Source: Stutzerimonas stutzeri
GTDB lineage: Bacteria > Pseudomonadota > Gammaproteobacteria > Pseudomonadales > Pseudomonadaceae
NCBI RefSeq assembly: GCF_024448895.1
Contig: NZ_JAMOIC010000020.1
Location: forward strand, 21,154-85,153
DNA length: 64,000 nt
Direction of reading: 5' to 3'
The notes below the pieces were generated by a model. That model was not told the DNA's origin. It made no database searches and saw nothing but the letters and a program-made list of their open reading frames with translations. This document shows, piece by piece, positions 1 through 64,000 of this stretch (its first letter is position 1; every line of letters begins with the position of its first letter). The position numbers and the translations under genes were made by a program.

Positions 1-398
1 GCCTGCAAAGGGTAGCGCAGCAAGCCGGCTGTCGCAGGTGCTGCGCCGTCCAGCCATGAACCAAGTGGGCTGATGACGCGGCCTAACAACGCATCGCCCA
101 CCACCACACCGGAACGCTCCCCCGTGGCAACAATTTCAGTTCGGGTGGACAGCCCTTCCAGCGACCCTATCGGCGCGAGAATCGCCTCGTCGCCATCAAA
201 GCCAACCACTTCCGCCTGCAGGGCGCGCTGACTCAAAGGGTCGCTCAGGTGACACAGTTCGCCGATGCCAACGCCCGCCACACTGGCGTGTACCAGGGTG
301 CCACGGATGCTGCGGATGCGCCCGCGCATGGGCCGAGGTTGAGCATCACCCAGGCGCTTGGCCAAGATTGGTAACAAGCTGTCCAGCGCAACTGTCAT
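1..398 (-). CDS. sctN: Type III secretion ATPase SctN, N-terminal part (cut by window edge)
   Basis: The frame begins at an ATG at 398 that overlaps the stop of sctL (ATGA) and is open to the window edge, giving about 132 residues. They form the N-terminal beta-barrel of a FliI/YscN-type ATPase: MRGRIRSIRGTL, then GELCHL, a VVGFDGDEAIL stretch and GRVISPLGSWLDG, which matches the usual 'GRVLDGLGRPLDG' turn of the family. The Walker A motif lies beyond the edge. SctN is the hexameric cytoplasmic ATPase that unfolds and unloads substrates at the export gate. Its place directly after sctL, the stator that holds it, is the standard T3SS order. Confidence 0.88.
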   Translation of the reverse strand, partial: MTVALDSLLPILAKRLGDAQPRPMRGRIRSIRGTLVHASVAGVGIGELCHLSDPLSQRALQAEVVGFDGDEAILAPIGSLEGLSTRTEIVATGERSGVVVGDALLGRVISPLGSWLDGAAPATAGLLRYPLQ

Positions 399-982
399 GC
401 TTGCGGCTCGGTGGTATGAGGCAACAAGCTCTGGCGGATCGCGCGCAGCTGCGCCTCAACGCCAAGTTCGACACTGGCGATGGCACTGCTCAGGCGTGCC
501 TGACCGGGTTCGACGCTCGCATCCGCCTCGAGGGAGAGACGGGCGGCCAAGTCCGGCTCGATTCGTTTCACCAGCGCCTCAAGCTCGGCCGGCGCGACAT
601 ACAGCGTCAGTGCCTGGCTGTCGCGGAATGCCGTCAGCGCCTTGCGCGTGCAGCCAAGCAACAACTCGCTGGAGTCCATGGGTTCCAGTACTTGGCGAAC
701 AATATTCAGGGCAAGGTCAGCCATGCTGCTTTCCAGGCCAGCCAGGTAGTGATCGACCTTGGCTGAGGTCTGCGCCAACAACGCCGAGGCCTGCTCTAGT
801 CCTTCATCGCGACCTTGCGCTAATCCTTCGCTGCGCGCCTTTTCAACGACACGCCGGGTGTTGGCGCGGATGGTGTTCGACTCCTCGCGCGCCGCTTGCA
901 GAAAGGCATAGCCTTCGACCCAGCGAGTCGCATCGTCCTGGCGAATGATTTTCTGCGGTGGCCGGCTCGGTAGTTCGCTCAT
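395..982 (-). CDS. sctL: Type III secretion stator protein SctL
   Basis: This 195-aa cytoplasmic protein should be the SctL/HrpE/YscL (FliH-like) stator that links the ATPase to the sorting platform. An N-terminal stretch is followed by a charged helical segment rich in E, R, Q and A (about residues 25-75), and then a globular C-terminal half with the family pattern LNIVRQVLEPMD. The open frame extends 25 codons further upstream, but the ATG at 982 overlaps the sctK stop (ATGA) and gives MSELPSRPPQKII, the usual SctL type of start. The gene also overlaps sctN, so translation of K-L-N is probably coupled. In rhizobial clusters the equivalent gene is nolV. Confidence 0.82.
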   Translation of the reverse strand: MSELPSRPPQKIIRQDDATRWVEGYAFLQAAREESNTIRANTRRVVEKARSEGLAQGRDEGLEQASALLAQTSAKVDHYLAGLESSMADLALNIVRQVLEPMDSSELLLGCTRKALTAFRDSQALTLYVAPAELEALVKRIEPDLAARLSLEADASVEPGQARLSSAIASVELGVEAQLRAIRQSLLPHTTEPQA

Positions 983-1590
983 TCCAGGAATTCCTTGGCT
1001 GCGATCTCGCGAATCAGAGTGATGCCTTGGGGTGGAAAGTCGCTGAACTGCAGCCACCTGGGATCCAGCCGCAAGCGCAACCAGCGCTGTAGATCATCTG
1101 GTAGCGAGCACAGCCAGGCCCTGACGCAGGCGTCGCCGTCGCGCTCGATGGCCTGTAGCAGTTGCTCGACGTCAAACAGCAAATCCATCGCACCGGCCTT
1201 ATCGCGATGGGCCAGGGCGAACTCGAATACATCGGCGCCCAGCTTGTCCTTGAGCGCCTGAACGGCTGCGCCACGAATCTCCCGCGCGAGCGCATTGGCA
1301 TGCCAGGTCGCGCCGCATAACAGCGCCAGGCGAGGTAGGTGCTCAGGCGCGAGCAGCATGATGTGAACGTCCGCCTCAACGCGCGGCTGCGCGAGCGGCG
1401 TCAACTTGAAGTGATCGAGGAGCAGACGTTCCAGCCGGGTGCGATAGCGCGATTCACTCAACAACGCATTGAGCTGCTCGGTGTTCAGGGCACCTGCAAA
1501 ACATTGGTTGAGGCTGGCGGGCAGTACATAGCTCAGCGGCTGCGCAGCGACGGCCCGCCACTGCTCTTGAAGAGAGGGCTGAGCAGTCAT
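979..1590 (-). CDS. sctK: Type III secretion accessory protein SctK
   Basis: This 203-aa soluble protein resembles the SctK/YscK/NolU family, which connects the SctD inner-membrane ring to the SctQ sorting platform in the cytoplasm. The sequence has no signal peptide or membrane segment. It is leucine- and arginine-rich and contains WHANALAREIRG and a C-terminal LRLDPRWLQFSDFPP stretch. Position is a strong part of the call: it lies between sctJ and sctL with 4-bp overlaps on both sides, the order J-K-L-N seen in Ysc clusters and, as rhcJ-nolU-nolV-rhcN, in rhizobia. Sequence conservation in this family is low, so the name rests on motif resemblance plus synteny. Confidence 0.75.
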   Translation of the reverse strand: MTAQPSLQEQWRAVAAQPLSYVLPASLNQCFAGALNTEQLNALLSESRYRTRLERLLLDHFKLTPLAQPRVEADVHIMLLAPEHLPRLALLCGATWHANALAREIRGAAVQALKDKLGADVFEFALAHRDKAGAMDLLFDVEQLLQAIERDGDACVRAWLCSLPDDLQRWLRLRLDPRWLQFSDFPPQGITLIREIAAKEFLE

Positions 1591-2357
1591 TCACTTTCCT
1601 TCAAGACGTAGATACCCGGCGTTTCGCGCTGCCGCCAGAAGTGCCACCCGATCGCGCCCGCCATACCAAGCAATAGAATCAACCCGGAAAAAAGCATGAC
1701 TTTGGCTCTGGCAATACTGGCCTCGAGCATCCACAAGCCAAGGAAGGATTTGAGCGGCGGTGCGTTGTCCTGGGAGCGCACCGCGGCTTCGACGGCGGTA
1801 ACTGAAACGCCGTCGTAGCCCAGCCCGGAGATGCTGCTAGCGACCAGGGATTTGATCTGAGGCACCAGCTTGTCCACTTCCGTACTGGCTTCGTAGCGGA
1901 TCAACACCGAGGCCGATGACGGCGAGATGACTCGTTTCAGCAGGTCATTGTCAGGTAGCACCACATGCACCCGTGCTGACAACACACCATCTATCTGGGA
2001 CACCGTATGAGACAGTTCTTCGCTAAGCGCATAGACCATCTGCGCGCGCTCCTGCACGGGAGAGGACACCAGGCCGTTGCCTTTGAACACATCGCCCATA
2101 TTGGAGAACTTCTGCTCGGGCAAACCGATGTCGTCCAACAAGGTGACGGCTTCTGAGAGGCGTTCCTCCGGCACGGTCACCGTCATCTTGCCGTCGTCCT
2201 GCACCTTGCGCTGCGCAGCGATGCCATCGCGCAACAAGGCGGCTACCATCTTGTTCGCTTCGCGCTCGCTGAGGTTGGTGTAAAGCGTCGAATCACAACC
2301 CTGCAGCAGGATAGTGAAGACAACTAGCAGCACCGCATGCCAGCCGCGCCTAGCCAT
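1587..2357 (-). CDS. sctJ: Type III secretion inner-membrane ring lipoprotein SctJ
   Basis: This 256-aa protein is a clear YscJ/HrcJ/PrgK family member that forms the periplasmic inner-membrane ring with SctD. A lipoprotein signal ends in LLQGC (Cys21). It is followed by the conserved LYTNLSEREANKMVAALL segment, two ring-building domains, and a C-terminal transmembrane helix at about residues 218-240 with a short basic cytoplasmic tail. Typical internal motifs are NGLVSSPVQERAQ and ALSEELSHTVSQIDGV. It overlaps sctK by 4 bp and starts 2 bp after sctI. Length and layout are normal for the family. Confidence 0.95.
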   Translation of the reverse strand: MARRGWHAVLLVVFTILLQGCDSTLYTNLSEREANKMVAALLRDGIAAQRKVQDDGKMTVTVPEERLSEAVTLLDDIGLPEQKFSNMGDVFKGNGLVSSPVQERAQMVYALSEELSHTVSQIDGVLSARVHVVLPDNDLLKRVISPSSASVLIRYEASTEVDKLVPQIKSLVASSISGLGYDGVSVTAVEAAVRSQDNAPPLKSFLGLWMLEASIARAKVMLFSGLILLLGMAGAIGWHFWRQRETPGIYVLKESE

Positions 2358-2359
2358 AC

Positions 2360-2788
2360 TTACTGCCCTTTCATCAAGGTATTGGCTGAGCCAGAAATCT
2401 GCGTCGCGCCACGCACCACCATCTGGGTTTCAATCGAATAGTCGAACACCCTGCTCAGAGAGTTCATCAATTTATCGACCTGGGCTTCGCTGGTTTTGCC
2501 TGGCTCCACCGTCCCGGACTTGTCTGCCTGGCCCGCGTAGTCGGGGCTGCTGCTGGTGTAGCGCTGATTGGTGGCGGACGTGCTGGATGCGCGCTCGGAA
2601 AAATGTTGCGAACGGTCGATAAAACCGTTCAGACGCTGCATCAGATTTTCACCAACCTGATTAGGCCCAGCGCCTGCCGGCATACCTTTGGAATGGCTCG
2701 CCATGTGTTCGAACAGGTTCTGGGAAACCTGCGCCATCGCGTCTTGCCCGGCGACTGGCGGCGTGGCTACAGCTGCACTTGGAAGCAT
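2360..2788 (-). CDS. sctI: Type III secretion inner rod protein SctI
   Basis: This 142-aa protein is predicted to be the inner rod/needle adapter. The C-terminal 30 residues carry the family signature: an amphipathic helix VFDYSIETQMVVRGATQ followed by ISGSANTLMKGQ, close to YscI/PscI and HrpB. The N-terminal two thirds are polar and low in complexity, as usual. It sits directly before sctJ, the place held by yscI, hrpB or nolB in other clusters. A GAGG ribosome-binding site lies 6 bp before the ATG at 2788. The 67-aa gene ends 14 bp upstream. Confidence 0.83.
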   Translation of the reverse strand: MLPSAAVATPPVAGQDAMAQVSQNLFEHMASHSKGMPAGAGPNQVGENLMQRLNGFIDRSQHFSERASSTSATNQRYTSSSPDYAGQADKSGTVEPGKTSEAQVDKLMNSLSRVFDYSIETQMVVRGATQISGSANTLMKGQ

Positions 2789-2802
2789 GTACGACCTCGC
2801 GT

Positions 2803-3006
2803 CTATTCTTCGTCGTCGGCCTGGGCTTCTTTAAGTATTTCCTGAGCGCGCGGCATGATGATGAACTGACCACCGAGCACGATTGCCTGAGTGATCATCT
2901 GATCCATCAGCTCTTCATCGTTCTGCGCGCTATTCAATGCTTCGGCGAAATCATCTGCCGAGTTCACCTGCCCGGCGGTTGCGCCATCTACGGGATTCAC
3001 TGCCAT
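2803..3006 (-). CDS. 67-aa acidic T3SS-associated protein, possible needle or chaperone
   Basis: This small acidic protein of 67 residues has a strong AGGAGA ribosome-binding site before the ATG at 3006. It has a Gly/Asn/Asp-rich N-terminus (about 1-18), a predicted helix DDFAEALNSAQ, a hydrophobic helix QAIVLGGQFIIM (about 40-51) and a charged tail. There is no Cys and no signal peptide. It lies between the N-terminal secretin half and sctI, in the same operon. That position and size would fit a needle or pilin subunit (SctF, NopA-like), a HrpF-type small protein or a needle chaperone. I do not recognise the family firmly, so no symbol is given. The 53-aa gene at 10277-10438 is a competing candidate for the needle. 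Confidence 0.6.
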   Translation of the reverse strand: MAVNPVDGATAGQVNSADDFAEALNSAQNDEELMDQMITQAIVLGGQFIIMPRAQEILKEAQADDEE

Positions 3007-3038
3007 GATTTTCTCCTGGGTAGTTACTGGGTTTGTGA

Positions 3039-3680
3039 CTACTGCTTGGATCTCGCTTCCACCAACTCAGTGGCGGCGCTGCCGCGGAACACCCTCACAC
3101 CGTGCTCACGTACCACCGGGCCGGGCTCGGGGCGGGCAATCTGCTCGATGCGCTGCTCGACCAACGCCATGAAAGCAGGGGGCCCGGAGACCATCAGTCC
3201 GTCGCCCTGGAAGCTGTTGCGCACATGCAAGTGCTTTCCGCTGACACCAAGTTCATCGAGGCTGGCTTGCAGATCTTTCGCACTCAGCCCTACCGCTTCG
3301 AAGTTGCGAATTTGCAGATCGTCCTCACTGTCGACGTACAACATGTTGCCGTCTGAGAACCAGGTAAGCGTGTTATTTGTTGTGAGTTTGTCGAGGAATG
3401 CGCCGGCGTTCGCCGCACGAAAGTTGGCTGGCGCACGACCTTTGACTTTGGCCGAAATCACCATCGGCACCCCCAGATTACGACCGAACGCCTGAAGTAC
3501 ACCGCGCACATCCTGATCAATGACCACGTAGGCATAGGGCCGGGAGGCCCATTCTGGCTGGCCTTGCGCGCTCGCCGCCGGTATCACCGAAAACAATCCG
3601 ACAGCGCAGAGGGCTGAGGCGAATACGCGACCTATCCGGCGAAACCAGGCACTGGCCGCACAAATCACAAGTTTTCTCAC
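3039..3680 (-). CDS. sctC1: T3SS secretin N-terminal half, RhcC1/HrcC1-like
   Basis: This is a 213-aa exported protein with a signal peptide ending near IPAASA and then the N0-N1 region of T3SS secretins: SRPYAYVVIDQDVRGVLQ, FGRNLGVPMVISAKVKG, FLDKL and WFSDGNMLYV. It ends after the second N domain and has no secretin pore domain. A separate gene (5046-6332) encodes the pore half, as in rhizobial rhcC1(nolW)/rhcC2. The frame is open far upstream, but that part is antisense to the TPR gene. The GTG at 3680 gives the signal peptide, so it was chosen as the start. It should stack on the inner rings as the periplasmic part of the outer-membrane channel. Confidence 0.8.
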   Translation of the reverse strand: MRKLVICAASAWFRRIGRVFASALCAVGLFSVIPAASAQGQPEWASRPYAYVVIDQDVRGVLQAFGRNLGVPMVISAKVKGRAPANFRAANAGAFLDKLTTNNTLTWFSDGNMLYVDSEDDLQIRNFEAVGLSAKDLQASLDELGVSGKHLHVRNSFQGDGLMVSGPPAFMALVEQRIEQIARPEPGPVVREHGVRVFRGSAATELVEARSKQ

Positions 3681-3737
3681 GCTGGCAATGCGCCCGCCTT
3701 CAAGCACGCCGTTAGAATAGCCGCCGCGCCCGGTCAA

Positions 3738-4580
3738 TTGGCCAGTACATTGGGAGTACCGAATTTGCTCAGCCCCGTTGTTTTTCGACTGGCATTTCTT
3801 TCTGTCAGCGTCGCACTCTCTGCCTGTAGTTCCACCAGCAACAACAGCCCCACTCCCCCGCCCACCCCAGCCGACCAGAGTAGCTACGGCCGCTTGATGA
3901 AACTGGCCGATGATGTTGACCAGCGCGGCGACCACGGCACCGCTGCCACCCTTTACTTGCGCGCGACTCAGGAGCCCGGTGCGGGTGTTGAAGCCTGGAA
4001 CCGGCTGGGCGAGTTGAAGCTGGCCACCGGCGATGCCATAGGCGCCGAAACCGCCTTTCAACAAGCACTGGCGCTCGACCCGGATAAACCGCAAAGCCTG
4101 CTCGGCCTGGGTACAGCGCAATTGCGCCTCGGTTACGCCGAGCATGCTCAACCGTTGTTGGCGAGCGCCGCACCGCGGCTGAACAGCGTAACTGCCTTCA
4201 CTCGACTGGGCGTCGCCGAAGCCTTGCTCGGGCATACCGGCCGCGCACAGGACGCTTTCTTCAATGCCAAAGCCTTGGCGCCCAATAACCTGGACAGCCG
4301 CTGTAACCTGGCGCTGGCCTACGTTCTGAATAACCAACCGGACCTGGCTCTGGATGAGATCAGCGGCGCTGACACGGCCCCTGCCGCGCAACCGCGCCAC
4401 CAACGCAACACTTTGCTGGTGCAAGTGCTGGTCGGCCGCTCGGGCAACCCCGCCGAGGTGCGTCTGGACGGTATTGATGCTCAACAGCGGCAATCGCTGA
4501 TCGACGACGCCAAGCGTATCGCTGCGATCAAGGACCCCGCGACCAGAGCGCAGGCCATGGGCTTGGTTGAACGTCACTGA
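3738..4580 (+). CDS. TPR lipoprotein, TadD-like, between the two secretin halves
   Basis: A protein of up to 280 aa is encoded opposite to the rest of the T3SS operon. A lipoprotein signal ends LSAC (Cys30 from the first start), followed by a Pro/Thr/Ser linker and tetratricopeptide repeats from about residue 50 to 200, such as AWNRLGELKLATGDAIGA and ALDPDKPQSLLGLGTAQL. This layout matches TadD-type pilotin lipoproteins of Tad pili. No ATG start is available: TTG codons at 3738, 3750 and 3765 are possible, and 3765 has a GGGAG sequence upstream. A role in placing or assembling the CpaC-like secretin is inferred from the family and the context. Confidence 0.8.
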   Translation: MASTLGVPNLLSPVVFRLAFLSVSVALSACSSTSNNSPTPPPTPADQSSYGRLMKLADDVDQRGDHGTAATLYLRATQEPGAGVEAWNRLGELKLATGDAIGAETAFQQALALDPDKPQSLLGLGTAQLRLGYAEHAQPLLASAAPRLNSVTAFTRLGVAEALLGHTGRAQDAFFNAKALAPNNLDSRCNLALAYVLNNQPDLALDEISGADTAPAAQPRHQRNTLLVQVLVGRSGNPAEVRLDGIDAQQRQSLIDDAKRIAAIKDPATRAQAMGLVERH

Positions 4581-4618
4581 ATGCTCGGTCATTGCCTGCT
4601 GATTCATTGCACCCCTGC

Positions 4619-5035
4619 TCACTGCAAGCCTCCTGTGTCGCTCATGGCTTCCTGCGCTTCACGGCGGCGGCGCTGCAGTTCCGCCTCACTGCCCTGCAAG
4701 TAGTACTGCGCCGCCCGGCCAACCGGCGCGGCCAGGGTGGCGCCGGTGTTACGACCGCGCTGAAGGTCTTCGCGCTGCTCAACCATCTGCAGCAGGTTGA
4801 AACTGTTGGCGCAGCCAGGCGCCAGCTTCATGGTTTCGTGCAGTTGCGCTTCAACCTGAGGGGCACCCAGGCAGGCCTCGGGCAACAAGACCTGCCGTCC
4901 GTTAGCATCAGTCATGTTCACGTAGTCGCGGGAATAGTCAGATTGCTGAAGGCTTGTCTCGCAACCCGCAAGCAGTAGGAAGATCGGCAGCATGGCCGTC
5001 GGTAGTGCCAGTAACGGCAAAAGAGCCTTGCTCAT
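4619..5035 (-). CDS. CpaD-like outer-membrane lipoprotein next to the T3SS secretin
   Basis: This 138-aa lipoprotein has a signal peptide ending LLAGC. The ATG at 5035 was chosen for its GAGGTG ribosome-binding site. The mature part contains a GCANSFNLLQMVEQREDL segment and a following 'GRN...AAQYYLQG' helix. That resembles the C-terminal signature of CpaD/pilus lipoproteins, where a Gly-Cys-Ala pair is followed by 'NLAAMV-P-DL'. It is shorter than typical CpaD. It lies 10 bp downstream of the secretin gene, and CpaC-CpaD are partners in Tad pili, which supports a secretin-associated role. The assignment rests on motif memory, not a search. Confidence 0.62.
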   Translation of the reverse strand: MSKALLPLLALPTAMLPIFLLLAGCETSLQQSDYSRDYVNMTDANGRQVLLPEACLGAPQVEAQLHETMKLAPGCANSFNLLQMVEQREDLQRGRNTGATLAAPVGRAAQYYLQGSEAELQRRRREAQEAMSDTGGLQ

Positions 5036-5045
5036 GCACGACACC

Positions 5046-6332
5046 TCATTCCATGTAGAACCCGAACGGGCCGCCATCGCGGGTTAGCGCGGCAGTGGCG
5101 GGTTGCGGCGGTTTATCGGTGGGTGACAACGTCGCTTTGGCGGTCTGAACGGGCTCGACCAAGTACGGAGTGATGAGGATCACCAGCTCAGTTTCATTTC
5201 GCTGAAAACGCTTGGAGCGAAACAGGTTGCCGAGCACTGGCATGTCGCCGAGCAATGGCAGTTTTTCCAGGTCTTGCGAGCTGTTGCGCTGGAACAGTCC
5301 AGCAATCGCGAACGTTTGCCCGCTGCCAACTTCCACCCTCGTATCGGCGCGCCTCACCCGAAACGAGGGCACTTGGTAACCGGAGATCGATAGAGAAGCA
5401 CTGCCCATCAAGGTGCTCACCTCGGGTCGCACCTGCAGCGCGATGCGGTCGTTGGGCAGCAGCGTCGGACTGAACACCAGCGAGACGCCGTAGGACTTGT
5501 ACTGCACCCCGACCAGATCGCTGTTGACGGGCACCGGCACCGGTACTTCCCCACCGGCCAGGAAGCTCGCAGTCTCGCCAGTGCTGGCGGTGATATTGGG
5601 CTCGGCGAGAATCTCCAGCACGCCGTTGCTCTGCAGCGCCTCCAGCACCGAGTCGATGTTGAAGTGCCCGGAATCAAGACCCAAACCGACCAGGTTCGAC
5701 GCCCCGGCAGCAGCCTGCGCCGGTAACGAGCCACCGGTTAGCAGACCGAAGGAAAAGGTGCCGTTGTTGAACAGGGCATTCCAGCTCACCCCGTAACGCA
5801 GCAGCTCGTCACGGGACACCTCGGCAAAACGCACGCGGATATTCACTTGCGCCGAGCCTCCGGTGAACTGGGCCGTATTGACCGAGCTTTCCCAGTCCTG
5901 CCCTTCGGGATCCAAAAGGGCGTTGAGGTTGATCGCCTCGCTGACGTCCTTTACCTGGCCCTTAGCGTTCAGGCGATTGCCGGCGCCCGTCACCTGCACC
6001 CGGCCTTTGGCATTCAGTGCGCGGCTGACCGGCTGGGAGTTGGCGCCTACATTGAGGCTCATGCCTGCAATCTGATTACTGTCCTTGTCGAGCGCGACCA
6101 GGGTGGTATTGCCTGGACGCTTACCGAATACGTAGATCACGCCTGGAGAAACCACCTGCAAATCGGCAATTGCCGGCTCTGCGACCAGCACCGAATCCAC
6201 CGGTTGGGCAAAGCGAATGACCCGCCCTTCGCCACTGCCCAGATCAATCACGGCATCCTGGCTCTGCGCAACGGCCAAAGCCGGCAACAGGCTTAACGCA
6301 GCTAACCATCTGCGCATCCACAGGCCGCTCAA
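5046..6332 (-). CDS. sctC2: T3SS secretin pore half, RhcC2/CpaC-like
   Basis: This is a 428-aa exported secretin with a signal peptide (MRRWLAALSLLPALAVAQ). The N-terminal domain, about 30-100, is of the CpaC type (VIRFAQPVDSVLVAEPAIAD, VYVFGKRPGNTTL-like pattern). A secretin domain covers about 170-395, with LEILAEPNITASTGETASFL, GGEVPVPVP, GVSLVFSPTLLPNDRI and the terminal ETELVILITPYLVEP motif. These are closer to Tad-pilus CpaC and rhizobial RhcC2 than to the fused YscC/HrcC. Together with the separate N0-N1 protein it would make the outer-membrane ring. The start overlaps the sctV stop by 4 bp. Confidence 0.9.
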   Translation of the reverse strand: MSGLWMRRWLAALSLLPALAVAQSQDAVIDLGSGEGRVIRFAQPVDSVLVAEPAIADLQVVSPGVIYVFGKRPGNTTLVALDKDSNQIAGMSLNVGANSQPVSRALNAKGRVQVTGAGNRLNAKGQVKDVSEAINLNALLDPEGQDWESSVNTAQFTGGSAQVNIRVRFAEVSRDELLRYGVSWNALFNNGTFSFGLLTGGSLPAQAAAGASNLVGLGLDSGHFNIDSVLEALQSNGVLEILAEPNITASTGETASFLAGGEVPVPVPVNSDLVGVQYKSYGVSLVFSPTLLPNDRIALQVRPEVSTLMGSASLSISGYQVPSFRVRRADTRVEVGSGQTFAIAGLFQRNSSQDLEKLPLLGDMPVLGNLFRSKRFQRNETELVILITPYLVEPVQTAKATLSPTDKPPQPATAALTRDGGPFGFYME

Positions 6333-8473
6333 GATGCGTTCGCCAAGGTGTTGGCTTGGCCCTCTTTGGCCAATGACGGCCGCGGCGCCGGCGCTCCCTG
6401 GCTGATGACTTTGATCGCTTGCAGGCTGTATTCGGGCGCTAACTCGGTGAACGACAACACGGCAATCTCCAGTTCATCACGGGCACGCCAGCGCACTATA
6501 TGGCGGCGTAATTCGGGGTGGACCACCAGCACCGCCTTGTGCGGATCGGGCAGCGCGGCACATTGGGCGCGCAGTTCTTTCATAAAGTGACGGGCAATAT
6601 CCCTGGGCCGCGAATCGCCGCGCGCGCCGTCCTGTACTCGCAACGATTCGAGCATCTGCGCTTCGGTGCGCGCGCCAATCACGAAGGCTGCGATGACCCT
6701 GTTGCCATCGCCGTACTGGTGGCTGATCTGCCGGGCCAAGGCCTTGCGTAAATGATCGGAAAGGCGGCCGACATCGCCTTCTCCGTTCCACTCCACCATG
6801 GCTTCCAGCAAGGCACGACGGTTGCGGATCGAGACGTTCTCGGCTACCAGACGCCGCAGCGCATCCGCCATGCGCTGCACTGGCACCACGCGCAAGGCCT
6901 CTTTCACCAGTTCGGGTGCGCGCTCTTCCAGTTGCTCCAGCAACTGACGGGTTTCCTGTATACCCAGAAAATCTCCGGCATAGCGGCGCAGTGCACGCGC
7001 CATCAGCTCTCGCAGGAGTTCATCCGGGCGCAGGTAGGCAATGGCCGCCTCGTCCAGCTGCGCGCAATACTCTTGGGCGATCCACAACGCTGGGCGGCGG
7101 TTCAGGGGCGACTGCGCTTCACGGCCCGGCACGTCGACTAGGTCCAGATGTATGGGGTCGTCCTGAAACAACACGTGCTCAAGGTGCAGCTCGCCTTCAT
7201 CGACGGGTATGCCTTCCAGGACAATGCGGAAATGGCCGCCGACCCCAGCTTGGTCAACGTGCACCGCCGGCAGTGGAAACTCGATCCCCAGATCGGCGCG
7301 CAGGTCGTTGCACAACTCCTCCAGACGTTGGCGCAACGGGTGCAGCGGCGCTGCTTCAGCCAGCGCAGGGCTGATCACCAGCAACACTCGGCTGTCGGGG
7401 GCGGTACTGGGCTCGTCCGTCTCCTCCGGCTGCGCCATCGGGGCGATTTCTTCAACCGGTTGCAGCGGTTCCTGCAGCTCGGCAGCCAGCTTCGACTTTT
7501 CGCGGCGATGCAGGGAATAGGCGCAGGCACCGAGTAAGGCCGACAGGCTCAGAAAGACAACGGCGGGAAAACCGGGAATAAACGCTACGCCCAGCAAAAT
7601 AAAGGCAGTCAGCGACAGCGCGCGCTGGCTGGCACCCATTTGCCGCATGATCTCGGTGCCGAGGTCCTCTTCGATATCTTCATTGTTGACGCGAGTGACT
7701 ACCGTGCCCGCCGCCACGGCAATCAGCAGCGCTGGAATCTGCGCGATCAAGCCGTCGCCCACGGTCAGGAGTGAATAGGTATGGGCAGCGTCGGCGAAGG
7801 TCATGTCGCGCTCCAGCATACCGATCATCAAGCCGCCAATGAGGTTGACGCAAAGGATCACCAGGCCGGCGATGGCGTCACCTTTGACGAACTTCATCGA
7901 CCCGTCCATAGCGCCGAACAGCTGGCTTTCGCGCTGCAAGTTGGAGCGCCGACGGCGTGCTTCCGGCTGGTCGATATCACCATTGCGCAGGTCGTTGTCG
8001 ATGGCCATCTGCTTGCCGGGCATGGCATCCAGCGTGAAGCGCGCGGCTACTTCCGCTACGCGCTCGGCGCCCTTGGTGATGACCACGAACTGGGCAATCG
8101 TGATGATCATGAAGATCACCAGCCCCACCACCACTTTGCCAGCAATTACGAACTCACCAAACGCCTCGACAATGTTGCCGGCATCGCCGTGCAGAAGAAT
8201 GAGACGCGTGGTGGTGATCGACAGCGACAGGCGAAACAGCGTGCTGAGCAAAATCAATGGAGGCAATGCCGACAAATCGACCGGCTTGGCGATATAGAAC
8301 GCGACGATGAGAATGAGGATGCTCAGGGCAATGTTCACGCCTATAAGCAAGTCCACCAGGTAGGTGGGCAGCGGAATGATCATCATCACAACGGCCATCA
8401 GCATGAACGCGGCGATCACCACATCCGTGCGCTTGGCGGCCAGTCGAGCGAAGGCGCTGACACGGCCCATCAT
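6329..8473 (-). CDS. sctV: Type III secretion export gate protein SctV
   Basis: This 714-aa protein is a complete FlhA/YscV/HrcV family member. The N-terminal third has about eight transmembrane helices. They are joined by the highly conserved cytoplasmic loop (DNDLRNGDIDQPEARRRR at about 159-176, and FVKGDAIAGL at about 195-204). The C-terminal half is the soluble domain that forms the nonameric ring receiving chaperone-substrate complexes. Length and motifs are normal and it looks intact. It overlaps sctY upstream and the secretin gene downstream by 4 bp each. The X-Y-V order is the same as yscX-yscY-yscV in Ysc-family systems. Confidence 0.97.
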   Translation of the reverse strand: MMGRVSAFARLAAKRTDVVIAAFMLMAVVMMIIPLPTYLVDLLIGVNIALSILILIVAFYIAKPVDLSALPPLILLSTLFRLSLSITTTRLILLHGDAGNIVEAFGEFVIAGKVVVGLVIFMIITIAQFVVITKGAERVAEVAARFTLDAMPGKQMAIDNDLRNGDIDQPEARRRRSNLQRESQLFGAMDGSMKFVKGDAIAGLVILCVNLIGGLMIGMLERDMTFADAAHTYSLLTVGDGLIAQIPALLIAVAAGTVVTRVNNEDIEEDLGTEIMRQMGASQRALSLTAFILLGVAFIPGFPAVVFLSLSALLGACAYSLHRREKSKLAAELQEPLQPVEEIAPMAQPEETDEPSTAPDSRVLLVISPALAEAAPLHPLRQRLEELCNDLRADLGIEFPLPAVHVDQAGVGGHFRIVLEGIPVDEGELHLEHVLFQDDPIHLDLVDVPGREAQSPLNRRPALWIAQEYCAQLDEAAIAYLRPDELLRELMARALRRYAGDFLGIQETRQLLEQLEERAPELVKEALRVVPVQRMADALRRLVAENVSIRNRRALLEAMVEWNGEGDVGRLSDHLRKALARQISHQYGDGNRVIAAFVIGARTEAQMLESLRVQDGARGDSRPRDIARHFMKELRAQCAALPDPHKAVLVVHPELRRHIVRWRARDELEIAVLSFTELAPEYSLQAIKVISQGAPAPRPSLAKEGQANTLANAS

Positions 8474-8826
8474 GCGGCGTTGCTCCCGCGTCGGCTCAGG
8501 TAGTGGCGAAACAGCTGCCTGCCTTCGGCGCCACGCCCGGCACGCAATAGCGCGCGGCTGCGTAAGAGCAACAGCTCGGTGGGCTCATGCTCAGGCGACG
8601 AGACGGTAAGTTGAGAGATGCGATCCAGGGCCGCCAGTGCACGTTCGCCATCGCCGACCGCGGTAAACACCACCGCAAGTCGACGCAAGAGTATCGGGTC
8701 GTCAGGGGTTATTTGCGTGGCCAGCAAAAGCATCACCAGCGCTCGGGGTGACTGGCCTGCACGCTGGTAGATATCCGCCAGACCATGGAGCAGGTGCGCC
8801 GCATCACGATTTTCCCGTTGCATCAT
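8470..8826 (-). CDS. sctY: T3SS chaperone SctY (YscY-like TPR protein)
   Basis: This 118-aa soluble protein consists of about three TPR-like helical hairpins: AHLLHGLADIYQRAGQSPRAL, LRRLAVVFTAVGDGERALAAL and LLLRSRALLRAGRGAEGRQL. YscY is a small TPR protein that binds YscX and the export gate SctV. Here the gene lies exactly between an X-like gene and sctV, with 4-bp overlaps on both sides, so the call comes from fold type, length (YscY is about 114 aa) and synteny. A Bordetella BscY-type protein would be an equivalent description. Confidence 0.78.
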   Translation of the reverse strand: MMQRENRDAAHLLHGLADIYQRAGQSPRALVMLLLATQITPDDPILLRRLAVVFTAVGDGERALAALDRISQLTVSSPEHEPTELLLLRSRALLRAGRGAEGRQLFRHYLSRRGSNAA

Positions 8827-9185
8827 TCCCCCGAGTCAGCGCGCTGCTGATCCAGCGAGCGACGGGTGTCGAGCTCGTCGCGGACCAGGGTCATAGCCAG
8901 GTTTTTGGTGTCTTCATCGAGTTCCAGAGACGGCAGGATGCGGTCCAGAATGTCCTCCAAAATTTCGCCGGGGCGCGAGCCGGCAAATAGAGAAGGATCA
9001 ATGCTGCCTAATTCGCCGAGGCGCTCCACATCGCGGCGCAGCGAGCGACGCGCCAGATCGCCGACCGGGGTAGGCAGCAACGCATCGAATAACGCTGCCC
9101 GACTGCGCTCAACGCGCTGCGCGCCTGCGCCATCTAGAGGAGTGAGCAACGTGTCGGTGGGGACGGCGCGCGGATCGACCTTCAT
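8823..9185 (-). CDS. sctX: T3SS export-gate-associated protein SctX (YscX-like)
   Basis: This 120-aa hydrophilic protein, close in length to YscX (about 122 aa), carries a LTPLDGAGAQRVERSR segment near the N-terminus and a charged C-terminal helix MTLVRDELDTRRSLDQQ. It lies immediately upstream of sctY and sctV. In Ysc systems YscX is bound by YscY and is needed early for secretion through SctV. Conservation in this family is weak, so the name depends largely on the X-Y-V gene order. No membrane segment or signal peptide is visible. Confidence 0.7.
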   Translation of the reverse strand: MKVDPRAVPTDTLLTPLDGAGAQRVERSRAALFDALLPTPVGDLARRSLRRDVERLGELGSIDPSLFAGSRPGEILEDILDRILPSLELDEDTKNLAMTLVRDELDTRRSLDQQRADSGE

Positions 9186-9188
9186 CGC

Positions 9189-10136
9189 TTAGCTTTCGTC
9201 GGCCGGAGCTGCAGCCAAGGTGAAGAAAAAGATCTCGTCACCACGCGCCAACTCCACCATTTCATCTCTGATGTCCTTTATCACCCAGCCGTCGCTAAGC
9301 GGCGCTCCTGCGTCCAGGCGAGCGCCAGACGAATCGATGACATAAGGGTCTTCACCAAACCACACCGCCTGGAAACTCACCCGCGGTTGAGCACCGGGTT
9401 CGCGAACCGCCACCTCGCTGCTTTGCAGGACAAAGTGCCGACCGTAGTGACCATCGAAGTATTGCTGCAGCGCTACCCACTGCGGGCGCTGCTCAGGTGT
9501 GAGGGTGCCCTTGGCTTTGAGCTGGCCATTGACGACGAGCAGATTCAAGTCTTTCAGACCAGCCTTGCTCGCTCTGGCGGCGAGGTCGGCACGCACCTTG
9601 TCCAGCGAAGGCACCTGTTCGACAGGGCGATCAACGCCGGTAGCGGTCAAGTTGTCCATAATGTCCAGCGACTCTCCCGGCTGGGCGTCGCTAAACATCG
9701 CGAGCGCGCTGGCGCAAATGAACATGAAAGCGCCGGCGATCAACCATTGCGGCTTGCCATACCATACCGGCGCATCCGGGCGGGGCGCACCGAAAGGCGC
9801 CTGTAGTGAAATGCTTGCCTGGCCCAGCTGGATTTCGAATGGTAACGCTGCCCGAAAGCCATGCCCGCGGGCGATGCGCGTCGTCTTGCCGGCCGCGAAC
9901 AGCTGAATGTCGCCGCCCAGCGCCTCGATAGTGACGTGCGATGCGGAAAAACGCAGGCGCACATGCTTGGTTTCAATACCAGGATCGCCCAGCACCAGAT
10001 CATCGCCTGGGCCGGCGCCGATCACGCAAACGGGCGCGTCCATCGGCAGCGACACTCCATGGTGCATACCGGCGACGACCTGTAACGTCGGGCTGTCGTT
10101 ATCCGCTTTGGACAAATGGGATGCCATGGCTGTCAT
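9189..10136 (-). CDS. sctD: Type III secretion inner-membrane ring protein SctD (FHA domain)
   Basis: This 315-aa single-pass protein has an N-terminal cytoplasmic FHA-like domain (about 17-110, with DLVLGDPGIETKHVRLRF, the usual FHA strand pattern). One transmembrane helix follows (about 131-148, WLIAGAFMFICASALAMF), then a periplasmic region with ring-building domains. This is the layout of SctD/YscD, which forms the outer of the two inner-membrane rings with SctJ and contacts the secretin. The ATG at 10136 was chosen because a GGGGTGG sequence lies just upstream. A longer frame starts at 10169 without a ribosome-binding site. sctX follows after 3 bp. Confidence 0.88.
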   Translation of the reverse strand: MTAMASHLSKADNDSPTLQVVAGMHHGVSLPMDAPVCVIGAGPGDDLVLGDPGIETKHVRLRFSASHVTIEALGGDIQLFAAGKTTRIARGHGFRAALPFEIQLGQASISLQAPFGAPRPDAPVWYGKPQWLIAGAFMFICASALAMFSDAQPGESLDIMDNLTATGVDRPVEQVPSLDKVRADLAARASKAGLKDLNLLVVNGQLKAKGTLTPEQRPQWVALQQYFDGHYGRHFVLQSSEVAVREPGAQPRVSFQAVWFGEDPYVIDSSGARLDAGAPLSDGWVIKDIRDEMVELARGDEIFFFTLAAAPADES

Positions 10137-10242
10137 TCGACCCACCCCGCCTACTGCCGGGAACGGCATCAGGCGTTAAACAGATATGCACGCGCTACGT
10201 GGGCTCGCACATACGCATAAAAACGGAAAAATGAGCCAGGGT

Positions 10243-10267
10243 GCAGGCGGTGTAATACACCGCCTGC
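10243..10267 (-). terminator. Perfect hairpin between the 53-aa gene and sctD
   Basis: An 11-bp perfect stem (GCAGGCGGTGT with ACACCGCCTGC) and a 3-nt loop lie 9 bp after the stop of the 53-aa gene on the minus strand. A T-run (CATTTTT) follows about 14 nt later, further away than in a classical terminator. It may end or reduce transcription after the first gene, so that the 53-aa product is made in excess over sctD and the genes behind it, or it may stabilise the upstream mRNA end. Confidence 0.6.
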
Positions 10268-10276
10268 AGACCTGAA

Positions 10277-10438
10277 TCAGTTCTGCGGACGCTGTTTGGT
10301 AGCGTCAAGCTCAGCTTTCTTAGCGGTCGTGATCTCGGTGATCTTGGCCGACTTCTCAATGGCCATATCAAAAACAGCGGACATCTTGTCGATAGCGGCG
10401 TCAGAGTTACCGCTGCTTACTGGTGGTGTATCAGCCAT
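10277..10438 (-). CDS. 53-aa T3SS-associated protein, candidate needle/pilin subunit
   Basis: A small ORF starts at the ATG at 10438 with a GGAGAT ribosome-binding site 5-6 bp upstream. It encodes a 53-aa hydrophilic protein with a Ser/Pro/Asn-rich N-terminus and one long predicted helix (DAAIDKMSAVFDMAIEKSAK to about residue 48). It has no Cys, no signal peptide and no membrane segment. It would be the first gene of the T3SS operon and is followed by a strong hairpin before sctD. That resembles highly expressed needle or pilin genes such as hrpA, but at 53 aa it is short for SctF (usually 70-90 aa). I do not recognise the family. The function is inferred from position only. Confidence 0.6.
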   Translation of the reverse strand: MADTPPVSSGNSDAAIDKMSAVFDMAIEKSAKITEITTAKKAELDATKQRPQN

Positions 10439-11215
10439 GGGATATCTCCATCTGCATTGAGTAGTTTGCATTGGCGGTAACGCCCAAATAGGTGCTACCG
10501 ATTGCTGGGCGTCCAACTCGTAGTCGGACCGAGTTATGTAGCTTTGCAACGCTTCAAATCCTAGGGGCAGAAAAACAGGCCGTGTTGTTAAAGGTTGTTA
10601 AAGCGATTGGAAGCGGACCACTTCACGCTTTCGCACGGTCGGGGCCGGGGTCGCCAGGCCCAAGGATCGGTCTGCTAACCGGACTTGGAGCGTTGGGCAG
10701 GAGCTGTCGGGACGCACGCCCAGCGCATAGCAGATCTTTGATATCAGCACGCTTTACTCGTTGTGCTGTACATCGACCAGGGCAAAGCACTGAGCGGCAT
10801 TGCTTGTGAAGACAAAAGCATCAGGCAGGTGCATATCGCCGGCTTTTTGATCGGACGCGTCGGCAAACTTGCTTCACACCCTCAAAAGACACAGTTGTGG
10901 GTCGGAGATAAAACAACTGCGTCAAGGGGCAGCCCCTGGATCCTCAGCTCTTGCGCTTGGCAGCACCGAACGATTGATGTTCAAGCAGAGATCTCCGCCA
11001 GCGTTACTGCTTTGATCCCAGAGCAAACACCAAAAAGCCCAAGGCTCAGGTTTTCGCTAAAGGACGGCATATCTGGCAGCGGTTTCAGCTTGACGAATAG
11101 CGGGGCTGGTAAGCGCGACGGCCGCTACTAGGGTCACGAATCGACGTCTAGCAACGAAAGCATTCGTGGTTGCGAGGGGGGGTGTGGCTGCGAGGGATAT
11201 TTAGTGGGAGGCAGA
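10439..11215. other. Intergenic region between T3SS cluster and tRNA pair
   Basis: About 780 bp with no convincing gene. Short frames exist, such as one at 10763-11131 plus, but they lack ribosome-binding sites and resemble no known protein. The region must contain the promoter of the T3SS operon in its first 200 bp, and a tandem 10-bp repeat lies at 10584-10603. No integrase, transposase or remnant of one is visible. Confidence 0.6.
10584..10603. repeat. Tandem 10-bp direct repeat upstream of the T3SS operon
   Basis: Two exact adjacent copies of GTTGTTAAAG (CTTTAACAAC on the transcribed side) lie about 146 bp before the start of the 53-aa gene. The period is one helical turn, so a dimeric regulator could bind both on the same face. 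I see no Hrp-box (GGAACC-N15-16-CCAC) in the same stretch. A regulatory role is inferred. Confidence 0.4.
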
Positions 11216-11242
11216 AACAAGAAAAGCGGCCAATGGCCGCTT
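11216..11242 (-). terminator. Terminator of the tRNA-Val/tRNA-Asp transcript
   Basis: On the minus strand, GAAGCGGCCATTGGCCGC pairs as a GC-rich stem about 45 bp after tRNA-Asp and is followed by TTTTCTTGTTT. This is a normal rho-independent terminator. Confidence 0.8.
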
Positions 11243-11285
11243 CTTTTGTGGCTTCCAGGCGTTCAGCGGGCCTAGGAAGCAAATA

Positions 11286-11362
11286 TGGCGCAGCGGACGG
11301 GACTCGAACCCGCGACCCCCGGCGTGACAGGCCGGTATTCTAACCGACTGAACTACCGCTGC
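11286..11362 (-). tRNA. tRNA-Asp (GTC)
   Basis: A 77-nt tRNA with encoded CCA. The acceptor stem GCAGCGG pairs with CCGCTGC. The D-loop contains AGTTCAGTCGGTTAGAAT, the anticodon stem-loop reads CCGGCCTGTCACGCCGG with anticodon GTC, and the T-arm is GCGGGTTCGAGTCCCGT. It is the second gene of a two-tRNA transcript. Its 3' end faces the T3SS side. Confidence 0.96.
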
Positions 11363-11375
11363 GCTAAACCTCGAG

Positions 11376-11451
11376 TGGTGGGTGATGACGGGATCGAACC
11401 GCCGACCCTCTGCTTGTAAGGCAGATGCTCTCCCAGCTGAGCTAATCACCC
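11376..11451 (-). tRNA. tRNA-Val (TAC)
   Basis: A 76-nt tRNA with encoded CCA. The acceptor stem GGGTGAT pairs with ATCACCC. The D-arm is TAGCTCAGCTGGGAGAGC, the anticodon loop is CTTACAA with anticodon TAC, and the T-arm is GGCGGTTCGATCCCGTC. Only 13 bp separate it from tRNA-Asp, so both are processed from one precursor. Confidence 0.96.
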
Positions 11452-11473
11452 GTTTGCTCTCGAAGTGGGGCGC

Positions 11474-11502
11474 ATTCTAGAGAGGGTTCCTGACCTTGGC
11501 AA
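11474..11502 (-). promoter_or_regulatory. Sigma-70 promoter of the tRNA pair
   Basis: On the minus strand TTGCCA and TAGAAT are separated by exactly 17 bp and followed by the GC-rich discriminator GCGCCCC, typical of stable-RNA promoters under stringent control. The -10 element ends 23 bp before the tRNA-Val 5' end. Confidence 0.8.
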
Positions 11503-11830
11503 CCCCCTTTTGAAAAAAAAATTGAAGAACTTACAAAGACTTAGGAAACCGGTTGTTGTGGGGCTTTGACCAAGGTGGGTAGCGAAGGACTGACGACAGC
11601 CAAAGCCCGCCGTGACGCTTGATTACGACATGCCTAAAACGCGATGAAGAGGCGCTTGCCAGCAGCACACGATGATTCGAGCCGCTTTCTGAAGAGATCG
11701 GAGTATCTCCACCCGCCGCCTTTATTGGACGATTTGCGGTTTCCATCGACCTTGCCGCTTTCGAGGGTTGGCCTCAGTGCCATGGAGGGGAATAATGCGC
11801 GCTTTGCTTTTACCGGAGTTTCAAATCGCC
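11503..11830. other. Intergenic region upstream of rdgC
   Basis: About 330 bp with no recognisable gene. It must hold the rdgC promoter. Frames that run into rdgC from 11768 lack the conserved family start. No repeat or structure stands out apart from an A-tract at about 11512-11522. Confidence 0.5.
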
Positions 11831-12751
11831 ATGTGGTTTCGCAACCTGCTCGTCTACCGTCTCACCCAGAACGTCCCTTTCGATGTCGAGACACTTGAAG
11901 CTGCATTGGCCGCCAAGCCCGCCCGCCCCTGCGCCAGCCAGGAGCTGAGCACCTATGGATTCGTCGCGCCTTTTGGCAAGGGCGAAGACGCCCCGCTGGT
12001 ACATGCCAGCCAGGGTTTTCTGCTGATTTCCACGCGTAAGGAAGAACGCATCCTTCCGGGCAGCGTGGTCAAGGACGCGTTGAAGGAAAAAGTCGACGAG
12101 ATCGAAAACGAGCAGATGCGCAAGGTTTACAAGAAAGAGCGCGAGCAGCTGAAGGACGACATCATCCAGGCTTTTCTGCCACGGGCGTTCATTCGTAAGT
12201 CAGGTACCTTCGCTGCCATTGCGCCTGAGCAGGGTCTGATTCTGGTCGACTCATCCAGCCCCAAGCGGGCCGAGGACCTGCTGTCCACCCTGCGCGAGGC
12301 CATCGGCTCGCTGCCGGTGCGACCGTTGACCGTCAAGATCGCGCCAGCGGCAACCATGACTGATTGGGTCAAGACGCAGAAAGCCGCCGATGATTTCTTC
12401 GTGCTCGATGAATGCGAGCTGCGTGACACCCATGAAGACGGCGGCACCGTGCGCTGCAAGCGCCAGGACCTGACCAGCGATGAGATCCAGCAGCATCTGG
12501 AAGTCGGCAAGCAGGTCACTCAACTGGCTCTGGGCTGGCAGGACAAGTTGTCCTTCGTGCTCGATGACAAGATGGTGATCAAGCGTCTGCGCTTCGAGGA
12601 ATTGCTGCAGGACCAGGCCGAACAGGACGGTGGCGATGACGACCTCGGCCAGCAGGACGCCAGCTTCCTGTTGATGATGCTGACCTTCGGCGAGTTCCTG
12701 CCTGCGCTGTTCGAGGCACTGGGTGGTGAGGAGATTCCGCAGGGCATCTAA
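11831..12751 (+). CDS. rdgC: Recombination-associated protein RdgC
   Basis: This 306-aa protein is a full-length RdgC, a ring-shaped nucleoid-associated DNA-binding protein that limits RecA activity. The ATG at 11831 gives the conserved start [18 protein letters not shown]. The rest carries the family patterns, such as [23 protein letters not shown] and [18 protein letters not shown] at the C-terminus. A frame open upstream would add 21 residues that are not part of the family. It is probably a chromosomal core gene just outside the T3SS region. Confidence 0.95.
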
Positions 12752-12814
12752 ACTGCCTTGTGCGCCGCCGGCCTGGCTGGCGGCGCCCTCCCTTACAACT
12801 ACAAGGTAAACCCG

Positions 12815-13765
12815 ATGCGCGCTCTCGCCGCCCTTAGCCGCTTTGTCGGCAACACGTTTGCCCTCTGGGTCCTGCTCTTCGCCGTTCTCGCCTTCTTCCA
12901 GCCCAGCTGGTTCCTCCCCGCCACCGCCTGGATCGTCCCGTTGCTGGGGCTGATCATGTTTGGCATGGGTCTGACATTGAAGGCAGCGGATTTTGCCGAA
13001 GTCGCGCGTCGCCCTTTGTGGGTTGCGCTAGGAGTGGGCTCGCAATTCCTGATCATGCCCGCGCTTGCCTGGGTGCTCTGCCAACTGCTGGGGCTGCCTG
13101 CCGAAATAGCCGTCGGTGTGATTCTGGTGGGCTGCTGCCCGGGCGGCACCGCGTCGAACGTGATCGCCTGGTTCTCTCGCGGTGACGTGGCACTTTCGGT
13201 AGCGATCACCGCCGTTACCACCCTCCTCGCCCCATTGGTAACGCCCGCATTGATATGGCTGCTGGCTTCAGCCTGGCTGCCGGTCAATTTCGGCGCGCTG
13301 TTCATGTCCATCGTGCAGATCGTGTTGTTGCCTGTCGCCTTGGGATTGGTCGTTCGTCGGTTGCTAGGCAATCGTGTGCACCACGTGGTCGACATTCTGC
13401 CGCTGGTTTCGGTGGTCAGCATCGTGATTATCGTGGCCGCTGTGGTAGCGGCCAGTCAGGCCAAGATCGCGGAGTCCGGCCTGCTGATCATGGCGGTGGT
13501 GGTGTTGCATAACAGCCTGGGGCTCGGCATTGGCTATCTGGTCGGCCGACTGTTCGGCCTGCCGCTGGCGCAGCGCAAGACGCTTTCGATCGAGGTCGGC
13601 ATGCAGAACTCCGGCCTCGGCGCAGCCTTGGCCAGTGCACACTTTTCACCCCTGGCAGCGGTACCCAGCGCGTTGTTCAGTGTCTGGCACAACCTCTCCG
13701 GCGCGCTGCTCGCCACGTTCTATCGGCGAATGAAGGATAACGACCCGAAGAGCCCTGGCGCCTGA
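12815..13765 (+). CDS. Bile acid:sodium symporter family (BASS) transporter
   Basis: This 316-aa integral membrane protein has about ten hydrophobic helices. It has the BASS-family pattern, including GLIMFGMGLTLKAADF after the first helices, the VGCCPGGTASNVIAWFSRGD signature (about 110-128), and EVGMQNSGLGAALASAHF (about 265-282). These glycine-rich motifs hold the sodium and substrate sites in YocS/ASBT proteins. The ATG at 12815 has AAGGT upstream. The substrate cannot be read from sequence; organic anions such as keto acids or pantoate are typical of bacterial members. It follows rdgC by 63 bp and could be co-transcribed. Confidence 0.88.
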   Translation: MRALAALSRFVGNTFALWVLLFAVLAFFQPSWFLPATAWIVPLLGLIMFGMGLTLKAADFAEVARRPLWVALGVGSQFLIMPALAWVLCQLLGLPAEIAVGVILVGCCPGGTASNVIAWFSRGDVALSVAITAVTTLLAPLVTPALIWLLASAWLPVNFGALFMSIVQIVLLPVALGLVVRRLLGNRVHHVVDILPLVSVVSIVIIVAAVVAASQAKIAESGLLIMAVVVLHNSLGLGIGYLVGRLFGLPLAQRKTLSIEVGMQNSGLGAALASAHFSPLAAVPSALFSVWHNLSGALLATFYRRMKDNDPKSPGA

Positions 13766-13775
13766 GCTCTTTGCG

Positions 13776-13798
13776 GGTCCGGGCTGCAAGCCCGGACC
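13776..13798. terminator. Bidirectional hairpin between the symporter and malK genes
   Basis: A 10-bp perfect stem (GGTCCGGGCT with AGCCCGGACC) and a 3-nt loop lie between two convergent genes. There is no long T-run on either side, so termination strength is uncertain. Confidence 0.6.
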
Positions 13799-13805
13799 TT
13801 GCAGC

Positions 13806-14921
13806 TCAGCCGAACAGCGCCGGCTCGCGGTAGTGACGCGCGCAGGCCTGGCCATCGGCGCGGAACAGATGGCACTTGTTCGCCAGCAGGCCCGTGGCGA
13901 ATGTCTGCCCCACCGCAACGCGCCGGTTGCCATCACTGGCTACCGCGACCATTTCCTCGACCCCTTCGAAGGTCAGATGCAGCAGATTGTGATCACCAAG
14001 CCGCTCAGCTACCGCGATCTCGCCGTTGAAGACGAAATCGGCCTGCTCGGCATCGACGAAGTGCTCAGGTCGGATGCCCAACGTCAGCGCTTCGCCCGTC
14101 GTGACCTGACTGCCGTCTACCGGAACCCGCAGGGTGCTGCCGCCCGGCATTGAAACCTCCACCGAATCGCTATTCGCACTCACCACCTGCACCGGCAGGA
14201 AGTTCATCTGTGGCGAGCCGATAAAGCCGGCCACGAACTGATTGGTCGGATAGTGATACAGCTCCAGAGGCGGGCCCGCCTGAGCGATGCGGCCAGCATT
14301 GAGCACGACGATCTTGTCCGCCAGGGTCATGGCTTCGACCTGATCGTGAGTCACGTAGATCATCGTCGCCTTGAGACGTTGATGAAGACGCGAGATCTCG
14401 ATACGCATCTGTACGCGAAGGAAGGCATCGAGGTTCGATAGCGGCTCGTCGAACAGGAAGACCTTGGGCTCACGCACCATGGTCCTCCCGATTGCCACGC
14501 GCTGACGCTGGCCGCCGGATAGATCCTTGGGTTTGCGGTCGAGCATCTGGTCAAGCTGCAGGATCTTAGCGACCGAATTTACCCGGCGGTTGATTTCGCT
14601 TTTCTCGACCTTTGCCAGCTTCAAGCCGAACGCCATGTTTTCCGCGACGTTCATATGTGGATAGAGCGCGTAGGACTGGAAGACCATCCCCACTGAACGG
14701 TCCATCGGTGGCAGCTCGTTCACACGTTCGCCGTCGATCTGCAGCTCACCCTCGGTGATGTCTTCCAGACCGGCGATCAGCCGCAGCAGGGTCGACTTGC
14801 CACATCCCGATGGCCCGACGAACACCACGAACTCACCGTCGGCGATGTCCAGGTCGATGCCGCGGGTAATGGGGACATCGTCGTAGCTCTTGCAGATATT
14901 GCGCAGGGTAACGCTGGCCAT
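13806..14921 (-). CDS. malK: Maltose/maltodextrin ABC transporter ATPase MalK
   Basis: This 371-aa ATPase belongs to the MalK/UgpC family. Walker A is GPSGCGKST (about 36-44). The Q-loop is [15 protein letters not shown], the signature is [13 protein letters not shown] (134 onward), Walker B is [13 protein letters not shown] and the switch His is in THDQVEAM (192). The C-terminal 130 residues are the regulatory OB-like domain with GIRPEHF. The start at 14921 has AAGGAGA 10 bp upstream. Energising MalFG (22.6-24.2 kb) is inferred, since no other ATPase is in the cluster. It follows the alpha-glucosidase gene by 105 bp on the same strand, so both are probably co-transcribed. Confidence 0.92.
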
Positions 14922-15026
14922 TTTTGTTGTTCTCCTTGATACAGCCGCCGCGACGAATCGCGGCGAGCAAAGCAACGGGCATCAGACCAGTCGAGCGAGG
15001 CAGGCGCCTCGTCTCGACCAGCTCAT

Positions 15027-16646
15027 TCACCCAAGCCGGCGGGCAAATCCGAATCCATGCGCCGGCAAATGTACGCCATGACCTTCGAAAACCGCAGTCG
15101 CCGAGGGCACGTCCAGGCCTTCGACCGGAGCCGACAGATCAAAGTGCCGCGCGTGCTCAGCCATATTGAACAGGCACACCCAAACCTCGTCATCCAGGCG
15201 GCGCTCATACACCAGCAAGGCTTCGTCATGGTAGACGGTGCGCATACTGCCTTCGATCAGCAGAGGCTGATCCTGGCGCCAGGCGAGGAAGCGCCGGTAG
15301 ATGTTGAGCATCGAGTCCGGGACCGATTCCTGAGCGGCGACCGACATCGGCAGGTGACGGTCAGCCATCGGCAACCAGGGCTGCTCACGGCTGAAGCCGC
15401 CATGCAGGTCCTGATCGTGCCAGGGCATCGGCGTCCGGCAACCGTCCCGACCCTTGAATTCCGGCCAGAATCGGATGCCGTAAGGGTCGACCAGCTGTTC
15501 GAACTGCAGCTCGGCTTCGTCCAGCCCCAGCTCTTCGCCCTGATAGAGGCACACGCTGCCGCGCATGGTCAGCAGCATCGCCATGAACATGCGACCGCGC
15601 GCCAGATCCGGCTGGTTGGCCAGCGCCCAGCGGCTCATGACGCGAACCACATCATGGTTGCCGATGGACCAGCACGGCCAGCCATCGACCAGCTCGCGCT
15701 CCACGCAATCGATGGTGTGGCGCAGAAAGCCTGGGCTGCACTGCTCGGTCAGCAGATCGAAGGAGTACGCCATGTGCAGCGTATCGCTGCCGCCCGTGTA
15801 CGCCGCCATGGTACGCAGTGAATGATCGCAGCCGATTTCCGCGACAGTGGCACTGCCGGGATAACGTTCCAATAGCTGGCGAATTCGACGCAGAAAGTCG
15901 AGGTTCTCCGGCTGGGTCTTGTCGTACACATGCTTCTGGAAGGCGTAGGGGTTGTCGGCACGCACGCCGATGCTGCCTTCGCGGATATCGTGGTTCGGCG
16001 GGTTATCCCGCAGCTCGCGATCGTGAAAGTAGAAGTTCGCGGCATCGAGCCGGAAGCCGTCGACGCCGAGCTTCAGCCAGAACTCCATATCGTCGAGCAA
16101 TTGCTGCTGCACGGCTTCGCAATGGAAGTTGAGATCCGGCTGGCTGGAAAGGAAGTTGTGCAGGTAGTACTGCTTGCGGCGGCTGTCCCAGGTCCAGGCC
16201 GGGCCACCGAAAACGGAAAGCCAGTTGTTCGGGACCGTGCCGTCATCCTTCGGATCGGCCCAGACGTACCAGTCGGCTTTATCGTTGTCGCGGCTTGAGC
16301 GGCTTTCCTTGAACCAGGCGTGTTGATCGCTCGAGTGATTGAGCACCTGATCGATGAGAATTCGGATGCCGCGTGCGTGGGCGACATCGATGACCTGCTT
16401 GAAGTCTTCCAGCGTGCCGAATAGCGGATCGACGCCGCGATAGTCGGAAACGTCGTAGCCGAAATCCTTCATCGGCGAGGTGAAGAACGGCGACAGCCAG
16501 ATGGCATCGACATTGAGGCTGGCGATGTAATCGATCTTTTCGACCACACCGAGCAGATCGCCGACCCCGTCGCCATTGCTGTCAAAAAAGCTGCGCGGGT
16601 AAACCTGATATATGACGCCGCCGCGCCACCAGTCATTGCGATTCAT
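15027..16646 (-). CDS. aglA: GH13 alpha-glucosidase (oligosaccharide hydrolase)
   Basis: This is a 539-aa cytoplasmic enzyme with no signal peptide. It is a GH13 member of the oligo-1,6-glucosidase/alpha-glucosidase type: VIYQVYPRSF at the start of the barrel, GIRILIDQVLNHSS (region I), GVDGFRLDAANF with nucleophile Asp201, VAEIG with acid/base Glu270, and SIGNHDVVR with Asp332. The sequence recalls bacterial maltose-active alpha-glucosidases such as the Halomonas enzyme. It would split imported maltose and short maltodextrins to glucose. It lies upstream of malK on the same strand. The intergenic region before it holds GGGCGTAG motifs also found at other mal promoters. The exact specificity is not readable. 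Confidence 0.9.
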   Translation of the reverse strand: MNRNDWWRGGVIYQVYPRSFFDSNGDGVGDLLGVVEKIDYIASLNVDAIWLSPFFTSPMKDFGYDVSDYRGVDPLFGTLEDFKQVIDVAHARGIRILIDQVLNHSSDQHAWFKESRSSRDNDKADWYVWADPKDDGTVPNNWLSVFGGPAWTWDSRRKQYYLHNFLSSQPDLNFHCEAVQQQLLDDMEFWLKLGVDGFRLDAANFYFHDRELRDNPPNHDIREGSIGVRADNPYAFQKHVYDKTQPENLDFLRRIRQLLERYPGSATVAEIGCDHSLRTMAAYTGGSDTLHMAYSFDLLTEQCSPGFLRHTIDCVERELVDGWPCWSIGNHDVVRVMSRWALANQPDLARGRMFMAMLLTMRGSVCLYQGEELGLDEAELQFEQLVDPYGIRFWPEFKGRDGCRTPMPWHDQDLHGGFSREQPWLPMADRHLPMSVAAQESVPDSMLNIYRRFLAWRQDQPLLIEGSMRTVYHDEALLVYERRLDDEVWVCLFNMAEHARHFDLSAPVEGLDVPSATAVFEGHGVHLPAHGFGFARRLG

Positions 16647-16981
16647 ACAACCAACCTTCGATGTTTGGGGGAACACGCCGCCACTCTAGGTGCGTCAACC
16701 CGCCGCAACATCCTCCCGGCCAACTAATAGCGAGGCGTATGGCCCGGGCGTAGAGACGGCTCAGATGGGGGGCGTAGAGCGGATCGCTCGCCGCACAAGT
16801 TGGCCGGCTCGTTATTCGTCATAAAAATGTCGACAAACAAGCGAATCGACACTTATCTGTCACGAGCGGCTTATAGGATCAATGCAGTTCCAAGACTGAC
16901 CCCGCAGTAGCCGCCGCCCAGCAGATGTACGGAGCCGCTCAGTCAGGAGCGACACGCATTCAAAATCCATGGAGAGATGAC
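16647..16981. other. Divergent regulatory region between aglA and the first curlin gene
   Basis: About 335 bp without genes. It contains two copies of GGGCGTAG (16746-16753 and 16770-16777) with GATGGGG between them. A candidate plus-strand promoter, TCGACA then about 17 bp and TATAGG, lies near 16846-16877, ahead of the curlin gene. Both transcripts could be controlled from here. Confidence 0.5.
16746..16777. promoter_or_regulatory. Putative MalT-type boxes upstream of aglA and the curlin gene
   Basis: Two direct copies of GGGCGTAGAG start 24 bp apart. The same 8-mer occurs in the malE/malS and amylase/maltoporin intergenic regions, there next to GGGGAGGAGG-like MalT boxes. The copies lie 100-131 bp before the aglA start and 205-236 bp before the curlin start. 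The MalT assignment is inferred. Confidence 0.5.
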
Positions 16982-18262
16982 ATGTTCAAGTGCAAGCCCC
17001 TCGCAGCCGCCATCATCGCGATTCTGGCCACTCAGGCTTATGCCGATGACAACAGCGCAGAACAGAATCAGTCCGGTGCCGACAACATTGTCGAAGTGAC
17101 CCAGACTGGCGGTCAGGACAACATTTCCTATCAATCTCAGGTTGGTGCCGGCAACGACGGCATGGTGACCCAGACCCAGGCGACAATGTCCGATGCCGTT
17201 CAGACCCAGACCGGTAACCTGAACCGCGCAGACATCGTGCAGACCTCGACCGAGCAGACCGAGGCGATCCAGCTGCAGGATGGCGACAGCCATGACGCCA
17301 GCATCGTCCAGAGCGATTCCTTCGGCGCCACCGCACGTCAGTATCAGGAAGGCAACTTCAACGTTGCAATCACTGAGCAGACCGCCGCTGACCTGAGCAC
17401 CGCTGTGATCGATCAGAACGGCAACGACAACTTCGCCGAATCGATCCAGACCAACACAGAGCTGAGCGTTTCGGAACAGCGTCAAGTCGGCAACGACAAC
17501 ATCTCGCTGGTCTGGCAAGACGGCGGTGCGCGTAACGACGGCGTGGTCAACCAGGAAGGTAATGTCAACGACGCCACCATCTATCAGGCGAACGCGTTTG
17601 ACTCGAGCGCCACGATCGACCAGCAGGGTGATTCGCAGACTGCATCGGTAGCCCAGGAAGGTGCCGAGCACAGTGCAGACATCCAGTCCAACGGTCTGAG
17701 CAACGAAGCCTACATCGACCAGAGCGGCTCGCTGCAGACCGCAACGATCTTCCAGGAAGGCACGTCCAACAACGCCGATATCTTCCAGGCCGGCGAGAGC
17801 AACACCGCCAGCACAGAGCAGACCGGCAACAACAACTACGCCGTCGTCGATCAGCTGGACGGCAGCATGCTGACTGCTTCGCTGCAGCAGACCGGCGAAT
17901 ACAACGAAGCTTACGTTACACAGGAAGGTACTGAGAACCGGATCGACTTCGCTCAGGACGGCGCTGACAACCTGCTGACCGCTACCCAGAGCGGCAACGG
18001 CAACGAGCTGACCGGTTCCAGCTACGGCGACGACAACCGTGTGGACGTGATGCAGGGCGGCGACCTCAACGTGGCCGACATCCAGCAGATCTACGGCTCT
18101 GACAACGAAGTCAGCCTGACCCAGGATGGCCAGGACAACATGGCTACCGTGCTTCAGGGCGGCGTAGGCAACCAGGCGATGCTGATGCAAAGCGGCATGG
18201 GCGACTCGGCAATCGTTTCGCAGATGGGCTCGGGCAACATGGCAACCGTTACTCAGCAGTAA
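16982..18262 (+). CDS. Large curlin-repeat (CsgA/CsgB-like) amyloid protein
   Basis: This 426-aa secreted protein starts at the ATG at 16982 after GGAGAG. A signal peptide (LAAAIIAILATQAYA) is followed by about 18 imperfect repeats of 20-23 residues. Their pattern is hydrophobic-x-Q-x-G-x-x-N-x-A-x-hydrophobic-x-Q, the curlin repeat (for example EGNVNDATIYQ, SGNGNELTG, QTGNNNYAVVDQ). The mature chain is strongly acidic with almost no Lys or Arg. It ends with GSGNMATVTQQ, much like the second curlin gene. Extracellular beta-solenoid amyloid is the expected fold. No csgEFG export genes are in the window. It sits between mal genes on the opposite strand. Confidence 0.88.
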   Translation: MFKCKPLAAAIIAILATQAYADDNSAEQNQSGADNIVEVTQTGGQDNISYQSQVGAGNDGMVTQTQATMSDAVQTQTGNLNRADIVQTSTEQTEAIQLQDGDSHDASIVQSDSFGATARQYQEGNFNVAITEQTAADLSTAVIDQNGNDNFAESIQTNTELSVSEQRQVGNDNISLVWQDGGARNDGVVNQEGNVNDATIYQANAFDSSATIDQQGDSQTASVAQEGAEHSADIQSNGLSNEAYIDQSGSLQTATIFQEGTSNNADIFQAGESNTASTEQTGNNNYAVVDQLDGSMLTASLQQTGEYNEAYVTQEGTENRIDFAQDGADNLLTATQSGNGNELTGSSYGDDNRVDVMQGGDLNVADIQQIYGSDNEVSLTQDGQDNMATVLQGGVGNQAMLMQSGMGDSAIVSQMGSGNMATVTQQ

Positions 18263-18270
18263 GCGTTACC

Positions 18271-18295
18271 GGCAGCCGGCCCAGCGCCGGCTGCC
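18271..18295. terminator. Hairpin terminator after the first curlin gene
   Basis: A 10-bp perfect stem (GGCAGCCGGC with GCCGGCTGCC) and a 5-nt loop lie 8 bp after the curlin stop, followed by a pyrimidine tract (ATCCTCCTTCT). The maa gene converges from the other side. Confidence 0.65.
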
Positions 18296-18313
18296 ATCCT
18301 CCTTCTAAATCCT

Positions 18314-18862
18314 TCAGCGTATACGGGCCGGATTGCCCACTACCGTCATCCCCGCCGCCACATCTCGCGTCACCACACTGCCCGCTCCGATAACGGCGTC
18401 ATCGCCGATGGTCACGCCCGGCAGGATGATCGCCCCACCCCCGATCCACACGTTCTCACCGATCACCACCGGACGACCGAACTCCAGGCCGCTACGGCGC
18501 TCTTCTGCACCGCGTGGATGGTCCGCTGCGTAAATCTGCACAGCCGGCCCGATCTGCGTGCCGTTGCCGATGCGCACCTCGACCACGTCGAGAATCACGC
18601 AGTTGAAGTTGAAGAACACATCGTTGCCGAGGTGAATGTTGTAGCCGTAGTCGCAGTGAAAGGGTGGCCGGATCACTGCGCCTTCACCCACGCTTCCCAG
18701 CAGCTCCTTCAGCAAGGCGCGGCGCACCGCCGGCGCTTCGGCGAGCGCTGCGTTGTAGCGCACCATCCAGGCCTTGGCCGCTGCCTGGTCGGCCTGCAGC
18801 TCGGGGTCACCTGCCCGGTACAGCTCGCCGGCAAGCATCTTCTGTTTCTCGGTCATCGACAT
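18314..18862 (-). CDS. maa: Maltose O-acetyltransferase (hexapeptide repeat family)
   Basis: This 182-aa left-handed beta-helix acetyltransferase has an N-terminal mac domain (TEKQKMLAGELYRAGDPEL), then RPPFHCDYGYNIHLGNDVFF and hexapeptide repeats ending GAGSVVTRDVAAGMTVVGNPA. These are the standard features of Maa/LacA/NodL enzymes, which acetylate maltose, glucose or other sugars with acetyl-CoA. The start at 18862 has GGAG 5 bp upstream. It lies 80 bp after malT on the same strand, consistent with a role in handling excess maltose, although the acceptor cannot be fixed from sequence. Confidence 0.9.
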   Translation of the reverse strand: MSMTEKQKMLAGELYRAGDPELQADQAAAKAWMVRYNAALAEAPAVRRALLKELLGSVGEGAVIRPPFHCDYGYNIHLGNDVFFNFNCVILDVVEVRIGNGTQIGPAVQIYAADHPRGAEERRSGLEFGRPVVIGENVWIGGGAIILPGVTIGDDAVIGAGSVVTRDVAAGMTVVGNPARIR

Positions 18863-18942
18863 ATGGGCTCCAGTGGCCATGAATGGAAACGCACCCGGCC
18901 TTGGACCGGCAGGATGCGCAATCGCTCGTCGAACCGCCGCGG

Positions 18943-21687
18943 TTACTCGCCCTGGATCTTGCTCAACAGGCTGCGCGCCAGCTGCACGGCTTCGTTGCGA
19001 TGGGTGATGTTGAGCTTCTGATAGAGGCTGCGGATGTGCGTCTTGATGGTCGTAGGTGCAACGTTGAGATGTTCGGCGATCTGCTCGTTGGACTGCCCGG
19101 CGTGGATCAGGCTGAGCACCTGCCACTCGCGCCTCGTCAGCGGTGAATGCCGGATCAGCTCCGGCACGTCGGGGCGGTTGATGATGTCCTGTATCACCGC
19201 TTCATCCAGGGTGATACGAATCGCCCTGCTGAAGTCGCGCTGCTGTTGTGCCAGCTGGATCAGCCGGTCGGCACGCTGGGCTTCGAGCTCATCCAGCCGC
19301 CTCTCGTGCTGCAAGGCCTTGAGCATCGCAATCAGCAGCTTACCGATGCGCAGGAAGCTGCCGATAGCGCCAGTGCTGCTCGCCAGGGTCAGCGCCAGCT
19401 GAAGGTTGTCCAGCGCCTGCTGACGCTCCTCGCGCAGCCAATGCAGCTGGGCCAGCAGGATGTGGTTGCGATTCAGGTCCATGACCAGGCCGTGCTGCTC
19501 GGCATCGATCTGCAGCTGCCGGAGGATCGGCAGTGCCTTGTCCGGCTGCTTCAGCGACAGGTAGGCACGTGCGTGGTTACGAGCGTTGTACTGAGCGAAA
19601 TGATTGAGGCCGCGTTCGAGCGCCGGCGCCGTAAGCAGCCACTGCTGGATGGCCGTCTTGTCCTGGGTCGAATCCCAGTAACTGAGCATCACCGCATGGG
19701 CATTAGCGAGCCAGTCGACGTGGTAGTTATCGTCGGCGAGCATGCTTTGCATCTTGCCGATATAGTCCGCGCAGGCGCTCTGTTGCCCGCGTGCGTGAGC
19801 GATGCCGGCGAGCAGCGCATAGCATTGCAACAGCCAGCGGTCGCCAACGTCTTCGAGAATCTGGATGCCCTGCAGCGCACATTGCTCGGCAGCGTCGAGG
19901 TGATGCCACTCCAGCAGCACCTGGCCACGGACGCGGTAAATGAATTCCATGATTGGCGTGGCTTGCAGATCAGCCTGCTCGACATACTGGATCGCCCGTT
20001 CCTGCAGCGAATACGCCTTCTGCAGATAACCCTGGGCGATGGCGATTTCCGACAGCTGCCCGAGATTCCACACCACCAGATGCGAGGCGCGGATCTCCCG
20101 CGCGCGGCGTTCGGCCTCTTCGTACTGCTTCTGCGCCTGGGGCAACAGGCCCTGGACGAAGTGCGCTTCAGCCAGCCCCGAGAGCGCCGCCACCTTGGAT
20201 GTCCGCATGATCAGCGGCTCGCGCGCCAGCGCTTCGCGAGCCAGTGCGATCGCCTGTTGCTCGTCGCCGCGATTCATCGCGACCTGAGCGCGCACAGCGT
20301 TGAATTCGCCAACGATGCGCGCCCAATCTTCCTCCGTGCAGCTGTGCTGAAGCGCCTGCTCCCCTGCCTTGAACCAGCGCTCGACCTGATCGAACTGGTA
20401 GGAATTCTGCGACACCCAGGCCTGCAGCAAGGTCATCAGCGGCGAGCCAGCGATGACCGTTTCGGGCAATGTTTCCAGGCACTGTTGAAGCAGGCCCAGC
20501 CGACCCTGACGATAGAACTGTCGGCCATGTCGCTCCAGCACTTCGCCGACCCGCGTCGGGCAACCCGCCAGCACGGCGTGACGTGCGGCCTCCTCCGGCA
20601 GGTTTTCGGCCATCAGCGCTTCGGCCGCACGCAGATGCAGGTCGGAAAGTCGCTGCGGATGATGCGTACGCAATTCGCCCTGCACGAAGGTGGCGAACAG
20701 TGGGTGGTACGCGTACCACTGCCGCAAACCGTCCAGCGAATGCAGAAACAGCCCTCGTCGCTCGAGTTGTTCTAACATGTCGCGGGCATTGTTGCCCTGA
20801 GTCAGGCGATCGGCCAGCGGCGCATTGAAGCGTTCGAGCAGGCAGGTGGCCTGAAGAAAATCCAGCGTTGACGTGCCGAGGCTGGCTATCACCTGCTCAC
20901 GCATGTAATCGCGGATATAGGGGTGGCCGAGCTGCAAGTTCTCAAGAAACAGGTCCATTCCGCGGCCCGTCTGCACTTCCTGCAAGACGAGCTGCAAGGC
21001 GCAGGGCCAGCCGCCGATACGCCGGTTGAGCCGTTCGACCTGCTCGCGGTTGACCGAGACGGGCAAGCCAAGATCCAGCAGCGCCTGCACTTCATCGGTT
21101 TCGAACGCCAGATGCTGAGCGTCGACCGTAAGCAACTGGTGCTTGACCCGCAGATCGGCGACCCCCAGTTCCGGCAAACCGCGGCTGCATACCAGCAGTG
21201 TCATCCACGACGGCATGTTGCGCAGGAAGAAACGCAGCGCCGCGATCACTTCGGCGTTATGCAGCGCCTCGAAGTCATCCAGCACCAGAAGCAGGGGCTC
21301 ATGTTCGCCGGGCAGTTCAGCCAGCAGATGCGTGAGCAGCGTTTCAAAAGCTTCACGCCCCTGGCCGGCCAACAACAGGCTGCGCGGGCATCCATGCTCC
21401 AGTTGCACGTCGAGCACATGCAGCAGGTAGCGGCCAAACTGCATCGGATCGTTATCACCCGGATGCAGCTGCAGCCAGGCGACGCGGCCATCGAACGCCC
21501 GCGCCCACTGGCACGCCAGGGTGGTCTTGCCGAATCCGCTGGGCGCATGCAACACGGCCAAACGGACCTCGCCAAGGCGCTGAAACCACTCATCCAGCCG
21601 CGGCCGGGCCAGCAGGCCCCGCGGCAGCGACGGCATGCTCAGCTTTGCCGGGATGAGCGGCAGCGGTGCAGGTATTGCGGCATTCAT
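18943..21687 (-). CDS. malT: MalT-type ATP-dependent transcriptional activator
   Basis: This 914-aa LuxR-type STAND regulator has an N-terminal NTPase with Walker A APSGFGKTT (about 48-56) and LLLVLDDFEAL as Walker B. A long helical TPR/SUPR-like sensor region follows (about 400-840). The C-terminal HTH (about 850-910) reads LTRREWQVLSLI, NEQIAEHLNVAPTTIKTHIR. This matches E. coli MalT (901 aa) in length and order. MalT binds ATP and maltotriose and activates mal promoters. The ATG at 21687 follows GGAGAGG. It lies 63 bp after malG on the same strand, so part of its expression may come from the malEFG operon, a positive feedback. The presumed sites are the motifs described at 16.7, 25.6 and 30.9 kb. 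Confidence 0.92.
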   Translation of the reverse strand: MNAAIPAPLPLIPAKLSMPSLPRGLLARPRLDEWFQRLGEVRLAVLHAPSGFGKTTLACQWARAFDGRVAWLQLHPGDNDPMQFGRYLLHVLDVQLEHGCPRSLLLAGQGREAFETLLTHLLAELPGEHEPLLLVLDDFEALHNAEVIAALRFFLRNMPSWMTLLVCSRGLPELGVADLRVKHQLLTVDAQHLAFETDEVQALLDLGLPVSVNREQVERLNRRIGGWPCALQLVLQEVQTGRGMDLFLENLQLGHPYIRDYMREQVIASLGTSTLDFLQATCLLERFNAPLADRLTQGNNARDMLEQLERRGLFLHSLDGLRQWYAYHPLFATFVQGELRTHHPQRLSDLHLRAAEALMAENLPEEAARHAVLAGCPTRVGEVLERHGRQFYRQGRLGLLQQCLETLPETVIAGSPLMTLLQAWVSQNSYQFDQVERWFKAGEQALQHSCTEEDWARIVGEFNAVRAQVAMNRGDEQQAIALAREALAREPLIMRTSKVAALSGLAEAHFVQGLLPQAQKQYEEAERRAREIRASHLVVWNLGQLSEIAIAQGYLQKAYSLQERAIQYVEQADLQATPIMEFIYRVRGQVLLEWHHLDAAEQCALQGIQILEDVGDRWLLQCYALLAGIAHARGQQSACADYIGKMQSMLADDNYHVDWLANAHAVMLSYWDSTQDKTAIQQWLLTAPALERGLNHFAQYNARNHARAYLSLKQPDKALPILRQLQIDAEQHGLVMDLNRNHILLAQLHWLREERQQALDNLQLALTLASSTGAIGSFLRIGKLLIAMLKALQHERRLDELEAQRADRLIQLAQQQRDFSRAIRITLDEAVIQDIINRPDVPELIRHSPLTRREWQVLSLIHAGQSNEQIAEHLNVAPTTIKTHIRSLYQKLNITHRNEAVQLARSLLSKIQGE

Positions 21688-21750
21688 GGTCCTCTCCCGT
21701 GATTCGTTCCCTGTTCGGGTGTCATGACGCATCGTCAGGTGCGCAGCCGG

Positions 21751-22641
21751 TCAGCCCTTCACACCTCCGGCCGTAAGCCCGCCGACAATCCATTTCTGGC
21801 AGTACAGGAACACCGCAGTGATCGGCAGACCCGAGAGCACCGCCGCCGCAGCGAAGTCGCCCCAGAGGTAGTTCTGGTCGTAGAGGTACTGCTGGGCACC
21901 GACCGACAAGGTGAGTTTGTCGACGTCCATCAACAGCACCGAAGCGATGGGGTATTCAGTGATGCTGGTGATGAAGGCCAGGATGAACACCACCGCCAGA
22001 ATCGGCACGCTCATGGGCAGCAGAATGTGCACGAAGGCCTGCCAGGTAGTAGCGCCATCGACGATGGCCGCCTCCTCCAATGAGCCGTCGATGCTCTCGA
22101 AGTAGCCCTTGATGGTCCAGATATGCAACGCCATACCGCCCAGCGAGGCGATGATCACTGCGCCGTGGGTATTCACGCCCAGCCAGCTGATGTGCTGGCC
22201 GAGTTGGTCGAACAAGGCGTAGATGGCCACCAGCGTGAGTACCGGCGGGAACATCTGGAAGATCAGCATCCCTTTGAGGATCGGCCCCTTACCACCGAAA
22301 CGCAGGCGGGCGAAGGCATAAGCGCTAGTGGTCGACAGCATCAGGATCAGCACCGAGCTGATCAACGCGATCTTCATCGAGTTCCAGAGCCAGGTCAGGA
22401 CCGGGAACGGCGGGTTGCTGACCTCGCCGTTTTCGTGGACATAAGGGATGCCCAGCGCTAGCGACCAGTGCTCCAGGGTCGGGTTATCCGGCAGCAGACT
22501 GCCGGTGGCGAAATTGCCTTCCCGAAAGGAAATGGACACCACCATCAACAGTGGAAACACGATCAGCGCGACAAAGGCGAGCAGCCCGGCGTGTGTCATC
22601 CAGACGCGGAATTTGACGGATTTCGGTTGAACCATGGCCAT
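21751..22641 (-). CDS. malG: Maltose/maltodextrin ABC permease MalG
   Basis: This 296-aa inner-membrane permease with six helices has the EAA coupling loop ([20 protein letters not shown]) that contacts MalK, and the C-terminal [11 protein letters not shown] tail typical of MalG, which reaches into the ATPase dimer. A periplasmic loop follows the first helix (about 35-75). It starts 11 bp after malF. Length equals the E. coli protein (296 aa). Confidence 0.95.
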
Positions 22642-22652
22642 GTGCGTAATCC

Positions 22653-24218
22653 TCAGACTTTGACCTTGGAAAGCTTCAGGTTCAGCCAGGCCATGGCGCC
22701 AACGACGATGAAGATCAGCGTGGCGATGGCGGCAGCGAGGGCGAAGTTCTGCCCCGAATCCTGAAAGGCGATGCGATAGGTGTAACTGACCAGCAGATCG
22801 GTCGTCCCGGCTGGCGTGGTGGTGCCGAGAATGTCCGGCCCGCCGCGAGTCAACAGTGTGATCAGTACGAAGTTATTGAAGTTGAAGGCGAAGCTTGCGA
22901 TCAGCAGCGGCGCCAGCGGCTTGATCAGCAGCGGCAACGTGATCTTCATCAGGTTGTCCAGCGGCGTGGCGCCATCCATCGCCGAGGCTTCGTACAAATC
23001 ACGCGGAATCGCCTGCAGCAGCCCCATGCACAAGAGCAGCATGTAGGGGTAACCGAGCCAGGTATTGACCATCAGGATCATGCTGCGCGCCAGGGTCGGG
23101 TCACTGAACCAGTCCGGCCGCACCCCGAAGAGGCTGTCGAGCATCAGGTTGATTTCGCCAAAACTCTGGTTGAACAGCCCCTTGAACACCAGGATCGAGA
23201 TAAACGCCGGAACGGCGTACGGCAGGATCAGCATCAGCCGGTAGAACGCCTTGCCGCGGACCATCTCCCACTGCAACAGACTCGCCAGCACCAGGCCGAC
23301 GGCGAGGGTGAACACCACCGTCAGCGCGGCAAAGCAGACCGTCCAGACGAAGATTTGCAGAAACGGACCGCGGATCTTCGGATCGGTCAGCACCTTGGAA
23401 AAGTTGCTCCAGCCGGCGTACACCGTGTATCCCGGCGCGACCTTCTGCCCTTCGGCATCGACGTAAAAGCCGATCTCGTCGTTGGCGGTCAGGCGGTCGC
23501 CGGTCTGGTTGTTGACCAGCGAGCCGTCGTCGCGCAACCGGTACAGCGGCTCCACCGCAGCCACTTCACGCAGACCATAGAGGCGCAGCAGCTGCCCTTC
23601 ATGACCACGCATGACCCATTGTTCCAACTGCTTGCGCTGGCGGATCACATCGCGCAACGGCAACGCCTGGCCCAGGTCGTCTACCTCGGCTTCAGGGCTC
23701 ATGCCGATCGGCTCGCCCGCAACCGGTTCGCCCTCCAGCGGAGCCGAAACCCAAACGCCCTGCTCGCCCCGATCGACGCGCAGGCGCAACTCGCCCGCTT
23801 CGTTCTGATGCAAGTTGAAGCCATAACGCTCGCCCGCCAGAAAGGTCTGGCTGAGGTGATAACGCTGGGCCTGTTCAAAACTCAGTAGGTTGGTGCCGCT
23901 GTAATTGGTGAAGCCGATGCCCACCGTATAGATCAGCGGGAATATGACGAACACCAGCATCCCGGCGATTGCTGGGAAGATGTAGCGGTGGGCGTAGGCG
24001 CGGCGATTGATGAACACGAAACTGGCGATCCCCGCGACCACCAGCCCAAGCAGGGCAAACACGGTTTGCCCCTGGGCGTAGAGGGCGACGATCAGATACA
24101 GGGCGAAGGCATTGCACAGCAGCCACATACCCCAGCGCAGCGCAGCCGGCAACTTGGGCATGGACAGTTTCGGCACGGCACGGTCGGGCATCTCGGCGGG
24201 AACATTCACGGCGGACAT
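22653..24218 (-). CDS. malF: Maltose/maltodextrin ABC permease MalF
   Basis: This 521-aa permease has about eight membrane helices and the large second periplasmic loop (about 110-265) characteristic of MalF. That loop begins near [19 protein letters not shown] and contains [18 protein letters not shown]. The EAA loop [20 protein letters not shown] lies near residue 420. The ATG at 24218 was chosen because it gives the E. coli-like length (514 aa); a frame open from 24326 would add 36 low-complexity residues. It forms the transport channel with MalG. Confidence 0.95.
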
Positions 24219-24239
24219 CGGAATCTGAGCCTCGGGGCG

Positions 24240-24277
24240 CGCAGCCGAAGACGCAGTCGTCCCCGACTGCGGCTGCG
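24240..24277 (-). repeat. Hairpin between malE and malF
   Basis: In the 67-bp malE-malF gap, an inner perfect 7-bp stem (GCAGTCG with CGACTGC, 4-nt loop) sits inside an outer GCAGCC/GGCTGC stem. No T-run follows. In E. coli, REP hairpins at the same junction protect malE mRNA and raise its level over malF. A similar role is inferred. Confidence 0.55.
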
Positions 24278-24285
24278 GGTGGTGG

Positions 24286-25473
<1,188 letters not shown>

Positions 25474-25575
25474 TTAGGTATTTCCTCGTGGCTTCTTATT
25501 TTTTATCCACAACGTTCTGCGTGCCGCCTGGCGGTCTTGCAGGGCATCCATACTCGCCTTGCCGGTGGGCTAAAA

Positions 25576-25620
25576 CATCCTCCTCCGGGGGAGGATGAGG
25601 GGCGTAGAGGCAGGGCGTAG
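25576..25620. promoter_or_regulatory. MalT-box cluster between malE and malS
   Basis: The plus strand has GAGGATGAGG (25591-25600, 9 of 10 to the MalT consensus GGGGATGAGG), followed by GGGCGTAG at 25600 and 25613. The minus strand has CCGGAGGAGG (25579-25588, 8 of 10 to GGGGAGGAGG). The cluster lies 103-147 bp before the malE start and 113-157 bp before the malS start, so one bound MalT array could serve both divergent genes. Consensus known from E. coli; binding here inferred. Confidence 0.65.
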
Positions 25621-25732
25621 TTTTGTCATAGCACCGTGATCGCAGAGCGTTGCAATCGCCCTTCTCAGCCTGCACAACGCACCGAAAACAGGCTTGAATG
25701 GACCCATCTTTCCCGCCCAGCCGGAGCCGGAC

Positions 25733-27799
25733 ATGCGCCCTCTTCCGCCCGTTAGTCCATCTATCCTAGCCCTTTGTTTCGGACTGCTCGCACCCGCTGT
25801 GCAAGCGGAACCGCAAGTCCCTATCCGACTGAACGGTCAGCCGCTGCAGCCGACCTGGGAAACCCTGACTGAAGATCGCTTCGCGGCGGAGCTGGACCTG
25901 CCCAAAGGCACACTGGAACTGGGTGCTGACGACGCCACGCGGCAGCCCCTGAAAGCCTTTCAGCGGCACGAGCTTGATAGCGACACCCGCTTTGATTTCA
26001 GCGTGGCAGAACCTGGCCGTTTCCGCCTGCTGGTGCAGACCGGAAAGGACGCCAACGTGCGGCTGGTGCCTGTGCGAGAAACAAGCGAGCCGGAAGAACA
26101 AGCCTGCCGTCCATGGACGGGTGAAGCGGTACGGGTCCCTGTGGCCAGCGTCTTCGAGGACGGCCAAGAACTGCGCGACGCGTACAGCGGCAAAACGGCA
26201 AGGGTTCGCAACGGTGAAATCGAAATGACGCCCGCGCCCGGCAGTAACGGGCTGCTGCTGATCGAAGCCGTGGACGAACCTATCGAGCATCCCCGCGATT
26301 GGCGCAACGCGACCGTTTATTTCGCCCTCACCGACCGCTTTGCCAATGGCGATCCGAGCAATGACCGCAGTTATGGCCGCGCGCCCGACGGCGAAGAGGA
26401 AATTGGCACCTTCCATGGCGGTGATCTCAAAGGGCTGACGGGCAAGCTCGACTACCTGTCGGAGTTGGGTGTGGACGCGCTCTGGATCAGCGCGCCTTAT
26501 GAGCAGATCCACGGCTGGGTGGGCGGTGGCGAGAAAGGCGATTTTCGCCATTACGCCTACCACGGTTACTACGCGCTCGATTACACCCAGCTCGACGCCA
26601 ACATGGGCAGCGAAGATGACCTGCGCGAACTGATCAAGCAGGCGCATGGGCGCGGCATCCGTGTGCTGTTCGACGTGGTGCTCAACCATGCCGGCTACTC
26701 GACCCTGGCCGACATGCAGAACCTTGGCTTTGGTGGCCTGCGCGACGGCATGACGCAATACCTCCCGGAACGCTGGACAGACTGGCAGCCAGAGCCCTAC
26801 GAGAGCCTGCACGCCTACCACAACCTGATCGACTACGATCACCCGTCCTGGTCGCGCTGGTGGGGCAAGGAGTGGGTGCGAGCCGGTATTGCCGACTACC
26901 CTGCTCCGCCGAGTGTTCTGGTGGACCCGGTGAAAGGATCGCTGGCGTTCTTGCCGGACTTTCGCACCGAGTCAGAGAGCCCGGTTGACCTGCCGGAAGT
27001 CCTACGCCACAAACAACCGACCCGCGCCGTAGAGCGCGACGGCTACCGGGTGCGCGACTACCTCAACGAATGGCTGACCAACTGGGTGCGTGAGTTTGGC
27101 GTCGATGGTTTTCGTGCCGACACGGTCATGCACGTCGAACCAGCGGCCTGGGCACAGCTGCGCCAGAAGGCGGACGAGGCCCGCAAGGCATGGTCTGCAG
27201 CCAACCCGGACGATCCGATGGCTGGCGAGCCGTTCTGGATGGTGGGCGAAGTTTTCGGCCACGGCCCGGAAACCAGTGACTACCAGGCCAACGGCTTCAA
27301 TGCGCTGATCAATTTTGCCTTCCAAGCGGAGGTCGCCGGCTCGGCCAGTGACTGCCTGCGCCGCGCCAATAACAGTTACGTGCACTACGCCAAGCTGCTG
27401 GCGGCGACGCCCGGGCACAACTTCATGAGCTACGCCTCATCCCACGACACATCGCTGTTCAGCGCGCAGCACAACGGCGATCTGATGCGACAGCACGGCC
27501 TCGCTAGTGCACTCCTGCTGAGCCCCGGCGCGGTACAGATCTACTACGGCGACGAGAGTGCACGCGCCTTCGGCCCCACCGGGTCCGATCCCTATCAGGG
27601 CACCCGCTCGGACATGAACTGGGCTGATCACACCAAGCCGGAGATAGCCGCGCTCATCGAGCATTGGCAGCGCCTTGGTCAGTTCCGCGCCCGGCATCCG
27701 GCCATCGGTGCAGGCACTCATCGGCAATTGTCCGAGTCGCCCTACGCCTTTGTCCGCCAGCACGGCGAGGACAAGGTCATCGTGGTACAGGCGCGCTAG
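25733..27799 (+). CDS. malS: Periplasmic alpha-amylase MalS
   Basis: This 688-aa exported GH13 enzyme closely follows E. coli MalS (676 aa). A signal peptide (LALCFGLLAPAVQA) and an N-terminal beta domain (about 25-180) precede the barrel, which starts VYFALTDRFANGDPSND. Signature stretches are EIGTFHGGDLKGLTGKLDYL, IHGWVGGGEKGDF, the catalytic Asp463 in VDGFRADTV, Glu506 in MVGEVFGH and Asp572 in ASSHDTS. The last 80 residues (YYGDESARAFGPTGSDPYQG) also match. It would shorten maltodextrins in the periplasm before uptake. The ATG at 25733 has GGAG 6 bp upstream. The gene is divergent from malE and is followed after 21 bp by a kinase-fold gene. Confidence 0.93.
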   Translation: MRPLPPVSPSILALCFGLLAPAVQAEPQVPIRLNGQPLQPTWETLTEDRFAAELDLPKGTLELGADDATRQPLKAFQRHELDSDTRFDFSVAEPGRFRLLVQTGKDANVRLVPVRETSEPEEQACRPWTGEAVRVPVASVFEDGQELRDAYSGKTARVRNGEIEMTPAPGSNGLLLIEAVDEPIEHPRDWRNATVYFALTDRFANGDPSNDRSYGRAPDGEEEIGTFHGGDLKGLTGKLDYLSELGVDALWISAPYEQIHGWVGGGEKGDFRHYAYHGYYALDYTQLDANMGSEDDLRELIKQAHGRGIRVLFDVVLNHAGYSTLADMQNLGFGGLRDGMTQYLPERWTDWQPEPYESLHAYHNLIDYDHPSWSRWWGKEWVRAGIADYPAPPSVLVDPVKGSLAFLPDFRTESESPVDLPEVLRHKQPTRAVERDGYRVRDYLNEWLTNWVREFGVDGFRADTVMHVEPAAWAQLRQKADEARKAWSAANPDDPMAGEPFWMVGEVFGHGPETSDYQANGFNALINFAFQAEVAGSASDCLRRANNSYVHYAKLLAATPGHNFMSYASSHDTSLFSAQHNGDLMRQHGLASALLLSPGAVQIYYGDESARAFGPTGSDPYQGTRSDMNWADHTKPEIAALIEHWQRLGQFRARHPAIGAGTHRQLSESPYAFVRQHGEDKVIVVQAR

Positions 27800-27820
27800 A
27801 ACAGGATCCGGAGAATCTGC

Positions 27821-28888
27821 ATGACACCCGAACAACAACGCCACGCCGCTCAGTTGGCCTTCGTAGCCAGCGCGGCCGAGCTGCAGATCGGCACGCCCGC
27901 GGACTGCCCGCTGCCGGTCGAACAGCTGGCCGCCACCCAGGGCGATGAGCCCTATGTACGCGAGCGCTTCAGTGCCGGACTCACTGCGCATGTCTATCGC
28001 ATTCACGCCGACGGGAAGGACTGGACGCTCAAACGCGCCCGGGAACGGTGCAAAGTGCAGAACGTTGATGGGCAGACCAGCTTTCTCAATGAGATCCAGC
28101 GCCGTGCCGACCTTCGCCAGCTCAAACGTGACCCGATCCTCGGCGAGCGGCTGAGCGCCATCGTCGATACCCGTTACGCCAGCTTTCGCCAGGGCGTGCT
28201 GCTTTCACCCTGGATAGAGGGCGCGCCGGTGTTGGCCTGGAACGAGCGACAGCTCACCCAGCTGTTCGACACGCTGGTGGCGCTGCTGCTTGGTGGGCTG
28301 TTCGAATGGGACCTGTGCCCCGGCAATACCCTGGATGACGGTCAGGTGCGGCTGTTCGATTTCGGCTACATGTACCGCTTCGACCCGCTGCGTCAGTTCA
28401 ACAGCAACGGCATCGCGATGCCGCAGTTTCACGCCGCCGAACGCTTCGAAACGCGCCAGTACTTCGCCCACTTGTTAGCGTTGGAACACCAGGGCGATCG
28501 CCTTGCGCTTGCAGCCTTTGCTCTGGAGAAACGCATTGCATTGGAGGCTTACGGGCAGCTGCAGACGGAGCTTGCTGCGCGCGGGGCCAGCGCCACGGTT
28601 CTCGATTGGCTGGGCGGCATTGTCAACAATTGGAAGCGCGCCCTGCGCGGCGATCTGGAAGGGCTTTACCTGCAGGAGGCCTGGCGGTCGCACTGGCTGG
28701 ATCTGCACGACGATCTCAGCGGCCAGACTTGCACGCCCTCGACGCTCGCGCGCATCGGCTGGCTGGAACGCACCACGCGTGAGCGCCATGCTGACCTGGT
28801 TCGATTACTTGCAGTCGAGCCGAAAGAATGGCTGCTAACGGAACTGCGGCAGGCGAGACAACTGGCTAAGCGCTGGCAGGTTGCCTGA
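27821..28888 (+). CDS. Kinase-fold (APH/RIO-like) protein in the malS operon, function unknown
   Basis: This 355-aa cytoplasmic protein starts at 27821 with GGAG upstream and lies 21 bp after malS. The sequence shows a kinase-like core: a strand-lysine WTLKRA (Lys71), a catalytic-loop equivalent WDLCPGN (Asp164, Asn169) and a metal-binding DFG in RLFDFGYMYRF (180-182). This resembles aminoglycoside-phosphotransferase or RIO-type kinases, with His of the catalytic loop replaced by Trp. The C-terminal half is helical. The substrate is unknown. Co-transcription with malS suggests a sugar- or envelope-related role, but nothing in the sequence proves it. Confidence 0.75.
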   Translation: MTPEQQRHAAQLAFVASAAELQIGTPADCPLPVEQLAATQGDEPYVRERFSAGLTAHVYRIHADGKDWTLKRARERCKVQNVDGQTSFLNEIQRRADLRQLKRDPILGERLSAIVDTRYASFRQGVLLSPWIEGAPVLAWNERQLTQLFDTLVALLLGGLFEWDLCPGNTLDDGQVRLFDFGYMYRFDPLRQFNSNGIAMPQFHAAERFETRQYFAHLLALEHQGDRLALAAFALEKRIALEAYGQLQTELAARGASATVLDWLGGIVNNWKRALRGDLEGLYLQEAWRSHWLDLHDDLSGQTCTPSTLARIGWLERTTRERHADLVRLLAVEPKEWLLTELRQARQLAKRWQVA

Positions 28889-28931
28889 ATCGGCCAGGTA
28901 CCCAGGATGCATTAATGAATGAAATGGAGCC

Positions 28932-28953
28932 GGACCCGAACGGGCCCGGCAGG
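28932..28953. terminator. Possible terminator between convergent kinase and amylase genes
   Basis: GCCGGACCC and GGGCCCGGC form a 9-bp stem with one mismatch and a 4-nt loop in the short gap between two convergent genes. No clear T-run follows on either strand. Confidence 0.4.
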
Positions 28954-28981
28954 CATGGGCTAGACGCCCAGCTAATAAGGG

Positions 28982-30655
28982 CTAGAAGCGCCCAACGGTT
29001 GTTGCGCCAGCCGCACTGGTGACGCGGTTGTTGCCGCCGGACTGCCAGCTTTTCACCTGCGTCGGATTGGCCTCGCTGCGCACGATGCACTTCCACTCGA
29101 CCGCTTGCTGCGCTGGCAGACTGATGCTGCCCTTCCAGGTGGGATAGCTGCTGACATCCGTCAGACGTACCGCGCTGGCCGGGCTCCAGCTGCCGAGCTG
29201 AGCCAGATTACCCACCGCATAGACGCTGTCGCCCGGCTGGGTAACGCCGTTCTCGCAACGGAAATTAACGCTGACCAGACCGCCATCGTCGCCACCGCCG
29301 TTCCCATCATCTCCCGCGCCGGTTGACCAGATCTTCAGCTGTCCGTTGTCCTCGTTCAGCGCCTGTGTGAAACTGCCGCTGCTGACCTGGGCTGGATCGT
29401 TCAGGTTCGAACCGAGGGCGATGACAAGAGTTTGTGCCGTGCCGCGTACCGTTGCCACCAGCCCGGAATAGCCGCTGTGGAACTGGATCTCCGAATCAGC
29501 CCGCACGCCCGCCGCACGACGGATCTTGATCAACTGACGGATCAGCGGCGCCTGCCCCCAATCGTACATGTGCGACCAGTACACCACCGGTGTGCCGGGG
29601 CTTGTGAGGATATAGGCGTAGGCTTGGCGTACCAGCTCATCACGCAGCGCCCAGTGGTGCTGTCCGCCGTTCTGCCCGGGCGAATAGCCCGTGTCGTGGT
29701 TGTCGACAAAAGTCACCGCAACTTCGCGCCAGCGCGGATCAGGATTGCCGTTGAGCCCATTCTTCCAGTCGGCGATGGAGCCGTTCTGCATGCGCTCCTT
29801 GAGGGCGAAATCGAACACCGGGCATTTGGCGCGATCGGACCAGTCCTTGATCACCTGCTGCCAGCTGGCGGTGTTGCGCCAGTCCCAGCTCGGATATTCG
29901 GCCGGCGCCTTCCACAGCTCGCCCACGCAGAAGGCGTTGTCGTGGGCCTCGCTCATCCAGGAATCGACCCGCTCACTGGCATAACCGCGCACGAAGTCGA
30001 AGCGAAACCCGCCGGCGCCATAGTTGCTGCGCAGGTTAGCGAACTCGTCGCGGAACATGCCGTATACCTGCGGGTTGGCGGTGTTGAGGTCGGCATCGCC
30101 GCCCACGAAACGGTCGCCGTCATCGCAGTCATTGGCGTAGTTGCCGGGGTCGGAGCAATCGTTGCGCCAGAAGCCCTGGCCGGCTGGCAGGTTGATTTCC
30201 TTGTTCGGGTAACCGCGATTCATATGATTGGGAACCGCGTCGTACAGCACCTTAACCTGGGCACCGTTCAGCGCAGCAGCCGCCTGCTTGAGCTGTGCGT
30301 CGCTGCCGTAGCGGCCATTCTTGTTGAAGTCGTGCCAGAAGTAGCCTTCGCCGCCGCCGGACTTGGCGCCGTCGCTCCAGCTGGAGAAATCGCGCCAGGG
30401 TACCGGCATCCAGATGGCACTGAAGCCATCTGCAGCAATGGTCGGCGCCATGTTGCGCAGGGTGTTGTACCAATCGTTGGGCGACTCGCGCACCACGTTC
30501 CAGTGAAAGCCCTGAAGGATGATTTCATCTCCACCGTGGTAACGAACGCCAGCAGGGCTTTTACCGGCAAGGTCTGCAGCCTGGGCAGTGCCCAGCGTCA
30601 GCAGCAAGGAGGAAACCGCCAGGGTCAGGCGGGATGGAAACAAGCGATCTTTCAT
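28982..30655 (-). CDS. amyP: Secreted maltotetraohydrolase (G4-forming amylase) with CBM20
   Basis: This 557-aa secreted enzyme is very close to the known Pseudomonas stutzeri maltotetraose-forming exo-amylase. It has a signal peptide (LTLAVSSLLLTLGTAQA), then GKSPAGVRYHGGDEIILQGF and the barrel with catalytic Asp220 (GGFRFDFVRGY), Glu246 (FCVGELWK) and Asp321 (VDNHDTGYS). A Gly/Asp-rich linker (about 440-453) precedes a starch-binding CBM20 domain (about 455-557, with DSVYAVGNLAQLGSWSP). It removes maltotetraose from starch chain ends. One visible difference from the sequence I remember is YWSHMYDWG where YWDHMYDWG is usual; it is not catalytic. It is divergent from the maltoporin gene. Confidence 0.95.
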   Translation of the reverse strand: MKDRLFPSRLTLAVSSLLLTLGTAQAADLAGKSPAGVRYHGGDEIILQGFHWNVVRESPNDWYNTLRNMAPTIAADGFSAIWMPVPWRDFSSWSDGAKSGGGEGYFWHDFNKNGRYGSDAQLKQAAAALNGAQVKVLYDAVPNHMNRGYPNKEINLPAGQGFWRNDCSDPGNYANDCDDGDRFVGGDADLNTANPQVYGMFRDEFANLRSNYGAGGFRFDFVRGYASERVDSWMSEAHDNAFCVGELWKAPAEYPSWDWRNTASWQQVIKDWSDRAKCPVFDFALKERMQNGSIADWKNGLNGNPDPRWREVAVTFVDNHDTGYSPGQNGGQHHWALRDELVRQAYAYILTSPGTPVVYWSHMYDWGQAPLIRQLIKIRRAAGVRADSEIQFHSGYSGLVATVRGTAQTLVIALGSNLNDPAQVSSGSFTQALNEDNGQLKIWSTGAGDDGNGGGDDGGLVSVNFRCENGVTQPGDSVYAVGNLAQLGSWSPASAVRLTDVSSYPTWKGSISLPAQQAVEWKCIVRSEANPTQVKSWQSGGNNRVTSAAGATTVGRF

Positions 30656-32340
<1,685 letters not shown>

Positions 32341-32453
32341 GCCTTTGAAGGTCAGACGCGGTGCAGCGGTCTCTCTCCTCCCGCCGCACCTGCCAGACCA
32401 GCAACCTTAGGCAGCTTTACTGTTTCGCTCCCACCGTTCCGGCGGTGCTTTTA

Positions 32454-32481
32454 CCCCGACCATGGCTGGTCGGGGTCTTTT
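32454..32481 (+). terminator. Terminator or attenuator between lamB and malM
   Basis: A 9-bp perfect stem (CCCCGACCA with TGGTCGGGG), a 4-nt loop and TCTTTT form a good rho-independent terminator about 115 bp after the lamB stop and 25 bp before malM. Partial read-through would give less MalM than LamB. No separate malM promoter is evident. Confidence 0.75.
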
Positions 32482-32506
32482 CGATCTGGCGATTGGAGTA
32501 TTACCC

Positions 32507-33424
32507 ATGAAAACGCTGAGACTCCCCTTGCTCGGCCTCGCCGCACTGCTGGCAACCGGCTGCGGCAGTGACCCCCTGCGTCGTGTGGACGCGCTGGCAC
32601 AGACTCCGCCCCCGCTGGAAATGCCGATAAGCACGGCGCGCCAGGCACTGGCGGATGCACCGGTCTGCTGCGATGCAATCAAGGCCTTTCCCTTTCAGCC
32701 CATTCCGGCAAGTTTTTCAGCTGACGTGGCGCTGGACGCGTCGGCTCCGGCTTACCGCTTCGACAGCGGCAAGAGCTTCTTCCGCGCCTTCGAACTGCCG
32801 CGCGAGAGCAAATCCTTCGAAATCCGGCTGTACAGCCAGGCGGGCGATACGGTGCTCGCCCCTAGCGTCATGCTGCTCGACGGTCAACTGCGCATGACCC
32901 GTCTGCTCGATGCCGATGACTTCGTTTATGTGCCTGCCGAGGGCCTCAAGGGCGACAGCCTCGACGCGCGCCTGCGCGTCGACCGTCTCTATCTCGACAA
33001 CCCCGGCAACGAGCAATATCTGGTGCTATTCGCTGCGGATGCCGACGGCAAGACCGTTCTCCAGCACCCGGCCAAAGCCTATGCCAAAGCCTTGGGGAAT
33101 GAGCCGCCCAGCATTCCCGACCCGGTCGCCCAGCATTCGCCAGTCGGTGTGATCAAGATGGTACTGATCGAAGACAAAGCCGCCGGGCAGCAGGCGAATA
33201 CCTATGTGCCCGCCTACAGCACCGGTCGTGAAATGGGGAACGAACTGCCATCGACACCCGCTCCAGCCGTGCTGCCGGAAACCCAGGCCTATTACCGCCA
33301 GGGCATCGATGCGGCATTGGCCAGTAAGGACCTGGAGCGCGCGCTACGCCTGGCAGACGAAGCCGCGCGTGTCGGTGACGCCAGCGCCAAGGCCTATCTG
33401 CTGGAACGCATCGAGATCAAGTAA
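32507..33424 (+). CDS. malM: Maltose operon periplasmic protein MalM
   Basis: This 305-aa lipoprotein has a signal peptide ending LLATGC. The mature part has the MalM pattern: VCCDAIKAFPFQPI, FDSGKSFFRAFELP, YLDNPGNEQYLVLFA and the C-terminal YYRQGIDAALASKDLERALR. It follows lamB, as in enterobacteria (lamB-malM). E. coli MalM is periplasmic and its exact role is unsettled. The ATG at 32507 has a GGAG sequence upstream. Confidence 0.9.
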   Translation: MKTLRLPLLGLAALLATGCGSDPLRRVDALAQTPPPLEMPISTARQALADAPVCCDAIKAFPFQPIPASFSADVALDASAPAYRFDSGKSFFRAFELPRESKSFEIRLYSQAGDTVLAPSVMLLDGQLRMTRLLDADDFVYVPAEGLKGDSLDARLRVDRLYLDNPGNEQYLVLFAADADGKTVLQHPAKAYAKALGNEPPSIPDPVAQHSPVGVIKMVLIEDKAAGQQANTYVPAYSTGREMGNELPSTPAPAVLPETQAYYRQGIDAALASKDLERALRLADEAARVGDASAKAYLLERIEIK

Positions 33425-33444
33425 AAACCAGCGGCGGCCTGCAT

Positions 33445-35322
33445 CTAACGCCGGTCGCCGCGCAACAAGCTGACCTGCGCCTGTAGCTGCTGACGATTGG
33501 CTTCGCTGGCGGCGACAGGCGCGCTGGCGATCAGCTCCACCTGCGACCAGATCCGCCGGAAGAAGCCCTTATCTGGATCGCGACTGAAGAAGCTGCCCCA
33601 TAGCCCCCGCAGCGCCATGGGCACCACCGGCACCGGATTCGCTTCGAGAATGCGCTCCACCCCCGCCTTGAATTCATTGATCTCGCCATCAGCGGTGAGC
33701 TTGCCTTCCGGAAAGATGCACACCACTTCGCCTTTGCTGAGGTAGTGGCTGACGCGCTCGAACGCCTCGGTGTAGATCGCCTCGTCTTCATGTCGGGCGG
33801 CAATCGGCACCGCCCCCGCAGTCCGGAAGATGAAGTTCAGCACCGGGATCTGGAAGATCTTGTAGTACATGACAAAGCGCACGGGCCGGCGCACCGCACC
33901 GGCGATCAGCAGCGCGTCGACAAAGGACACATGGTTGCAGACCAGCACCACCGGCCCCTCGTCTGGTATCGCGTCGAGCCCTTGCTGGCGCACCCGGTAC
34001 ATGGAATGTCCGAGCAGCCATACCAGAAAGCGCATGCTGAACTCGGGCACGATGCTGAAGATATAGGCGCTCACCGCCACGTTCATCAGCGACACCACGA
34101 GAAACAGCTGCGGAATCGACAGACCCGCAACACTCAACAGCAGGATGGCAACAATCGCGGAGGTCACCATCAGCAGCGCATTAAGAATGTTGTTTGCCGC
34201 GACCACTCGCGCCCGCTCGTGCTCAGCCGTACGCGACTGGATCAGCGCATACAGCGGCACGATATAGAAGCCGCCGAATACACCGATGCCAAGCACCGAG
34301 GCGAGAATCCACCAGGCCTGACCAAAGCTGAGCAAAGCCAGCCAGTCGTGGGGCAGCGCACCCTGGGGAAAGCCGCCCGAATGCCACCACAACAGGAGCC
34401 CGAACAGCGTCAGGCCCATGGCGCCGAAGGGTACAAGCCCGATTTCAACCTTGTGGCCGGAGAGCCGCTCGCAGAGCAGCGAGCCGAGGGCAATCCCGAC
34501 CGAGAACACCGTCAGAATCAGCGTGACGACAGTCTCGTCGCCATGCAGCAGATCCTTCGAATAGGCTGGGATCTGGGTCAGGTAGGTCGCGCCGAGAAAC
34601 CAGAACCAGGAGTTGCCGATCAGCGAGCGCGACACTGACAGGCGCTGGCCCAAGCCCATGCGCAGAATCGCGCCGGTCTGGCGAAACAGGTTCCAGTCCA
34701 TCTGCAATGTTGGAAATGACGCGCCGGTGGCCGGCACCTTGCGGCTGGCAAAGTAACCGGCGACAGCCACCAGCACTACGCTGCCGGCGATGAGCTGGGC
34801 GTAGCCCTCGCTGGCCATCATCACGCCAGCGGTGATGGTGCCGGCGAGAATCGCCAGAAAGGTGCCCATTTCCACCAGCGCATTGCCGCCGACCAGCTCA
34901 TGATCCTCGAGCAGCTTGGGCAGCACCGAATATTTGACCGGCCCGAACAGCGCCGACTGAGTACCCATGCAGAACAGCACGGCCAACAGCAACGGTAAGT
35001 TGCCCAGCAGCATGCCCGCCGCACCGGCAAGCATGATGGCGATCTCGCCCGCCTTGATCGCCCGGATCAGTCGCTCCTTCGGGTACTTCTCGCCGAGCTG
35101 GCCGCCCAGGGCAGAGAACAGGAAGAACGGCAGGATGAACAGCAGCGCACACAGATTGATCAGCAGGCTGCTGTCCGCATTGGAGCCGATCTTGTAGAGG
35201 ATCGCGAGAATCAGCGCCTGCTTGAACAGGTTGTCGTTGAAGGCGCCGGACAGCTGGGTCAGAAAGAACGGCAGAAAGCGCCGTTTGCCGAACAGGGTGA
35301 ATTGGGAATGGGGCTTGGTCAT
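33445..35322 (-). CDS. MFS transporter-acyltransferase fusion (LplT-PlsC-like)
   Basis: This 625-aa two-domain inner-membrane protein has residues 1 to about 410 as a 12-helix MFS permease of the LplT type (FFLTQLSGAFNDNLFKQAL at the start). Residues about 430-600 are a PlsC/LPLAT acyltransferase with VCNHVSFVD (NHX4D motif) and FPEGKLTADG. LplT-Aas systems flip lysophospholipids inward and re-acylate them. Here the acyl-ACP synthetase domain of Aas is absent, so another acyl donor route is implied. The ATG at 35322 has GGAAG upstream. A substrate of lyso-phosphatidylethanolamine is inferred from the family. Confidence 0.88.
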   Translation of the reverse strand: MTKPHSQFTLFGKRRFLPFFLTQLSGAFNDNLFKQALILAILYKIGSNADSSLLINLCALLFILPFFLFSALGGQLGEKYPKERLIRAIKAGEIAIMLAGAAGMLLGNLPLLLAVLFCMGTQSALFGPVKYSVLPKLLEDHELVGGNALVEMGTFLAILAGTITAGVMMASEGYAQLIAGSVVLVAVAGYFASRKVPATGASFPTLQMDWNLFRQTGAILRMGLGQRLSVSRSLIGNSWFWFLGATYLTQIPAYSKDLLHGDETVVTLILTVFSVGIALGSLLCERLSGHKVEIGLVPFGAMGLTLFGLLLWWHSGGFPQGALPHDWLALLSFGQAWWILASVLGIGVFGGFYIVPLYALIQSRTAEHERARVVAANNILNALLMVTSAIVAILLLSVAGLSIPQLFLVVSLMNVAVSAYIFSIVPEFSMRFLVWLLGHSMYRVRQQGLDAIPDEGPVVLVCNHVSFVDALLIAGAVRRPVRFVMYYKIFQIPVLNFIFRTAGAVPIAARHEDEAIYTEAFERVSHYLSKGEVVCIFPEGKLTADGEINEFKAGVERILEANPVPVVPMALRGLWGSFFSRDPDKGFFRRIWSQVELIASAPVAASEANRQQLQAQVSLLRGDRR

Positions 35323-35419
35323 CGATCCGCTTCCATGGAAAAGACGTCTGTTATTGGAGCCTGAAAGTTCGGCCAGGGGCACATGCTTATTGCCGTCATG
35401 TCACGGGCTGCGCGGTCCG

Positions 35420-35746
35420 TCACAGCGGCAACTGCCCGAGCGCCCAGCGCAACAGAAAGAAGCAGACAAGCCCGCCGGCAATGGTCGCCAGCAGGTTCCG
35501 CGTCAAGGCTGCGATCAGAATCGACAGCACACCCGCTAGCAGATAGGCGTTGCGCCAATCCAGCGCCCATTCGCCGGTAGGCATCAGCATTCCTGGCACC
35601 ACGATGGCGGTCAGCACTGCGACGGGCACGTAATGCAGCCCCTGCTCAACCAGGCGTGGAAAGCGCAGATTGGGCCAAGCGAAAAAGCTGTATCGCGTCA
35701 GGAAGGTGATGGCGAGCATGCCCAGAATCAGCAGCCAGATTTGCAT
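35420..35746 (-). CDS. azlD: AzlD-family branched-chain amino acid exporter subunit
   Basis: This 108-aa hydrophobic protein with about four membrane helices has the AzlD pattern FLTRYSFFAWPN near the N-terminus and YVPVAVLTAIVVPGML. It partners with the larger AzlC to export branched-chain amino acids. The start ATG shares one base with the azlC stop (TGATG), so translation is coupled. A longer open frame in the same phase runs antisense to nothing but lies inside azlC and was not used. Confidence 0.88.
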   Translation of the reverse strand: MQIWLLILGMLAITFLTRYSFFAWPNLRFPRLVEQGLHYVPVAVLTAIVVPGMLMPTGEWALDWRNAYLLAGVLSILIAALTRNLLATIAGGLVCFFLLRWALGQLPL

Positions 35747-36459
35747 CAGCAGGCCTCCCCTTGCAGCTGACGCTCGGCCCGACGCTCGAGCCAGACACCA
35801 ACGACGATACCGGCCAGCGCTGCGGCGATCAGGCCGAGTTTGTAAGGCAGGTCCCAGGTCAGCAGTGCGACGACCGCGGCCACCAGTGCTGATGCCACCT
35901 GAGGCCGAGTGCGCATCATGGGAACGGCGATGCCTATGAAGGTGGCAATCATGGCGAAATCCAGTCCCCAGCTGGCGACATTGGGTACGGCCTGTCCGAA
36001 CGCGATGCCTGCCAGGGTCGCGAGCTGCCAACTGAGATACATGGTCAGACCTGCGCCCAGGAAGTACCAATGTTTGAGCGCGGAAGTGTCGTCCCGCGCA
36101 TAGCGGTGCTGAATGACGGCGAAGGCTTCGTCGGTCAGCCAGAAGGCCAGCGGCACACGCCAGCGGCTCGGCAGGTGCCGCACGAAGGGCTGCATCGAGG
36201 CGCTGTATAGGGCGTGGCGTAGGTTGACCACGAAGGTGGTGAGCAATACCACCGCCGCACCCACGCCTCCGGCGATCAGTGTGATAGCGATGAACTGCGC
36301 GGAGCCGGCGAACACGAAGGCCGACATGCCCATTGCCTGCCAGCCGGACAGCCCCGCACCAACGGCCAGGGTCCCGAAAATGATGCCGAAAGGAATGGCG
36401 CCAACGATAAGCGGCAGAATATCGCGGCAACCATGCAGGAACTCTTGCGAGCGGGACAT
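35746..36459 (-). CDS. azlC: AzlC-family branched-chain amino acid exporter subunit
   Basis: This 237-aa membrane protein has an N-terminal [20 protein letters not shown], the AzlC hallmark, followed by [15 protein letters not shown] and [14 protein letters not shown] strong AAGGAG lies 5 bp before the ATG at 36459. It forms a transporter with AzlD directly downstream. The E. coli pair YgaZH exports valine. Confidence 0.92.
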
Positions 36460-36689
36460 CGGGGCTCCTTAGCTGTGCACCGCAACAAAAATGAGCTACG
36501 CACCGCCATCGAGGCCGGAGCGTAAGGGAATACGAAGTCGAACAGATGACGCGGGACGAGCCGCCCGCGAAAGCGGTAGACATTACCCTAATGCGTGGGT
36601 CGAGGGCGACGACGCCCGAGTCGAAGCGCCGGAGCTGGGTAGATTCTGTTCCTGTTTCGTGCGCCGGCAACCTGTGCCTGCTGCGCTGA

Positions 36690-37259
36690 TTATCCGGCGG
36701 TGCCCGCTTCCAGAGCTGACTTCACCGCCGGCCAGTCACGGTCGGTGATGCTGTAGAGAACGGTGTCGTCCAGACGTCCGTCGGCAAGTCGACGATGGTT
36801 GCGCAGCAGCCCCTCGCGCTGGGCGCCGAGCTTTTCGATGGCACGCTGCGAGCGCAGGTTGCTGGCGGCAGTTTTCAACTGCAGACGCACCAGCTGCCAC
36901 TCCTCGAAGGCATGCCGGAGCAGCAGAAACTTGATCGATGTATTCAGGCCACTGCCATGCTCTGCCTTGTCCAGCCAAGTCCAGCCCAGTTCGGCTGCCG
37001 GTAGCAAGGGGTTGAAGTCGGCGAAACGCGTGGTGCCGACGATGCGCTCCGCCATCCGCAGCGTGAACACCACCGCCCGACTTTCCCGTTGATCGGCAAG
37101 AGCAAGTCGATACCAGTCCGGGCGCAGCGGGCCGTTCAGATAGATCAGTTCGTCCCGATTGCGCTCGGCGATTTCAACCAGCGACGGGATATCTGATTCC
37201 GTCAGTGGGTCGAGGCGCAGGGCGCCCCTCTGCAACGTGACCGGGCGCGGCGTGAACAT
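36690..37259 (-). CDS. GNAT N-acetyltransferase, RimJ/RimL type
   Basis: This 189-aa cytoplasmic protein of the RimJ/RimL-like GNAT family has RLDPLTESDIPSLVEIAERN in the N-terminal strand-helix, AELGWTWLDKAEHGSGLNTSIK as the core strand, and an acetyl-CoA region around LRSQRAIEKLGAQREGLLRNH. Family members acetylate ribosomal or other protein N-termini or small amines. The substrate is unknown. It stands alone on the minus strand, with 230 bp lacking genes before azlC. Confidence 0.85.
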   Translation of the reverse strand: MFTPRPVTLQRGALRLDPLTESDIPSLVEIAERNRDELIYLNGPLRPDWYRLALADQRESRAVVFTLRMAERIVGTTRFADFNPLLPAAELGWTWLDKAEHGSGLNTSIKFLLLRHAFEEWQLVRLQLKTAASNLRSQRAIEKLGAQREGLLRNHRRLADGRLDDTVLYSITDRDWPAVKSALEAGTAG

Positions 37260-37760
37260 CAGATCTTCTCCAGCAAGTGGATGGGGCGCTGTTGTGATCG
37301 CAACACCGGCAGGAAGTGCCCGGCGATGCGTCGGCTGGATTGCTACCGGCTTTGGTCACACCGGCACCAGCGATCATTCGAGCGAGCCGCTTTCATGAAT
37401 GCATCAGCTGGCCTAGCGGGTCGTCTAGCGCAGTCCTTTTAGCGGCGACGGGCGCGACCACTCACCTCATGCGACCATGGTCGCAGCCGCGACACCTCGC
37501 CCCCTTTTACTGCGAAACTTTGCAGAATCTTCTATCAAGTAAGTGGCAGCTTCCGGTTATCCAATAACCTGCCGAGCTAGAGCAGCGCCCTCGCGCAACC
37601 CTAAGGTGACCGACCCGAACACGTCGGCAGCCGCTGACCCGCCTTTGCGGCGCGCTCGGCTCACCCTTGGGAATGCGCTGACACTGCCTTGCACGGTCCT
37701 TGTCCGTTCCGTCGGAATGGACGGCTGAGCCCGCTTTTATATGTGTGTCATGGAGTTCGC
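37260..37760. other. Upstream region of mxtR
   Basis: About 500 bp without a gene on either strand that has a ribosome-binding site and family resemblance. It contains a perfect 16-bp palindrome (37470-37485) and an imperfect 9-bp hairpin at about 37702-37722. It must hold promoters for the divergent GNAT gene and mxtR. Confidence 0.5.
37470..37485. promoter_or_regulatory. Perfect 16-bp palindrome upstream of mxtR
   Basis: TGCGACCATGGTCGCA is fully self-complementary and lies 276 bp before the mxtR start and 211 bp before the GNAT gene start. It could be an operator for a dimeric regulator. No second copy was noticed in the window. Confidence 0.3.
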
Positions 37761-40700
37761 ATGTCGTTGTCTGGTGGGCTGATTGCGCTGGTCGCCTTTA
37801 CCTACATGGCCTTGCTGTTTGCCATCGCTTTCTACGGCGATCGCAACCGCGGCCAGCTGTCTCCACGGGTGCGCGCCTGGGTCTACAGCCTGTCGCTGGC
37901 GGTCTATTGCACCAGCTGGACATTTTTCGGCGCCGTCGGCCAGGCGGCCGAACAACTCTGGGCATTCCTGCCGATCTACCTCGGGCCCATCCTGCTGATG
38001 CTGCTGGCGCCACAGGTCATCCAGAAGATGATCATGATCAGCAAGCAGGAAAACATCACCTCCATCGCCGACTTCATCGCCGCGCGCTATGGAAAGTCGC
38101 AGACCTTGGCCGTGGTCGTGACGCTGATCTGCCTGGTCGGCGTGCTGCCCTACATCGCACTGCAGCTCAAGGGCATCGTGCTCGGCGTGAACCTGCTGAT
38201 CGGCAAGCACAGCGAGGCGGTCGCCGGCGCAGGCACGCAGGACACCGCGCTGATCGTGTCCATGGCCCTGGCGCTGTTCACCGTACTGTTCGGCACGCGC
38301 AACCTGGACGTCACCGAACATCACCGCGGCATGGTGCTGGCCATCGCCTTCGAATCGTTGGTCAAGCTGTTCGCCTTTCTGGCGATCGGTGCGTTCGTCA
38401 CCTTTGGCCTGTTCAACGGTTTCGGCGATCTGTTCAACCAGGCGCACGACGCACCGGAGCTGTCGGCATTCTGGGAAGAAACGGTCAATTGGCCCGCAAT
38501 GATGGTGCAGACCACCGTGGCGCTGATGGCCATTGTCTGCCTGCCCCGGCAGTTCCATGTGACGGTGGTAGAGAACATCGAACCGCGCGACTTCCGCCTG
38601 GCCCGCTGGGTATTCCCGCTGTATCTGATCCTGGCTGCCGTGTTCGTCATCCCAATTGCGCTGGCCGGGCAATTGCTGCTGCCCAGCGGCGTCAGCCCGG
38701 ATTCCTTCGTGATCAGCCTGCCGCTGGCGGAATCGCACCCGGCGCTGGCCTTGCTGGCCTTCATCGGCGGCGCGTCGGCAGCGACGGGCATGGTGATCGT
38801 CGCCAGCGTCGCGCTTTCGACCATGGTCTCCAACGACATGCTGCTGCCCTGGCTGTTGCGTCGCAAGGAAGCCGAACAGCCATTCGAGGTGTTCCGCCAC
38901 TGGATGCTCTCGGTACGACGCATCACCATCGTCGCGATCCTGCTGCTGGCCTATGTCAGCTATCGGCTGCTGGGTTCAAGCGCCAGCCTTGCAACCATCG
39001 GCCAGATCGCGTTCGCCGCCCTGACGCAGCTCGCGCCCGCCATGGTCGGCGCGCTGTACTGGAAGCAGGCCAACCGCCGCGGTGTGTTTGCCGGCCTTGC
39101 CGCCGGTGCGCTGATCTGGGTGTACACGCTGATCCTGCCGCTGCTCGGCTGGCCGCTGGAAATGTTCCCCGGCCTGCTGTGGATGTACACCACTGATCTG
39201 CCTTTCAACACCAGCGCGCTGACCCTGGGCGTCACCCTGTCGCTGGTGGGCAACGCGACGCTGTTCTTCTGGGTGTCGATCCTGTCGCAGACCCGGGTCG
39301 CCGAGCATTGGCAGGCCAGCCGTTTCATCGGCCAGGAAATACACGCGTCTGCCAGCAGCCGTCGGTTGCTGGCCGTGCAGGTCGAGGATCTGCTCCTGCT
39401 GGCCTCACGCTTCGTTGGTGCCGAACGCGCGGAGCTTAGCTTCCAGCGCTTCGCCCGACGTCACGGCCATGACTACTCGCCCAAGCAGCAAGCGGACGGT
39501 CAGTGGATCGCCCATACCGAGCGCTTGCTCGCCGGCGTTCTGGGCGCTTCGTCGACCCGGGCAGTGGTCAAGGCCGCGCTGGAAGGTCGCGACATGCAGG
39601 TCGACGATGTGGTGCGTATCGTCGGCGAAGCCTCCGAGGTACTGCAGTTCAACCGGGCCCTGCTGCAGGGCGCCATCGAGAACATCACCCAGGGCATCAG
39701 CGTGGTGGACCAGTCGTTGCGGCTGGTGGCCTGGAACCACCGCTACCTGGAAATGTTCGAGTACCCCGAGGGCCTGGTCTACATCGGCCGCCCCATCGCC
39801 GACATCATCCGCTACAACGCCGAGCGCGGGCTTTGCGGCCCCGGCGACCCCGATACCCATGTGGCCAAACGGCTGTACTGGATGCGCCAGGGCCGCGCGC
39901 ATACGTCCGAGCGGACATTCCCCAATGGCCGGGTCGTCGAGCTGATCGGCAATCCTATGCCGGGTGGCGGCTTCGTCATGAGTTTCAGTGATATCACCGC
40001 GTACCGCGACGCTGAACGTGCGCTGAAAGATGCCAACGAAGGGCTCGAACAGCGCGTCAGTGAGCGCACCCAGGAATTGTCCGAGCTGAACCAGGCGCTG
40101 ACGGCAGCCAAGGGCACGGCCGAAGCGGCGAGTCAGTCGAAGACGCGCTTCCTGGCCGCTGTCAGCCACGACCTGATGCAGCCGCTGAACGCCGCACGGC
40201 TGTTCTCTGCGGCGCTGTCGCATCAGCACGACGCCTTACCGACCGAGGCGCGGGACCTGGTCCGCCATCTGGACAGCTCACTGCGTTCGGCCGAAGACCT
40301 GATCTCCGACCTGCTGGATATTTCACGCCTGGAAAACGGGCGTATCACTCCGGACCGCAATCCCTTCCCGCTGGCGACGCTGTTCGACACCCTGACCACC
40401 GAGTTCACCGTGCTCGCCGCGGAACAAGGGGTAGACTTCCGCGTACATGGCAGCCGACTGCGGGTCGACAGCGACATCCGACTGCTGCGCCGGGTGCTGC
40501 AGAACTTCCTCACCAATGCATTCCGCTACGCCAAGGGTCGCGTGGTATTGGGCGTGCGGCGCCAGGGCTCGTCCCTGCGTCTGGAAGTCTGGGACCGCGG
40601 CCCAGGCATCGCGGAGGACAAGCTGCGCGTGATCTTCGAGGAATTCAAACGCCTGGACAGCCATCAGACCCGCGCAGAGAAAGGTCTGGGACTCGGACTG

Positions 40701-41225
40701 GCCATTGCGGACGGTTTCTGCCAGGTGCTCAACCATCCGCTCTCGGTACGTTCCTGGCCGGGCAAGGGCAGTGTCTTCAGCGTCACTGTCCCGGTCGCCA
40801 GCCAGGTGGTGCGGCAGATCGCCGCCAGAGGCGAAGCACAGCAGACCGCACTGACCGGTACTCAGGTGCTGTGCATCGATAACGAAGACAGCATTCTGGT
40901 GGGCATGAACAGCCTGCTTTCGCGCTGGGGTTGCCAGGTCTGGACAGCCAGCAACCGGGCCGAATGCGAGGTACTGCTGCGCGAAGACGTGCGGCCGCAG
41001 CTGGTACTGGTCGATTACCACCTTGACCACGGCGAAACCGGTTCCGAGCTGATGGCCTGGCTGCGCACCCGTCTCGGCGAACCGGTGCCGGGCGTGGTGA
41101 TCAGTGCGGACGGCCGACCGGAGCTGATCGCAGCGATCCATGCAGCGGGTCTGGATTTCCTCGCCAAACCAGTCAAACCGGCTGCCCTGCGCGCCCTGAT
41201 GAGCCGCCACCTGCCGCTGCATTGA
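37761..41225 (+). CDS. mxtR: SLC5-linked hybrid sensor histidine kinase MxtR/CrbS
   Basis: This 1154-aa membrane kinase has residues 1 to about 510 as an SLC5/PutP-like sodium:solute symporter domain with 12-13 helices (YTSWTFFGAVG-like CTSWTFFGAVG near the start). A STAC-like linker follows (about 530-640), then PAS (about 640-760), HisKA with H-box AAVSHDLMQPLNAARL (His803), HATPase with NFLTNAFRYA and GLGLGLAI, and a C-terminal receiver with Asp1085 in LVLVDYHLD. This order is that of CrbS/MxtR kinases, which with CrbR/ErdR control acetate use in pseudomonads and vibrios. CbrA lacks the receiver, so it is the less likely name. GGAG precedes the ATG at 37761. Confidence 0.85.
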   Translation: MSLSGGLIALVAFTYMALLFAIAFYGDRNRGQLSPRVRAWVYSLSLAVYCTSWTFFGAVGQAAEQLWAFLPIYLGPILLMLLAPQVIQKMIMISKQENITSIADFIAARYGKSQTLAVVVTLICLVGVLPYIALQLKGIVLGVNLLIGKHSEAVAGAGTQDTALIVSMALALFTVLFGTRNLDVTEHHRGMVLAIAFESLVKLFAFLAIGAFVTFGLFNGFGDLFNQAHDAPELSAFWEETVNWPAMMVQTTVALMAIVCLPRQFHVTVVENIEPRDFRLARWVFPLYLILAAVFVIPIALAGQLLLPSGVSPDSFVISLPLAESHPALALLAFIGGASAATGMVIVASVALSTMVSNDMLLPWLLRRKEAEQPFEVFRHWMLSVRRITIVAILLLAYVSYRLLGSSASLATIGQIAFAALTQLAPAMVGALYWKQANRRGVFAGLAAGALIWVYTLILPLLGWPLEMFPGLLWMYTTDLPFNTSALTLGVTLSLVGNATLFFWVSILSQTRVAEHWQASRFIGQEIHASASSRRLLAVQVEDLLLLASRFVGAERAELSFQRFARRHGHDYSPKQQADGQWIAHTERLLAGVLGASSTRAVVKAALEGRDMQVDDVVRIVGEASEVLQFNRALLQGAIENITQGISVVDQSLRLVAWNHRYLEMFEYPEGLVYIGRPIADIIRYNAERGLCGPGDPDTHVAKRLYWMRQGRAHTSERTFPNGRVVELIGNPMPGGGFVMSFSDITAYRDAERALKDANEGLEQRVSERTQELSELNQALTAAKGTAEAASQSKTRFLAAVSHDLMQPLNAARLFSAALSHQHDALPTEARDLVRHLDSSLRSAEDLISDLLDISRLENGRITPDRNPFPLATLFDTLTTEFTVLAAEQGVDFRVHGSRLRVDSDIRLLRRVLQNFLTNAFRYAKGRVVLGVRRQGSSLRLEVWDRGPGIAEDKLRVIFEEFKRLDSHQTRAEKGLGLGLAIADGFCQVLNHPLSVRSWPGKGSVFSVTVPVASQVVRQIAARGEAQQTALTGTQVLCIDNEDSILVGMNSLLSRWGCQVWTASNRAECEVLLREDVRPQLVLVDYHLDHGETGSELMAWLRTRLGEPVPGVVISADGRPELIAAIHAAGLDFLAKPVKPAALRALMSRHLPLH

Positions 41226-41231
41226 GGCCCA

Positions 41232-41258
41232 GCTGCGTCAGCGCAATGCTGACGCAGC
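41232..41258 (+). terminator. Hairpin after mxtR
   Basis: An 11-bp perfect stem (GCTGCGTCAGC with GCTGACGCAGC) and a 5-nt loop begin 7 bp after the mxtR stop. No T-run follows. The right arm is also part of the direct repeat that recurs at 42747. Confidence 0.5.
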
Positions 41259-41330
41259 GAGACATCCAGACTTGAGCAATCCCCCGCGACTCGCGCCCTG
41301 AAGACTGCCCTTGAACCTTGTTGAATCTGG
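41235..41330. repeat. Direct repeat copy A, upstream of the second curlin gene
   Basis: This stretch aligns with 42747-42846 over about 96 bp with small gaps and clear identity in blocks: GCAGCGAGAC, AGACTT(G/A)AGCAATCC, CCCTGAAGA and TTGTTGAA(T/C)CTGG. The right end corresponds to the first codons of the DUF4010 gene. It is not an intact gene copy. Confidence 0.65.
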
Positions 41331-41520
41331 TTCTAGTTGCTTAGGCGCCTCCGCATGCGAAAAAACCGAGCACCCATCAATTTTCAACCGTTCGGTTCAT
41401 GGTGGCATTTCGCAACAAGGGCTATTTTCCCAACGCGTCACCTAGATCCAAATTCCCCAATCCGCATGGGTTGGTCGTGGGAGCAGGATGGTCACCACCC
41501 TTTTCATATGGAGCTACACC

Positions 41521-42453
41521 ATGTTTAACAAGAAAACGCTACTTGCCCTGGTTATCGCTGCCGCTTCAGCAAATGCCATGGCTGCTGGAAGCACGGCAAC
41601 AGTCGATCAGGATGGAACGCAGCAAGAAGCGACCGTAAACCAGGCTGGCACTTCTCAGGCAGCAGAAGTCGTTCAAGGTGGTGATTCAAACAAAGCCTTG
41701 GTCGATCAGACCAATGCCGGCAACACGACTTCGATCTATCAGGACGGCGTTGCCAACGATGCGACGACCAATCAGCGCGGCGTCAACTCAAATTCGGCCA
41801 TCTACCAAACCGGCAACGGAAACCTGGTTGATGTGGTACTGCAAGCCTCTCGCAACAACAATTCGGTCATCACCCAGGAAGGCGATCTGAACGAAGCCCG
41901 CGTGGTTCAAGGCGGCGGCGGTGACCACTTTGCAGACGTCCTGCAGACTGGCACTTCTAACGATACGTCGCTGGCTCAAGGCGGCAACTTCCATACGGCC
42001 TACGTTGACCAGAACGGCACTGACAACTACATGCGCGCTGGCCAGTACGGCAATAACAACTCACTTGACGTCATCCAGTCCGGCGACCTGAACTCCGCTC
42101 TCATCAGCCAGACGCCAGACGCTAGTGATTCCGATGCGTTCGTTGAGCAAAATGGCTTCAGCAACAAAGCCGATGTCAGCCAGGCTGGCGATTTGGGCAA
42201 GGCTGAATTCGTTCAGTACGGCGTCGGAAACGATTCCGAGCTGGATCAGGCAGGCGTCGACAACTCCGCCATAGCGATTCAGGACGGCGACTACAACCAG
42301 CTGAATGTGACCCAAACCGGCTCGCAGAACGAAGCCATGATTGATCAGGCCGGCTCTCTGAACCTTGCCAACGTCACTCAGTCAGCCATTGGCGACCTTG
42401 CCTCGATCACCCAGACCGGCAATGGCAACGTAGCAAACCTCACTCAGCAGTAA
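41521..42453 (+). CDS. Curlin-repeat (CsgA/CsgB-like) protein, second copy type
   Basis: This 310-aa secreted protein starts at the ATG at 41521 after GGAG. A signal peptide (LLALVIAAASANAMA) is followed by about 13 curlin-type repeats of 20-23 residues (QAGTSQAAEVVQ, QTGNGNLVDVV, QYGNNNSLDVIQ). The end is QTGNGNVANLTQQ, the same type of ending as the protein at 16982-18262. The chain is acidic and Asn/Gln/Gly-rich. The predicted fold is an amyloid beta-solenoid outside the cell. No csg biogenesis gene is adjacent. It lies between mxtR and a DUF4010 gene and is bracketed by an imperfect direct repeat. Confidence 0.88.
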   Translation: MFNKKTLLALVIAAASANAMAAGSTATVDQDGTQQEATVNQAGTSQAAEVVQGGDSNKALVDQTNAGNTTSIYQDGVANDATTNQRGVNSNSAIYQTGNGNLVDVVLQASRNNNSVITQEGDLNEARVVQGGGGDHFADVLQTGTSNDTSLAQGGNFHTAYVDQNGTDNYMRAGQYGNNNSLDVIQSGDLNSALISQTPDASDSDAFVEQNGFSNKADVSQAGDLGKAEFVQYGVGNDSELDQAGVDNSAIAIQDGDYNQLNVTQTGSQNEAMIDQAGSLNLANVTQSAIGDLASITQTGNGNVANLTQQ

Positions 42454-42471
42454 GGCGCGACACGCAATATG

Positions 42472-42497
42472 AGCCCGGCCTTGGCCGGGCTTTTTTT
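42472..42497 (+). terminator. Strong terminator after the second curlin gene
   Basis: A 9-bp perfect stem (AGCCCGGCC with GGCCGGGCT), a 2-nt loop as drawn, and seven T residues lie 19 bp after the stop. Confidence 0.9.
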
Positions 42498-42818
42498 ACA
42501 GGCCGAATTAGCCACATGTTATGCGGCGCGCTTGCGTACAGGTGTCTTGCAGGCTGAAACCAGATTAAGGAGACATCGGCCGATACGAATACTCTTCAGG
42601 CCCGCGCTCCGTGGCACCACCCAACGCGCTGGGCACCTAATTCGCTGATTGGAGCGATCCATGCGGCAGGACTGGATCCCGGCGCCAATCCGGTCGAACC
42701 GGTCGTGCTGTTATGCCGTCACCGGCCGCTGCAGTTAGACCGAAGAGCGTCACCGCATGTGCTGGCGCAGCGAGACGGCTAGACTTAAGCAATCCTCGAT
42801 CGCAGGCGTACCCTGAAG
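42498..42818. other. Region between the second curlin gene and the DUF4010 gene
   Basis: About 320 bp with no gene. Its last 70 bp belong to copy B of the direct repeat, which runs on into the DUF4010 gene. The first 250 bp show no recognisable feature. Confidence 0.5.
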
Positions 42819-42846
42819 ATGACCCTCGAGCTGTTGTTGAACCTGG
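42747..42846. repeat. Direct repeat copy B, spanning the DUF4010 gene start
   Basis: This copy matches 41235-41330 and contains the real start codon of the DUF4010 gene (42819). In copy A the equivalent ATG has become ACTG. The two copies enclose the curlin gene. Confidence 0.65.
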
Positions 42847-44063
42847 CCACCGCTCTGGGCGTCGGTCTGCTGATCGGTACGGAGCGCAGCTGGAGCGGCG
42901 GTGACCAGAACGGCGAGGAAATGGCCGGAATACGCACCTTTGGCCTTGCCGGTCTGTTCGGCGGGTTGGCGGCCCTGAGCGCCGGCCATTTCGGTGCTGC
43001 CGCCTGGATTTCGATGTTCGTGGTGCTCGCCTTGCTGACGATCGCCGGCTATGTGGTCGAGTCGCGTACCAATGCCGACCGCGGCATGACCACTGAAGTC
43101 GCGCTGTTGTTAACCTTCCTGCTGGGCAGCCTGGCAGTCGCTGAAAGCCGGATATTGGCCGCTTCGGTCGCAGTGGTAGTGGCTTTGCTGTTGAGTTTGA
43201 AATCGCGCCTGCATGGTGCCCTGCGCAAACTCAACGAAGTCGAGCTGAGCGGCGCGCTGAAGCTGCTGTTCATTTCGGTGGTGCTACTGCCGGCGCTGCC
43301 CAATCAGGGTTATGGCCCTTGGGAAGCCTTCAACCCATACACCACCTGGTGGATGGTGGTGCTTATCGCTGGCATCGGCTTCGCTGCCTATGTGGCCATC
43401 CGACTCTTGGGGACTCGTCACGGTCTGATGGTGACCGCTTTGCTGGGCGGCATCGTTTCATCCACGGCGATGACCATCACGCTTGCCCGACTCGACTCAC
43501 CAAAGCTACGGCATGCACTGGCGGCCGGCCTGCTGGCTACATCGGCGCTGATGTTTCCTCGGGTATTGCTGGAGGTCGGCCTGATCAACCGGGCGCTGCT
43601 GCCCTCGCTGCTGGCACCAATGCTGACGGCCGGGCTGATCTACGCCGCAGGCGCGCTGTTCTATTACCTGGGCGCCGGCAAGCAGCCGGAAAATGCCACC
43701 GAACCACCTTTGAAGAATCCATTCGAGCTCGGCCCCGCACTACGGTTTGCCGGGCTGCTGGTGATCATTCTGTTTCTCGTTGAGGGTGCCCAGCGGTGGC
43801 TGGGCGATGCGGGGGTCTATCTGGTCTCGTTACTTTCCGGCCTGACCGACGTCGATGCGATCACCCTGTCGTTGTCCAACAGCGCCAAGACGGATCTGAG
43901 CGAAGAAGTCGCAGTGCGTGGCATTTTCCTCGCGGCGCTGAGCAACAGCTTGGTCAAAGCCGGACTGATCCTGTTCATTGGCGGGCGTGCGATCGCGATG
44001 CTGACGCTGCCGTTCGTGCTTGGCGGCCTGCTGGCCGGGCTTGCGGTGCTGTGGCTGGTCTGA
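42819..44063 (+). CDS. MgtC/SapB-type DUF4010 membrane protein
   Basis: This 414-aa inner-membrane protein has about 12 hydrophobic segments. The N-terminal part ALGVGLLIGTERSW, AGIRTFGLAGLFGGLAAL is the MgtC/SapB-like signature, where an Arg and Glu pair is conserved. The C-terminal DUF4010 part includes DVDAITLSLSN and a final GGLLAGLAVLWLV. No function is established for this family beyond a general membrane role. The start codon is ATG at 42819, and the nearest ribosome-binding-like sequence is a weak CTGAAG. It ends 15 bp before the convergent rmuC. Confidence 0.82.
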   Translation: MTLELLLNLATALGVGLLIGTERSWSGGDQNGEEMAGIRTFGLAGLFGGLAALSAGHFGAAAWISMFVVLALLTIAGYVVESRTNADRGMTTEVALLLTFLLGSLAVAESRILAASVAVVVALLLSLKSRLHGALRKLNEVELSGALKLLFISVVLLPALPNQGYGPWEAFNPYTTWWMVVLIAGIGFAAYVAIRLLGTRHGLMVTALLGGIVSSTAMTITLARLDSPKLRHALAAGLLATSALMFPRVLLEVGLINRALLPSLLAPMLTAGLIYAAGALFYYLGAGKQPENATEPPLKNPFELGPALRFAGLLVIILFLVEGAQRWLGDAGVYLVSLLSGLTDVDAITLSLSNSAKTDLSEEVAVRGIFLAALSNSLVKAGLILFIGGRAIAMLTLPFVLGGLLAGLAVLWLV

Positions 44064-44078
44064 AGTCGATGACAGACG

Positions 44079-45554
44079 CTAGTCTTCGGACTCTTCCAAG
44101 GGCGTCTCGGCTCCAGCGCGCTCCAGCCAGTCGGCCGGCAGCCGCTTGCTCGCCCGCGCGCCTAGCAGTTTGAGCTGTTCAGCGCGCCCTACCAGATTAC
44201 CGCGCCCATCGGTCAGCTTGTTACGCGCCCCCAGGTAAGCCTTGTCCAGCTGCTGCAGCCGCGTCCCGATCTCGTCGAGATCCTGAATGAAGGCCGCGAA
44301 CTTGTCATACAGCGCCCCCGCCCGCTCGGCGATTTCCCGGGCGTTCTGGCTTTGCCGCTCCTGGCGCCAGAGGCTGTCGATCACCCGCAGTGTGGCGAGC
44401 AGCGTGGTCGGGCTGACGATCACGATGTGCTTGCTGTAGGCCTCCTGAAACAGCTCGGGATCGCCCTGCAACGCGGCTGCGAAAGCGGCCTCGATGGGTA
44501 CGAAGAGCAGCACGAAATCCAGGCTCTGGAGCCCTTCGAGACGCTGATAATCCTTGAGTGACAAGCCTTTCAGGTGATTGCGCAGCGACAGCACGTGCTG
44601 CTTGAGCGCCAGCGCGCGGCTGGCATCGTCTTCGGCGCTGATCATCGCCTGGTAGGCCGTGAGGCTGACCTTGGCATCCACCACCACCTGCTTGTCGCCA
44701 GGCAGCTGGATCAAGACGTCCGGCTGGAAGCGTTCGCCGTCCGAGCTCTTGAGACTGACCTGGGTGTGATATTCGCGTCCCTTCTCCAGGCCGGCATGTT
44801 CAAGCACGCGTTCGAGGATCAGCTCGCCCCAGTTGCCCTGAGTCTTCTGCCCTTGCAGGGCCCGTGTCAGATTGGTTGCCTCGTCACCCAGACGCTGATT
44901 GAGCTGCTGCAGTCGCTCGAGCTCTTTTGCCAGTGAAAAGCGCTCGCGCGCCTCGTTCTGGTAGCTCTCCTCGACCCGCTTCTCGAATGACTGGATGCGT
45001 TCCTTCAACGGGTCGAGCAGCTGGCCAAGCCGCTCATGGCTGGTCTCGGCAAAACGCTGCTCGCGCTCCTCGAAGATCTTGCCTGCCAGCTCAGCGAACT
45101 GCGCGCGCAGTTCATCACGCGCACCCTGAAGGTCCTCGAGGCGCTGTTCATGGGTTTTCTGCTGTTCATTCAGCTCTGCCTTGACGGCCGCATGGGCAGC
45201 GCTCAGTGCGCGAAGCTCGGCCTGCTGTGCATCGCGTTCGGCTTGCAGGTCATCAAAGGCTTCGCGGGCTTCAAGGCGCTGGGCCTGCAACCATTCGGAC
45301 TCACGCCGCAGGACGGCAGCTTCGGATTGCAGTGCCGCGCGGGACTCGTTGAGATCCGCCTGATCCTGGCGGCTGGTTTCGAGCTGTGCACTCAAGCCTT
45401 CCTGCGCCATCACTGCCTGGCTGAGCCGCTCATCGAGGAGCGACAAATCAGCCTGCTGCTGGGACAGGCGCCGCTGTAGCAGCACCGCTACACCAGCCAG
45501 TACCAGGCAGAGCGCGCCAAGAGCGGCAGATAGATAGAGGGGATCGAGAGGCAT
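44079..45554 (-). CDS. rmuC: DNA recombination protein RmuC
   Basis: This 491-aa protein has an N-terminal membrane anchor (LYLSAALGALCLVLAGVAVLL), a coiled coil of about 170 residues rich in Gln, Ala, Glu and Arg, and then the RmuC nuclease-like domain (about 220-430). That domain has GNWGELILERVLEHAGLEKGREY, FQPDVLIQLPGDKQVVVDAKVSL and FVPIEAAFAAAL, which hold the PD-(D/E)XK-like residues. RmuC limits inversions between short inverted repeats. Length and layout are normal. Confidence 0.95.
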   Translation of the reverse strand: MPLDPLYLSAALGALCLVLAGVAVLLQRRLSQQQADLSLLDERLSQAVMAQEGLSAQLETSRQDQADLNESRAALQSEAAVLRRESEWLQAQRLEAREAFDDLQAERDAQQAELRALSAAHAAVKAELNEQQKTHEQRLEDLQGARDELRAQFAELAGKIFEEREQRFAETSHERLGQLLDPLKERIQSFEKRVEESYQNEARERFSLAKELERLQQLNQRLGDEATNLTRALQGQKTQGNWGELILERVLEHAGLEKGREYHTQVSLKSSDGERFQPDVLIQLPGDKQVVVDAKVSLTAYQAMISAEDDASRALALKQHVLSLRNHLKGLSLKDYQRLEGLQSLDFVLLFVPIEAAFAAALQGDPELFQEAYSKHIVIVSPTTLLATLRVIDSLWRQERQSQNAREIAERAGALYDKFAAFIQDLDEIGTRLQQLDKAYLGARNKLTDGRGNLVGRAEQLKLLGARASKRLPADWLERAGAETPLEESED

Positions 45555-45632
45555 GAACGGCTCCGGCTGAATTGCCGGGCAGTATAGCCAGCATGGCCCG
45601 GCAGGTCAGGCCAGCCGGTCTACGCTGCAGCT

Positions 45633-46091
45633 TTAGCGCGTGGCAATCAGCCGCGAAAGAAGGCGCGATGCGTCGATTGAGCCTTGAGCCGCAGCCAGCT
45701 CAAGCCAGTGGCGTGCCTTTGTCAGCTCCTGGTACTGGCCCTGGAAGTACAACTGCCCTAGCTCGAGCTGAGCTTGCCGATCACCAGCGCGCGCTGCCTG
45801 GCGCAGCAACTCGAAGCCGATGCGCCGGTCGCGCTGACTGTCGCAATCGTGGCAAAGCAACCGTCCCAGGCGGCTCTGTGCTTCGACTACGCCTTCGAGC
45901 GCCGGCTGCTTGAGCATCCGGCCGGCTATGCGTTTGACGCTTTTGGTCTGTCCTAGACGCTGGCTGTCCAGCAGCCACAACGCCATGCGCATGGGCAGGC
46001 GTGGAGAAGATGTAGTGCTCTCGACATTGGTCGAGGCGGTAGGACGCGTTCTCATGGTCACCGAATGCTTCGGGGGGACAAGGGCGCGCAC
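45633..46091 (-). CDS. Sel1-like repeat protein
   Basis: This 152-aa small protein has two or three Sel1/TPR-like helical repeats in the C-terminal half: VVEAQSRLGRLLCHDCDSQ, GFELLRQAARAGDRQAQLELGQLYFQG and ARHWLELAAAQGSIDASRLLSRL. The longest frame begins at a GTG (46091) with AAAGGAG four bases upstream, which favours it over the ATG at 46055. The N-terminal 40 residues are basic and poorly structured. Pseudomonads carry such a gene near rmuC. The function is unknown. Confidence 0.75.
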   Translation of the reverse strand: MRALVPPKHSVTMRTRPTASTNVESTTSSPRLPMRMALWLLDSQRLGQTKSVKRIAGRMLKQPALEGVVEAQSRLGRLLCHDCDSQRDRRIGFELLRQAARAGDRQAQLELGQLYFQGQYQELTKARHWLELAAAQGSIDASRLLSRLIATR

Positions 46092-46544
46092 TCTACTCCT
46101 TTTTTTACAGAGTTAAAGTCTTGCAAAAACCGAAAAACCGCGATCTAGATCACATCTAAATTTAATCCACAGATCCTGTGGGTAACTCAGTGGACAAACA
46201 GGTTACAGATTTACGCAGCGCCTGTGTTCAGGGGGCTGCGGTTAAACTGGCGCTTTTTTGGCCAAACGGAAAACTCGTTATTTTTCAGTACGTTATTATC
46301 GATCTATCGCGCATGCCGGTTTGCGACAGATTGTCATAAGCGCTTGACAAGGGCTGAGGCGAAATGTGCACAAGTTTGGCGCAGTAGTGCGCAAGCGCCC
46401 CGAAATGCACATGAGGAGACTCTAAAACCGCTCGCTTCGGAACTTTTCAGCATTAATCGGGTATCGCCTGCGCTAATCAGGAGCAGATCGCATCCGGGCG
46501 TCTACCCGGCTTATGCTAGGTCATCGATTTCTACGGGACGGCTC
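46092..46544. other. Intergenic region upstream of ydbH
   Basis: About 450 bp between divergent genes. The frame of ydbH is open back to 46224, but the residues before 46545 look like non-coding translation. A TTGACA at 46345-46350 is a possible -35 element without a good -10. AT-rich sequence near 46120-46170 (ATCACATCTAAATTTAATCC) may hold the promoters. Confidence 0.45.
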
Positions 46545-49118
46545 ATGACCAAGCGACGAAAACTCCTCGTCTGGGCGGTTGCTGGCGTGGCTTTGCTCGT
46601 TTTGGGCGCAGGGATTTACGGTAGCCTTCGCTGGCAACAATTCAAGCGTGAACAGGGCATCGTCTCGCTCGATATAAGTGGCGTGAGGCTGTCAGCCCAG
46701 CACGTGGCAGTCCGCGAAATCATTTTTGTTCGGCAGCCCTCAGCCGACGAACGGCAGGCCGTCACCCTCACGGAGCTCCGCCTTGATTTTGCCGATGCCT
46801 GGCGCCTGCTGCCGCTGCGGACGCTTTCCATCGATCATCTCGACGCCCAATGGCAGCCCGCACCTGTTGACGACGATGTCGAGGCCGACCAACCCGTGAC
46901 GCTGCCTGACCGCCAGCAACTGGAGCGCTGGGCGACCTGGTTGCCGCGTGAGGGACAGATCAAATCGTTCGCCGTGACGATGCCATGCAGGAATTCCGAC
47001 TGCACCGAACATGGGCAACTGGGCTGGCAGATTGCAGACATCCAACCGCTTGCTGCTTCATTTGACCTGCAATTGGATCATCTGGCCCATCGTCTCGAGC
47101 TACGCGTCAATGCCTCCGAGCAGCGGTCCGAAACCCACATTGATCTCGGGCTACTACTGGATGGACAGCAGCGGGTTTCCATGCAGAACCAGTTCGCTCC
47201 AGACGACGACTCGACCTTGTGGCGCGGAACGCTGGCAATGAGCGAGCTACCCGAAGCCCCATGGCTGCTGGAGTGGCTCAACAGGTGGCTGCCCTATGAA
47301 CCCCAGACGCTGCCTGAACTGCCCGAGCAGATGCGGATCGGCGCAGGCTGGGCGACGCACATCGACACCACTGACCTGTCCCGCACCTGGGCCGCGCTGG
47401 ATGGCGAGTTTCGGCTGTCTGCCAACCTGCCTGGGCCCTGGCCGGTTCTCGGCATCGGGCAGGTTCAGGGTCAACTGGATATCGCCGCCAAAGCCGACCA
47501 GGGCTTCTGGTTACCTACCGCGTTATCTGCGGATCTGCAGCTGCGCCCGGAGAAAGCGATTGCCGACGAACTGCCGGCGCCGCTGCGCCCGGCCGCCGTC
47601 AGCTTGAAAGTCACCCCGCGCTCGACGGGTACGACCGATGCGACGACGCTGCCCTTGCAGATTCAGGTGGCGACCGCCGGCCCCACGACCCTCTCGCTCG
47701 AGGGCCCCGTGCTGCTCAACACCGCCGACCCCTACTCCATGTCATTCGAAAAGACTCGACTACGCCTGCGCAGCCCGTCGCTGACAGAGCAGGACATCGT
47801 ATTGAAGGGCCTCGACACGGACCTGCGCTTGAGCGGACAAGTCTCCCAGAACGCCGCCAGCATCCGCTTCGACAAGGACTCGAAGCTGGCCCTGAGCAGC
47901 CTTGCCAGCGGAGCGGATCTGGTCGCCAGCAACCTGCGGATAGAGCTTGCCGGGATCGGCATCGATGCCGCTTTCACCGATGGAAGGCTGCAGAACCTCG
48001 CGGCCAAGGGCAAGACAGCAGCGACCGTGGGCGAGTTGAAACACCCAGCACTACGCCCCCAGGGATGGCGCTGGAGCGGCACCCTGGCCGCGGATCAGTC
48101 GCAGCTCTCGCTGAATGGCCCGCTGAGCAATGATTCCGGTCTCACACTGCCGCTCACCCTTGCACAGAACCTGACCAACCGCTCGACTCGCCTCGACGTT
48201 ACGCTCCCCGAAGTATTCCTGCGTGCCGGCAATCCCCTGGCCGCCACCCTTGCCCAATGGCCGCAGGCGCTGGAGTTGAGCAATGGCCGGCTACAGGGCC
48301 AGGCACAGCTGAACGTGCCGGCGAGCGGCCCGCTCGGCGCTACTGCTGCAATCAGTGCAAAGGGGCTGGGCGGGATCTACGACCGTACCGAGCTGAGCGG
48401 GCTGGATGCCGAGCTGTCGGCCACGTTGCAGCGCGATCAGCTTCGGTTGGATATCACCGAGCTGACACTGCGCGAGGCCAACCCGGGCTTCACCTTTGGT
48501 CCGCTACGATTCAATGGCGAGTTTCTCGCTCCCCTGGATAATCTCGCCAAAGGACGCCTCGCCTGGAGCATCGCCGAAGTGCGGTTATTGGGCGGACGCC
48601 TCTGGCTCGAGCCCGGCGCTGCCGACCTTGCCGCAGATACCCAGCGGCTGCAGGCGCATCTTCGTGGCCTGCAATTACCCCTGTTGCTCGAAGCTTACCC
48701 AGCGGACGGTCTGACCGGCACCGGCGTGATCGACGGCAACATGCTGCTACAGCGGGCCGAAGCCGGGATCAGCATCGAGCAAGGCTCGCTCAAGGCTCGG
48801 GAGCCGGGTGGTGCACTGCAGTTCCGCTCGGCGAAAATCCAGGCGCTGGGCCAGTCCAACCCGGCCATGCGCCTGGTAACCGAAGCACTCGATGACTTCC
48901 ACTACGATCTGCTCTCCAGCGACCTGCACTACGGAGCGGACGGAAAGCTGGACCTGGGCTTGAAGCTGCACGGGCGCAACCCGGCGCTGGAAGGAGGACG
49001 ACCGATCAACTTCTCGATCAACCTCGAGGAAGACATCCCCGCCTTGCTGACCAGTCTGCAATTGTCCGACCGCGTCAGCGAAACCATACAACGACGCGTG
49101 CAGGAGCGCCTTAGATGA
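46545..49118 (+). CDS. ydbH: YdbH-family AsmA-like intermembrane transport protein
   Basis: This 857-aa protein has an N-terminal membrane anchor (LLVWAVAGVALLVLGAGIYGSL) and a very long beta-rich periplasmic region, the layout of AsmA-like bridge proteins. YdbH with TamB and YhdP moves phospholipids between inner and outer membranes in E. coli. The C-terminal part has the YdbH/dicarboxylate-transport domain pattern LEGGRPINFSINLEEDIPALLTSLQLSD. The ATG at 46545 gives the anchor directly. The next genes are ynbE and ydbL, the same order as in E. coli. Confidence 0.88.
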   Translation: MTKRRKLLVWAVAGVALLVLGAGIYGSLRWQQFKREQGIVSLDISGVRLSAQHVAVREIIFVRQPSADERQAVTLTELRLDFADAWRLLPLRTLSIDHLDAQWQPAPVDDDVEADQPVTLPDRQQLERWATWLPREGQIKSFAVTMPCRNSDCTEHGQLGWQIADIQPLAASFDLQLDHLAHRLELRVNASEQRSETHIDLGLLLDGQQRVSMQNQFAPDDDSTLWRGTLAMSELPEAPWLLEWLNRWLPYEPQTLPELPEQMRIGAGWATHIDTTDLSRTWAALDGEFRLSANLPGPWPVLGIGQVQGQLDIAAKADQGFWLPTALSADLQLRPEKAIADELPAPLRPAAVSLKVTPRSTGTTDATTLPLQIQVATAGPTTLSLEGPVLLNTADPYSMSFEKTRLRLRSPSLTEQDIVLKGLDTDLRLSGQVSQNAASIRFDKDSKLALSSLASGADLVASNLRIELAGIGIDAAFTDGRLQNLAAKGKTAATVGELKHPALRPQGWRWSGTLAADQSQLSLNGPLSNDSGLTLPLTLAQNLTNRSTRLDVTLPEVFLRAGNPLAATLAQWPQALELSNGRLQGQAQLNVPASGPLGATAAISAKGLGGIYDRTELSGLDAELSATLQRDQLRLDITELTLREANPGFTFGPLRFNGEFLAPLDNLAKGRLAWSIAEVRLLGGRLWLEPGAADLAADTQRLQAHLRGLQLPLLLEAYPADGLTGTGVIDGNMLLQRAEAGISIEQGSLKAREPGGALQFRSAKIQALGQSNPAMRLVTEALDDFHYDLLSSDLHYGADGKLDLGLKLHGRNPALEGGRPINFSINLEEDIPALLTSLQLSDRVSETIQRRVQERLR

Positions 49119-49156
49119 GGCACTGTAGCGGCGACACCGATCAGGAGAAGACGGTC

Positions 49157-49348
49157 ATGCGGTTGTGCAATCCCATCAGCATTCTGGCACTGGCGCTCTT
49201 GGCCAGCGCCTGCACCCCTCGGGTGGAACTGGCCGTGCCCAACGAGCCGATCAACATCAATCTCAACGTCAAGATCGAGCACGAGATCTACATCAAGGTC
49301 GACAAGCAGCTCGATTCGATCATCAACGAAGACAGCGGACTGTTCTGA
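49157..49348 (+). CDS. ynbE: YnbE-family outer-membrane lipoprotein
   Basis: This 63-aa lipoprotein has a signal peptide ending LLASAC and a mature part of VPNEPININLNVKIEHEIYI followed by KVDKQLDS, which is almost the whole family signature. AGGAGAAG lies 7 bp before the ATG at 49157. In E. coli YnbE forms oligomers at the outer membrane that stack with YdbH to make a lipid-transport bridge. Confidence 0.93.
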   Translation: MRLCNPISILALALLASACTPRVELAVPNEPININLNVKIEHEIYIKVDKQLDSIINEDSGLF

Positions 49349-49350
49349 CC

Positions 49351-49695
49351 ATGAAAACCTATCTGAAACTCGGAACCCTGCTCATGGCGCTGTGCCTCGC
49401 CCTGCCGGCTGCCGCCATGTCACTCAACGAAGCCATGTCGGCGCTGGGCCAGGCCAAGGCCAGCGGGCAGCTTGGCGAACGGCCGGACGGCTACCTTGGC
49501 GTCGTCGAGTCAAGCGGTCAGGCAGAAGAAATCGCCAGCCAGATCAACCAGGCGCGGCGTGCTGAATACCATCGGTTGGCACAGAAGAATGGCATCAAGG
49601 TCAGCGACGTTGAAGCCATTGCCGGCAAGAAGGCCATCGAGAAGACGCCTTCCGGCCAGATCATTCAGCTCAACGGAAGCTGGGTGAGGAAATAA
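49351..49695 (+). CDS. ydbL: YdbL-family (DUF1318) periplasmic protein
   Basis: This 114-aa periplasmic protein has a signal peptide (LLMALCLALPAAAMS) and the DUF1318 pattern LGERPDGYLGVVESSG, NQARRAEYHRLAQKNGIKVSDVEAIAG and PSGQIIQLNGSWVRK. The ATG is 3 bp after the ynbE stop. E. coli YdbL modulates YnbE assembly with YdbH. Confidence 0.93.
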   Translation: MKTYLKLGTLLMALCLALPAAAMSLNEAMSALGQAKASGQLGERPDGYLGVVESSGQAEEIASQINQARRAEYHRLAQKNGIKVSDVEAIAGKKAIEKTPSGQIIQLNGSWVRK

Positions 49696-49703
49696 ACCTG
49701 ACC

Positions 49704-49731
49704 GCAGAGGCGGCACACGCGCCGTCTCTGC
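49704..49731. terminator. Bidirectional hairpin between ydbL and the cytochrome gene
   Basis: GCAGAGGCGGC and GCCGTCTCTGC pair over 11 bp with one wobble and a 6-nt loop, in the 43-bp gap between convergent operons. Confidence 0.6.
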
Positions 49732-49738
49732 GCTTGCC

Positions 49739-50965
49739 TCAGGGCTTCATGTCGTCGCGCATAGCCTTTACATCACCCGTGGACACCGGCTCGGCCGCGT
49801 TACCCCAGCTATTGCGAACGTAGGTCAGGACTGCGGCGATGTGCTCATCCGACATATTCCATGCGAAAGATGGCATTGCGGGCCCCGTGGGTGCGGCGTC
49901 CGTAGCAACCGCACGACTGCCAGCGAGAACCACCCGAATCAACGACGTTGCATCCCGACTGTTGACCAGCGGCGCCTGCGCCAGGCGCGGGAACAGGTTG
50001 GTGATGCCCTCCCCATCCGGAGTATGACAAGCCGAGCACTGATCTTCGTAGATGAGCGAGCCCGTGCGCATGGTCGCGTCCTCTGCAGCCAACGGCTCTG
50101 GCCGAGGCTGTTGCTCATCGCCCAAGCTCTTGATGTATGTGGCCACCGCAGAAAGATCTTCATCTTTCCAGTGCTGGGTCGAGTGCTCCACCGCCTCGGC
50201 CATGGGGCCGGAGGCCATATCGAAGCGGTTGGCGCCCGTTTTCAGGTAATGAACGATTTCCGCCTCGCTCCAACTGCCCAGCCCGGCATGAGCGTTGCCG
50301 GTGATATCCGGTGCCATCCAGCCTTGCAAGGCACTGCCGGTGAGGAACTCGTCACCCTTGTCGCCACCAATCAGGCTCTTGGGTGTATGGCAGCTGCCAC
50401 AGTGACCCAGGCCCTGAACCAGGTAAGCGCCTCGATTCCACTCGGCGGATTGATCAGGGTCCGGCTCGTATTCACCCTCCTCGAATGCCAGCCAGTTCCA
50501 TGCGATCAGACTTGCTCGAATGTTGAACGGGAACGGCAGCTGATTGGTTTCAACTTCATGCCTGACTGGTTCCAGGGAATTCAGATAGGCCCACAGCGCG
50601 CGATTGTCCTCACGTGTCACCTTGGTATACGCCGTATAAGGCATTGCCGCGTAGAGGCGTTTGCCACCCCGGGCGTGGCCGTTGGACATGGTGTTCTGGA
50701 AGTCTTCGAACGACCAGCGCCCAATGCCGGTATCAGGGTCCGGGGTGATATTGGCCCCCAGCACCGTGCCAAACGGCGTGTCGATGGCCACACCACCGGC
50801 AAAGGCTGGCTGGCCAGGTAACGAGTGGCAGGCGGTGCAGTCGCCCAGCACCGCTAGGTAACGTCCACGCGCCACCAGATCATAGGAGTCGCTACCATCG
50901 CCTGCCTGCGCCAAGCTTGCAGTGAGGCCGAGCATGCCGGCGTACAAAACGGGAAGAGTCCTCAT
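49739..50965 (-). CDS. Triheme cytochrome c subunit of a membrane dehydrogenase
   Basis: This 408-aa exported cytochrome has a signal peptide ending SLAQA and three CXXCH sites: CTACH at 43-47, CGSCH near 190 and CSACH near 312. Three cytochrome c domains of about 130 residues each is the layout of the electron-transfer subunit of alcohol, gluconate or sorbitol dehydrogenases. It passes electrons from the flavoprotein to ubiquinone. It overlaps the flavoprotein gene by 4 bp and is the third gene of that operon. Confidence 0.92.
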   Translation of the reverse strand: MRTLPVLYAGMLGLTASLAQAGDGSDSYDLVARGRYLAVLGDCTACHSLPGQPAFAGGVAIDTPFGTVLGANITPDPDTGIGRWSFEDFQNTMSNGHARGGKRLYAAMPYTAYTKVTREDNRALWAYLNSLEPVRHEVETNQLPFPFNIRASLIAWNWLAFEEGEYEPDPDQSAEWNRGAYLVQGLGHCGSCHTPKSLIGGDKGDEFLTGSALQGWMAPDITGNAHAGLGSWSEAEIVHYLKTGANRFDMASGPMAEAVEHSTQHWKDEDLSAVATYIKSLGDEQQPRPEPLAAEDATMRTGSLIYEDQCSACHTPDGEGITNLFPRLAQAPLVNSRDATSLIRVVLAGSRAVATDAAPTGPAMPSFAWNMSDEHIAAVLTYVRNSWGNAAEPVSTGDVKAMRDDMKP

Positions 50966-52728
50966 ACGGCGATCATCTCCCCTGGATTTTTCAGATAGAG
51001 CCGGCGAATCGCGTCGGCCGCCTTGAATGCCAGCGCACCAACCGTCCCGGTTGGGTTATAGCCAGGGTTTTGCGGGAAAGCGCTCGCCCCAACGACGAAC
51101 AGATTCGGAACATCCCAGACCTGCAAATGTTTGTTGACCGAGCTAGTGGAAGGGTCGGCCCCCATGACGAAGCCGCCGACCACATGGGATGACTGATACG
51201 GGCCGCTGTTCCAGTGTCCGTCCTGGTAGGTCTTGACCACATGCCGGGGATTCATTGGCGCGGCGATTTCGGCCAGCTTTTCGATCGAGAAGCGCGACAT
51301 TTTGCGATCGTTCTCGGAAAAATCGAAGGTGATACGCAGCAGCGGTCGGCCATGCGGATCAGTGTAGGTCGGGTCCAGCGACAGATAATTGCTGCGTGTG
51401 GTGTAGCTGCTCGCCTCACAGCCGATGGACATCGTGCTGAGGTAATTGTCGACCGTGGCCTGCTTCCATTTCGAGCCCCAGCGCGGGGTGCCCGGCGGCA
51501 CCGGACGCGTGCCGATCGGCGATGCCCCAACCGGAGTGACCCGGATACTGCCGCCACCAAAGAAACCCAGTCCCGAGTGATCGAAATTGTCATTGTTGAA
51601 CTCGTCAATACCCATCCCGACCGCGCCGGCACCAATGAAGGGGTTGAAGTTCTTGTTGTCGAAGAACAGCTGCACGCTGTTCGCTGTCTGGTAGGCGTAG
51701 TTGCGCCCGGTAGTGCCGGTATTGGTAACCGGGTCGTAGGGTTGACCAACCCCCGAGAGCAGCATCAGGCGTACGTTTTCGAACGTGAAGGCGCTGACAA
51801 TCACCAGGTCCGCCGGTTGCTCGTACTGGTTGCCAGAGGTATCGACATAAACCACGCCGGTGGCGCGCTTGCCGCTGGAGTCGAGGGTAACGCGCAGCGC
51901 TTCGGCGTGAGTGACCGCCGTGAAATTAGGCTTGCGCATCAGCGCCGGCAGTACGTTGACGATCGCGCTGGCCTTGGAATAGTTGGCGCACCCGTAATTG
52001 GTGCAGAAGCCGCAGAAGGTACAAGGCCCCATGGTGACGCCGAGTTGATTGGTATACGCCTGAGAGGCCAGCGATGACGGCACCGGGAAAGGCTTGTAGC
52101 CCAGCTCGCGCACCGTTTCGGCAAACAGGGTGGGACCGAATGGCTGCGCCAGCGGTGGCGTCGGGTACTCGATCGAACGACTGCCTTCGAAAGGATTGCC
52201 GCCCTCCTGAAGTTCACCGTTCAGATTGCCTGCCTTGCCTGACGTACCGGCCAGGCGCTCGAACGCGCTGTAGTGCGGCTCCATTTCGGCCCAGTCAGTA
52301 CCCCAGTCCTGCAGCACCAGCTCATCGGGTATGGCATCGGCGCCATAGCGCTCGGTCAGGTGGCTCTTGAGGCGAAACTCCTCGGGCTGGAAGCGAAAAG
52401 TGATGCCGGCCCAATGATTGCCGGCACCGCCGACACCGTTACCGGGGTGGAACGAACCCCAATCGCGCATGGGCAGCGCCGTTTGGGAAGGGCTGTTGCG
52501 CACCGTGACGGCGTTCTGCATCGGCCGCAGCATCAGTTCCTGACGGCGCAAGTAGCGCAATTCATCGGTCACCGAAGCAATGTTGAAATCGCGCGCCGTG
52601 TCGCGCCAGGGGCCCCGTTCGAGGGCGATGACATCGAGCCCCTCATCGGCCAGTTCATTGGCTATGATCGATCCGGCCCAGCCCAGTCCGATGACCACGA
52701 CGTCTGTTGAAGGAAGCTTCTTGATCAT
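50962..52728 (-). CDS. GMC-family flavoprotein dehydrogenase, gluconate 2-dehydrogenase-like
   Basis: This 588-aa FAD enzyme has a dinucleotide-binding motif VVVIGLGWAGSIIANELA at the N-terminus (about 10-27), a glycine-rich NGVGGAGNHWAGITFRF stretch near 95-112, CTFCGFCTNYGCANYSKASA with clustered cysteines (about 235-255), and the GMC C-terminal domain (NLFVVGASAFPQNPGYNPTGTVGALA). This is the large subunit type of membrane gluconate 2-dehydrogenase and related polyol dehydrogenases. The cysteine cluster resembles the FeS site of FAD glucose dehydrogenases. It lies between subunit 3 and the cytochrome, overlapping each by 4 bp. Confidence 0.88.
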   Translation of the reverse strand: MIKKLPSTDVVVIGLGWAGSIIANELADEGLDVIALERGPWRDTARDFNIASVTDELRYLRRQELMLRPMQNAVTVRNSPSQTALPMRDWGSFHPGNGVGGAGNHWAGITFRFQPEEFRLKSHLTERYGADAIPDELVLQDWGTDWAEMEPHYSAFERLAGTSGKAGNLNGELQEGGNPFEGSRSIEYPTPPLAQPFGPTLFAETVRELGYKPFPVPSSLASQAYTNQLGVTMGPCTFCGFCTNYGCANYSKASAIVNVLPALMRKPNFTAVTHAEALRVTLDSSGKRATGVVYVDTSGNQYEQPADLVIVSAFTFENVRLMLLSGVGQPYDPVTNTGTTGRNYAYQTANSVQLFFDNKNFNPFIGAGAVGMGIDEFNNDNFDHSGLGFFGGGSIRVTPVGASPIGTRPVPPGTPRWGSKWKQATVDNYLSTMSIGCEASSYTTRSNYLSLDPTYTDPHGRPLLRITFDFSENDRKMSRFSIEKLAEIAAPMNPRHVVKTYQDGHWNSGPYQSSHVVGGFVMGADPSTSSVNKHLQVWDVPNLFVVGASAFPQNPGYNPTGTVGALAFKAADAIRRLYLKNPGEMIAV

Positions 52729-53480
52729 TTCGACGCCCTCGCATTCCAGGAGTCGCCGCCAATGATCGATAACGGCACCAGGTCGAGCTTCTGGTTATGC
52801 AGCGTGATGTAGCGACGGTAGTCATATCGCGCGCCGGGAAAACCGATCATTTTCCAGGACACCATGTCGCGGTTGCCGCCGTAGATCGGGTCCCCGAAAA
52901 AACCTTCCATGGTGTTCCCGAGCACCTGTTCGAAGAACAGTTTCGAGTCCATGCCTTCAAGAGCGATACCGCCCTCCTCCAAGTCGGCGAGCAGTCCATC
53001 CTGCTGCTCAGCTGTAAGGCCACTAAACGACTGCTGATGGCGCGACTGACATAATTTTTCGAGCCCAGTGAGTCCCAGCCGCACACGTTCTCTCGGCGTG
53101 AAACGGGATTGATCGCCCTGCTCCGGTGTTCCTTCCTGAAAAGGCGCAGCCATGTAGAGACGGCTGGCATCGCCATAACTGCCTGCGAGCTGCCGATCCA
53201 TGAACACTACACAGCCCGCGTCACTGCCGCTGACGCTGAGCTGATCGGCCGGAACAAGCCGATCCACGATAGCAGTCACCTCGCGAACCTCGTCTTCAGT
53301 GAAGAACCGCCAACCCGGCGAGTCGTAATGCATGGGGCCGTTGTGATTGAACGGCTGCCAGGGAGGAATGCCAGTGAGCGTTGCGGCTTTGGCAGTCGCC
53401 GCAGCGCCGGCAGCCAGGCCTGTTATTGACGAAAAAATCAGCTGACGACGAGTCAGTCCATGAGGAGTGTTCTGTTTCAT
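52725..53480 (-). CDS. Gluconate 2-dehydrogenase subunit 3 family protein
   Basis: This 251-aa protein has a Tat signal (LTRRQLIFSSITGLAAGAAA) that would carry the folded flavoprotein partner to the periplasm. The rest has the subunit 3 pattern FFTEDEVREVTAIVDRLVPAD, CVVFMDRQLAGSYGDASR and GNRDMVSWKMIGFPGARYDYR. The ATG at 53480 gives the Tat signal near the N-terminus. It is the first gene of the three-gene operon and overlaps the flavoprotein gene by 4 bp. The substrate could be gluconate, 2-ketogluconate or another polyol. Confidence 0.87.
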   Translation of the reverse strand: MKQNTPHGLTRRQLIFSSITGLAAGAAATAKAATLTGIPPWQPFNHNGPMHYDSPGWRFFTEDEVREVTAIVDRLVPADQLSVSGSDAGCVVFMDRQLAGSYGDASRLYMAAPFQEGTPEQGDQSRFTPRERVRLGLTGLEKLCQSRHQQSFSGLTAEQQDGLLADLEEGGIALEGMDSKLFFEQVLGNTMEGFFGDPIYGGNRDMVSWKMIGFPGARYDYRRYITLHNQKLDLVPLSIIGGDSWNARASK

Positions 53481-53690
53481 GCGGGGCCCCTTGAAGTGAT
53501 GTGCAGACCGAACTGGCCATGCACTCACCAGACTGGCGAAACGAGGAACTATCGAGATCAATCAACTATTGCTCGCCGATGCCTAGATTTCGTCTGGGTA
53601 CTCAAGGGACTGCTCGTGAAATATTTTGTTTCATTAAATTTTGTTTATCGGCTTTCGTGGCACGCAATCTAACTCTGCAGAGCGGACCTC

Positions 53691-54677
53691 TCAGAACCAA
53701 GTCGACACCGTCAAAGAGCCGAACTGGTCGTGTTCGTCCTGCCCCTGAAATTCCCGCGTACGCCAGACGCTGGCAAACGCCAGCTGCCAGCTGTTCCAGG
53801 TCAGCGCCACACCAGCTTTTGCATCCCCGACCCATTCGTTCGGGTCCACCGAATGGCTGCTGTTGAAGGTATTGCCCTCAAGCAACATGTTCTGCGCCAT
53901 GTACCGGCCTTCCACGTTGGCAAAGAGGCTCCAGGCGAACCCACCGCCTTGATCGAAAAACATGCTTCCGCTCTGCGCCGGTGCCACTGCGGGAATGCTG
54001 AAACTGCGCGCTAAACCTTGCCCGAAGCGAAATCCGAATCCTGCAGAGCCGTAAGTGTAGAGATTGCCCAGAGCAAATCCGGCGCTCGGCCCGTACTCGA
54101 ACTCCAGCCCGCCCAAGCGCTGCTGCAACCACCAGCGGTGCTGATAAGCAAGGTTGATGAAGGGTTCGTTGCGCAGCTGATTGTCCCAGCCACGCGGCTC
54201 GTCGCTATTGGTGATCTCATGCACCCGACGCTGGATCTTCCTACCGCCAGCGGCAGGGCCGACAATACCCATATCCAGATGCAAGCCACTTGCGCCTCGC
54301 CAGCCCTGATGTTGGTCATCGGAGAAGATCGACATGCCCGCAAACAGCAGCGCCGCATAAGGGCGGTCGTCCTCAATCAGTCCTTCTCGGTCAATATCAT
54401 CGGGGGTATAGAGCTGATGTCCCAACCGGTAGGCAACATTATCGACCTGATCGGCACGCCAGCCCGGCATGAACTCTGCAAACCGTCGGGACCAGTGATC
54501 AGCATCAGGCTGGAATGAGCGCATCAGCTCGAAGCCGTTGGTGTAGTGACCGTCACTGCCGGTGGAGATGATGTCGTTTTCTATTTTCAGCGAGTAGAGA
54601 TCCGCCTGACTTACCAGCGGAACGCAGGCAGTGATGACAGCGAGAGAGATGCGTGCGCGCAGCTGCGGAATGGTCAT
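53691..54677 (-). CDS. lpxR: LpxR-like lipid A deacylase (DUF2219)
   Basis: This 328-aa outer-membrane beta-barrel protein has a signal peptide ending PLVSQA, then DLYSLKIENDIISTGSDGHYTNGF, in which the Asn-Asp pair and the TG-D-YTNG pattern are those of LpxR. LHLDMGIVGP is a further family motif, and the C-terminus ends in Phe (TVSTWF) as BAM substrates do. LpxR removes the 3'-acyloxyacyl group of lipid A in the outer leaflet. It lies 96 bp after phoX on the same strand, so it may share its transcript or have its own AT-rich promoter at about 54690-54730. Confidence 0.88.
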   Translation of the reverse strand: MTIPQLRARISLAVITACVPLVSQADLYSLKIENDIISTGSDGHYTNGFELMRSFQPDADHWSRRFAEFMPGWRADQVDNVAYRLGHQLYTPDDIDREGLIEDDRPYAALLFAGMSIFSDDQHQGWRGASGLHLDMGIVGPAAGGRKIQRRVHEITNSDEPRGWDNQLRNEPFINLAYQHRWWLQQRLGGLEFEYGPSAGFALGNLYTYGSAGFGFRFGQGLARSFSIPAVAPAQSGSMFFDQGGGFAWSLFANVEGRYMAQNMLLEGNTFNSSHSVDPNEWVGDAKAGVALTWNSWQLAFASVWRTREFQGQDEHDQFGSLTVSTWF

Positions 54678-54773
54678 AGCCCAGCTCCTTTACATACAAA
54701 AAGAAATGTATCCGTATGTTTTAGAGGTGGGGGTTTATAAAACGTTCGCCGTGAGGACTCAGCGTCAGTAGTT

Positions 54774-56735
54774 TCAGGTCCCGATAATGCCGCCGTCATT
54801 CTTGGTAATGAGGACGGTGGAGGATCGTGGGCGCGTCTTACCATCACTGGCAGGGAAGCTCAGCTCCGGATGCTGCACGTTGATCCACATGGCGCGGTAA
54901 TCCGGGCTCCAGGTGATGCCAGTGATTTCGCACCCGCGCGGTCCGACCAGAAAGCGGCGCACTTCACGCGTGCGCGGGTCGGCGCAGAGGAGCTGGTTGG
55001 TGCCCATGGCCTGCATTACGGATTCCTCGTCGCCGTAGTCCGTCTCGATCCACAAGCGCCCCGCCTCGTCGAACGCCAGGCCGTCTGGCGAAGAGAAGAT
55101 GTCGCCGTTGATGGTGCCGGTAAGATTGGCCGGCACCGGCTGCCCGTTCGCATCCTTGGCGCCTGGCTGCTCGCCAGCCAGTAGAAAGATCTCCCAGGTG
55201 AAAGCAGTCGCGGTCGGGTCGGCGCCCTCCTCGTTCCAGCGCAGGATCTGGCCGTGCAGGTTGTTCGGCCGGGGGTTGGCCTTATCGACTGGCTGCTTTA
55301 CGCCGCGGCCATCGTTGTTGGTCAGGGTCACATAGACCTCACGACTGCGAGGATGCACCGCCACCCACTCAGGCCGGTCCATGGGCGTCGCGCCCAACTT
55401 ATCGGCTGCTGCGCGGGCATTGAGCAGCACCTCGGCCTGGTCTGCGAAGCCATTTTCGGAAGTCAGGCCATTCTGCCCGTGGACCAGCGCCAACCACTCG
55501 CCGCTGCCGTCGGCATTGAAGCGCGCCACGTAAACGGTGCCACTGTCGAGCAGCTGGCGGTTGGCCTGATCAGCGCCCGGCACGTAGCGCCCGCTGGGCA
55601 CGAACTTGTAGACGTACTCACCTTTGGTGTCGTCGCCGGAATAAAAGGCCATGCGCCCATCTTCGCCAAGCGATAGCACCGAGCATTCTCGGCAATACCG
55701 GCCGAGGGCGGTGCGCTTCACCGGCTTGCTCTCTGGGTCGAACGGATCGACCTCGACGACCCAGCCGAACCGGTTCGGCTCATGCACATGACCGCCGTGA
55801 GGTTGCGTTGGGTCCGGCGTGGCATTGAAACGGGCGTCGGCGGTCTCCCAGCCATACAGCTTGCTCATGCCCTTGCCCTCGATGCCGTAACGCCTGTGCG
55901 ATACACGCTGGGCCATGTCGGCGACATCATGGTTGACGAAGTAGTTGTGCCAGTTCTCTTCGCACACCAGATAGGTGCCCCACGGCGTGAAACCGCTGGA
56001 GCAGTTGTTCAGCGTGCCGATGATCTCGCGACCGCTCGGATCGGAAGCGGTCTTGAAGGCATCGTTGCCAGCCAGCGGGCCGCCGACTGCCATCGGCGTC
56101 ATGCCCGAGATGCGGCGGTTGTAGCGTGACGGCATGACCCGTTGCCATCGGCCCTGTGCATCCTTTTTCACTTCGATGACGCTGACGCCGTGGGCCGCCT
56201 GCTCTTTGCGCACCTCATCCAGCGGGCGCTTGCCATCGGTGAACGTCATGCCGTTGGGATGCAGCGGCGGGTTGACGTATTCGTGGTTCATCACCAATAG
56301 GCCGTGGCTGTCGGGGTTCTCCGCGAACGGGAAGAAATGCATGCCATCGTGGTTGTCGCCGGCCTGCTTGAGCTGCGCCTGCCAATCGTCGCTGGCATCG
56401 GGGTTCCATTCCGGAGCGTCGGCCAGCACGGCGTCGCCCCAGGAGAAGAAGGTCCGCGCGCTGTAACCGGGCGCCACCTGCACCCCGTCGAATGTCGGAT
56501 CGAGCTGAGTAGGAAGGCCGCTGAAGCCAATCAGCGAATCGCTCTGCACCGCACCACGACAGGCACCCAGACTGCCGCCGAGAAAACCCAGGGCGGCAAA
56601 TCCCATGCCGCCCTTGAGGAGGTTACGGCGACTGCGGTCGACCACCTGCCCCAACGTCGCATTGCCACTGGGGTTGATCGCCTCATCGTCGAGGGCGGAA
56701 AGGTCGGCGTGAAAACTCTGAAAATCCTGTTTCAT
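54774..56735 (-). CDS. phoX: PhoX-type alkaline phosphatase (DUF839, Tat exported)
   Basis: This 653-aa protein has a Tat signal RSRRNLLKGGMGFAALGFLG (about 34-53). The rest shows the PhoX/DUF839 pattern GYSARTFFSWGDAVL, FLVMNHEYVNP-like LLVMNHEYVNPPL, STPWGTYLVCEENWHNYF-like FTPWGTYLVCEENW, and HEPNRFGWVVEVDPFDP with VAVHPRSREVYVTLTNN. PhoX enzymes are calcium/iron phosphatases of the periplasm, usually induced by phosphate starvation. The ATG at 56735 was chosen. It follows tonB by 34 bp and ends the exbB-exbD-tonB-phoX operon. Confidence 0.9.
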   Translation of the reverse strand: MKQDFQSFHADLSALDDEAINPSGNATLGQVVDRSRRNLLKGGMGFAALGFLGGSLGACRGAVQSDSLIGFSGLPTQLDPTFDGVQVAPGYSARTFFSWGDAVLADAPEWNPDASDDWQAQLKQAGDNHDGMHFFPFAENPDSHGLLVMNHEYVNPPLHPNGMTFTDGKRPLDEVRKEQAAHGVSVIEVKKDAQGRWQRVMPSRYNRRISGMTPMAVGGPLAGNDAFKTASDPSGREIIGTLNNCSSGFTPWGTYLVCEENWHNYFVNHDVADMAQRVSHRRYGIEGKGMSKLYGWETADARFNATPDPTQPHGGHVHEPNRFGWVVEVDPFDPESKPVKRTALGRYCRECSVLSLGEDGRMAFYSGDDTKGEYVYKFVPSGRYVPGADQANRQLLDSGTVYVARFNADGSGEWLALVHGQNGLTSENGFADQAEVLLNARAAADKLGATPMDRPEWVAVHPRSREVYVTLTNNDGRGVKQPVDKANPRPNNLHGQILRWNEEGADPTATAFTWEIFLLAGEQPGAKDANGQPVPANLTGTINGDIFSSPDGLAFDEAGRLWIETDYGDEESVMQAMGTNQLLCADPRTREVRRFLVGPRGCEITGITWSPDYRAMWINVQHPELSFPASDGKTRPRSSTVLITKNDGGIIGT

Positions 56736-56769
56736 CAATGGCTCGTCTGGCAAATGGCTCTACTGCGCA

Positions 56770-57636
56770 TCACTGGATGCGGTAATGAAAGGTGTTCTTT
56801 ACTTCGGGGACGGCCACCGGGCGACCGTCGATGATTCGGGGCTGGTAGCGAAAGCTCTTGGCAGCTGTGAGCGAAGGTCGGATGAACAGTGGATGGCAAT
56901 CGTCCAGCGCCTTGGGGTTCTCGATTCGCCCTTGCGGATTGACCGAGTAACTCACCGTACAACTGCCTTCAATGCCCTTGTCCAGCGCACGTGACGGATA
57001 GGCTGGCGCATCCTTGGCAATGGGCAGGTACTGGCGACTGGCGGCCGCCTCGGCTTCAGCCTGACGCGCCCGCTCGGCGGCGGCTGTCGCCTCAGCCTGG
57101 GCCGCCTGCTCACGTTGCTGCGCGTCACGGGCTAACTGCTCGCGGCGCTCAGCTTCACGCTGCTGACGTTCGGCTTCAACGCGCTCCTGGCTCTCGCGCT
57201 CCAGCTGCTCTTTGCGTCGCTGTTCTCTAGCACGCTGCTCTTCGATGCGACGCTCTTCGTCCAACCGCTCCTGCTCGGCGCGCTTGTATGCGAGCTCAGC
57301 CTGCTCCAGACGCTGCTGTTCGATTCGTGGATCGATCTGCGGTTCCTCGATGACTTTTTCAACGACCTCCTCGACCACCGCTTCAGCCGGCGCAGGTGTT
57401 GGCTCAGGCTCGACTGGCGTGTCTGCTACCGGTTCAGGCGACGGCAGGCTGACCAGCTGCGTCTTCAGTACCTGCGTGGCTGCGGGCGCGCTCAGTTCGG
57501 GTGTCCAGCCGTGCAGCAGCAAGCCGGCGACCGCCGCATGCAATGCCAAGGTCACCGCTGCTGCACTGGCATGGCTGCGCCACGGCGCACGGGCGACGGG
57601 AAAGCTCGCGGGCAACGTCATGGCCAGGCTGCTCAT
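56770..57636 (-). CDS. tonB: TonB energy transducer with a long coiled-coil spacer
   Basis: This 288-aa protein has an N-terminal anchor (about 22-42, SHASAAAVTLALHAAVAGLLL), a Pro/Glu/Val stretch (about 65-100), then about 100 residues of Glu/Gln/Arg/Ala-rich helix (EQERLDEERRIEEQRAREQ and so on) like that in TolA. The C-terminal domain (about 205-288) is YPSRALDKGIEGSCTVSYSV, FRYQPRIIDGRPVAVPEVKN, typical of TonB. Most TonB proteins have a Pro-rich spacer instead. It overlaps exbD by 4 bp and forms a complete TonB system dedicated to this locus. Confidence 0.93.
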   Translation of the reverse strand: MSSLAMTLPASFPVARAPWRSHASAAAVTLALHAAVAGLLLHGWTPELSAPAATQVLKTQLVSLPSPEPVADTPVEPEPTPAPAEAVVEEVVEKVIEEPQIDPRIEQQRLEQAELAYKRAEQERLDEERRIEEQRAREQRRKEQLERESQERVEAERQQREAERREQLARDAQQREQAAQAEATAAAERARQAEAEAAASRQYLPIAKDAPAYPSRALDKGIEGSCTVSYSVNPQGRIENPKALDDCHPLFIRPSLTAAKSFRYQPRIIDGRPVAVPEVKNTFHYRIQ

Positions 57637-58094
57637 GGCGCCGTCTGCCCAGGCGGCGCCTCGGTGATCAGACCAAGATTCACCACGCCCCCACGCTGCA
57701 GCTCGGCAATCCCGGCCACCACACGACCGTAATCCGCAGCGTCATCGGCACGCACGTAGACCTGGGTGTCACCGCGAGCTGCGATGATCGCTGCAACCTT
57801 ATCGCGCATTTCTTCCAGATTGATGGCGCTGTCGGTCTGGTCCTCGGCATTCAGCTCGCTGCCGAGATTCCAGTAGAAGCCCCCATCGGCCTTGACCGAT
57901 AACGTGAGGATCTGCCGCTCGTTTTCTGCGGGCATGGCCTCGGCGGCGACCTTGGGCAGTTCGATCTTCACGCCCTGCACCAGCATCGGCGCGGTGACCA
58001 TGAAGATCACCAGCAGCACCAGCATCACGTCGATGTAGGGCACCACATTCATTTCGGCCTTGGGGCCGTGTTTACGCTGCGGCTTGACCAACAT
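57633..58094 (-). CDS. exbD: ExbD biopolymer transport protein
   Basis: This 153-aa protein has the single N-terminal membrane helix with the key Asp (MNVVPYIDVMLVLLVIFMVTAP) and the ExbD/TolR periplasmic domain (VYVRADDAADYGRVVAGIAELQ). It lies 13 bp after the ExbB-like gene and overlaps tonB. It forms the proton channel with ExbB. Confidence 0.93.
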   Translation of the reverse strand: MLVKPQRKHGPKAEMNVVPYIDVMLVLLVIFMVTAPMLVQGVKIELPKVAAEAMPAENERQILTLSVKADGGFYWNLGSELNAEDQTDSAINLEEMRDKVAAIIAARGDTQVYVRADDAADYGRVVAGIAELQRGGVVNLGLITEAPPGQTAP

Positions 58095-58107
58095 GGCTTG
58101 GCTCCTA

Positions 58108-58815
58108 TCAGGCGGCTACGGCGACGTTGGGCGAACCGGCATGCAGGCGACGATGCAGACGCGCCTGCAGCTCGTTGGCAAAGCTGTAGTAGCGTGCGCT
58201 CAGGGTTTGCCCTCGGGCGGAGAAGCGGTTGTAGGCCATCACCGCCGGGATCGCCGCAAACAGGCCGATAGCCGTGGCAATCAGCGCTTCGGCGATGCCC
58301 GGTGCAACGGTTGATAGTGTCGCCTGCTGGACCATCGACAAACCAAGGAATGAGTTCATGATGCCCCAGACAGTGCCGAACAGCCCGATATAGGGGCTGA
58401 CTGAGCCGACCGTGGCAAGGAATTGAAGCCCGGTTTCTAGCCGCTCTTCCTGCTCGGAGATGGCGACGTAAAGACTGCGCTCGACGCCCTCGATCACCGC
58501 ATCGGGAGCGATGCCTGGCTCGCGCTGCAGCTGGCTGAACGCCTGGTAACCGGCAAGAAAGATGCTCTGCAGCGCAGCCTCGCGAGGAAGTGTCTGCGCG
58601 TCACCTTCGCGATACAGCTGCGCCAGCTCGCCGCCGCTGCGAAAGCGCTGCAGAAAGTCTTTCAGCAAACGTTCACTACGGCGCAGCGCGGTGCCGCGCT
58701 GGATGATCAGGTACCAGCTGGCAACGGAAGCCAGCACCAGCGTGACCATTACCAGTTGTACGACCAGGCTGGCCTCGGTGACCAAGCCCCAGACCGACAT
58801 GTGTTCACTTTGCAT
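58108..58815 (-). CDS. exbB: ExbB/TolQ-type proton channel protein
   Basis: This 235-aa protein has three membrane helices. The C-terminal pair carries the family pattern LQFLATVGSVSPYIGLFGTVWGIM and GIAEALIATAIGLFAAIPAVMAYNRF. GGAGGA is 6 bp before the ATG at 58815. It is the first gene of exbB-exbD-tonB-phoX. TolQ is the close alternative, but the tonB downstream makes ExbB the better name. Confidence 0.92.
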   Translation of the reverse strand: MQSEHMSVWGLVTEASLVVQLVMVTLVLASVASWYLIIQRGTALRRSERLLKDFLQRFRSGGELAQLYREGDAQTLPREAALQSIFLAGYQAFSQLQREPGIAPDAVIEGVERSLYVAISEQEERLETGLQFLATVGSVSPYIGLFGTVWGIMNSFLGLSMVQQATLSTVAPGIAEALIATAIGLFAAIPAVMAYNRFSARGQTLSARYYSFANELQARLHRRLHAGSPNVAVAA

Positions 58816-58913
58816 CGGTGTTCCTCCGGCCGCCCTATATGACGGCGCTCATTGAATGTGCTGGGGGGTTACGCTCGATGACAGCACTGCGTAACCCTGT
58901 GGTTAAGCCGCAA

Positions 58914-60842
58914 TCAGTCCAGGCCCAACGCCTCGGCAACCGCAGTCCAGGGCACGTACTTGTAGTTCTGCGCGCCCTCGGGCATGCGCTTGCGGCCGTC
59001 CTGAACCACCAGCATCCCGCGGCTCCAGACTCCACCCAAATTGGCCGAGGTCACTTCAAGACCGTCGGTTTCCGAAGCGCCGTCGATGCCGAGTTCGGCG
59101 TTCAAGCCAACCCGAAAAGCGCCGCGCACGGCATAGGGCGCCTGGGCGTCGAGCACCAGATAGCTGTCGTTGCCTTGACTGGAGATCACCAGGTAGTCAG
59201 CGTTTTCACCCTGGTACAGCGCAAGACCCTCGACGTCGTCATGCAGCGGGCCGCCAACGTCGATGACTTTTCCCAGGGCCGCGGACGCATCGCCTTTCAA
59301 ATCCAGCGTCCAGACCGCCGCGTCTTCCTCGCCCACGAACAACCGCTGATTACGGTCGTCTGCAACGCACCCTTCGGGCTGGCTGGCGACCTTGAACTGC
59401 CGCACCAGCTCGCCGCGCGGCGAGCCGCTTGAACCATCGAGGCGGTATTGCTGGAAAGTGCCGTCCTTGTCGTTGGCTATCGCATGAATATCGCCCTGGG
59501 CGTCCTTGAACATGCACAGGCCGTAGATTTCACCGAGCGGCGTGGGGATCTGACCGATATCGGTCAGCTCACCGTGGCGCGGATCAATGGCGAAAAGGTG
59601 CAGGCTGTTGTGGTTGCGATTGCTCGCCACGGCAAGGTCGATCCGCTTGCCGCCAAGGACGAAGCCGGGCCGCACGTCCACGTTGTTCAGCCGCCCGACC
59701 GGCAGATACTGCAGCTGCTTACCGGACAGGTCGTAAACGCCCAGCCCCCCCTTCTTGTCGGTGCCCAGCACCCGGCTGCGAGCCGGATCGGTCGGGTTGA
59801 TCCAGATTGCCGGGTCATCCGCCGCATCGCCGAGATGTGGCACCGGATCGGTCTGAATCTGCGCCGGAATCACCGGGATAACCGGCGTCGCGGCGGGTAC
59901 ATCTGGTTGCCAGTCGATACTTGCCGCGTTCACGCCGCGCTCGTCGATGAGCAGCAGTTCGAGGCCGTGAGCGGTCGGCCTGGCACTGACCTGTTCCGGC
60001 TCGTCGAAGCCTTCCAGCGACAGCACTGCATGGCTACGCCAGGTGCCGCCATCGCGCCCATACAGATGCAGAGCGCCCGCTTCGGGGTCAAGAGCCAGCA
60101 AGCCACCCGGCACCAGCGCCATGCCGGCGGCGGCTTTGGCCATGCCCCCGAATGGCTGAACCATATCTACGGGATGACGCAGCAGCGGTGCTTCGGCATC
60201 GGCGGCGTAGCTCCAGAGGCCGACGGCTTCTTCATTGACGATGAGCTCGCCAGCACCATCGTCCACCTGGCAATGACCGCTTTCCGGCGGCAGGCTCAGC
60301 CCACGCACGCGCTTGGGCTGGGCCAGCAGGCGTTGTGTGGTAGCAACCAGCCACTGCTCGCCGATTCCTTCTTCGCCGACCAGAAAGACAAAACCGTTCT
60401 GCGCAGCATCGCGGTACAGGCACAGCCCTTCGATGGCGAAGCTGGTTTTCGGGATGAAGAGCGGCTGGCTCCAACGATGCTGGCGGTCCAATCCAACCAG
60501 CATCGCCTGCTGGCGCTTGCGGTCGAGTGTGGCGACCAGCAGTCCACGCTTTCCGACCCGGTGATCGAGCGCCTCGAAACGACCCTCGAATGCGCTGAGT
60601 ACAACGCCATTGCCATCGAGTATCTGCAGGCCTCGCGAATCCGGCCAAACGACCAGCTGAGAGGCTGCAGGCATGAAATCAGAGTCACCAATCAGTTGAG
60701 CGCTTTCGGCGTCCAGCATTGCGGTTTCGGGCAGCGTCAGGCTTGGCGAAACAGGCTTACCGGGCTCACGCGCACCGGACTGGCAAGCTGCCAGCGCGAT
60801 GCAAAGGCTCAGCAGCAAAGGTTTATGCAAGGTCACGTACAT
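58914..60842 (-). CDS. Beta-propeller phytase lipoprotein, two-domain
   Basis: This 642-aa lipoprotein has a signal ending CIALAACQ (Cys20). Residues about 35-310 are a degenerate propeller domain, and residues about 325-640 are the typical beta-propeller phytase: DDPAIWINPTDPARSRVLGT, DKKGGLGVYDLSGKQLQYLP, GRLNNVDVRPGF and DDRNQRLFVGEEDAAVW. These acid-rich loops bind calcium and phytate. Dual-domain phytases of this kind split inositol phosphates in stepwise fashion. The gene follows the TonB receptor by 84 bp on the same strand. Confidence 0.9.
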   Translation of the reverse strand: MYVTLHKPLLLSLCIALAACQSGAREPGKPVSPSLTLPETAMLDAESAQLIGDSDFMPAASQLVVWPDSRGLQILDGNGVVLSAFEGRFEALDHRVGKRGLLVATLDRKRQQAMLVGLDRQHRWSQPLFIPKTSFAIEGLCLYRDAAQNGFVFLVGEEGIGEQWLVATTQRLLAQPKRVRGLSLPPESGHCQVDDGAGELIVNEEAVGLWSYAADAEAPLLRHPVDMVQPFGGMAKAAAGMALVPGGLLALDPEAGALHLYGRDGGTWRSHAVLSLEGFDEPEQVSARPTAHGLELLLIDERGVNAASIDWQPDVPAATPVIPVIPAQIQTDPVPHLGDAADDPAIWINPTDPARSRVLGTDKKGGLGVYDLSGKQLQYLPVGRLNNVDVRPGFVLGGKRIDLAVASNRNHNSLHLFAIDPRHGELTDIGQIPTPLGEIYGLCMFKDAQGDIHAIANDKDGTFQQYRLDGSSGSPRGELVRQFKVASQPEGCVADDRNQRLFVGEEDAAVWTLDLKGDASAALGKVIDVGGPLHDDVEGLALYQGENADYLVISSQGNDSYLVLDAQAPYAVRGAFRVGLNAELGIDGASETDGLEVTSANLGGVWSRGMLVVQDGRKRMPEGAQNYKYVPWTAVAEALGLD

Positions 60843-60926
60843 GGTTTTTCCAATCAGCAGCCGCCCGCCATCACCACCCAGCGGGAGGTCGTTCGATGGC
60901 GGGACGGCAAATGAATAAGGGGTCGG

Positions 60927-63407
60927 TTAGAAGTGCGTCAGGGTCAGGCCGAGCTTGTAGGTCGGACCGTATTCCTCGTACTGGGCGTTGTAGTTGCTAC
61001 GCCCGGTGTAGACGAAGTAGGACTCGTCAGTGAGGTTGAGCGCCTCGACCGTCAACTGCAGGTTGGGCGTGATGAAGTACCCGGCCTTGAAATCGACGAA
61101 CAGTTGCTCATCGGCATAGAGGTCATAGGCGGCGTCATCCACACCGGATACCTCGGCCAGATATTCGGATTTGTAGTTGGCCGCCAGACGCATGTTGAAC
61201 ACGTCATTTTCCCAGCCAACCATCAGGTTGCCGACGGTGTCGGAGTGGTTCGGCAGGTCGATACTGCGGCTACTGCCCTGGCCCTGGATGTCCGCGTCGG
61301 ATTTACTGAAGGTGGCGTTGGCGCCCAGCAACACACCGTTCCAGGGAGCCGGCAGCCAGTCGAGCTTCTGCGAATAGGACAGCTCTACGCCGTAGAGCTT
61401 GGCACTGCTGCCGTTCTCGAAACTCAGCGCTTCGTCGAAGTCGGTCCACTGGCCGCTGCCCGCCAGATCGGTGTTGTAGATGAAGTTGTCGATGTCCTTG
61501 TAGAACAGATAGGCCGACACAGCGCCCGCGCGGCCCATGTAATGCTCGATGCCGAGGTCGTAGTTCATCGACTCCAGCGGCTTGAGGTCCGGGTTGCCGA
61601 ACTCGGCATCCTCGCCGTCGATAACGAACCCTGGCGCCAGTTGCTCGAAGGTTGGACGCACCACGGTGTTGGTCCAGGCCGCACGCAGCAGGGTGTCGTC
61701 CGTCAGCTGGTAGCGAGCGTGCAAGCCCGGCAGCCAATGGTCATAGCGGTTATCGCTGGAAACAGCCTCGAATTCATCGTCGCGCAGCCCAGTGCCTTTG
61801 GCCTTGAACTCGGTGCCCTCGTAACGCAGTCCAGCGATGATGCGCCACTTGTCGAGGTCCAGGGTGTTCATGAAGTAGGCGGCGTTGATGTCCTCGCTCA
61901 TGTCGAAGTCACCGATGCGCGACTGCTCTGCGTCATAGAACTCGCTGGCATCCAGCCCGCCAATCAGGCCTTCCAGGGCACCGGCGCTGATGCCTGAGCC
62001 AAAGCGGCCGAGCGCGTAGTCAACATTGCCAGCCTGGAAATCGGCCAGGGTCAGGTCATCGAAATCGTCGTAGGCCCAGACATCGACTTCGTTGCTCTTG
62101 TCGCGACGGCTGAGCTTGCTGCCGAACTTCGCCTGCGAGGCGTAGCCTGCAATGTCGTATTCACGGGCGAGATCCAGACGGATGTTCTTTTCTTTGTCAC
62201 GCGCGTCGGTCTTCTCCCACTCCACCTCGTCCAGCTCGAAGCTGGCCGGATCATAGAAGGACGGATCGACCGTCAGCCGCGGCTTGCGCGTGCTGGAAAA
62301 GCCGACATCGCCGAAGTCACCTTCGAAGGTCGCGCCGGAGATGCCACCCGGGTTGCGCTCGCGAGCCTCGCTGTAACCCGCCTGACCACTGAGGGTCCAC
62401 AGCCCCATCATGCGTTCGCCGCCAAACACGTAGGACTGGATGGTCTGGGTATCCTCGCGAGATTTCACCTCGCGCCAGCCCTCCGCATCGCCGAGCTCGC
62501 CGGCCAGCTGCGCGTCCTCGAACTCGATACCCGCCGCGTTGCGGGTCTCGGTGTCCTTGAAGCGGCTATAAAGCGTGCGCAGGTAGTAGCTGCTGACGTC
62601 GTCGGGCATGTAATCGAAGTTGAGACCGACCCCTGCGCGCTCACGGGTGATCTGGTAGTCACGCTGCTCCAGCTCGCCAAGTCGAGCGCCATCCTCGAAG
62701 TCCCAGGCGCCGCCGGTTTCGACGTTGTCCGAACCGAAGTCGCGCTCCTGCCAGCTCAGCGCCGCGGCAACACCGAAGTTGTCCACGCCGTCACCCAGAC
62801 TGAAGCGGTTACTGAAGGCGCCGGAGAACTTTGGGCTGGTCTCGCCGACATTCTCGTCGTAGCTCCCTTCAGTGCTGAGGCTGTAGAACAGGCCGTCGTG
62901 ATCGAAGGCGGACAGGCTCTCCACCTCGATGGTGCCGCCCAGGGAGTTGGCGTCAATGTCCGGCGTCAGCGTCTTCACCACCGACAGTGACTGCACCAGC
63001 TCGGAAGGCAGCACGTCCAGCGCAACGGCGCGACGGCCACTTTCCGGTGAAGGCACCAGGGTGCCGTTGATGGTGACGCTGTTCAGATCCGGCGCGATGC
63101 CGCGCACACTGACGAAGCGGCCTTCGCCCTGGTCGCGTTCGACCGACAGGCCGGGGATACGCTGTAGGGCTTCGGCGGCGTTGTCGTCCGGAAGCTGGCC
63201 GATGCCGTCGGCGTGCACCACGCTTTTCACGCTGTCGGAGCTGCGTTGTTCCTTCAGTGCTTCGTCGATGCTGACGGCCTGGCCGATCACTTCGACGTGC
63301 TCCATGACAAGCGGCTCCTCGGCCCAGGCCGAACCGGCGCTGATGGCCAGCGCCAGCAGGCTGATGCGAAATCCTGCATGACGAATGCCGCTGCGGTATG
63401 TGCTCAT
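60927..63407 (-). CDS. TonB-dependent outer-membrane receptor linked to phytase
   Basis: This 826-aa outer-membrane receptor starts at the ATG at 63407. A signal peptide (LLALAISAGSAWA) is followed by an N-terminal HVEVIGQAVSIDEALKEQR and the plug domain with LPDDNAAEALQRIPGLSVERD, RFVSVRGIAPDLNSVTINGT and VETLGGTIEV-like NSLGGTIEVES. The 22-strand barrel ends with a Phe (GLTLTHF). The plug and barrel resemble the Xanthomonas/Caulobacter-type receptors for sugars and related molecules. The downstream phytase suggests inositol phosphates or their breakdown products as cargo. A Pho-box-like site lies 67-84 bp upstream. Confidence 0.9.
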   Translation of the reverse strand: MSTYRSGIRHAGFRISLLALAISAGSAWAEEPLVMEHVEVIGQAVSIDEALKEQRSSDSVKSVVHADGIGQLPDDNAAEALQRIPGLSVERDQGEGRFVSVRGIAPDLNSVTINGTLVPSPESGRRAVALDVLPSELVQSLSVVKTLTPDIDANSLGGTIEVESLSAFDHDGLFYSLSTEGSYDENVGETSPKFSGAFSNRFSLGDGVDNFGVAAALSWQERDFGSDNVETGGAWDFEDGARLGELEQRDYQITRERAGVGLNFDYMPDDVSSYYLRTLYSRFKDTETRNAAGIEFEDAQLAGELGDAEGWREVKSREDTQTIQSYVFGGERMMGLWTLSGQAGYSEARERNPGGISGATFEGDFGDVGFSSTRKPRLTVDPSFYDPASFELDEVEWEKTDARDKEKNIRLDLAREYDIAGYASQAKFGSKLSRRDKSNEVDVWAYDDFDDLTLADFQAGNVDYALGRFGSGISAGALEGLIGGLDASEFYDAEQSRIGDFDMSEDINAAYFMNTLDLDKWRIIAGLRYEGTEFKAKGTGLRDDEFEAVSSDNRYDHWLPGLHARYQLTDDTLLRAAWTNTVVRPTFEQLAPGFVIDGEDAEFGNPDLKPLESMNYDLGIEHYMGRAGAVSAYLFYKDIDNFIYNTDLAGSGQWTDFDEALSFENGSSAKLYGVELSYSQKLDWLPAPWNGVLLGANATFSKSDADIQGQGSSRSIDLPNHSDTVGNLMVGWENDVFNMRLAANYKSEYLAEVSGVDDAAYDLYADEQLFVDFKAGYFITPNLQLTVEALNLTDESYFVYTGRSNYNAQYEEYGPTYKLGLTLTHF

Positions 63408-63473
63408 GAACAATCCCCCGAACGCTGTTTACCGGGTCCATCCCGGAACTGGAGCGGACGGTAGGTGGGGGAT

Positions 63474-63491
63474 ATGGCGGTTCTGTGACAG
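63474..63491 (-). promoter_or_regulatory. Pho-box-like site upstream of the TonB receptor
   Basis: On the minus strand CTGTCAC, a 4-bp spacer (AGAA) and CCGCCAT match the PhoB half-sites CTGTCAT/CTGTCAT at 6 of 7 and 5 of 7, in the right 11-bp period. It lies about 70-85 bp before the start codon of the receptor gene. Confidence 0.45.
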
Positions 63492-63551
63492 CGGTTTTTG
63501 CTGGGGCGCCAGATGGCGGTTATTGGGGTGGTTTGGGGTACGGATTGAGCT

Positions 63552-63676
63552 GATATGACCTGCCACCAGCTCGAGACGCAGCGCTCAGCCCGTAGGGTGG
63601 GCTTTAGCCCACCGCATGCACGGAGCCACTCCGTCACGGTGGGCTGAAACCCACCCTACGCTGCCGATATGACCTG
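63552..63676. repeat. Inverted-repeat element flanked by 11-bp direct repeats
   Basis: Arms of 24 bp at 63591-63614 and 63637-63660 are complementary with two mismatches (CGTAGGGTGGGCTTTAGCC versus CGTAGGGTGGGTTTCAGCC at the start of each arm read inward). GATATGACCTG occurs exactly at 63552-63562 and again at 63666-63676. A REP/REPIN-like or MITE-like unit is the likely class. Confidence 0.6.
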
Positions 63677-63773
63677 TTCTGGTGATGGCGGGGTGACGCA
63701 TTTGTGGGAGCTCGGTTCGTGCCGCTGCCCTTTTCGGCATGGTCTGAAATGCTGGTTTCGCCCTGCTGGGCGA

Positions 63774-63931
63774 GTCACTTTTTCCAAACGCTGAAAAAGT
63801 AACCAAAAACGCTGTGCCCCTGCATACGGCCCTGCGCTTCGCTCCGGGTTCGTTCGCTCCATCGCTGCTTCAGGGGTCGGCTTACAAGGGCCATCCATGG
63901 CCCTATAAGCCTTTCGCCGCATCCATGCGGC
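63774..63931. repeat. Cluster of short hairpins resembling a Pseudomonas intergenic repeat
   Basis: Three stems follow each other: GTCACTTTTTC with GAAAAAGTAAC (63774-63803, one mismatch), AGGGCCAT with ATGGCCCT (63887-63904) and GCCGCAT with ATGCGGC (63916-63931). The last two share an ATCCAT centre. Similar text recurs between genes in many Pseudomonas genomes, as far as I remember. Confidence 0.45.
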
Positions 63932-64000
63932 TCAACCCCTTACGCAACGATTCCACTCACCCTCCTGATGGGGCATTCGGCGTCGCTTATTGGTCTGTGT

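Follow-up and report, generated by a model that had tools for sequence, protein, structure and literature searches.

Background

Gazi et al. (2012) describe the T3SS-2 of Pseudomonas syringae as having a split secretin, with an opposite-facing TPR gene between the two halves (PMC3574062). According to the same account, in the part of its text drawn on here, two small genes lie between sctD and sctV both in this system and in Bradyrhizobium japonicum. The second of these resembles VscY in P. syringae, and a YscY-like gene is also reported for B. japonicum and for the T3SS-2 of NGR234 (PMC3574062). In the scheme of Abby and Rocha (2012), RhcC2 is Tad-derived and RhcC1 is the retained N-terminal part that meets SctD (PMC3459982). 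Mercante et al. (2015) report less RhcC2 in Mesorhizobium loti without the TPR lipoprotein Y4yS (PMC4311626), and y4yS is listed as missing from RhcII by Gazi (2015), in the portion of that paper used here (PMC4500985).

SctX and SctY are described as Ysc-only in papers of 2022-2023, at least in the passages cited here (PMC9163089; Gilzer et al., PMC10233624). The C-terminal helix of YscX is reported to insert between SctV subunits, and recognition to depend on this helix (PMC9163089); Leu119 is given as one of four fully conserved residues in the YscX tail (PMC10233624). YscX is reported to wrap itself round YscY in their complex (PDB 7qih).

We have analysed a stretch of 64,000 nucleotides from Stutzerimonas stutzeri (the window). 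An earlier note on it had proposed a mosaic or intermediate lineage in which a Ysc-type X-Y-V block is combined with a Rhizobium-type split secretin. We consider it highly probable that the region is an alpha-RhcII-type injectisome, horizontally gained beside a tRNA-Asp gene. Of this reading, the data show directly which genes are present and in what order, the family they fall into, that the frames are intact and under purifying selection, and the structure of the island.

Gene organization

The features identified, in window coordinates, are as follows.

1..398, minus strand: 5' part of sctN, the ATPase (ATP-synt_ab E 1.3e-81; T3SS_ATPase_C E 7.4e-23)
395..1057, minus strand: sctL, stator (PF06635 E 6.9e-18; TIGR02499 84.8 bits, above cut-off)
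979..1590, minus strand: sctK (PF06578 YscK E 2.6e-5; synteny)
1587..2357, minus strand: sctJ, inner ring lipoprotein (TIGR02544 E 1.6e-66; tree)
2360..2788, minus strand: sctI-like gene, rod candidate (position and call by eye; kept across RhcII loci)
2803..3006, minus strand: 67-aa ORF (conserved across RhcII loci; dN/dS 0.09 against genome G016)
3039..3680, minus strand: sctC1, N0-N1 half of the T3SS secretin (SPI-1 N0 domain; TIGR02516)
3738..4580, plus strand, opposite to its neighbours: TPR protein with an LSAC lipobox-like motif (domain matches; synteny)
4619..5077, minus strand: CpaD-like protein with an LAGC lipobox-like motif (PF09476 E 0.0012, below cut-off)
5046..6332, minus strand: sctC2, Tad/CpaC-type secretin pore (PF00263 E 8.3e-44; PF13629 E 2.5e-18)
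6329..8473, minus strand: sctV, export gate (TIGR01399 E 2.5e-227, above cut-off; trees)
8470..8826, minus strand: sctY, TPR chaperone (NF052415 E 5.3e-16)
8823..9185, minus strand: sctX-like gene, product without a C-terminal hydrophobic pair (profile comparison; place before sctY)
9189..10169, minus strand: sctD, with an FHA-type domain and a C-terminal Y4yQ domain (PF23893 E 7.1e-18; PF16697 E 2.7e-10)
10277..10438, minus strand: 53-aa ORF upstream of sctD (conserved across RhcII loci; dN/dS 0.10 against G016)
11286..11362, minus strand: tRNA-Asp(gtc), chromosomal neighbour of the right end of the island

The minus strand carries, in this order, the 53-aa ORF, sctD, sctX-like, sctY, sctV, sctC2 and cpaD-like; the plus-strand TPR gene follows, and then, again on the minus strand, sctC1, the 67-aa ORF, sctI-like, sctJ, sctK, sctL and sctN. 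The X/Y, Y/V and V/C2 gene pairs each overlap by 4 bases. X, Y, V, C2 and C1 lie where the earlier note placed them, and all five are open on the minus strand. Its naming of them (SctX-like, SctY-like, SctV, an N0-N1 half-secretin and a CpaC-like pore) agrees with the domain and model matches and, for X, with the profile comparison given below.

Some assignments are less direct. The true start of sctL probably lies downstream of the GTG. Neither the sctI-like gene nor the 67-aa ORF gave a match in searches with family models; the latter is a candidate for the needle or a small secreted part.

The cluster runs on, within the same contig, beyond the left edge of the window. sctN extends there (15227-16552 of locus L009, which is 20226-21551 of contig C20), together with sctO, Q, R, S, T and U. 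The export genes N, Q, R, T and U were assigned by Pfam, sctO and sctS by position and synteny. The frames of sctO and sctQ overlap by 4 bases (14739-15230 and 13669-14742 of L009), so that no sctP-like gene lies between them. Also encoded to the left are two regulators, each with a Trans_reg_C DNA-binding domain and a STAND/NB-ARC-type ATPase domain, and a protein of 1586 aa. This protein and a second island protein of 1098 aa resemble large proteins of L012, L019, L023 and L025; neither matched any HrpK model or the two HrpK-annotated proteins tried. Family models assigned no SctI, needle, SctO or HrpK.

Family placement

For the SctV tree (62 rows), 47 of 80 loci fetched by SctV similarity were used (L022-L061, L066, L067, L071, L074, L076, L090 and L095); the remaining 33, flagellar-looking or partial, were excluded. 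Its 55 T3SS rows comprise 42 obtained by SctV similarity, eight RhcII kin including the window, and five chosen because they match PF09474 (L020, L021, L110, L112 and L113). The Ysc side of the tree consists of unnamed loci with PF09474 matches (L020, L021 and L110), not of named canonical Ysc systems. The window falls in a 24-row Rhc clade (support 100/100) and, within it, in an RhcII subclade of 15 rows that includes pNGR234b (100/98). It lies outside the three Ysc-like rows, and a one-piece YscC-type secretin is absent.

A quick SctN tree (30 rows) agrees, with an RhcII group of 12 rows (support 98). A quick SctJ tree (24 rows) gives an RhcII group of 11 rows with weaker support (81, and 81 to 93 with pNGR234b), outside which Klebsiella L018 is placed. 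Between SctV, SctN and SctJ there is no strong conflict of the mosaic kind.

Gene order points the same way. The locus has traits of alpha-RhcII: a secretin split into a T3SS-type N0-N1 half (C1) and a Tad-like half (C2) and, as the group is defined in PMC3574062, a TPR gene that faces the other way between these halves and a pair of small genes that separate sctD from sctV. RhcII loci share two conserved blocks, one running sctD-X-Y-V-C2-CpaD-like-TPR and the other from C1 to sctT. G016, G034, Halomonas sp. PA16-9 (L019) and, over its fetched part, G035 have both blocks in the window's arrangement. In pNGR234b (L015) and Rhizobium johnstonii pRlX5 (L017) both blocks are present with changed position or orientation, and in Klebsiella pneumoniae pAP855 (L018) they are present with the TPR gene elsewhere and X assigned by position.

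Secretin and outer-membrane module

C1 matches the SPI-1 N0 domain (E 3.9e-9). It also matches the SctC model TIGR02516 (E 1.4e-22), over model positions 2-152 out of 463. C2 carries a Tad-type N domain (PF13629, E 2.5e-18) and a Secretin pore domain (PF00263, E 8.3e-44). By analogy with the published account of RhcC1 and RhcC2, C1 would be a leftover N0-N1 ring linking SctD to the Tad-type outer-membrane pore formed by C2.

The window CpaD-like protein matched no NCBIfam model at E up to 0.01. The profile of the CpaD-like proteins reaches a CpaD-family protein of pNGR234a at E 7e-14, and that protein matches TIGR02522 at E 1e-57. A lipobox-like motif is found in 10 of 13 RhcII TPR proteins and in 12 of 13 RhcII CpaD-like proteins (two TPR matches and one CpaD match outside RhcII are excluded from these counts); for some of those without the motif the true start probably lies downstream of the one called. 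The two lipoproteins probably serve as an escort set for C2, in which case the Tad-like outer-membrane module would consist of the secretin together with its lipoproteins and not of the pore alone.

We propose the TPR lipoprotein as a candidate pilotin of C2 in RhcII. This is put forward as a proposal because its NCBIfam matches, PilW-type models included, are at the level of generic TPR, and the likeness to PilW-type lipoproteins may itself be generic. A candidate is thereby named for RhcII, the group from which y4yS is listed as absent in the cited part of PMC4500985.

The SctY protein

The window Y matches the SctY model NF052415 at E 5.3e-16 (59 bits, under the curated cut-off of 70) and the LcrH/SycD model more weakly (E 2.6e-6). 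NF052415 was the best NCBIfam match for all 11 Y proteins tested, namely that of the window, six others from RhcII and those of L020, L028, L030 and L032. The ten non-window proteins gave E values of 1.5e-11 to 1.9e-29, with three over the 70-bit cut-off; the RhcII Y of L019 reaches 77 bits. An iterated SctY profile also matches the TPR lipoproteins and other TPR proteins, so Y calls rest mainly on position, with NF052415 in addition for the 11 tested.

Among the 15 RhcII rows, an X candidate is present in every one and a SctY frame in 14, the match in L034 covering only 69 aa. In L024, X is present and no open sctY frame was found. A SctY tree has little resolution at depth (19 Rhc rows lie on one side, support 64/49) and is too weak for dating transfers. 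It was built with L022, L035 and L053 removed, and L024 and L034 were never included; L022 carries a proper sctY. By analogy, SctY would act as the chaperone of SctX and bring it to SctV early in assembly.

The SctX protein

Recognition by family profiles, which the earlier note had suggested as a check on X and Y, is obtained for Y, under the cut-off, and fails for X, an outcome that the note had foreseen as counting against its reading. No Pfam match is listed for the window X at E up to 10 and no NCBIfam match was found at E up to 1; none of the 15 RhcII X proteins matches PF09474 (YscX). A search of PDB sequences with the RhcII X profile gave no credible match, and YscX was not among the profile's matches. 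An initial comparison of the RhcII X profile with a YscX-like profile gave E 7e-4 and a probability of 26%. Against a YscX-like profile of 17 rows, the hhalign scores were 32.7 and 35.4 (E values 7.8e-5 and 2.5e-5, at a probability of 61-75%). The highest control scores were 17.3 among 15 other T3SS families, 15.5 among reversed profiles and 13.8 among 100 column shuffles. The alignment of the two profiles is colinear across about 72 columns, and its score is about twice that of the best control. Together with the place of the gene, this score supports the RhcII X being a divergent SctX, that is, a remote homologue.

Structure prediction adds little. The AlphaFold model of the RhcII X has a mean pLDDT of 67, with confident helices at 71-86 and 91-119 and low confidence for the rest. 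These predicted helices fit those described for YscX, but this is not specific. Foldseek with the model returned nothing at E up to 0.001; VIA-align returned generic helical pairs, and YscX was not among the matches listed. These null results exclude nothing.

An alternative is that the gene encodes an unrelated small protein that has taken the place of SctX. The absence of any PF09474 match in the 15 proteins, of YscX among the PDB matches, and of the C-terminal hydrophobic pair would fit this. It is nevertheless improbable, given the profile-profile score and its colinear alignment, predicted helices in line with those of YscX, a gene of the same place and size and, in the window, the 4-base overlap with sctY.

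The C-terminal end of the window X reads RADSGE. Within the last 12 aligned columns, a hydrophobic residue (I, L, M, F, V, W or Y) occupies both the ninth and the tenth column in all but one of the 18 non-RhcII X proteins (17 of 18), as against none of the 15 from RhcII, these columns having been picked post hoc after inspection of the alignment. For columns 1 and 2 the corresponding counts are 14 of 18 and 1 of 15; the remaining pairs are weaker or without trend. Simple hydrophobic counts differ modestly (p 0.011 for the last 12 residues and p 0.019 for the last eight aligned columns), the rows not being independent. The difference is not absolute: the non-RhcII candidate of L042, outside the 18 and the joint X alignment, also has no hydrophobic pair, and other hydrophobic residues occur close to the end of X in L012, L024, L026 and L034.

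By their distance from the C-terminus, columns 9 and 10 would fall at about residues 119 and 120 of YscX, which is itself outside the alignment. In Yersinia this tail docks on SctV, with C-terminal hydrophobic residues in the SD4-SD4 cleft. If the RhcII SctX is without the hydrophobic residues at the end of this helix, its docking on SctV should rest on other contacts. The published gate arginines of YscV, compared by eye, cannot be used as a discriminator, since at least one seems to be kept in both the window and the SPI-1 gate. RhcII offers a natural SctX variant for asking what the C-terminal SctV anchor does.

Genomic island and intactness

The island is about 31.2 kb long (about 1160-32371 of contig C20) and its right end lies near window position 11218, beside tRNA-Asp. 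The distance from the left flank to the tRNA-Val/tRNA-Asp side is 32-128 bp in all four relatives compared (G023, G024, G026 and G034) and about 31.2 kb here. G016 carries the same cluster beside the same tRNAs, G034 has an RhcII cluster at another genomic site, and in G035 the cluster and rdgC are on separate contigs. A scripted search of the left end for a repeat of the tRNA-Asp end found none, and no integrase was recognised among the left-end ORFs that were family-scanned, which are part of those present.

A SctY gene is found in four of 37 same-genus genomes. A fifth match (G047, E 3.7e-4, within a 953-aa frame) was rejected as generic TPR. So sparse a distribution would suit a decaying or silent acquisition without function, a reading which we regard as quite unlikely: none of the 14 frames checked in the window is interrupted, the export genes are present upstream, and dN/dS is 0.07-0.17 against the same-genus G016 (eight genes) and 0.16-0.39 against G034 (seven genes, C1 being saturated).

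Distribution of SctX and SctY

X and/or Y adjoin sctV in 21 of 42 T3SS loci in our sample, which consists of best hits by SctV similarity. The loci include members of Bradyrhizobium, Comamonadaceae, Verrucomicrobiota and Lentisphaerota. In the SctV tree, X and/or Y were scored for 34 of the 55 T3SS rows, on a PF09474 match in 16, on the RhcII X profile in 14 and on position alone in four (L018, L039, L042 and L044). This is not an unbiased share, since 13 rows were hand-chosen (the eight RhcII kin and window and the five PF09474 matches), and absence in the other 21 rows was judged beside sctV only. L024 and L053 were scored on X, with no open Y frame seen; in L053, X adjoins sctV and is preceded by a SycN-like ORF. 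On the SctV tree the distribution needs four changes.

The non-RhcII X candidates form a set (A3) in which 13 of 14 match PF09474 at E up to 1; for the 12 members chosen by position the figure is 11 of 12. Ten A3 proteins exceed the Pfam cut-off, including those of Lampropedia, Diaphorobacter, a Lentisphaeria MAG, a Puniceicoccales MAG, Mailhella and Belnapia, and also that of a Bradyrhizobium, which passes narrowly (25.4 bits against 25). A search of PDB sequences with the A3 profile recovers AscX (E 3.6e-7) and YscX (E 1.2e-4). In two random draws of genomes, PF09474 was found in 5 of 398 and 2 of 274, and the RhcII X profile in 7 of the 398, the window's genome among them.

The earlier note stated that YscX and YscY had mainly been described for Ysc injectisomes. 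The 21 of 42 loci, and the YscY-like gene already published in Rhc clusters, as Gazi et al. describe them (PMC3574062), take X and/or Y beyond Ysc; for Y, the published gene is the kind of finding that the note had named as refuting its reading. No report of SctX outside Ysc was found among the top matches listed from one open-access library. The occurrence of X and Y across the RhcII rows and in the Bradyrhizobium RhcI-side rows L032 and L033, which carry both, indicates that the pair is native to the Rhc family.

The mosaic reading, in which an Rhc-type machine captured a Ysc X-Y-V block, could draw on the Ysc-only descriptions cited above (PMC9163089, PMC10233624) and on the window SctV C-domain matching YscV best among solved gates (E 3.3e-50), but we give it almost no credence, since SctV is itself Rhc (100/100) with SctN in agreement and SctJ more weakly so, X accompanies all 15 RhcII rows and a SctY frame 14 (short in L034), both occur in L032 and L033, and the Y gene of Rhc clusters was reported by Gazi et al. 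in 2012 (PMC3574062). Both halves of the supposed mosaic had in fact been published by then, to go by the parts of the two papers cited (PMC3459982, PMC3574062). V, N and J all belong to RhcII and known Rhc clusters carry the pair; X-Y-V with a split secretin is thus the ordinary RhcII build, and the apparent oddity of the locus is removed.

To judge from sequence, SctX and SctY are not a hallmark of Ysc but have the look of an ancient injectisome module that several families have lost, which runs against the current Ysc-only statement in the papers cited (PMC9163089, PMC10233624). We suggest tentatively, at somewhat less than even odds, that the ancestor from which most secretin-bearing T3SSs descend already had the pair, that the SPI-1-like and Hrp1 lineages lost it, and that the RhcII SctX still works with SctY and SctV without a gate-inserting tail. 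If so, early-substrate control at the gate would be independent of the SctX tail.

Comparison with known systems

Ysc injectisomes share with the window the X-Y-V order with its overlaps and a Y that matches the SctY model (E 5.3e-16). They differ in that the window has a split Tad-type secretin, an X without the hydrophobic pair and a SctV that branches apart from L020, L021 and L110, the unnamed rows with strong YscX matches. With the outer-membrane set of the Tad pilus (CpaC/RcpA, CpaD and TadD) the window has in common the domains of C2, the adjoining CpaD-like lipoprotein and the TPR lipoprotein, whereas a Tad ATPase or pilin is not among the genes identified in the cluster.

P. syringae T3SS-2 (hrcII), to judge from the published description, likewise has an opposite-facing TPR gene between the secretin halves, and its SctD and SctV genes are separated by two small genes, of which the second is YscY-like (PMC3574062). 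It is also described as having a regulator with PhoB-like DNA-binding and AAA-type domains, of which the window cluster has two (PMC3574062). The large island proteins of the window cluster gave no HrpK match.

The alpha-RhcII system of Sinorhizobium fredii pNGR234b shares the sctD-X-Y-V-C2-CpaD-like-TPR block, and C1, the SctI-like gene, J, K, L, N, Q, R, S and T are all matched. Its SctV is 46% identical to that of the window, and the two fall in the same SctV, SctN and SctJ groups. The differences are of arrangement: in pNGR234b the block from sctD to the TPR gene runs in the opposite direction to the rest of the cluster, its TPR gene shares the strand of the block, and sctU comes next.

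Additional proteins encoded by the island and the window

The following features lie on the T3SS island or in the window (L009 is the locus left of the window on the same contig and L128 another island locus):

L009:639-1550, 303-aa protein, left of the window, with a thaumatin-family match (E 1.5e-6)
L009:1863-6623, large island protein of 1586 aa
L128:1538-4834, large island protein of 1098 aa
window 10277-10438, conserved 53-aa ORF upstream of sctD
window 16925-18262, 445-aa ORF of glutamine/asparagine-rich repeats, identified by eye

The thaumatin-family protein is possibly secreted. Neither large protein is matched by a family model. Both have kin among the large proteins of other RhcII loci and the 1098-aa protein is 84% identical to a large protein of G035, a genome of the same genus. 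The 53-aa ORF has no family match above the cut-off and is under purifying selection. It has two matches in the Halomonas locus (13536-13700 and 33918-34049), the second located after the sctU pieces and a large island-type gene. By eye, the repeats of the 445-aa ORF look curlin-like.

The genome also carries a second flagellar-type export gate, which is FlhA-like (contig C14, 2467-4467), the other gate being on contig C1. It forms a long branch inside the flagellar clade of the SctV tree and a 379-aa gene overlaps its start.

Related loci

In Halomonas sp. PA16-9 (L019), sctD, sctC2 and sctU are each matched in two pieces, which may reflect decay or sequencing error. The record of Mesorhizobium sp. 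WSM4311 (L024) includes no open sctY frame before sctV; such a frame is present in its close relative, L026. In two Mesorhizobium loci of the Rhc clade (L040 and L041), sctD directly precedes sctV and no X or Y gene was seen, an apparent loss of X/Y within this clade.

The multi-replicon plasmid pAP855 of Klebsiella pneumoniae (NZ_CP035384.1) also carries a T3SS cluster of the RhcII type, which includes X and Y as well as the split secretin halves C1 and C2. Two further Klebsiella plasmids include a C2 match of identity equal to that of pAP855.
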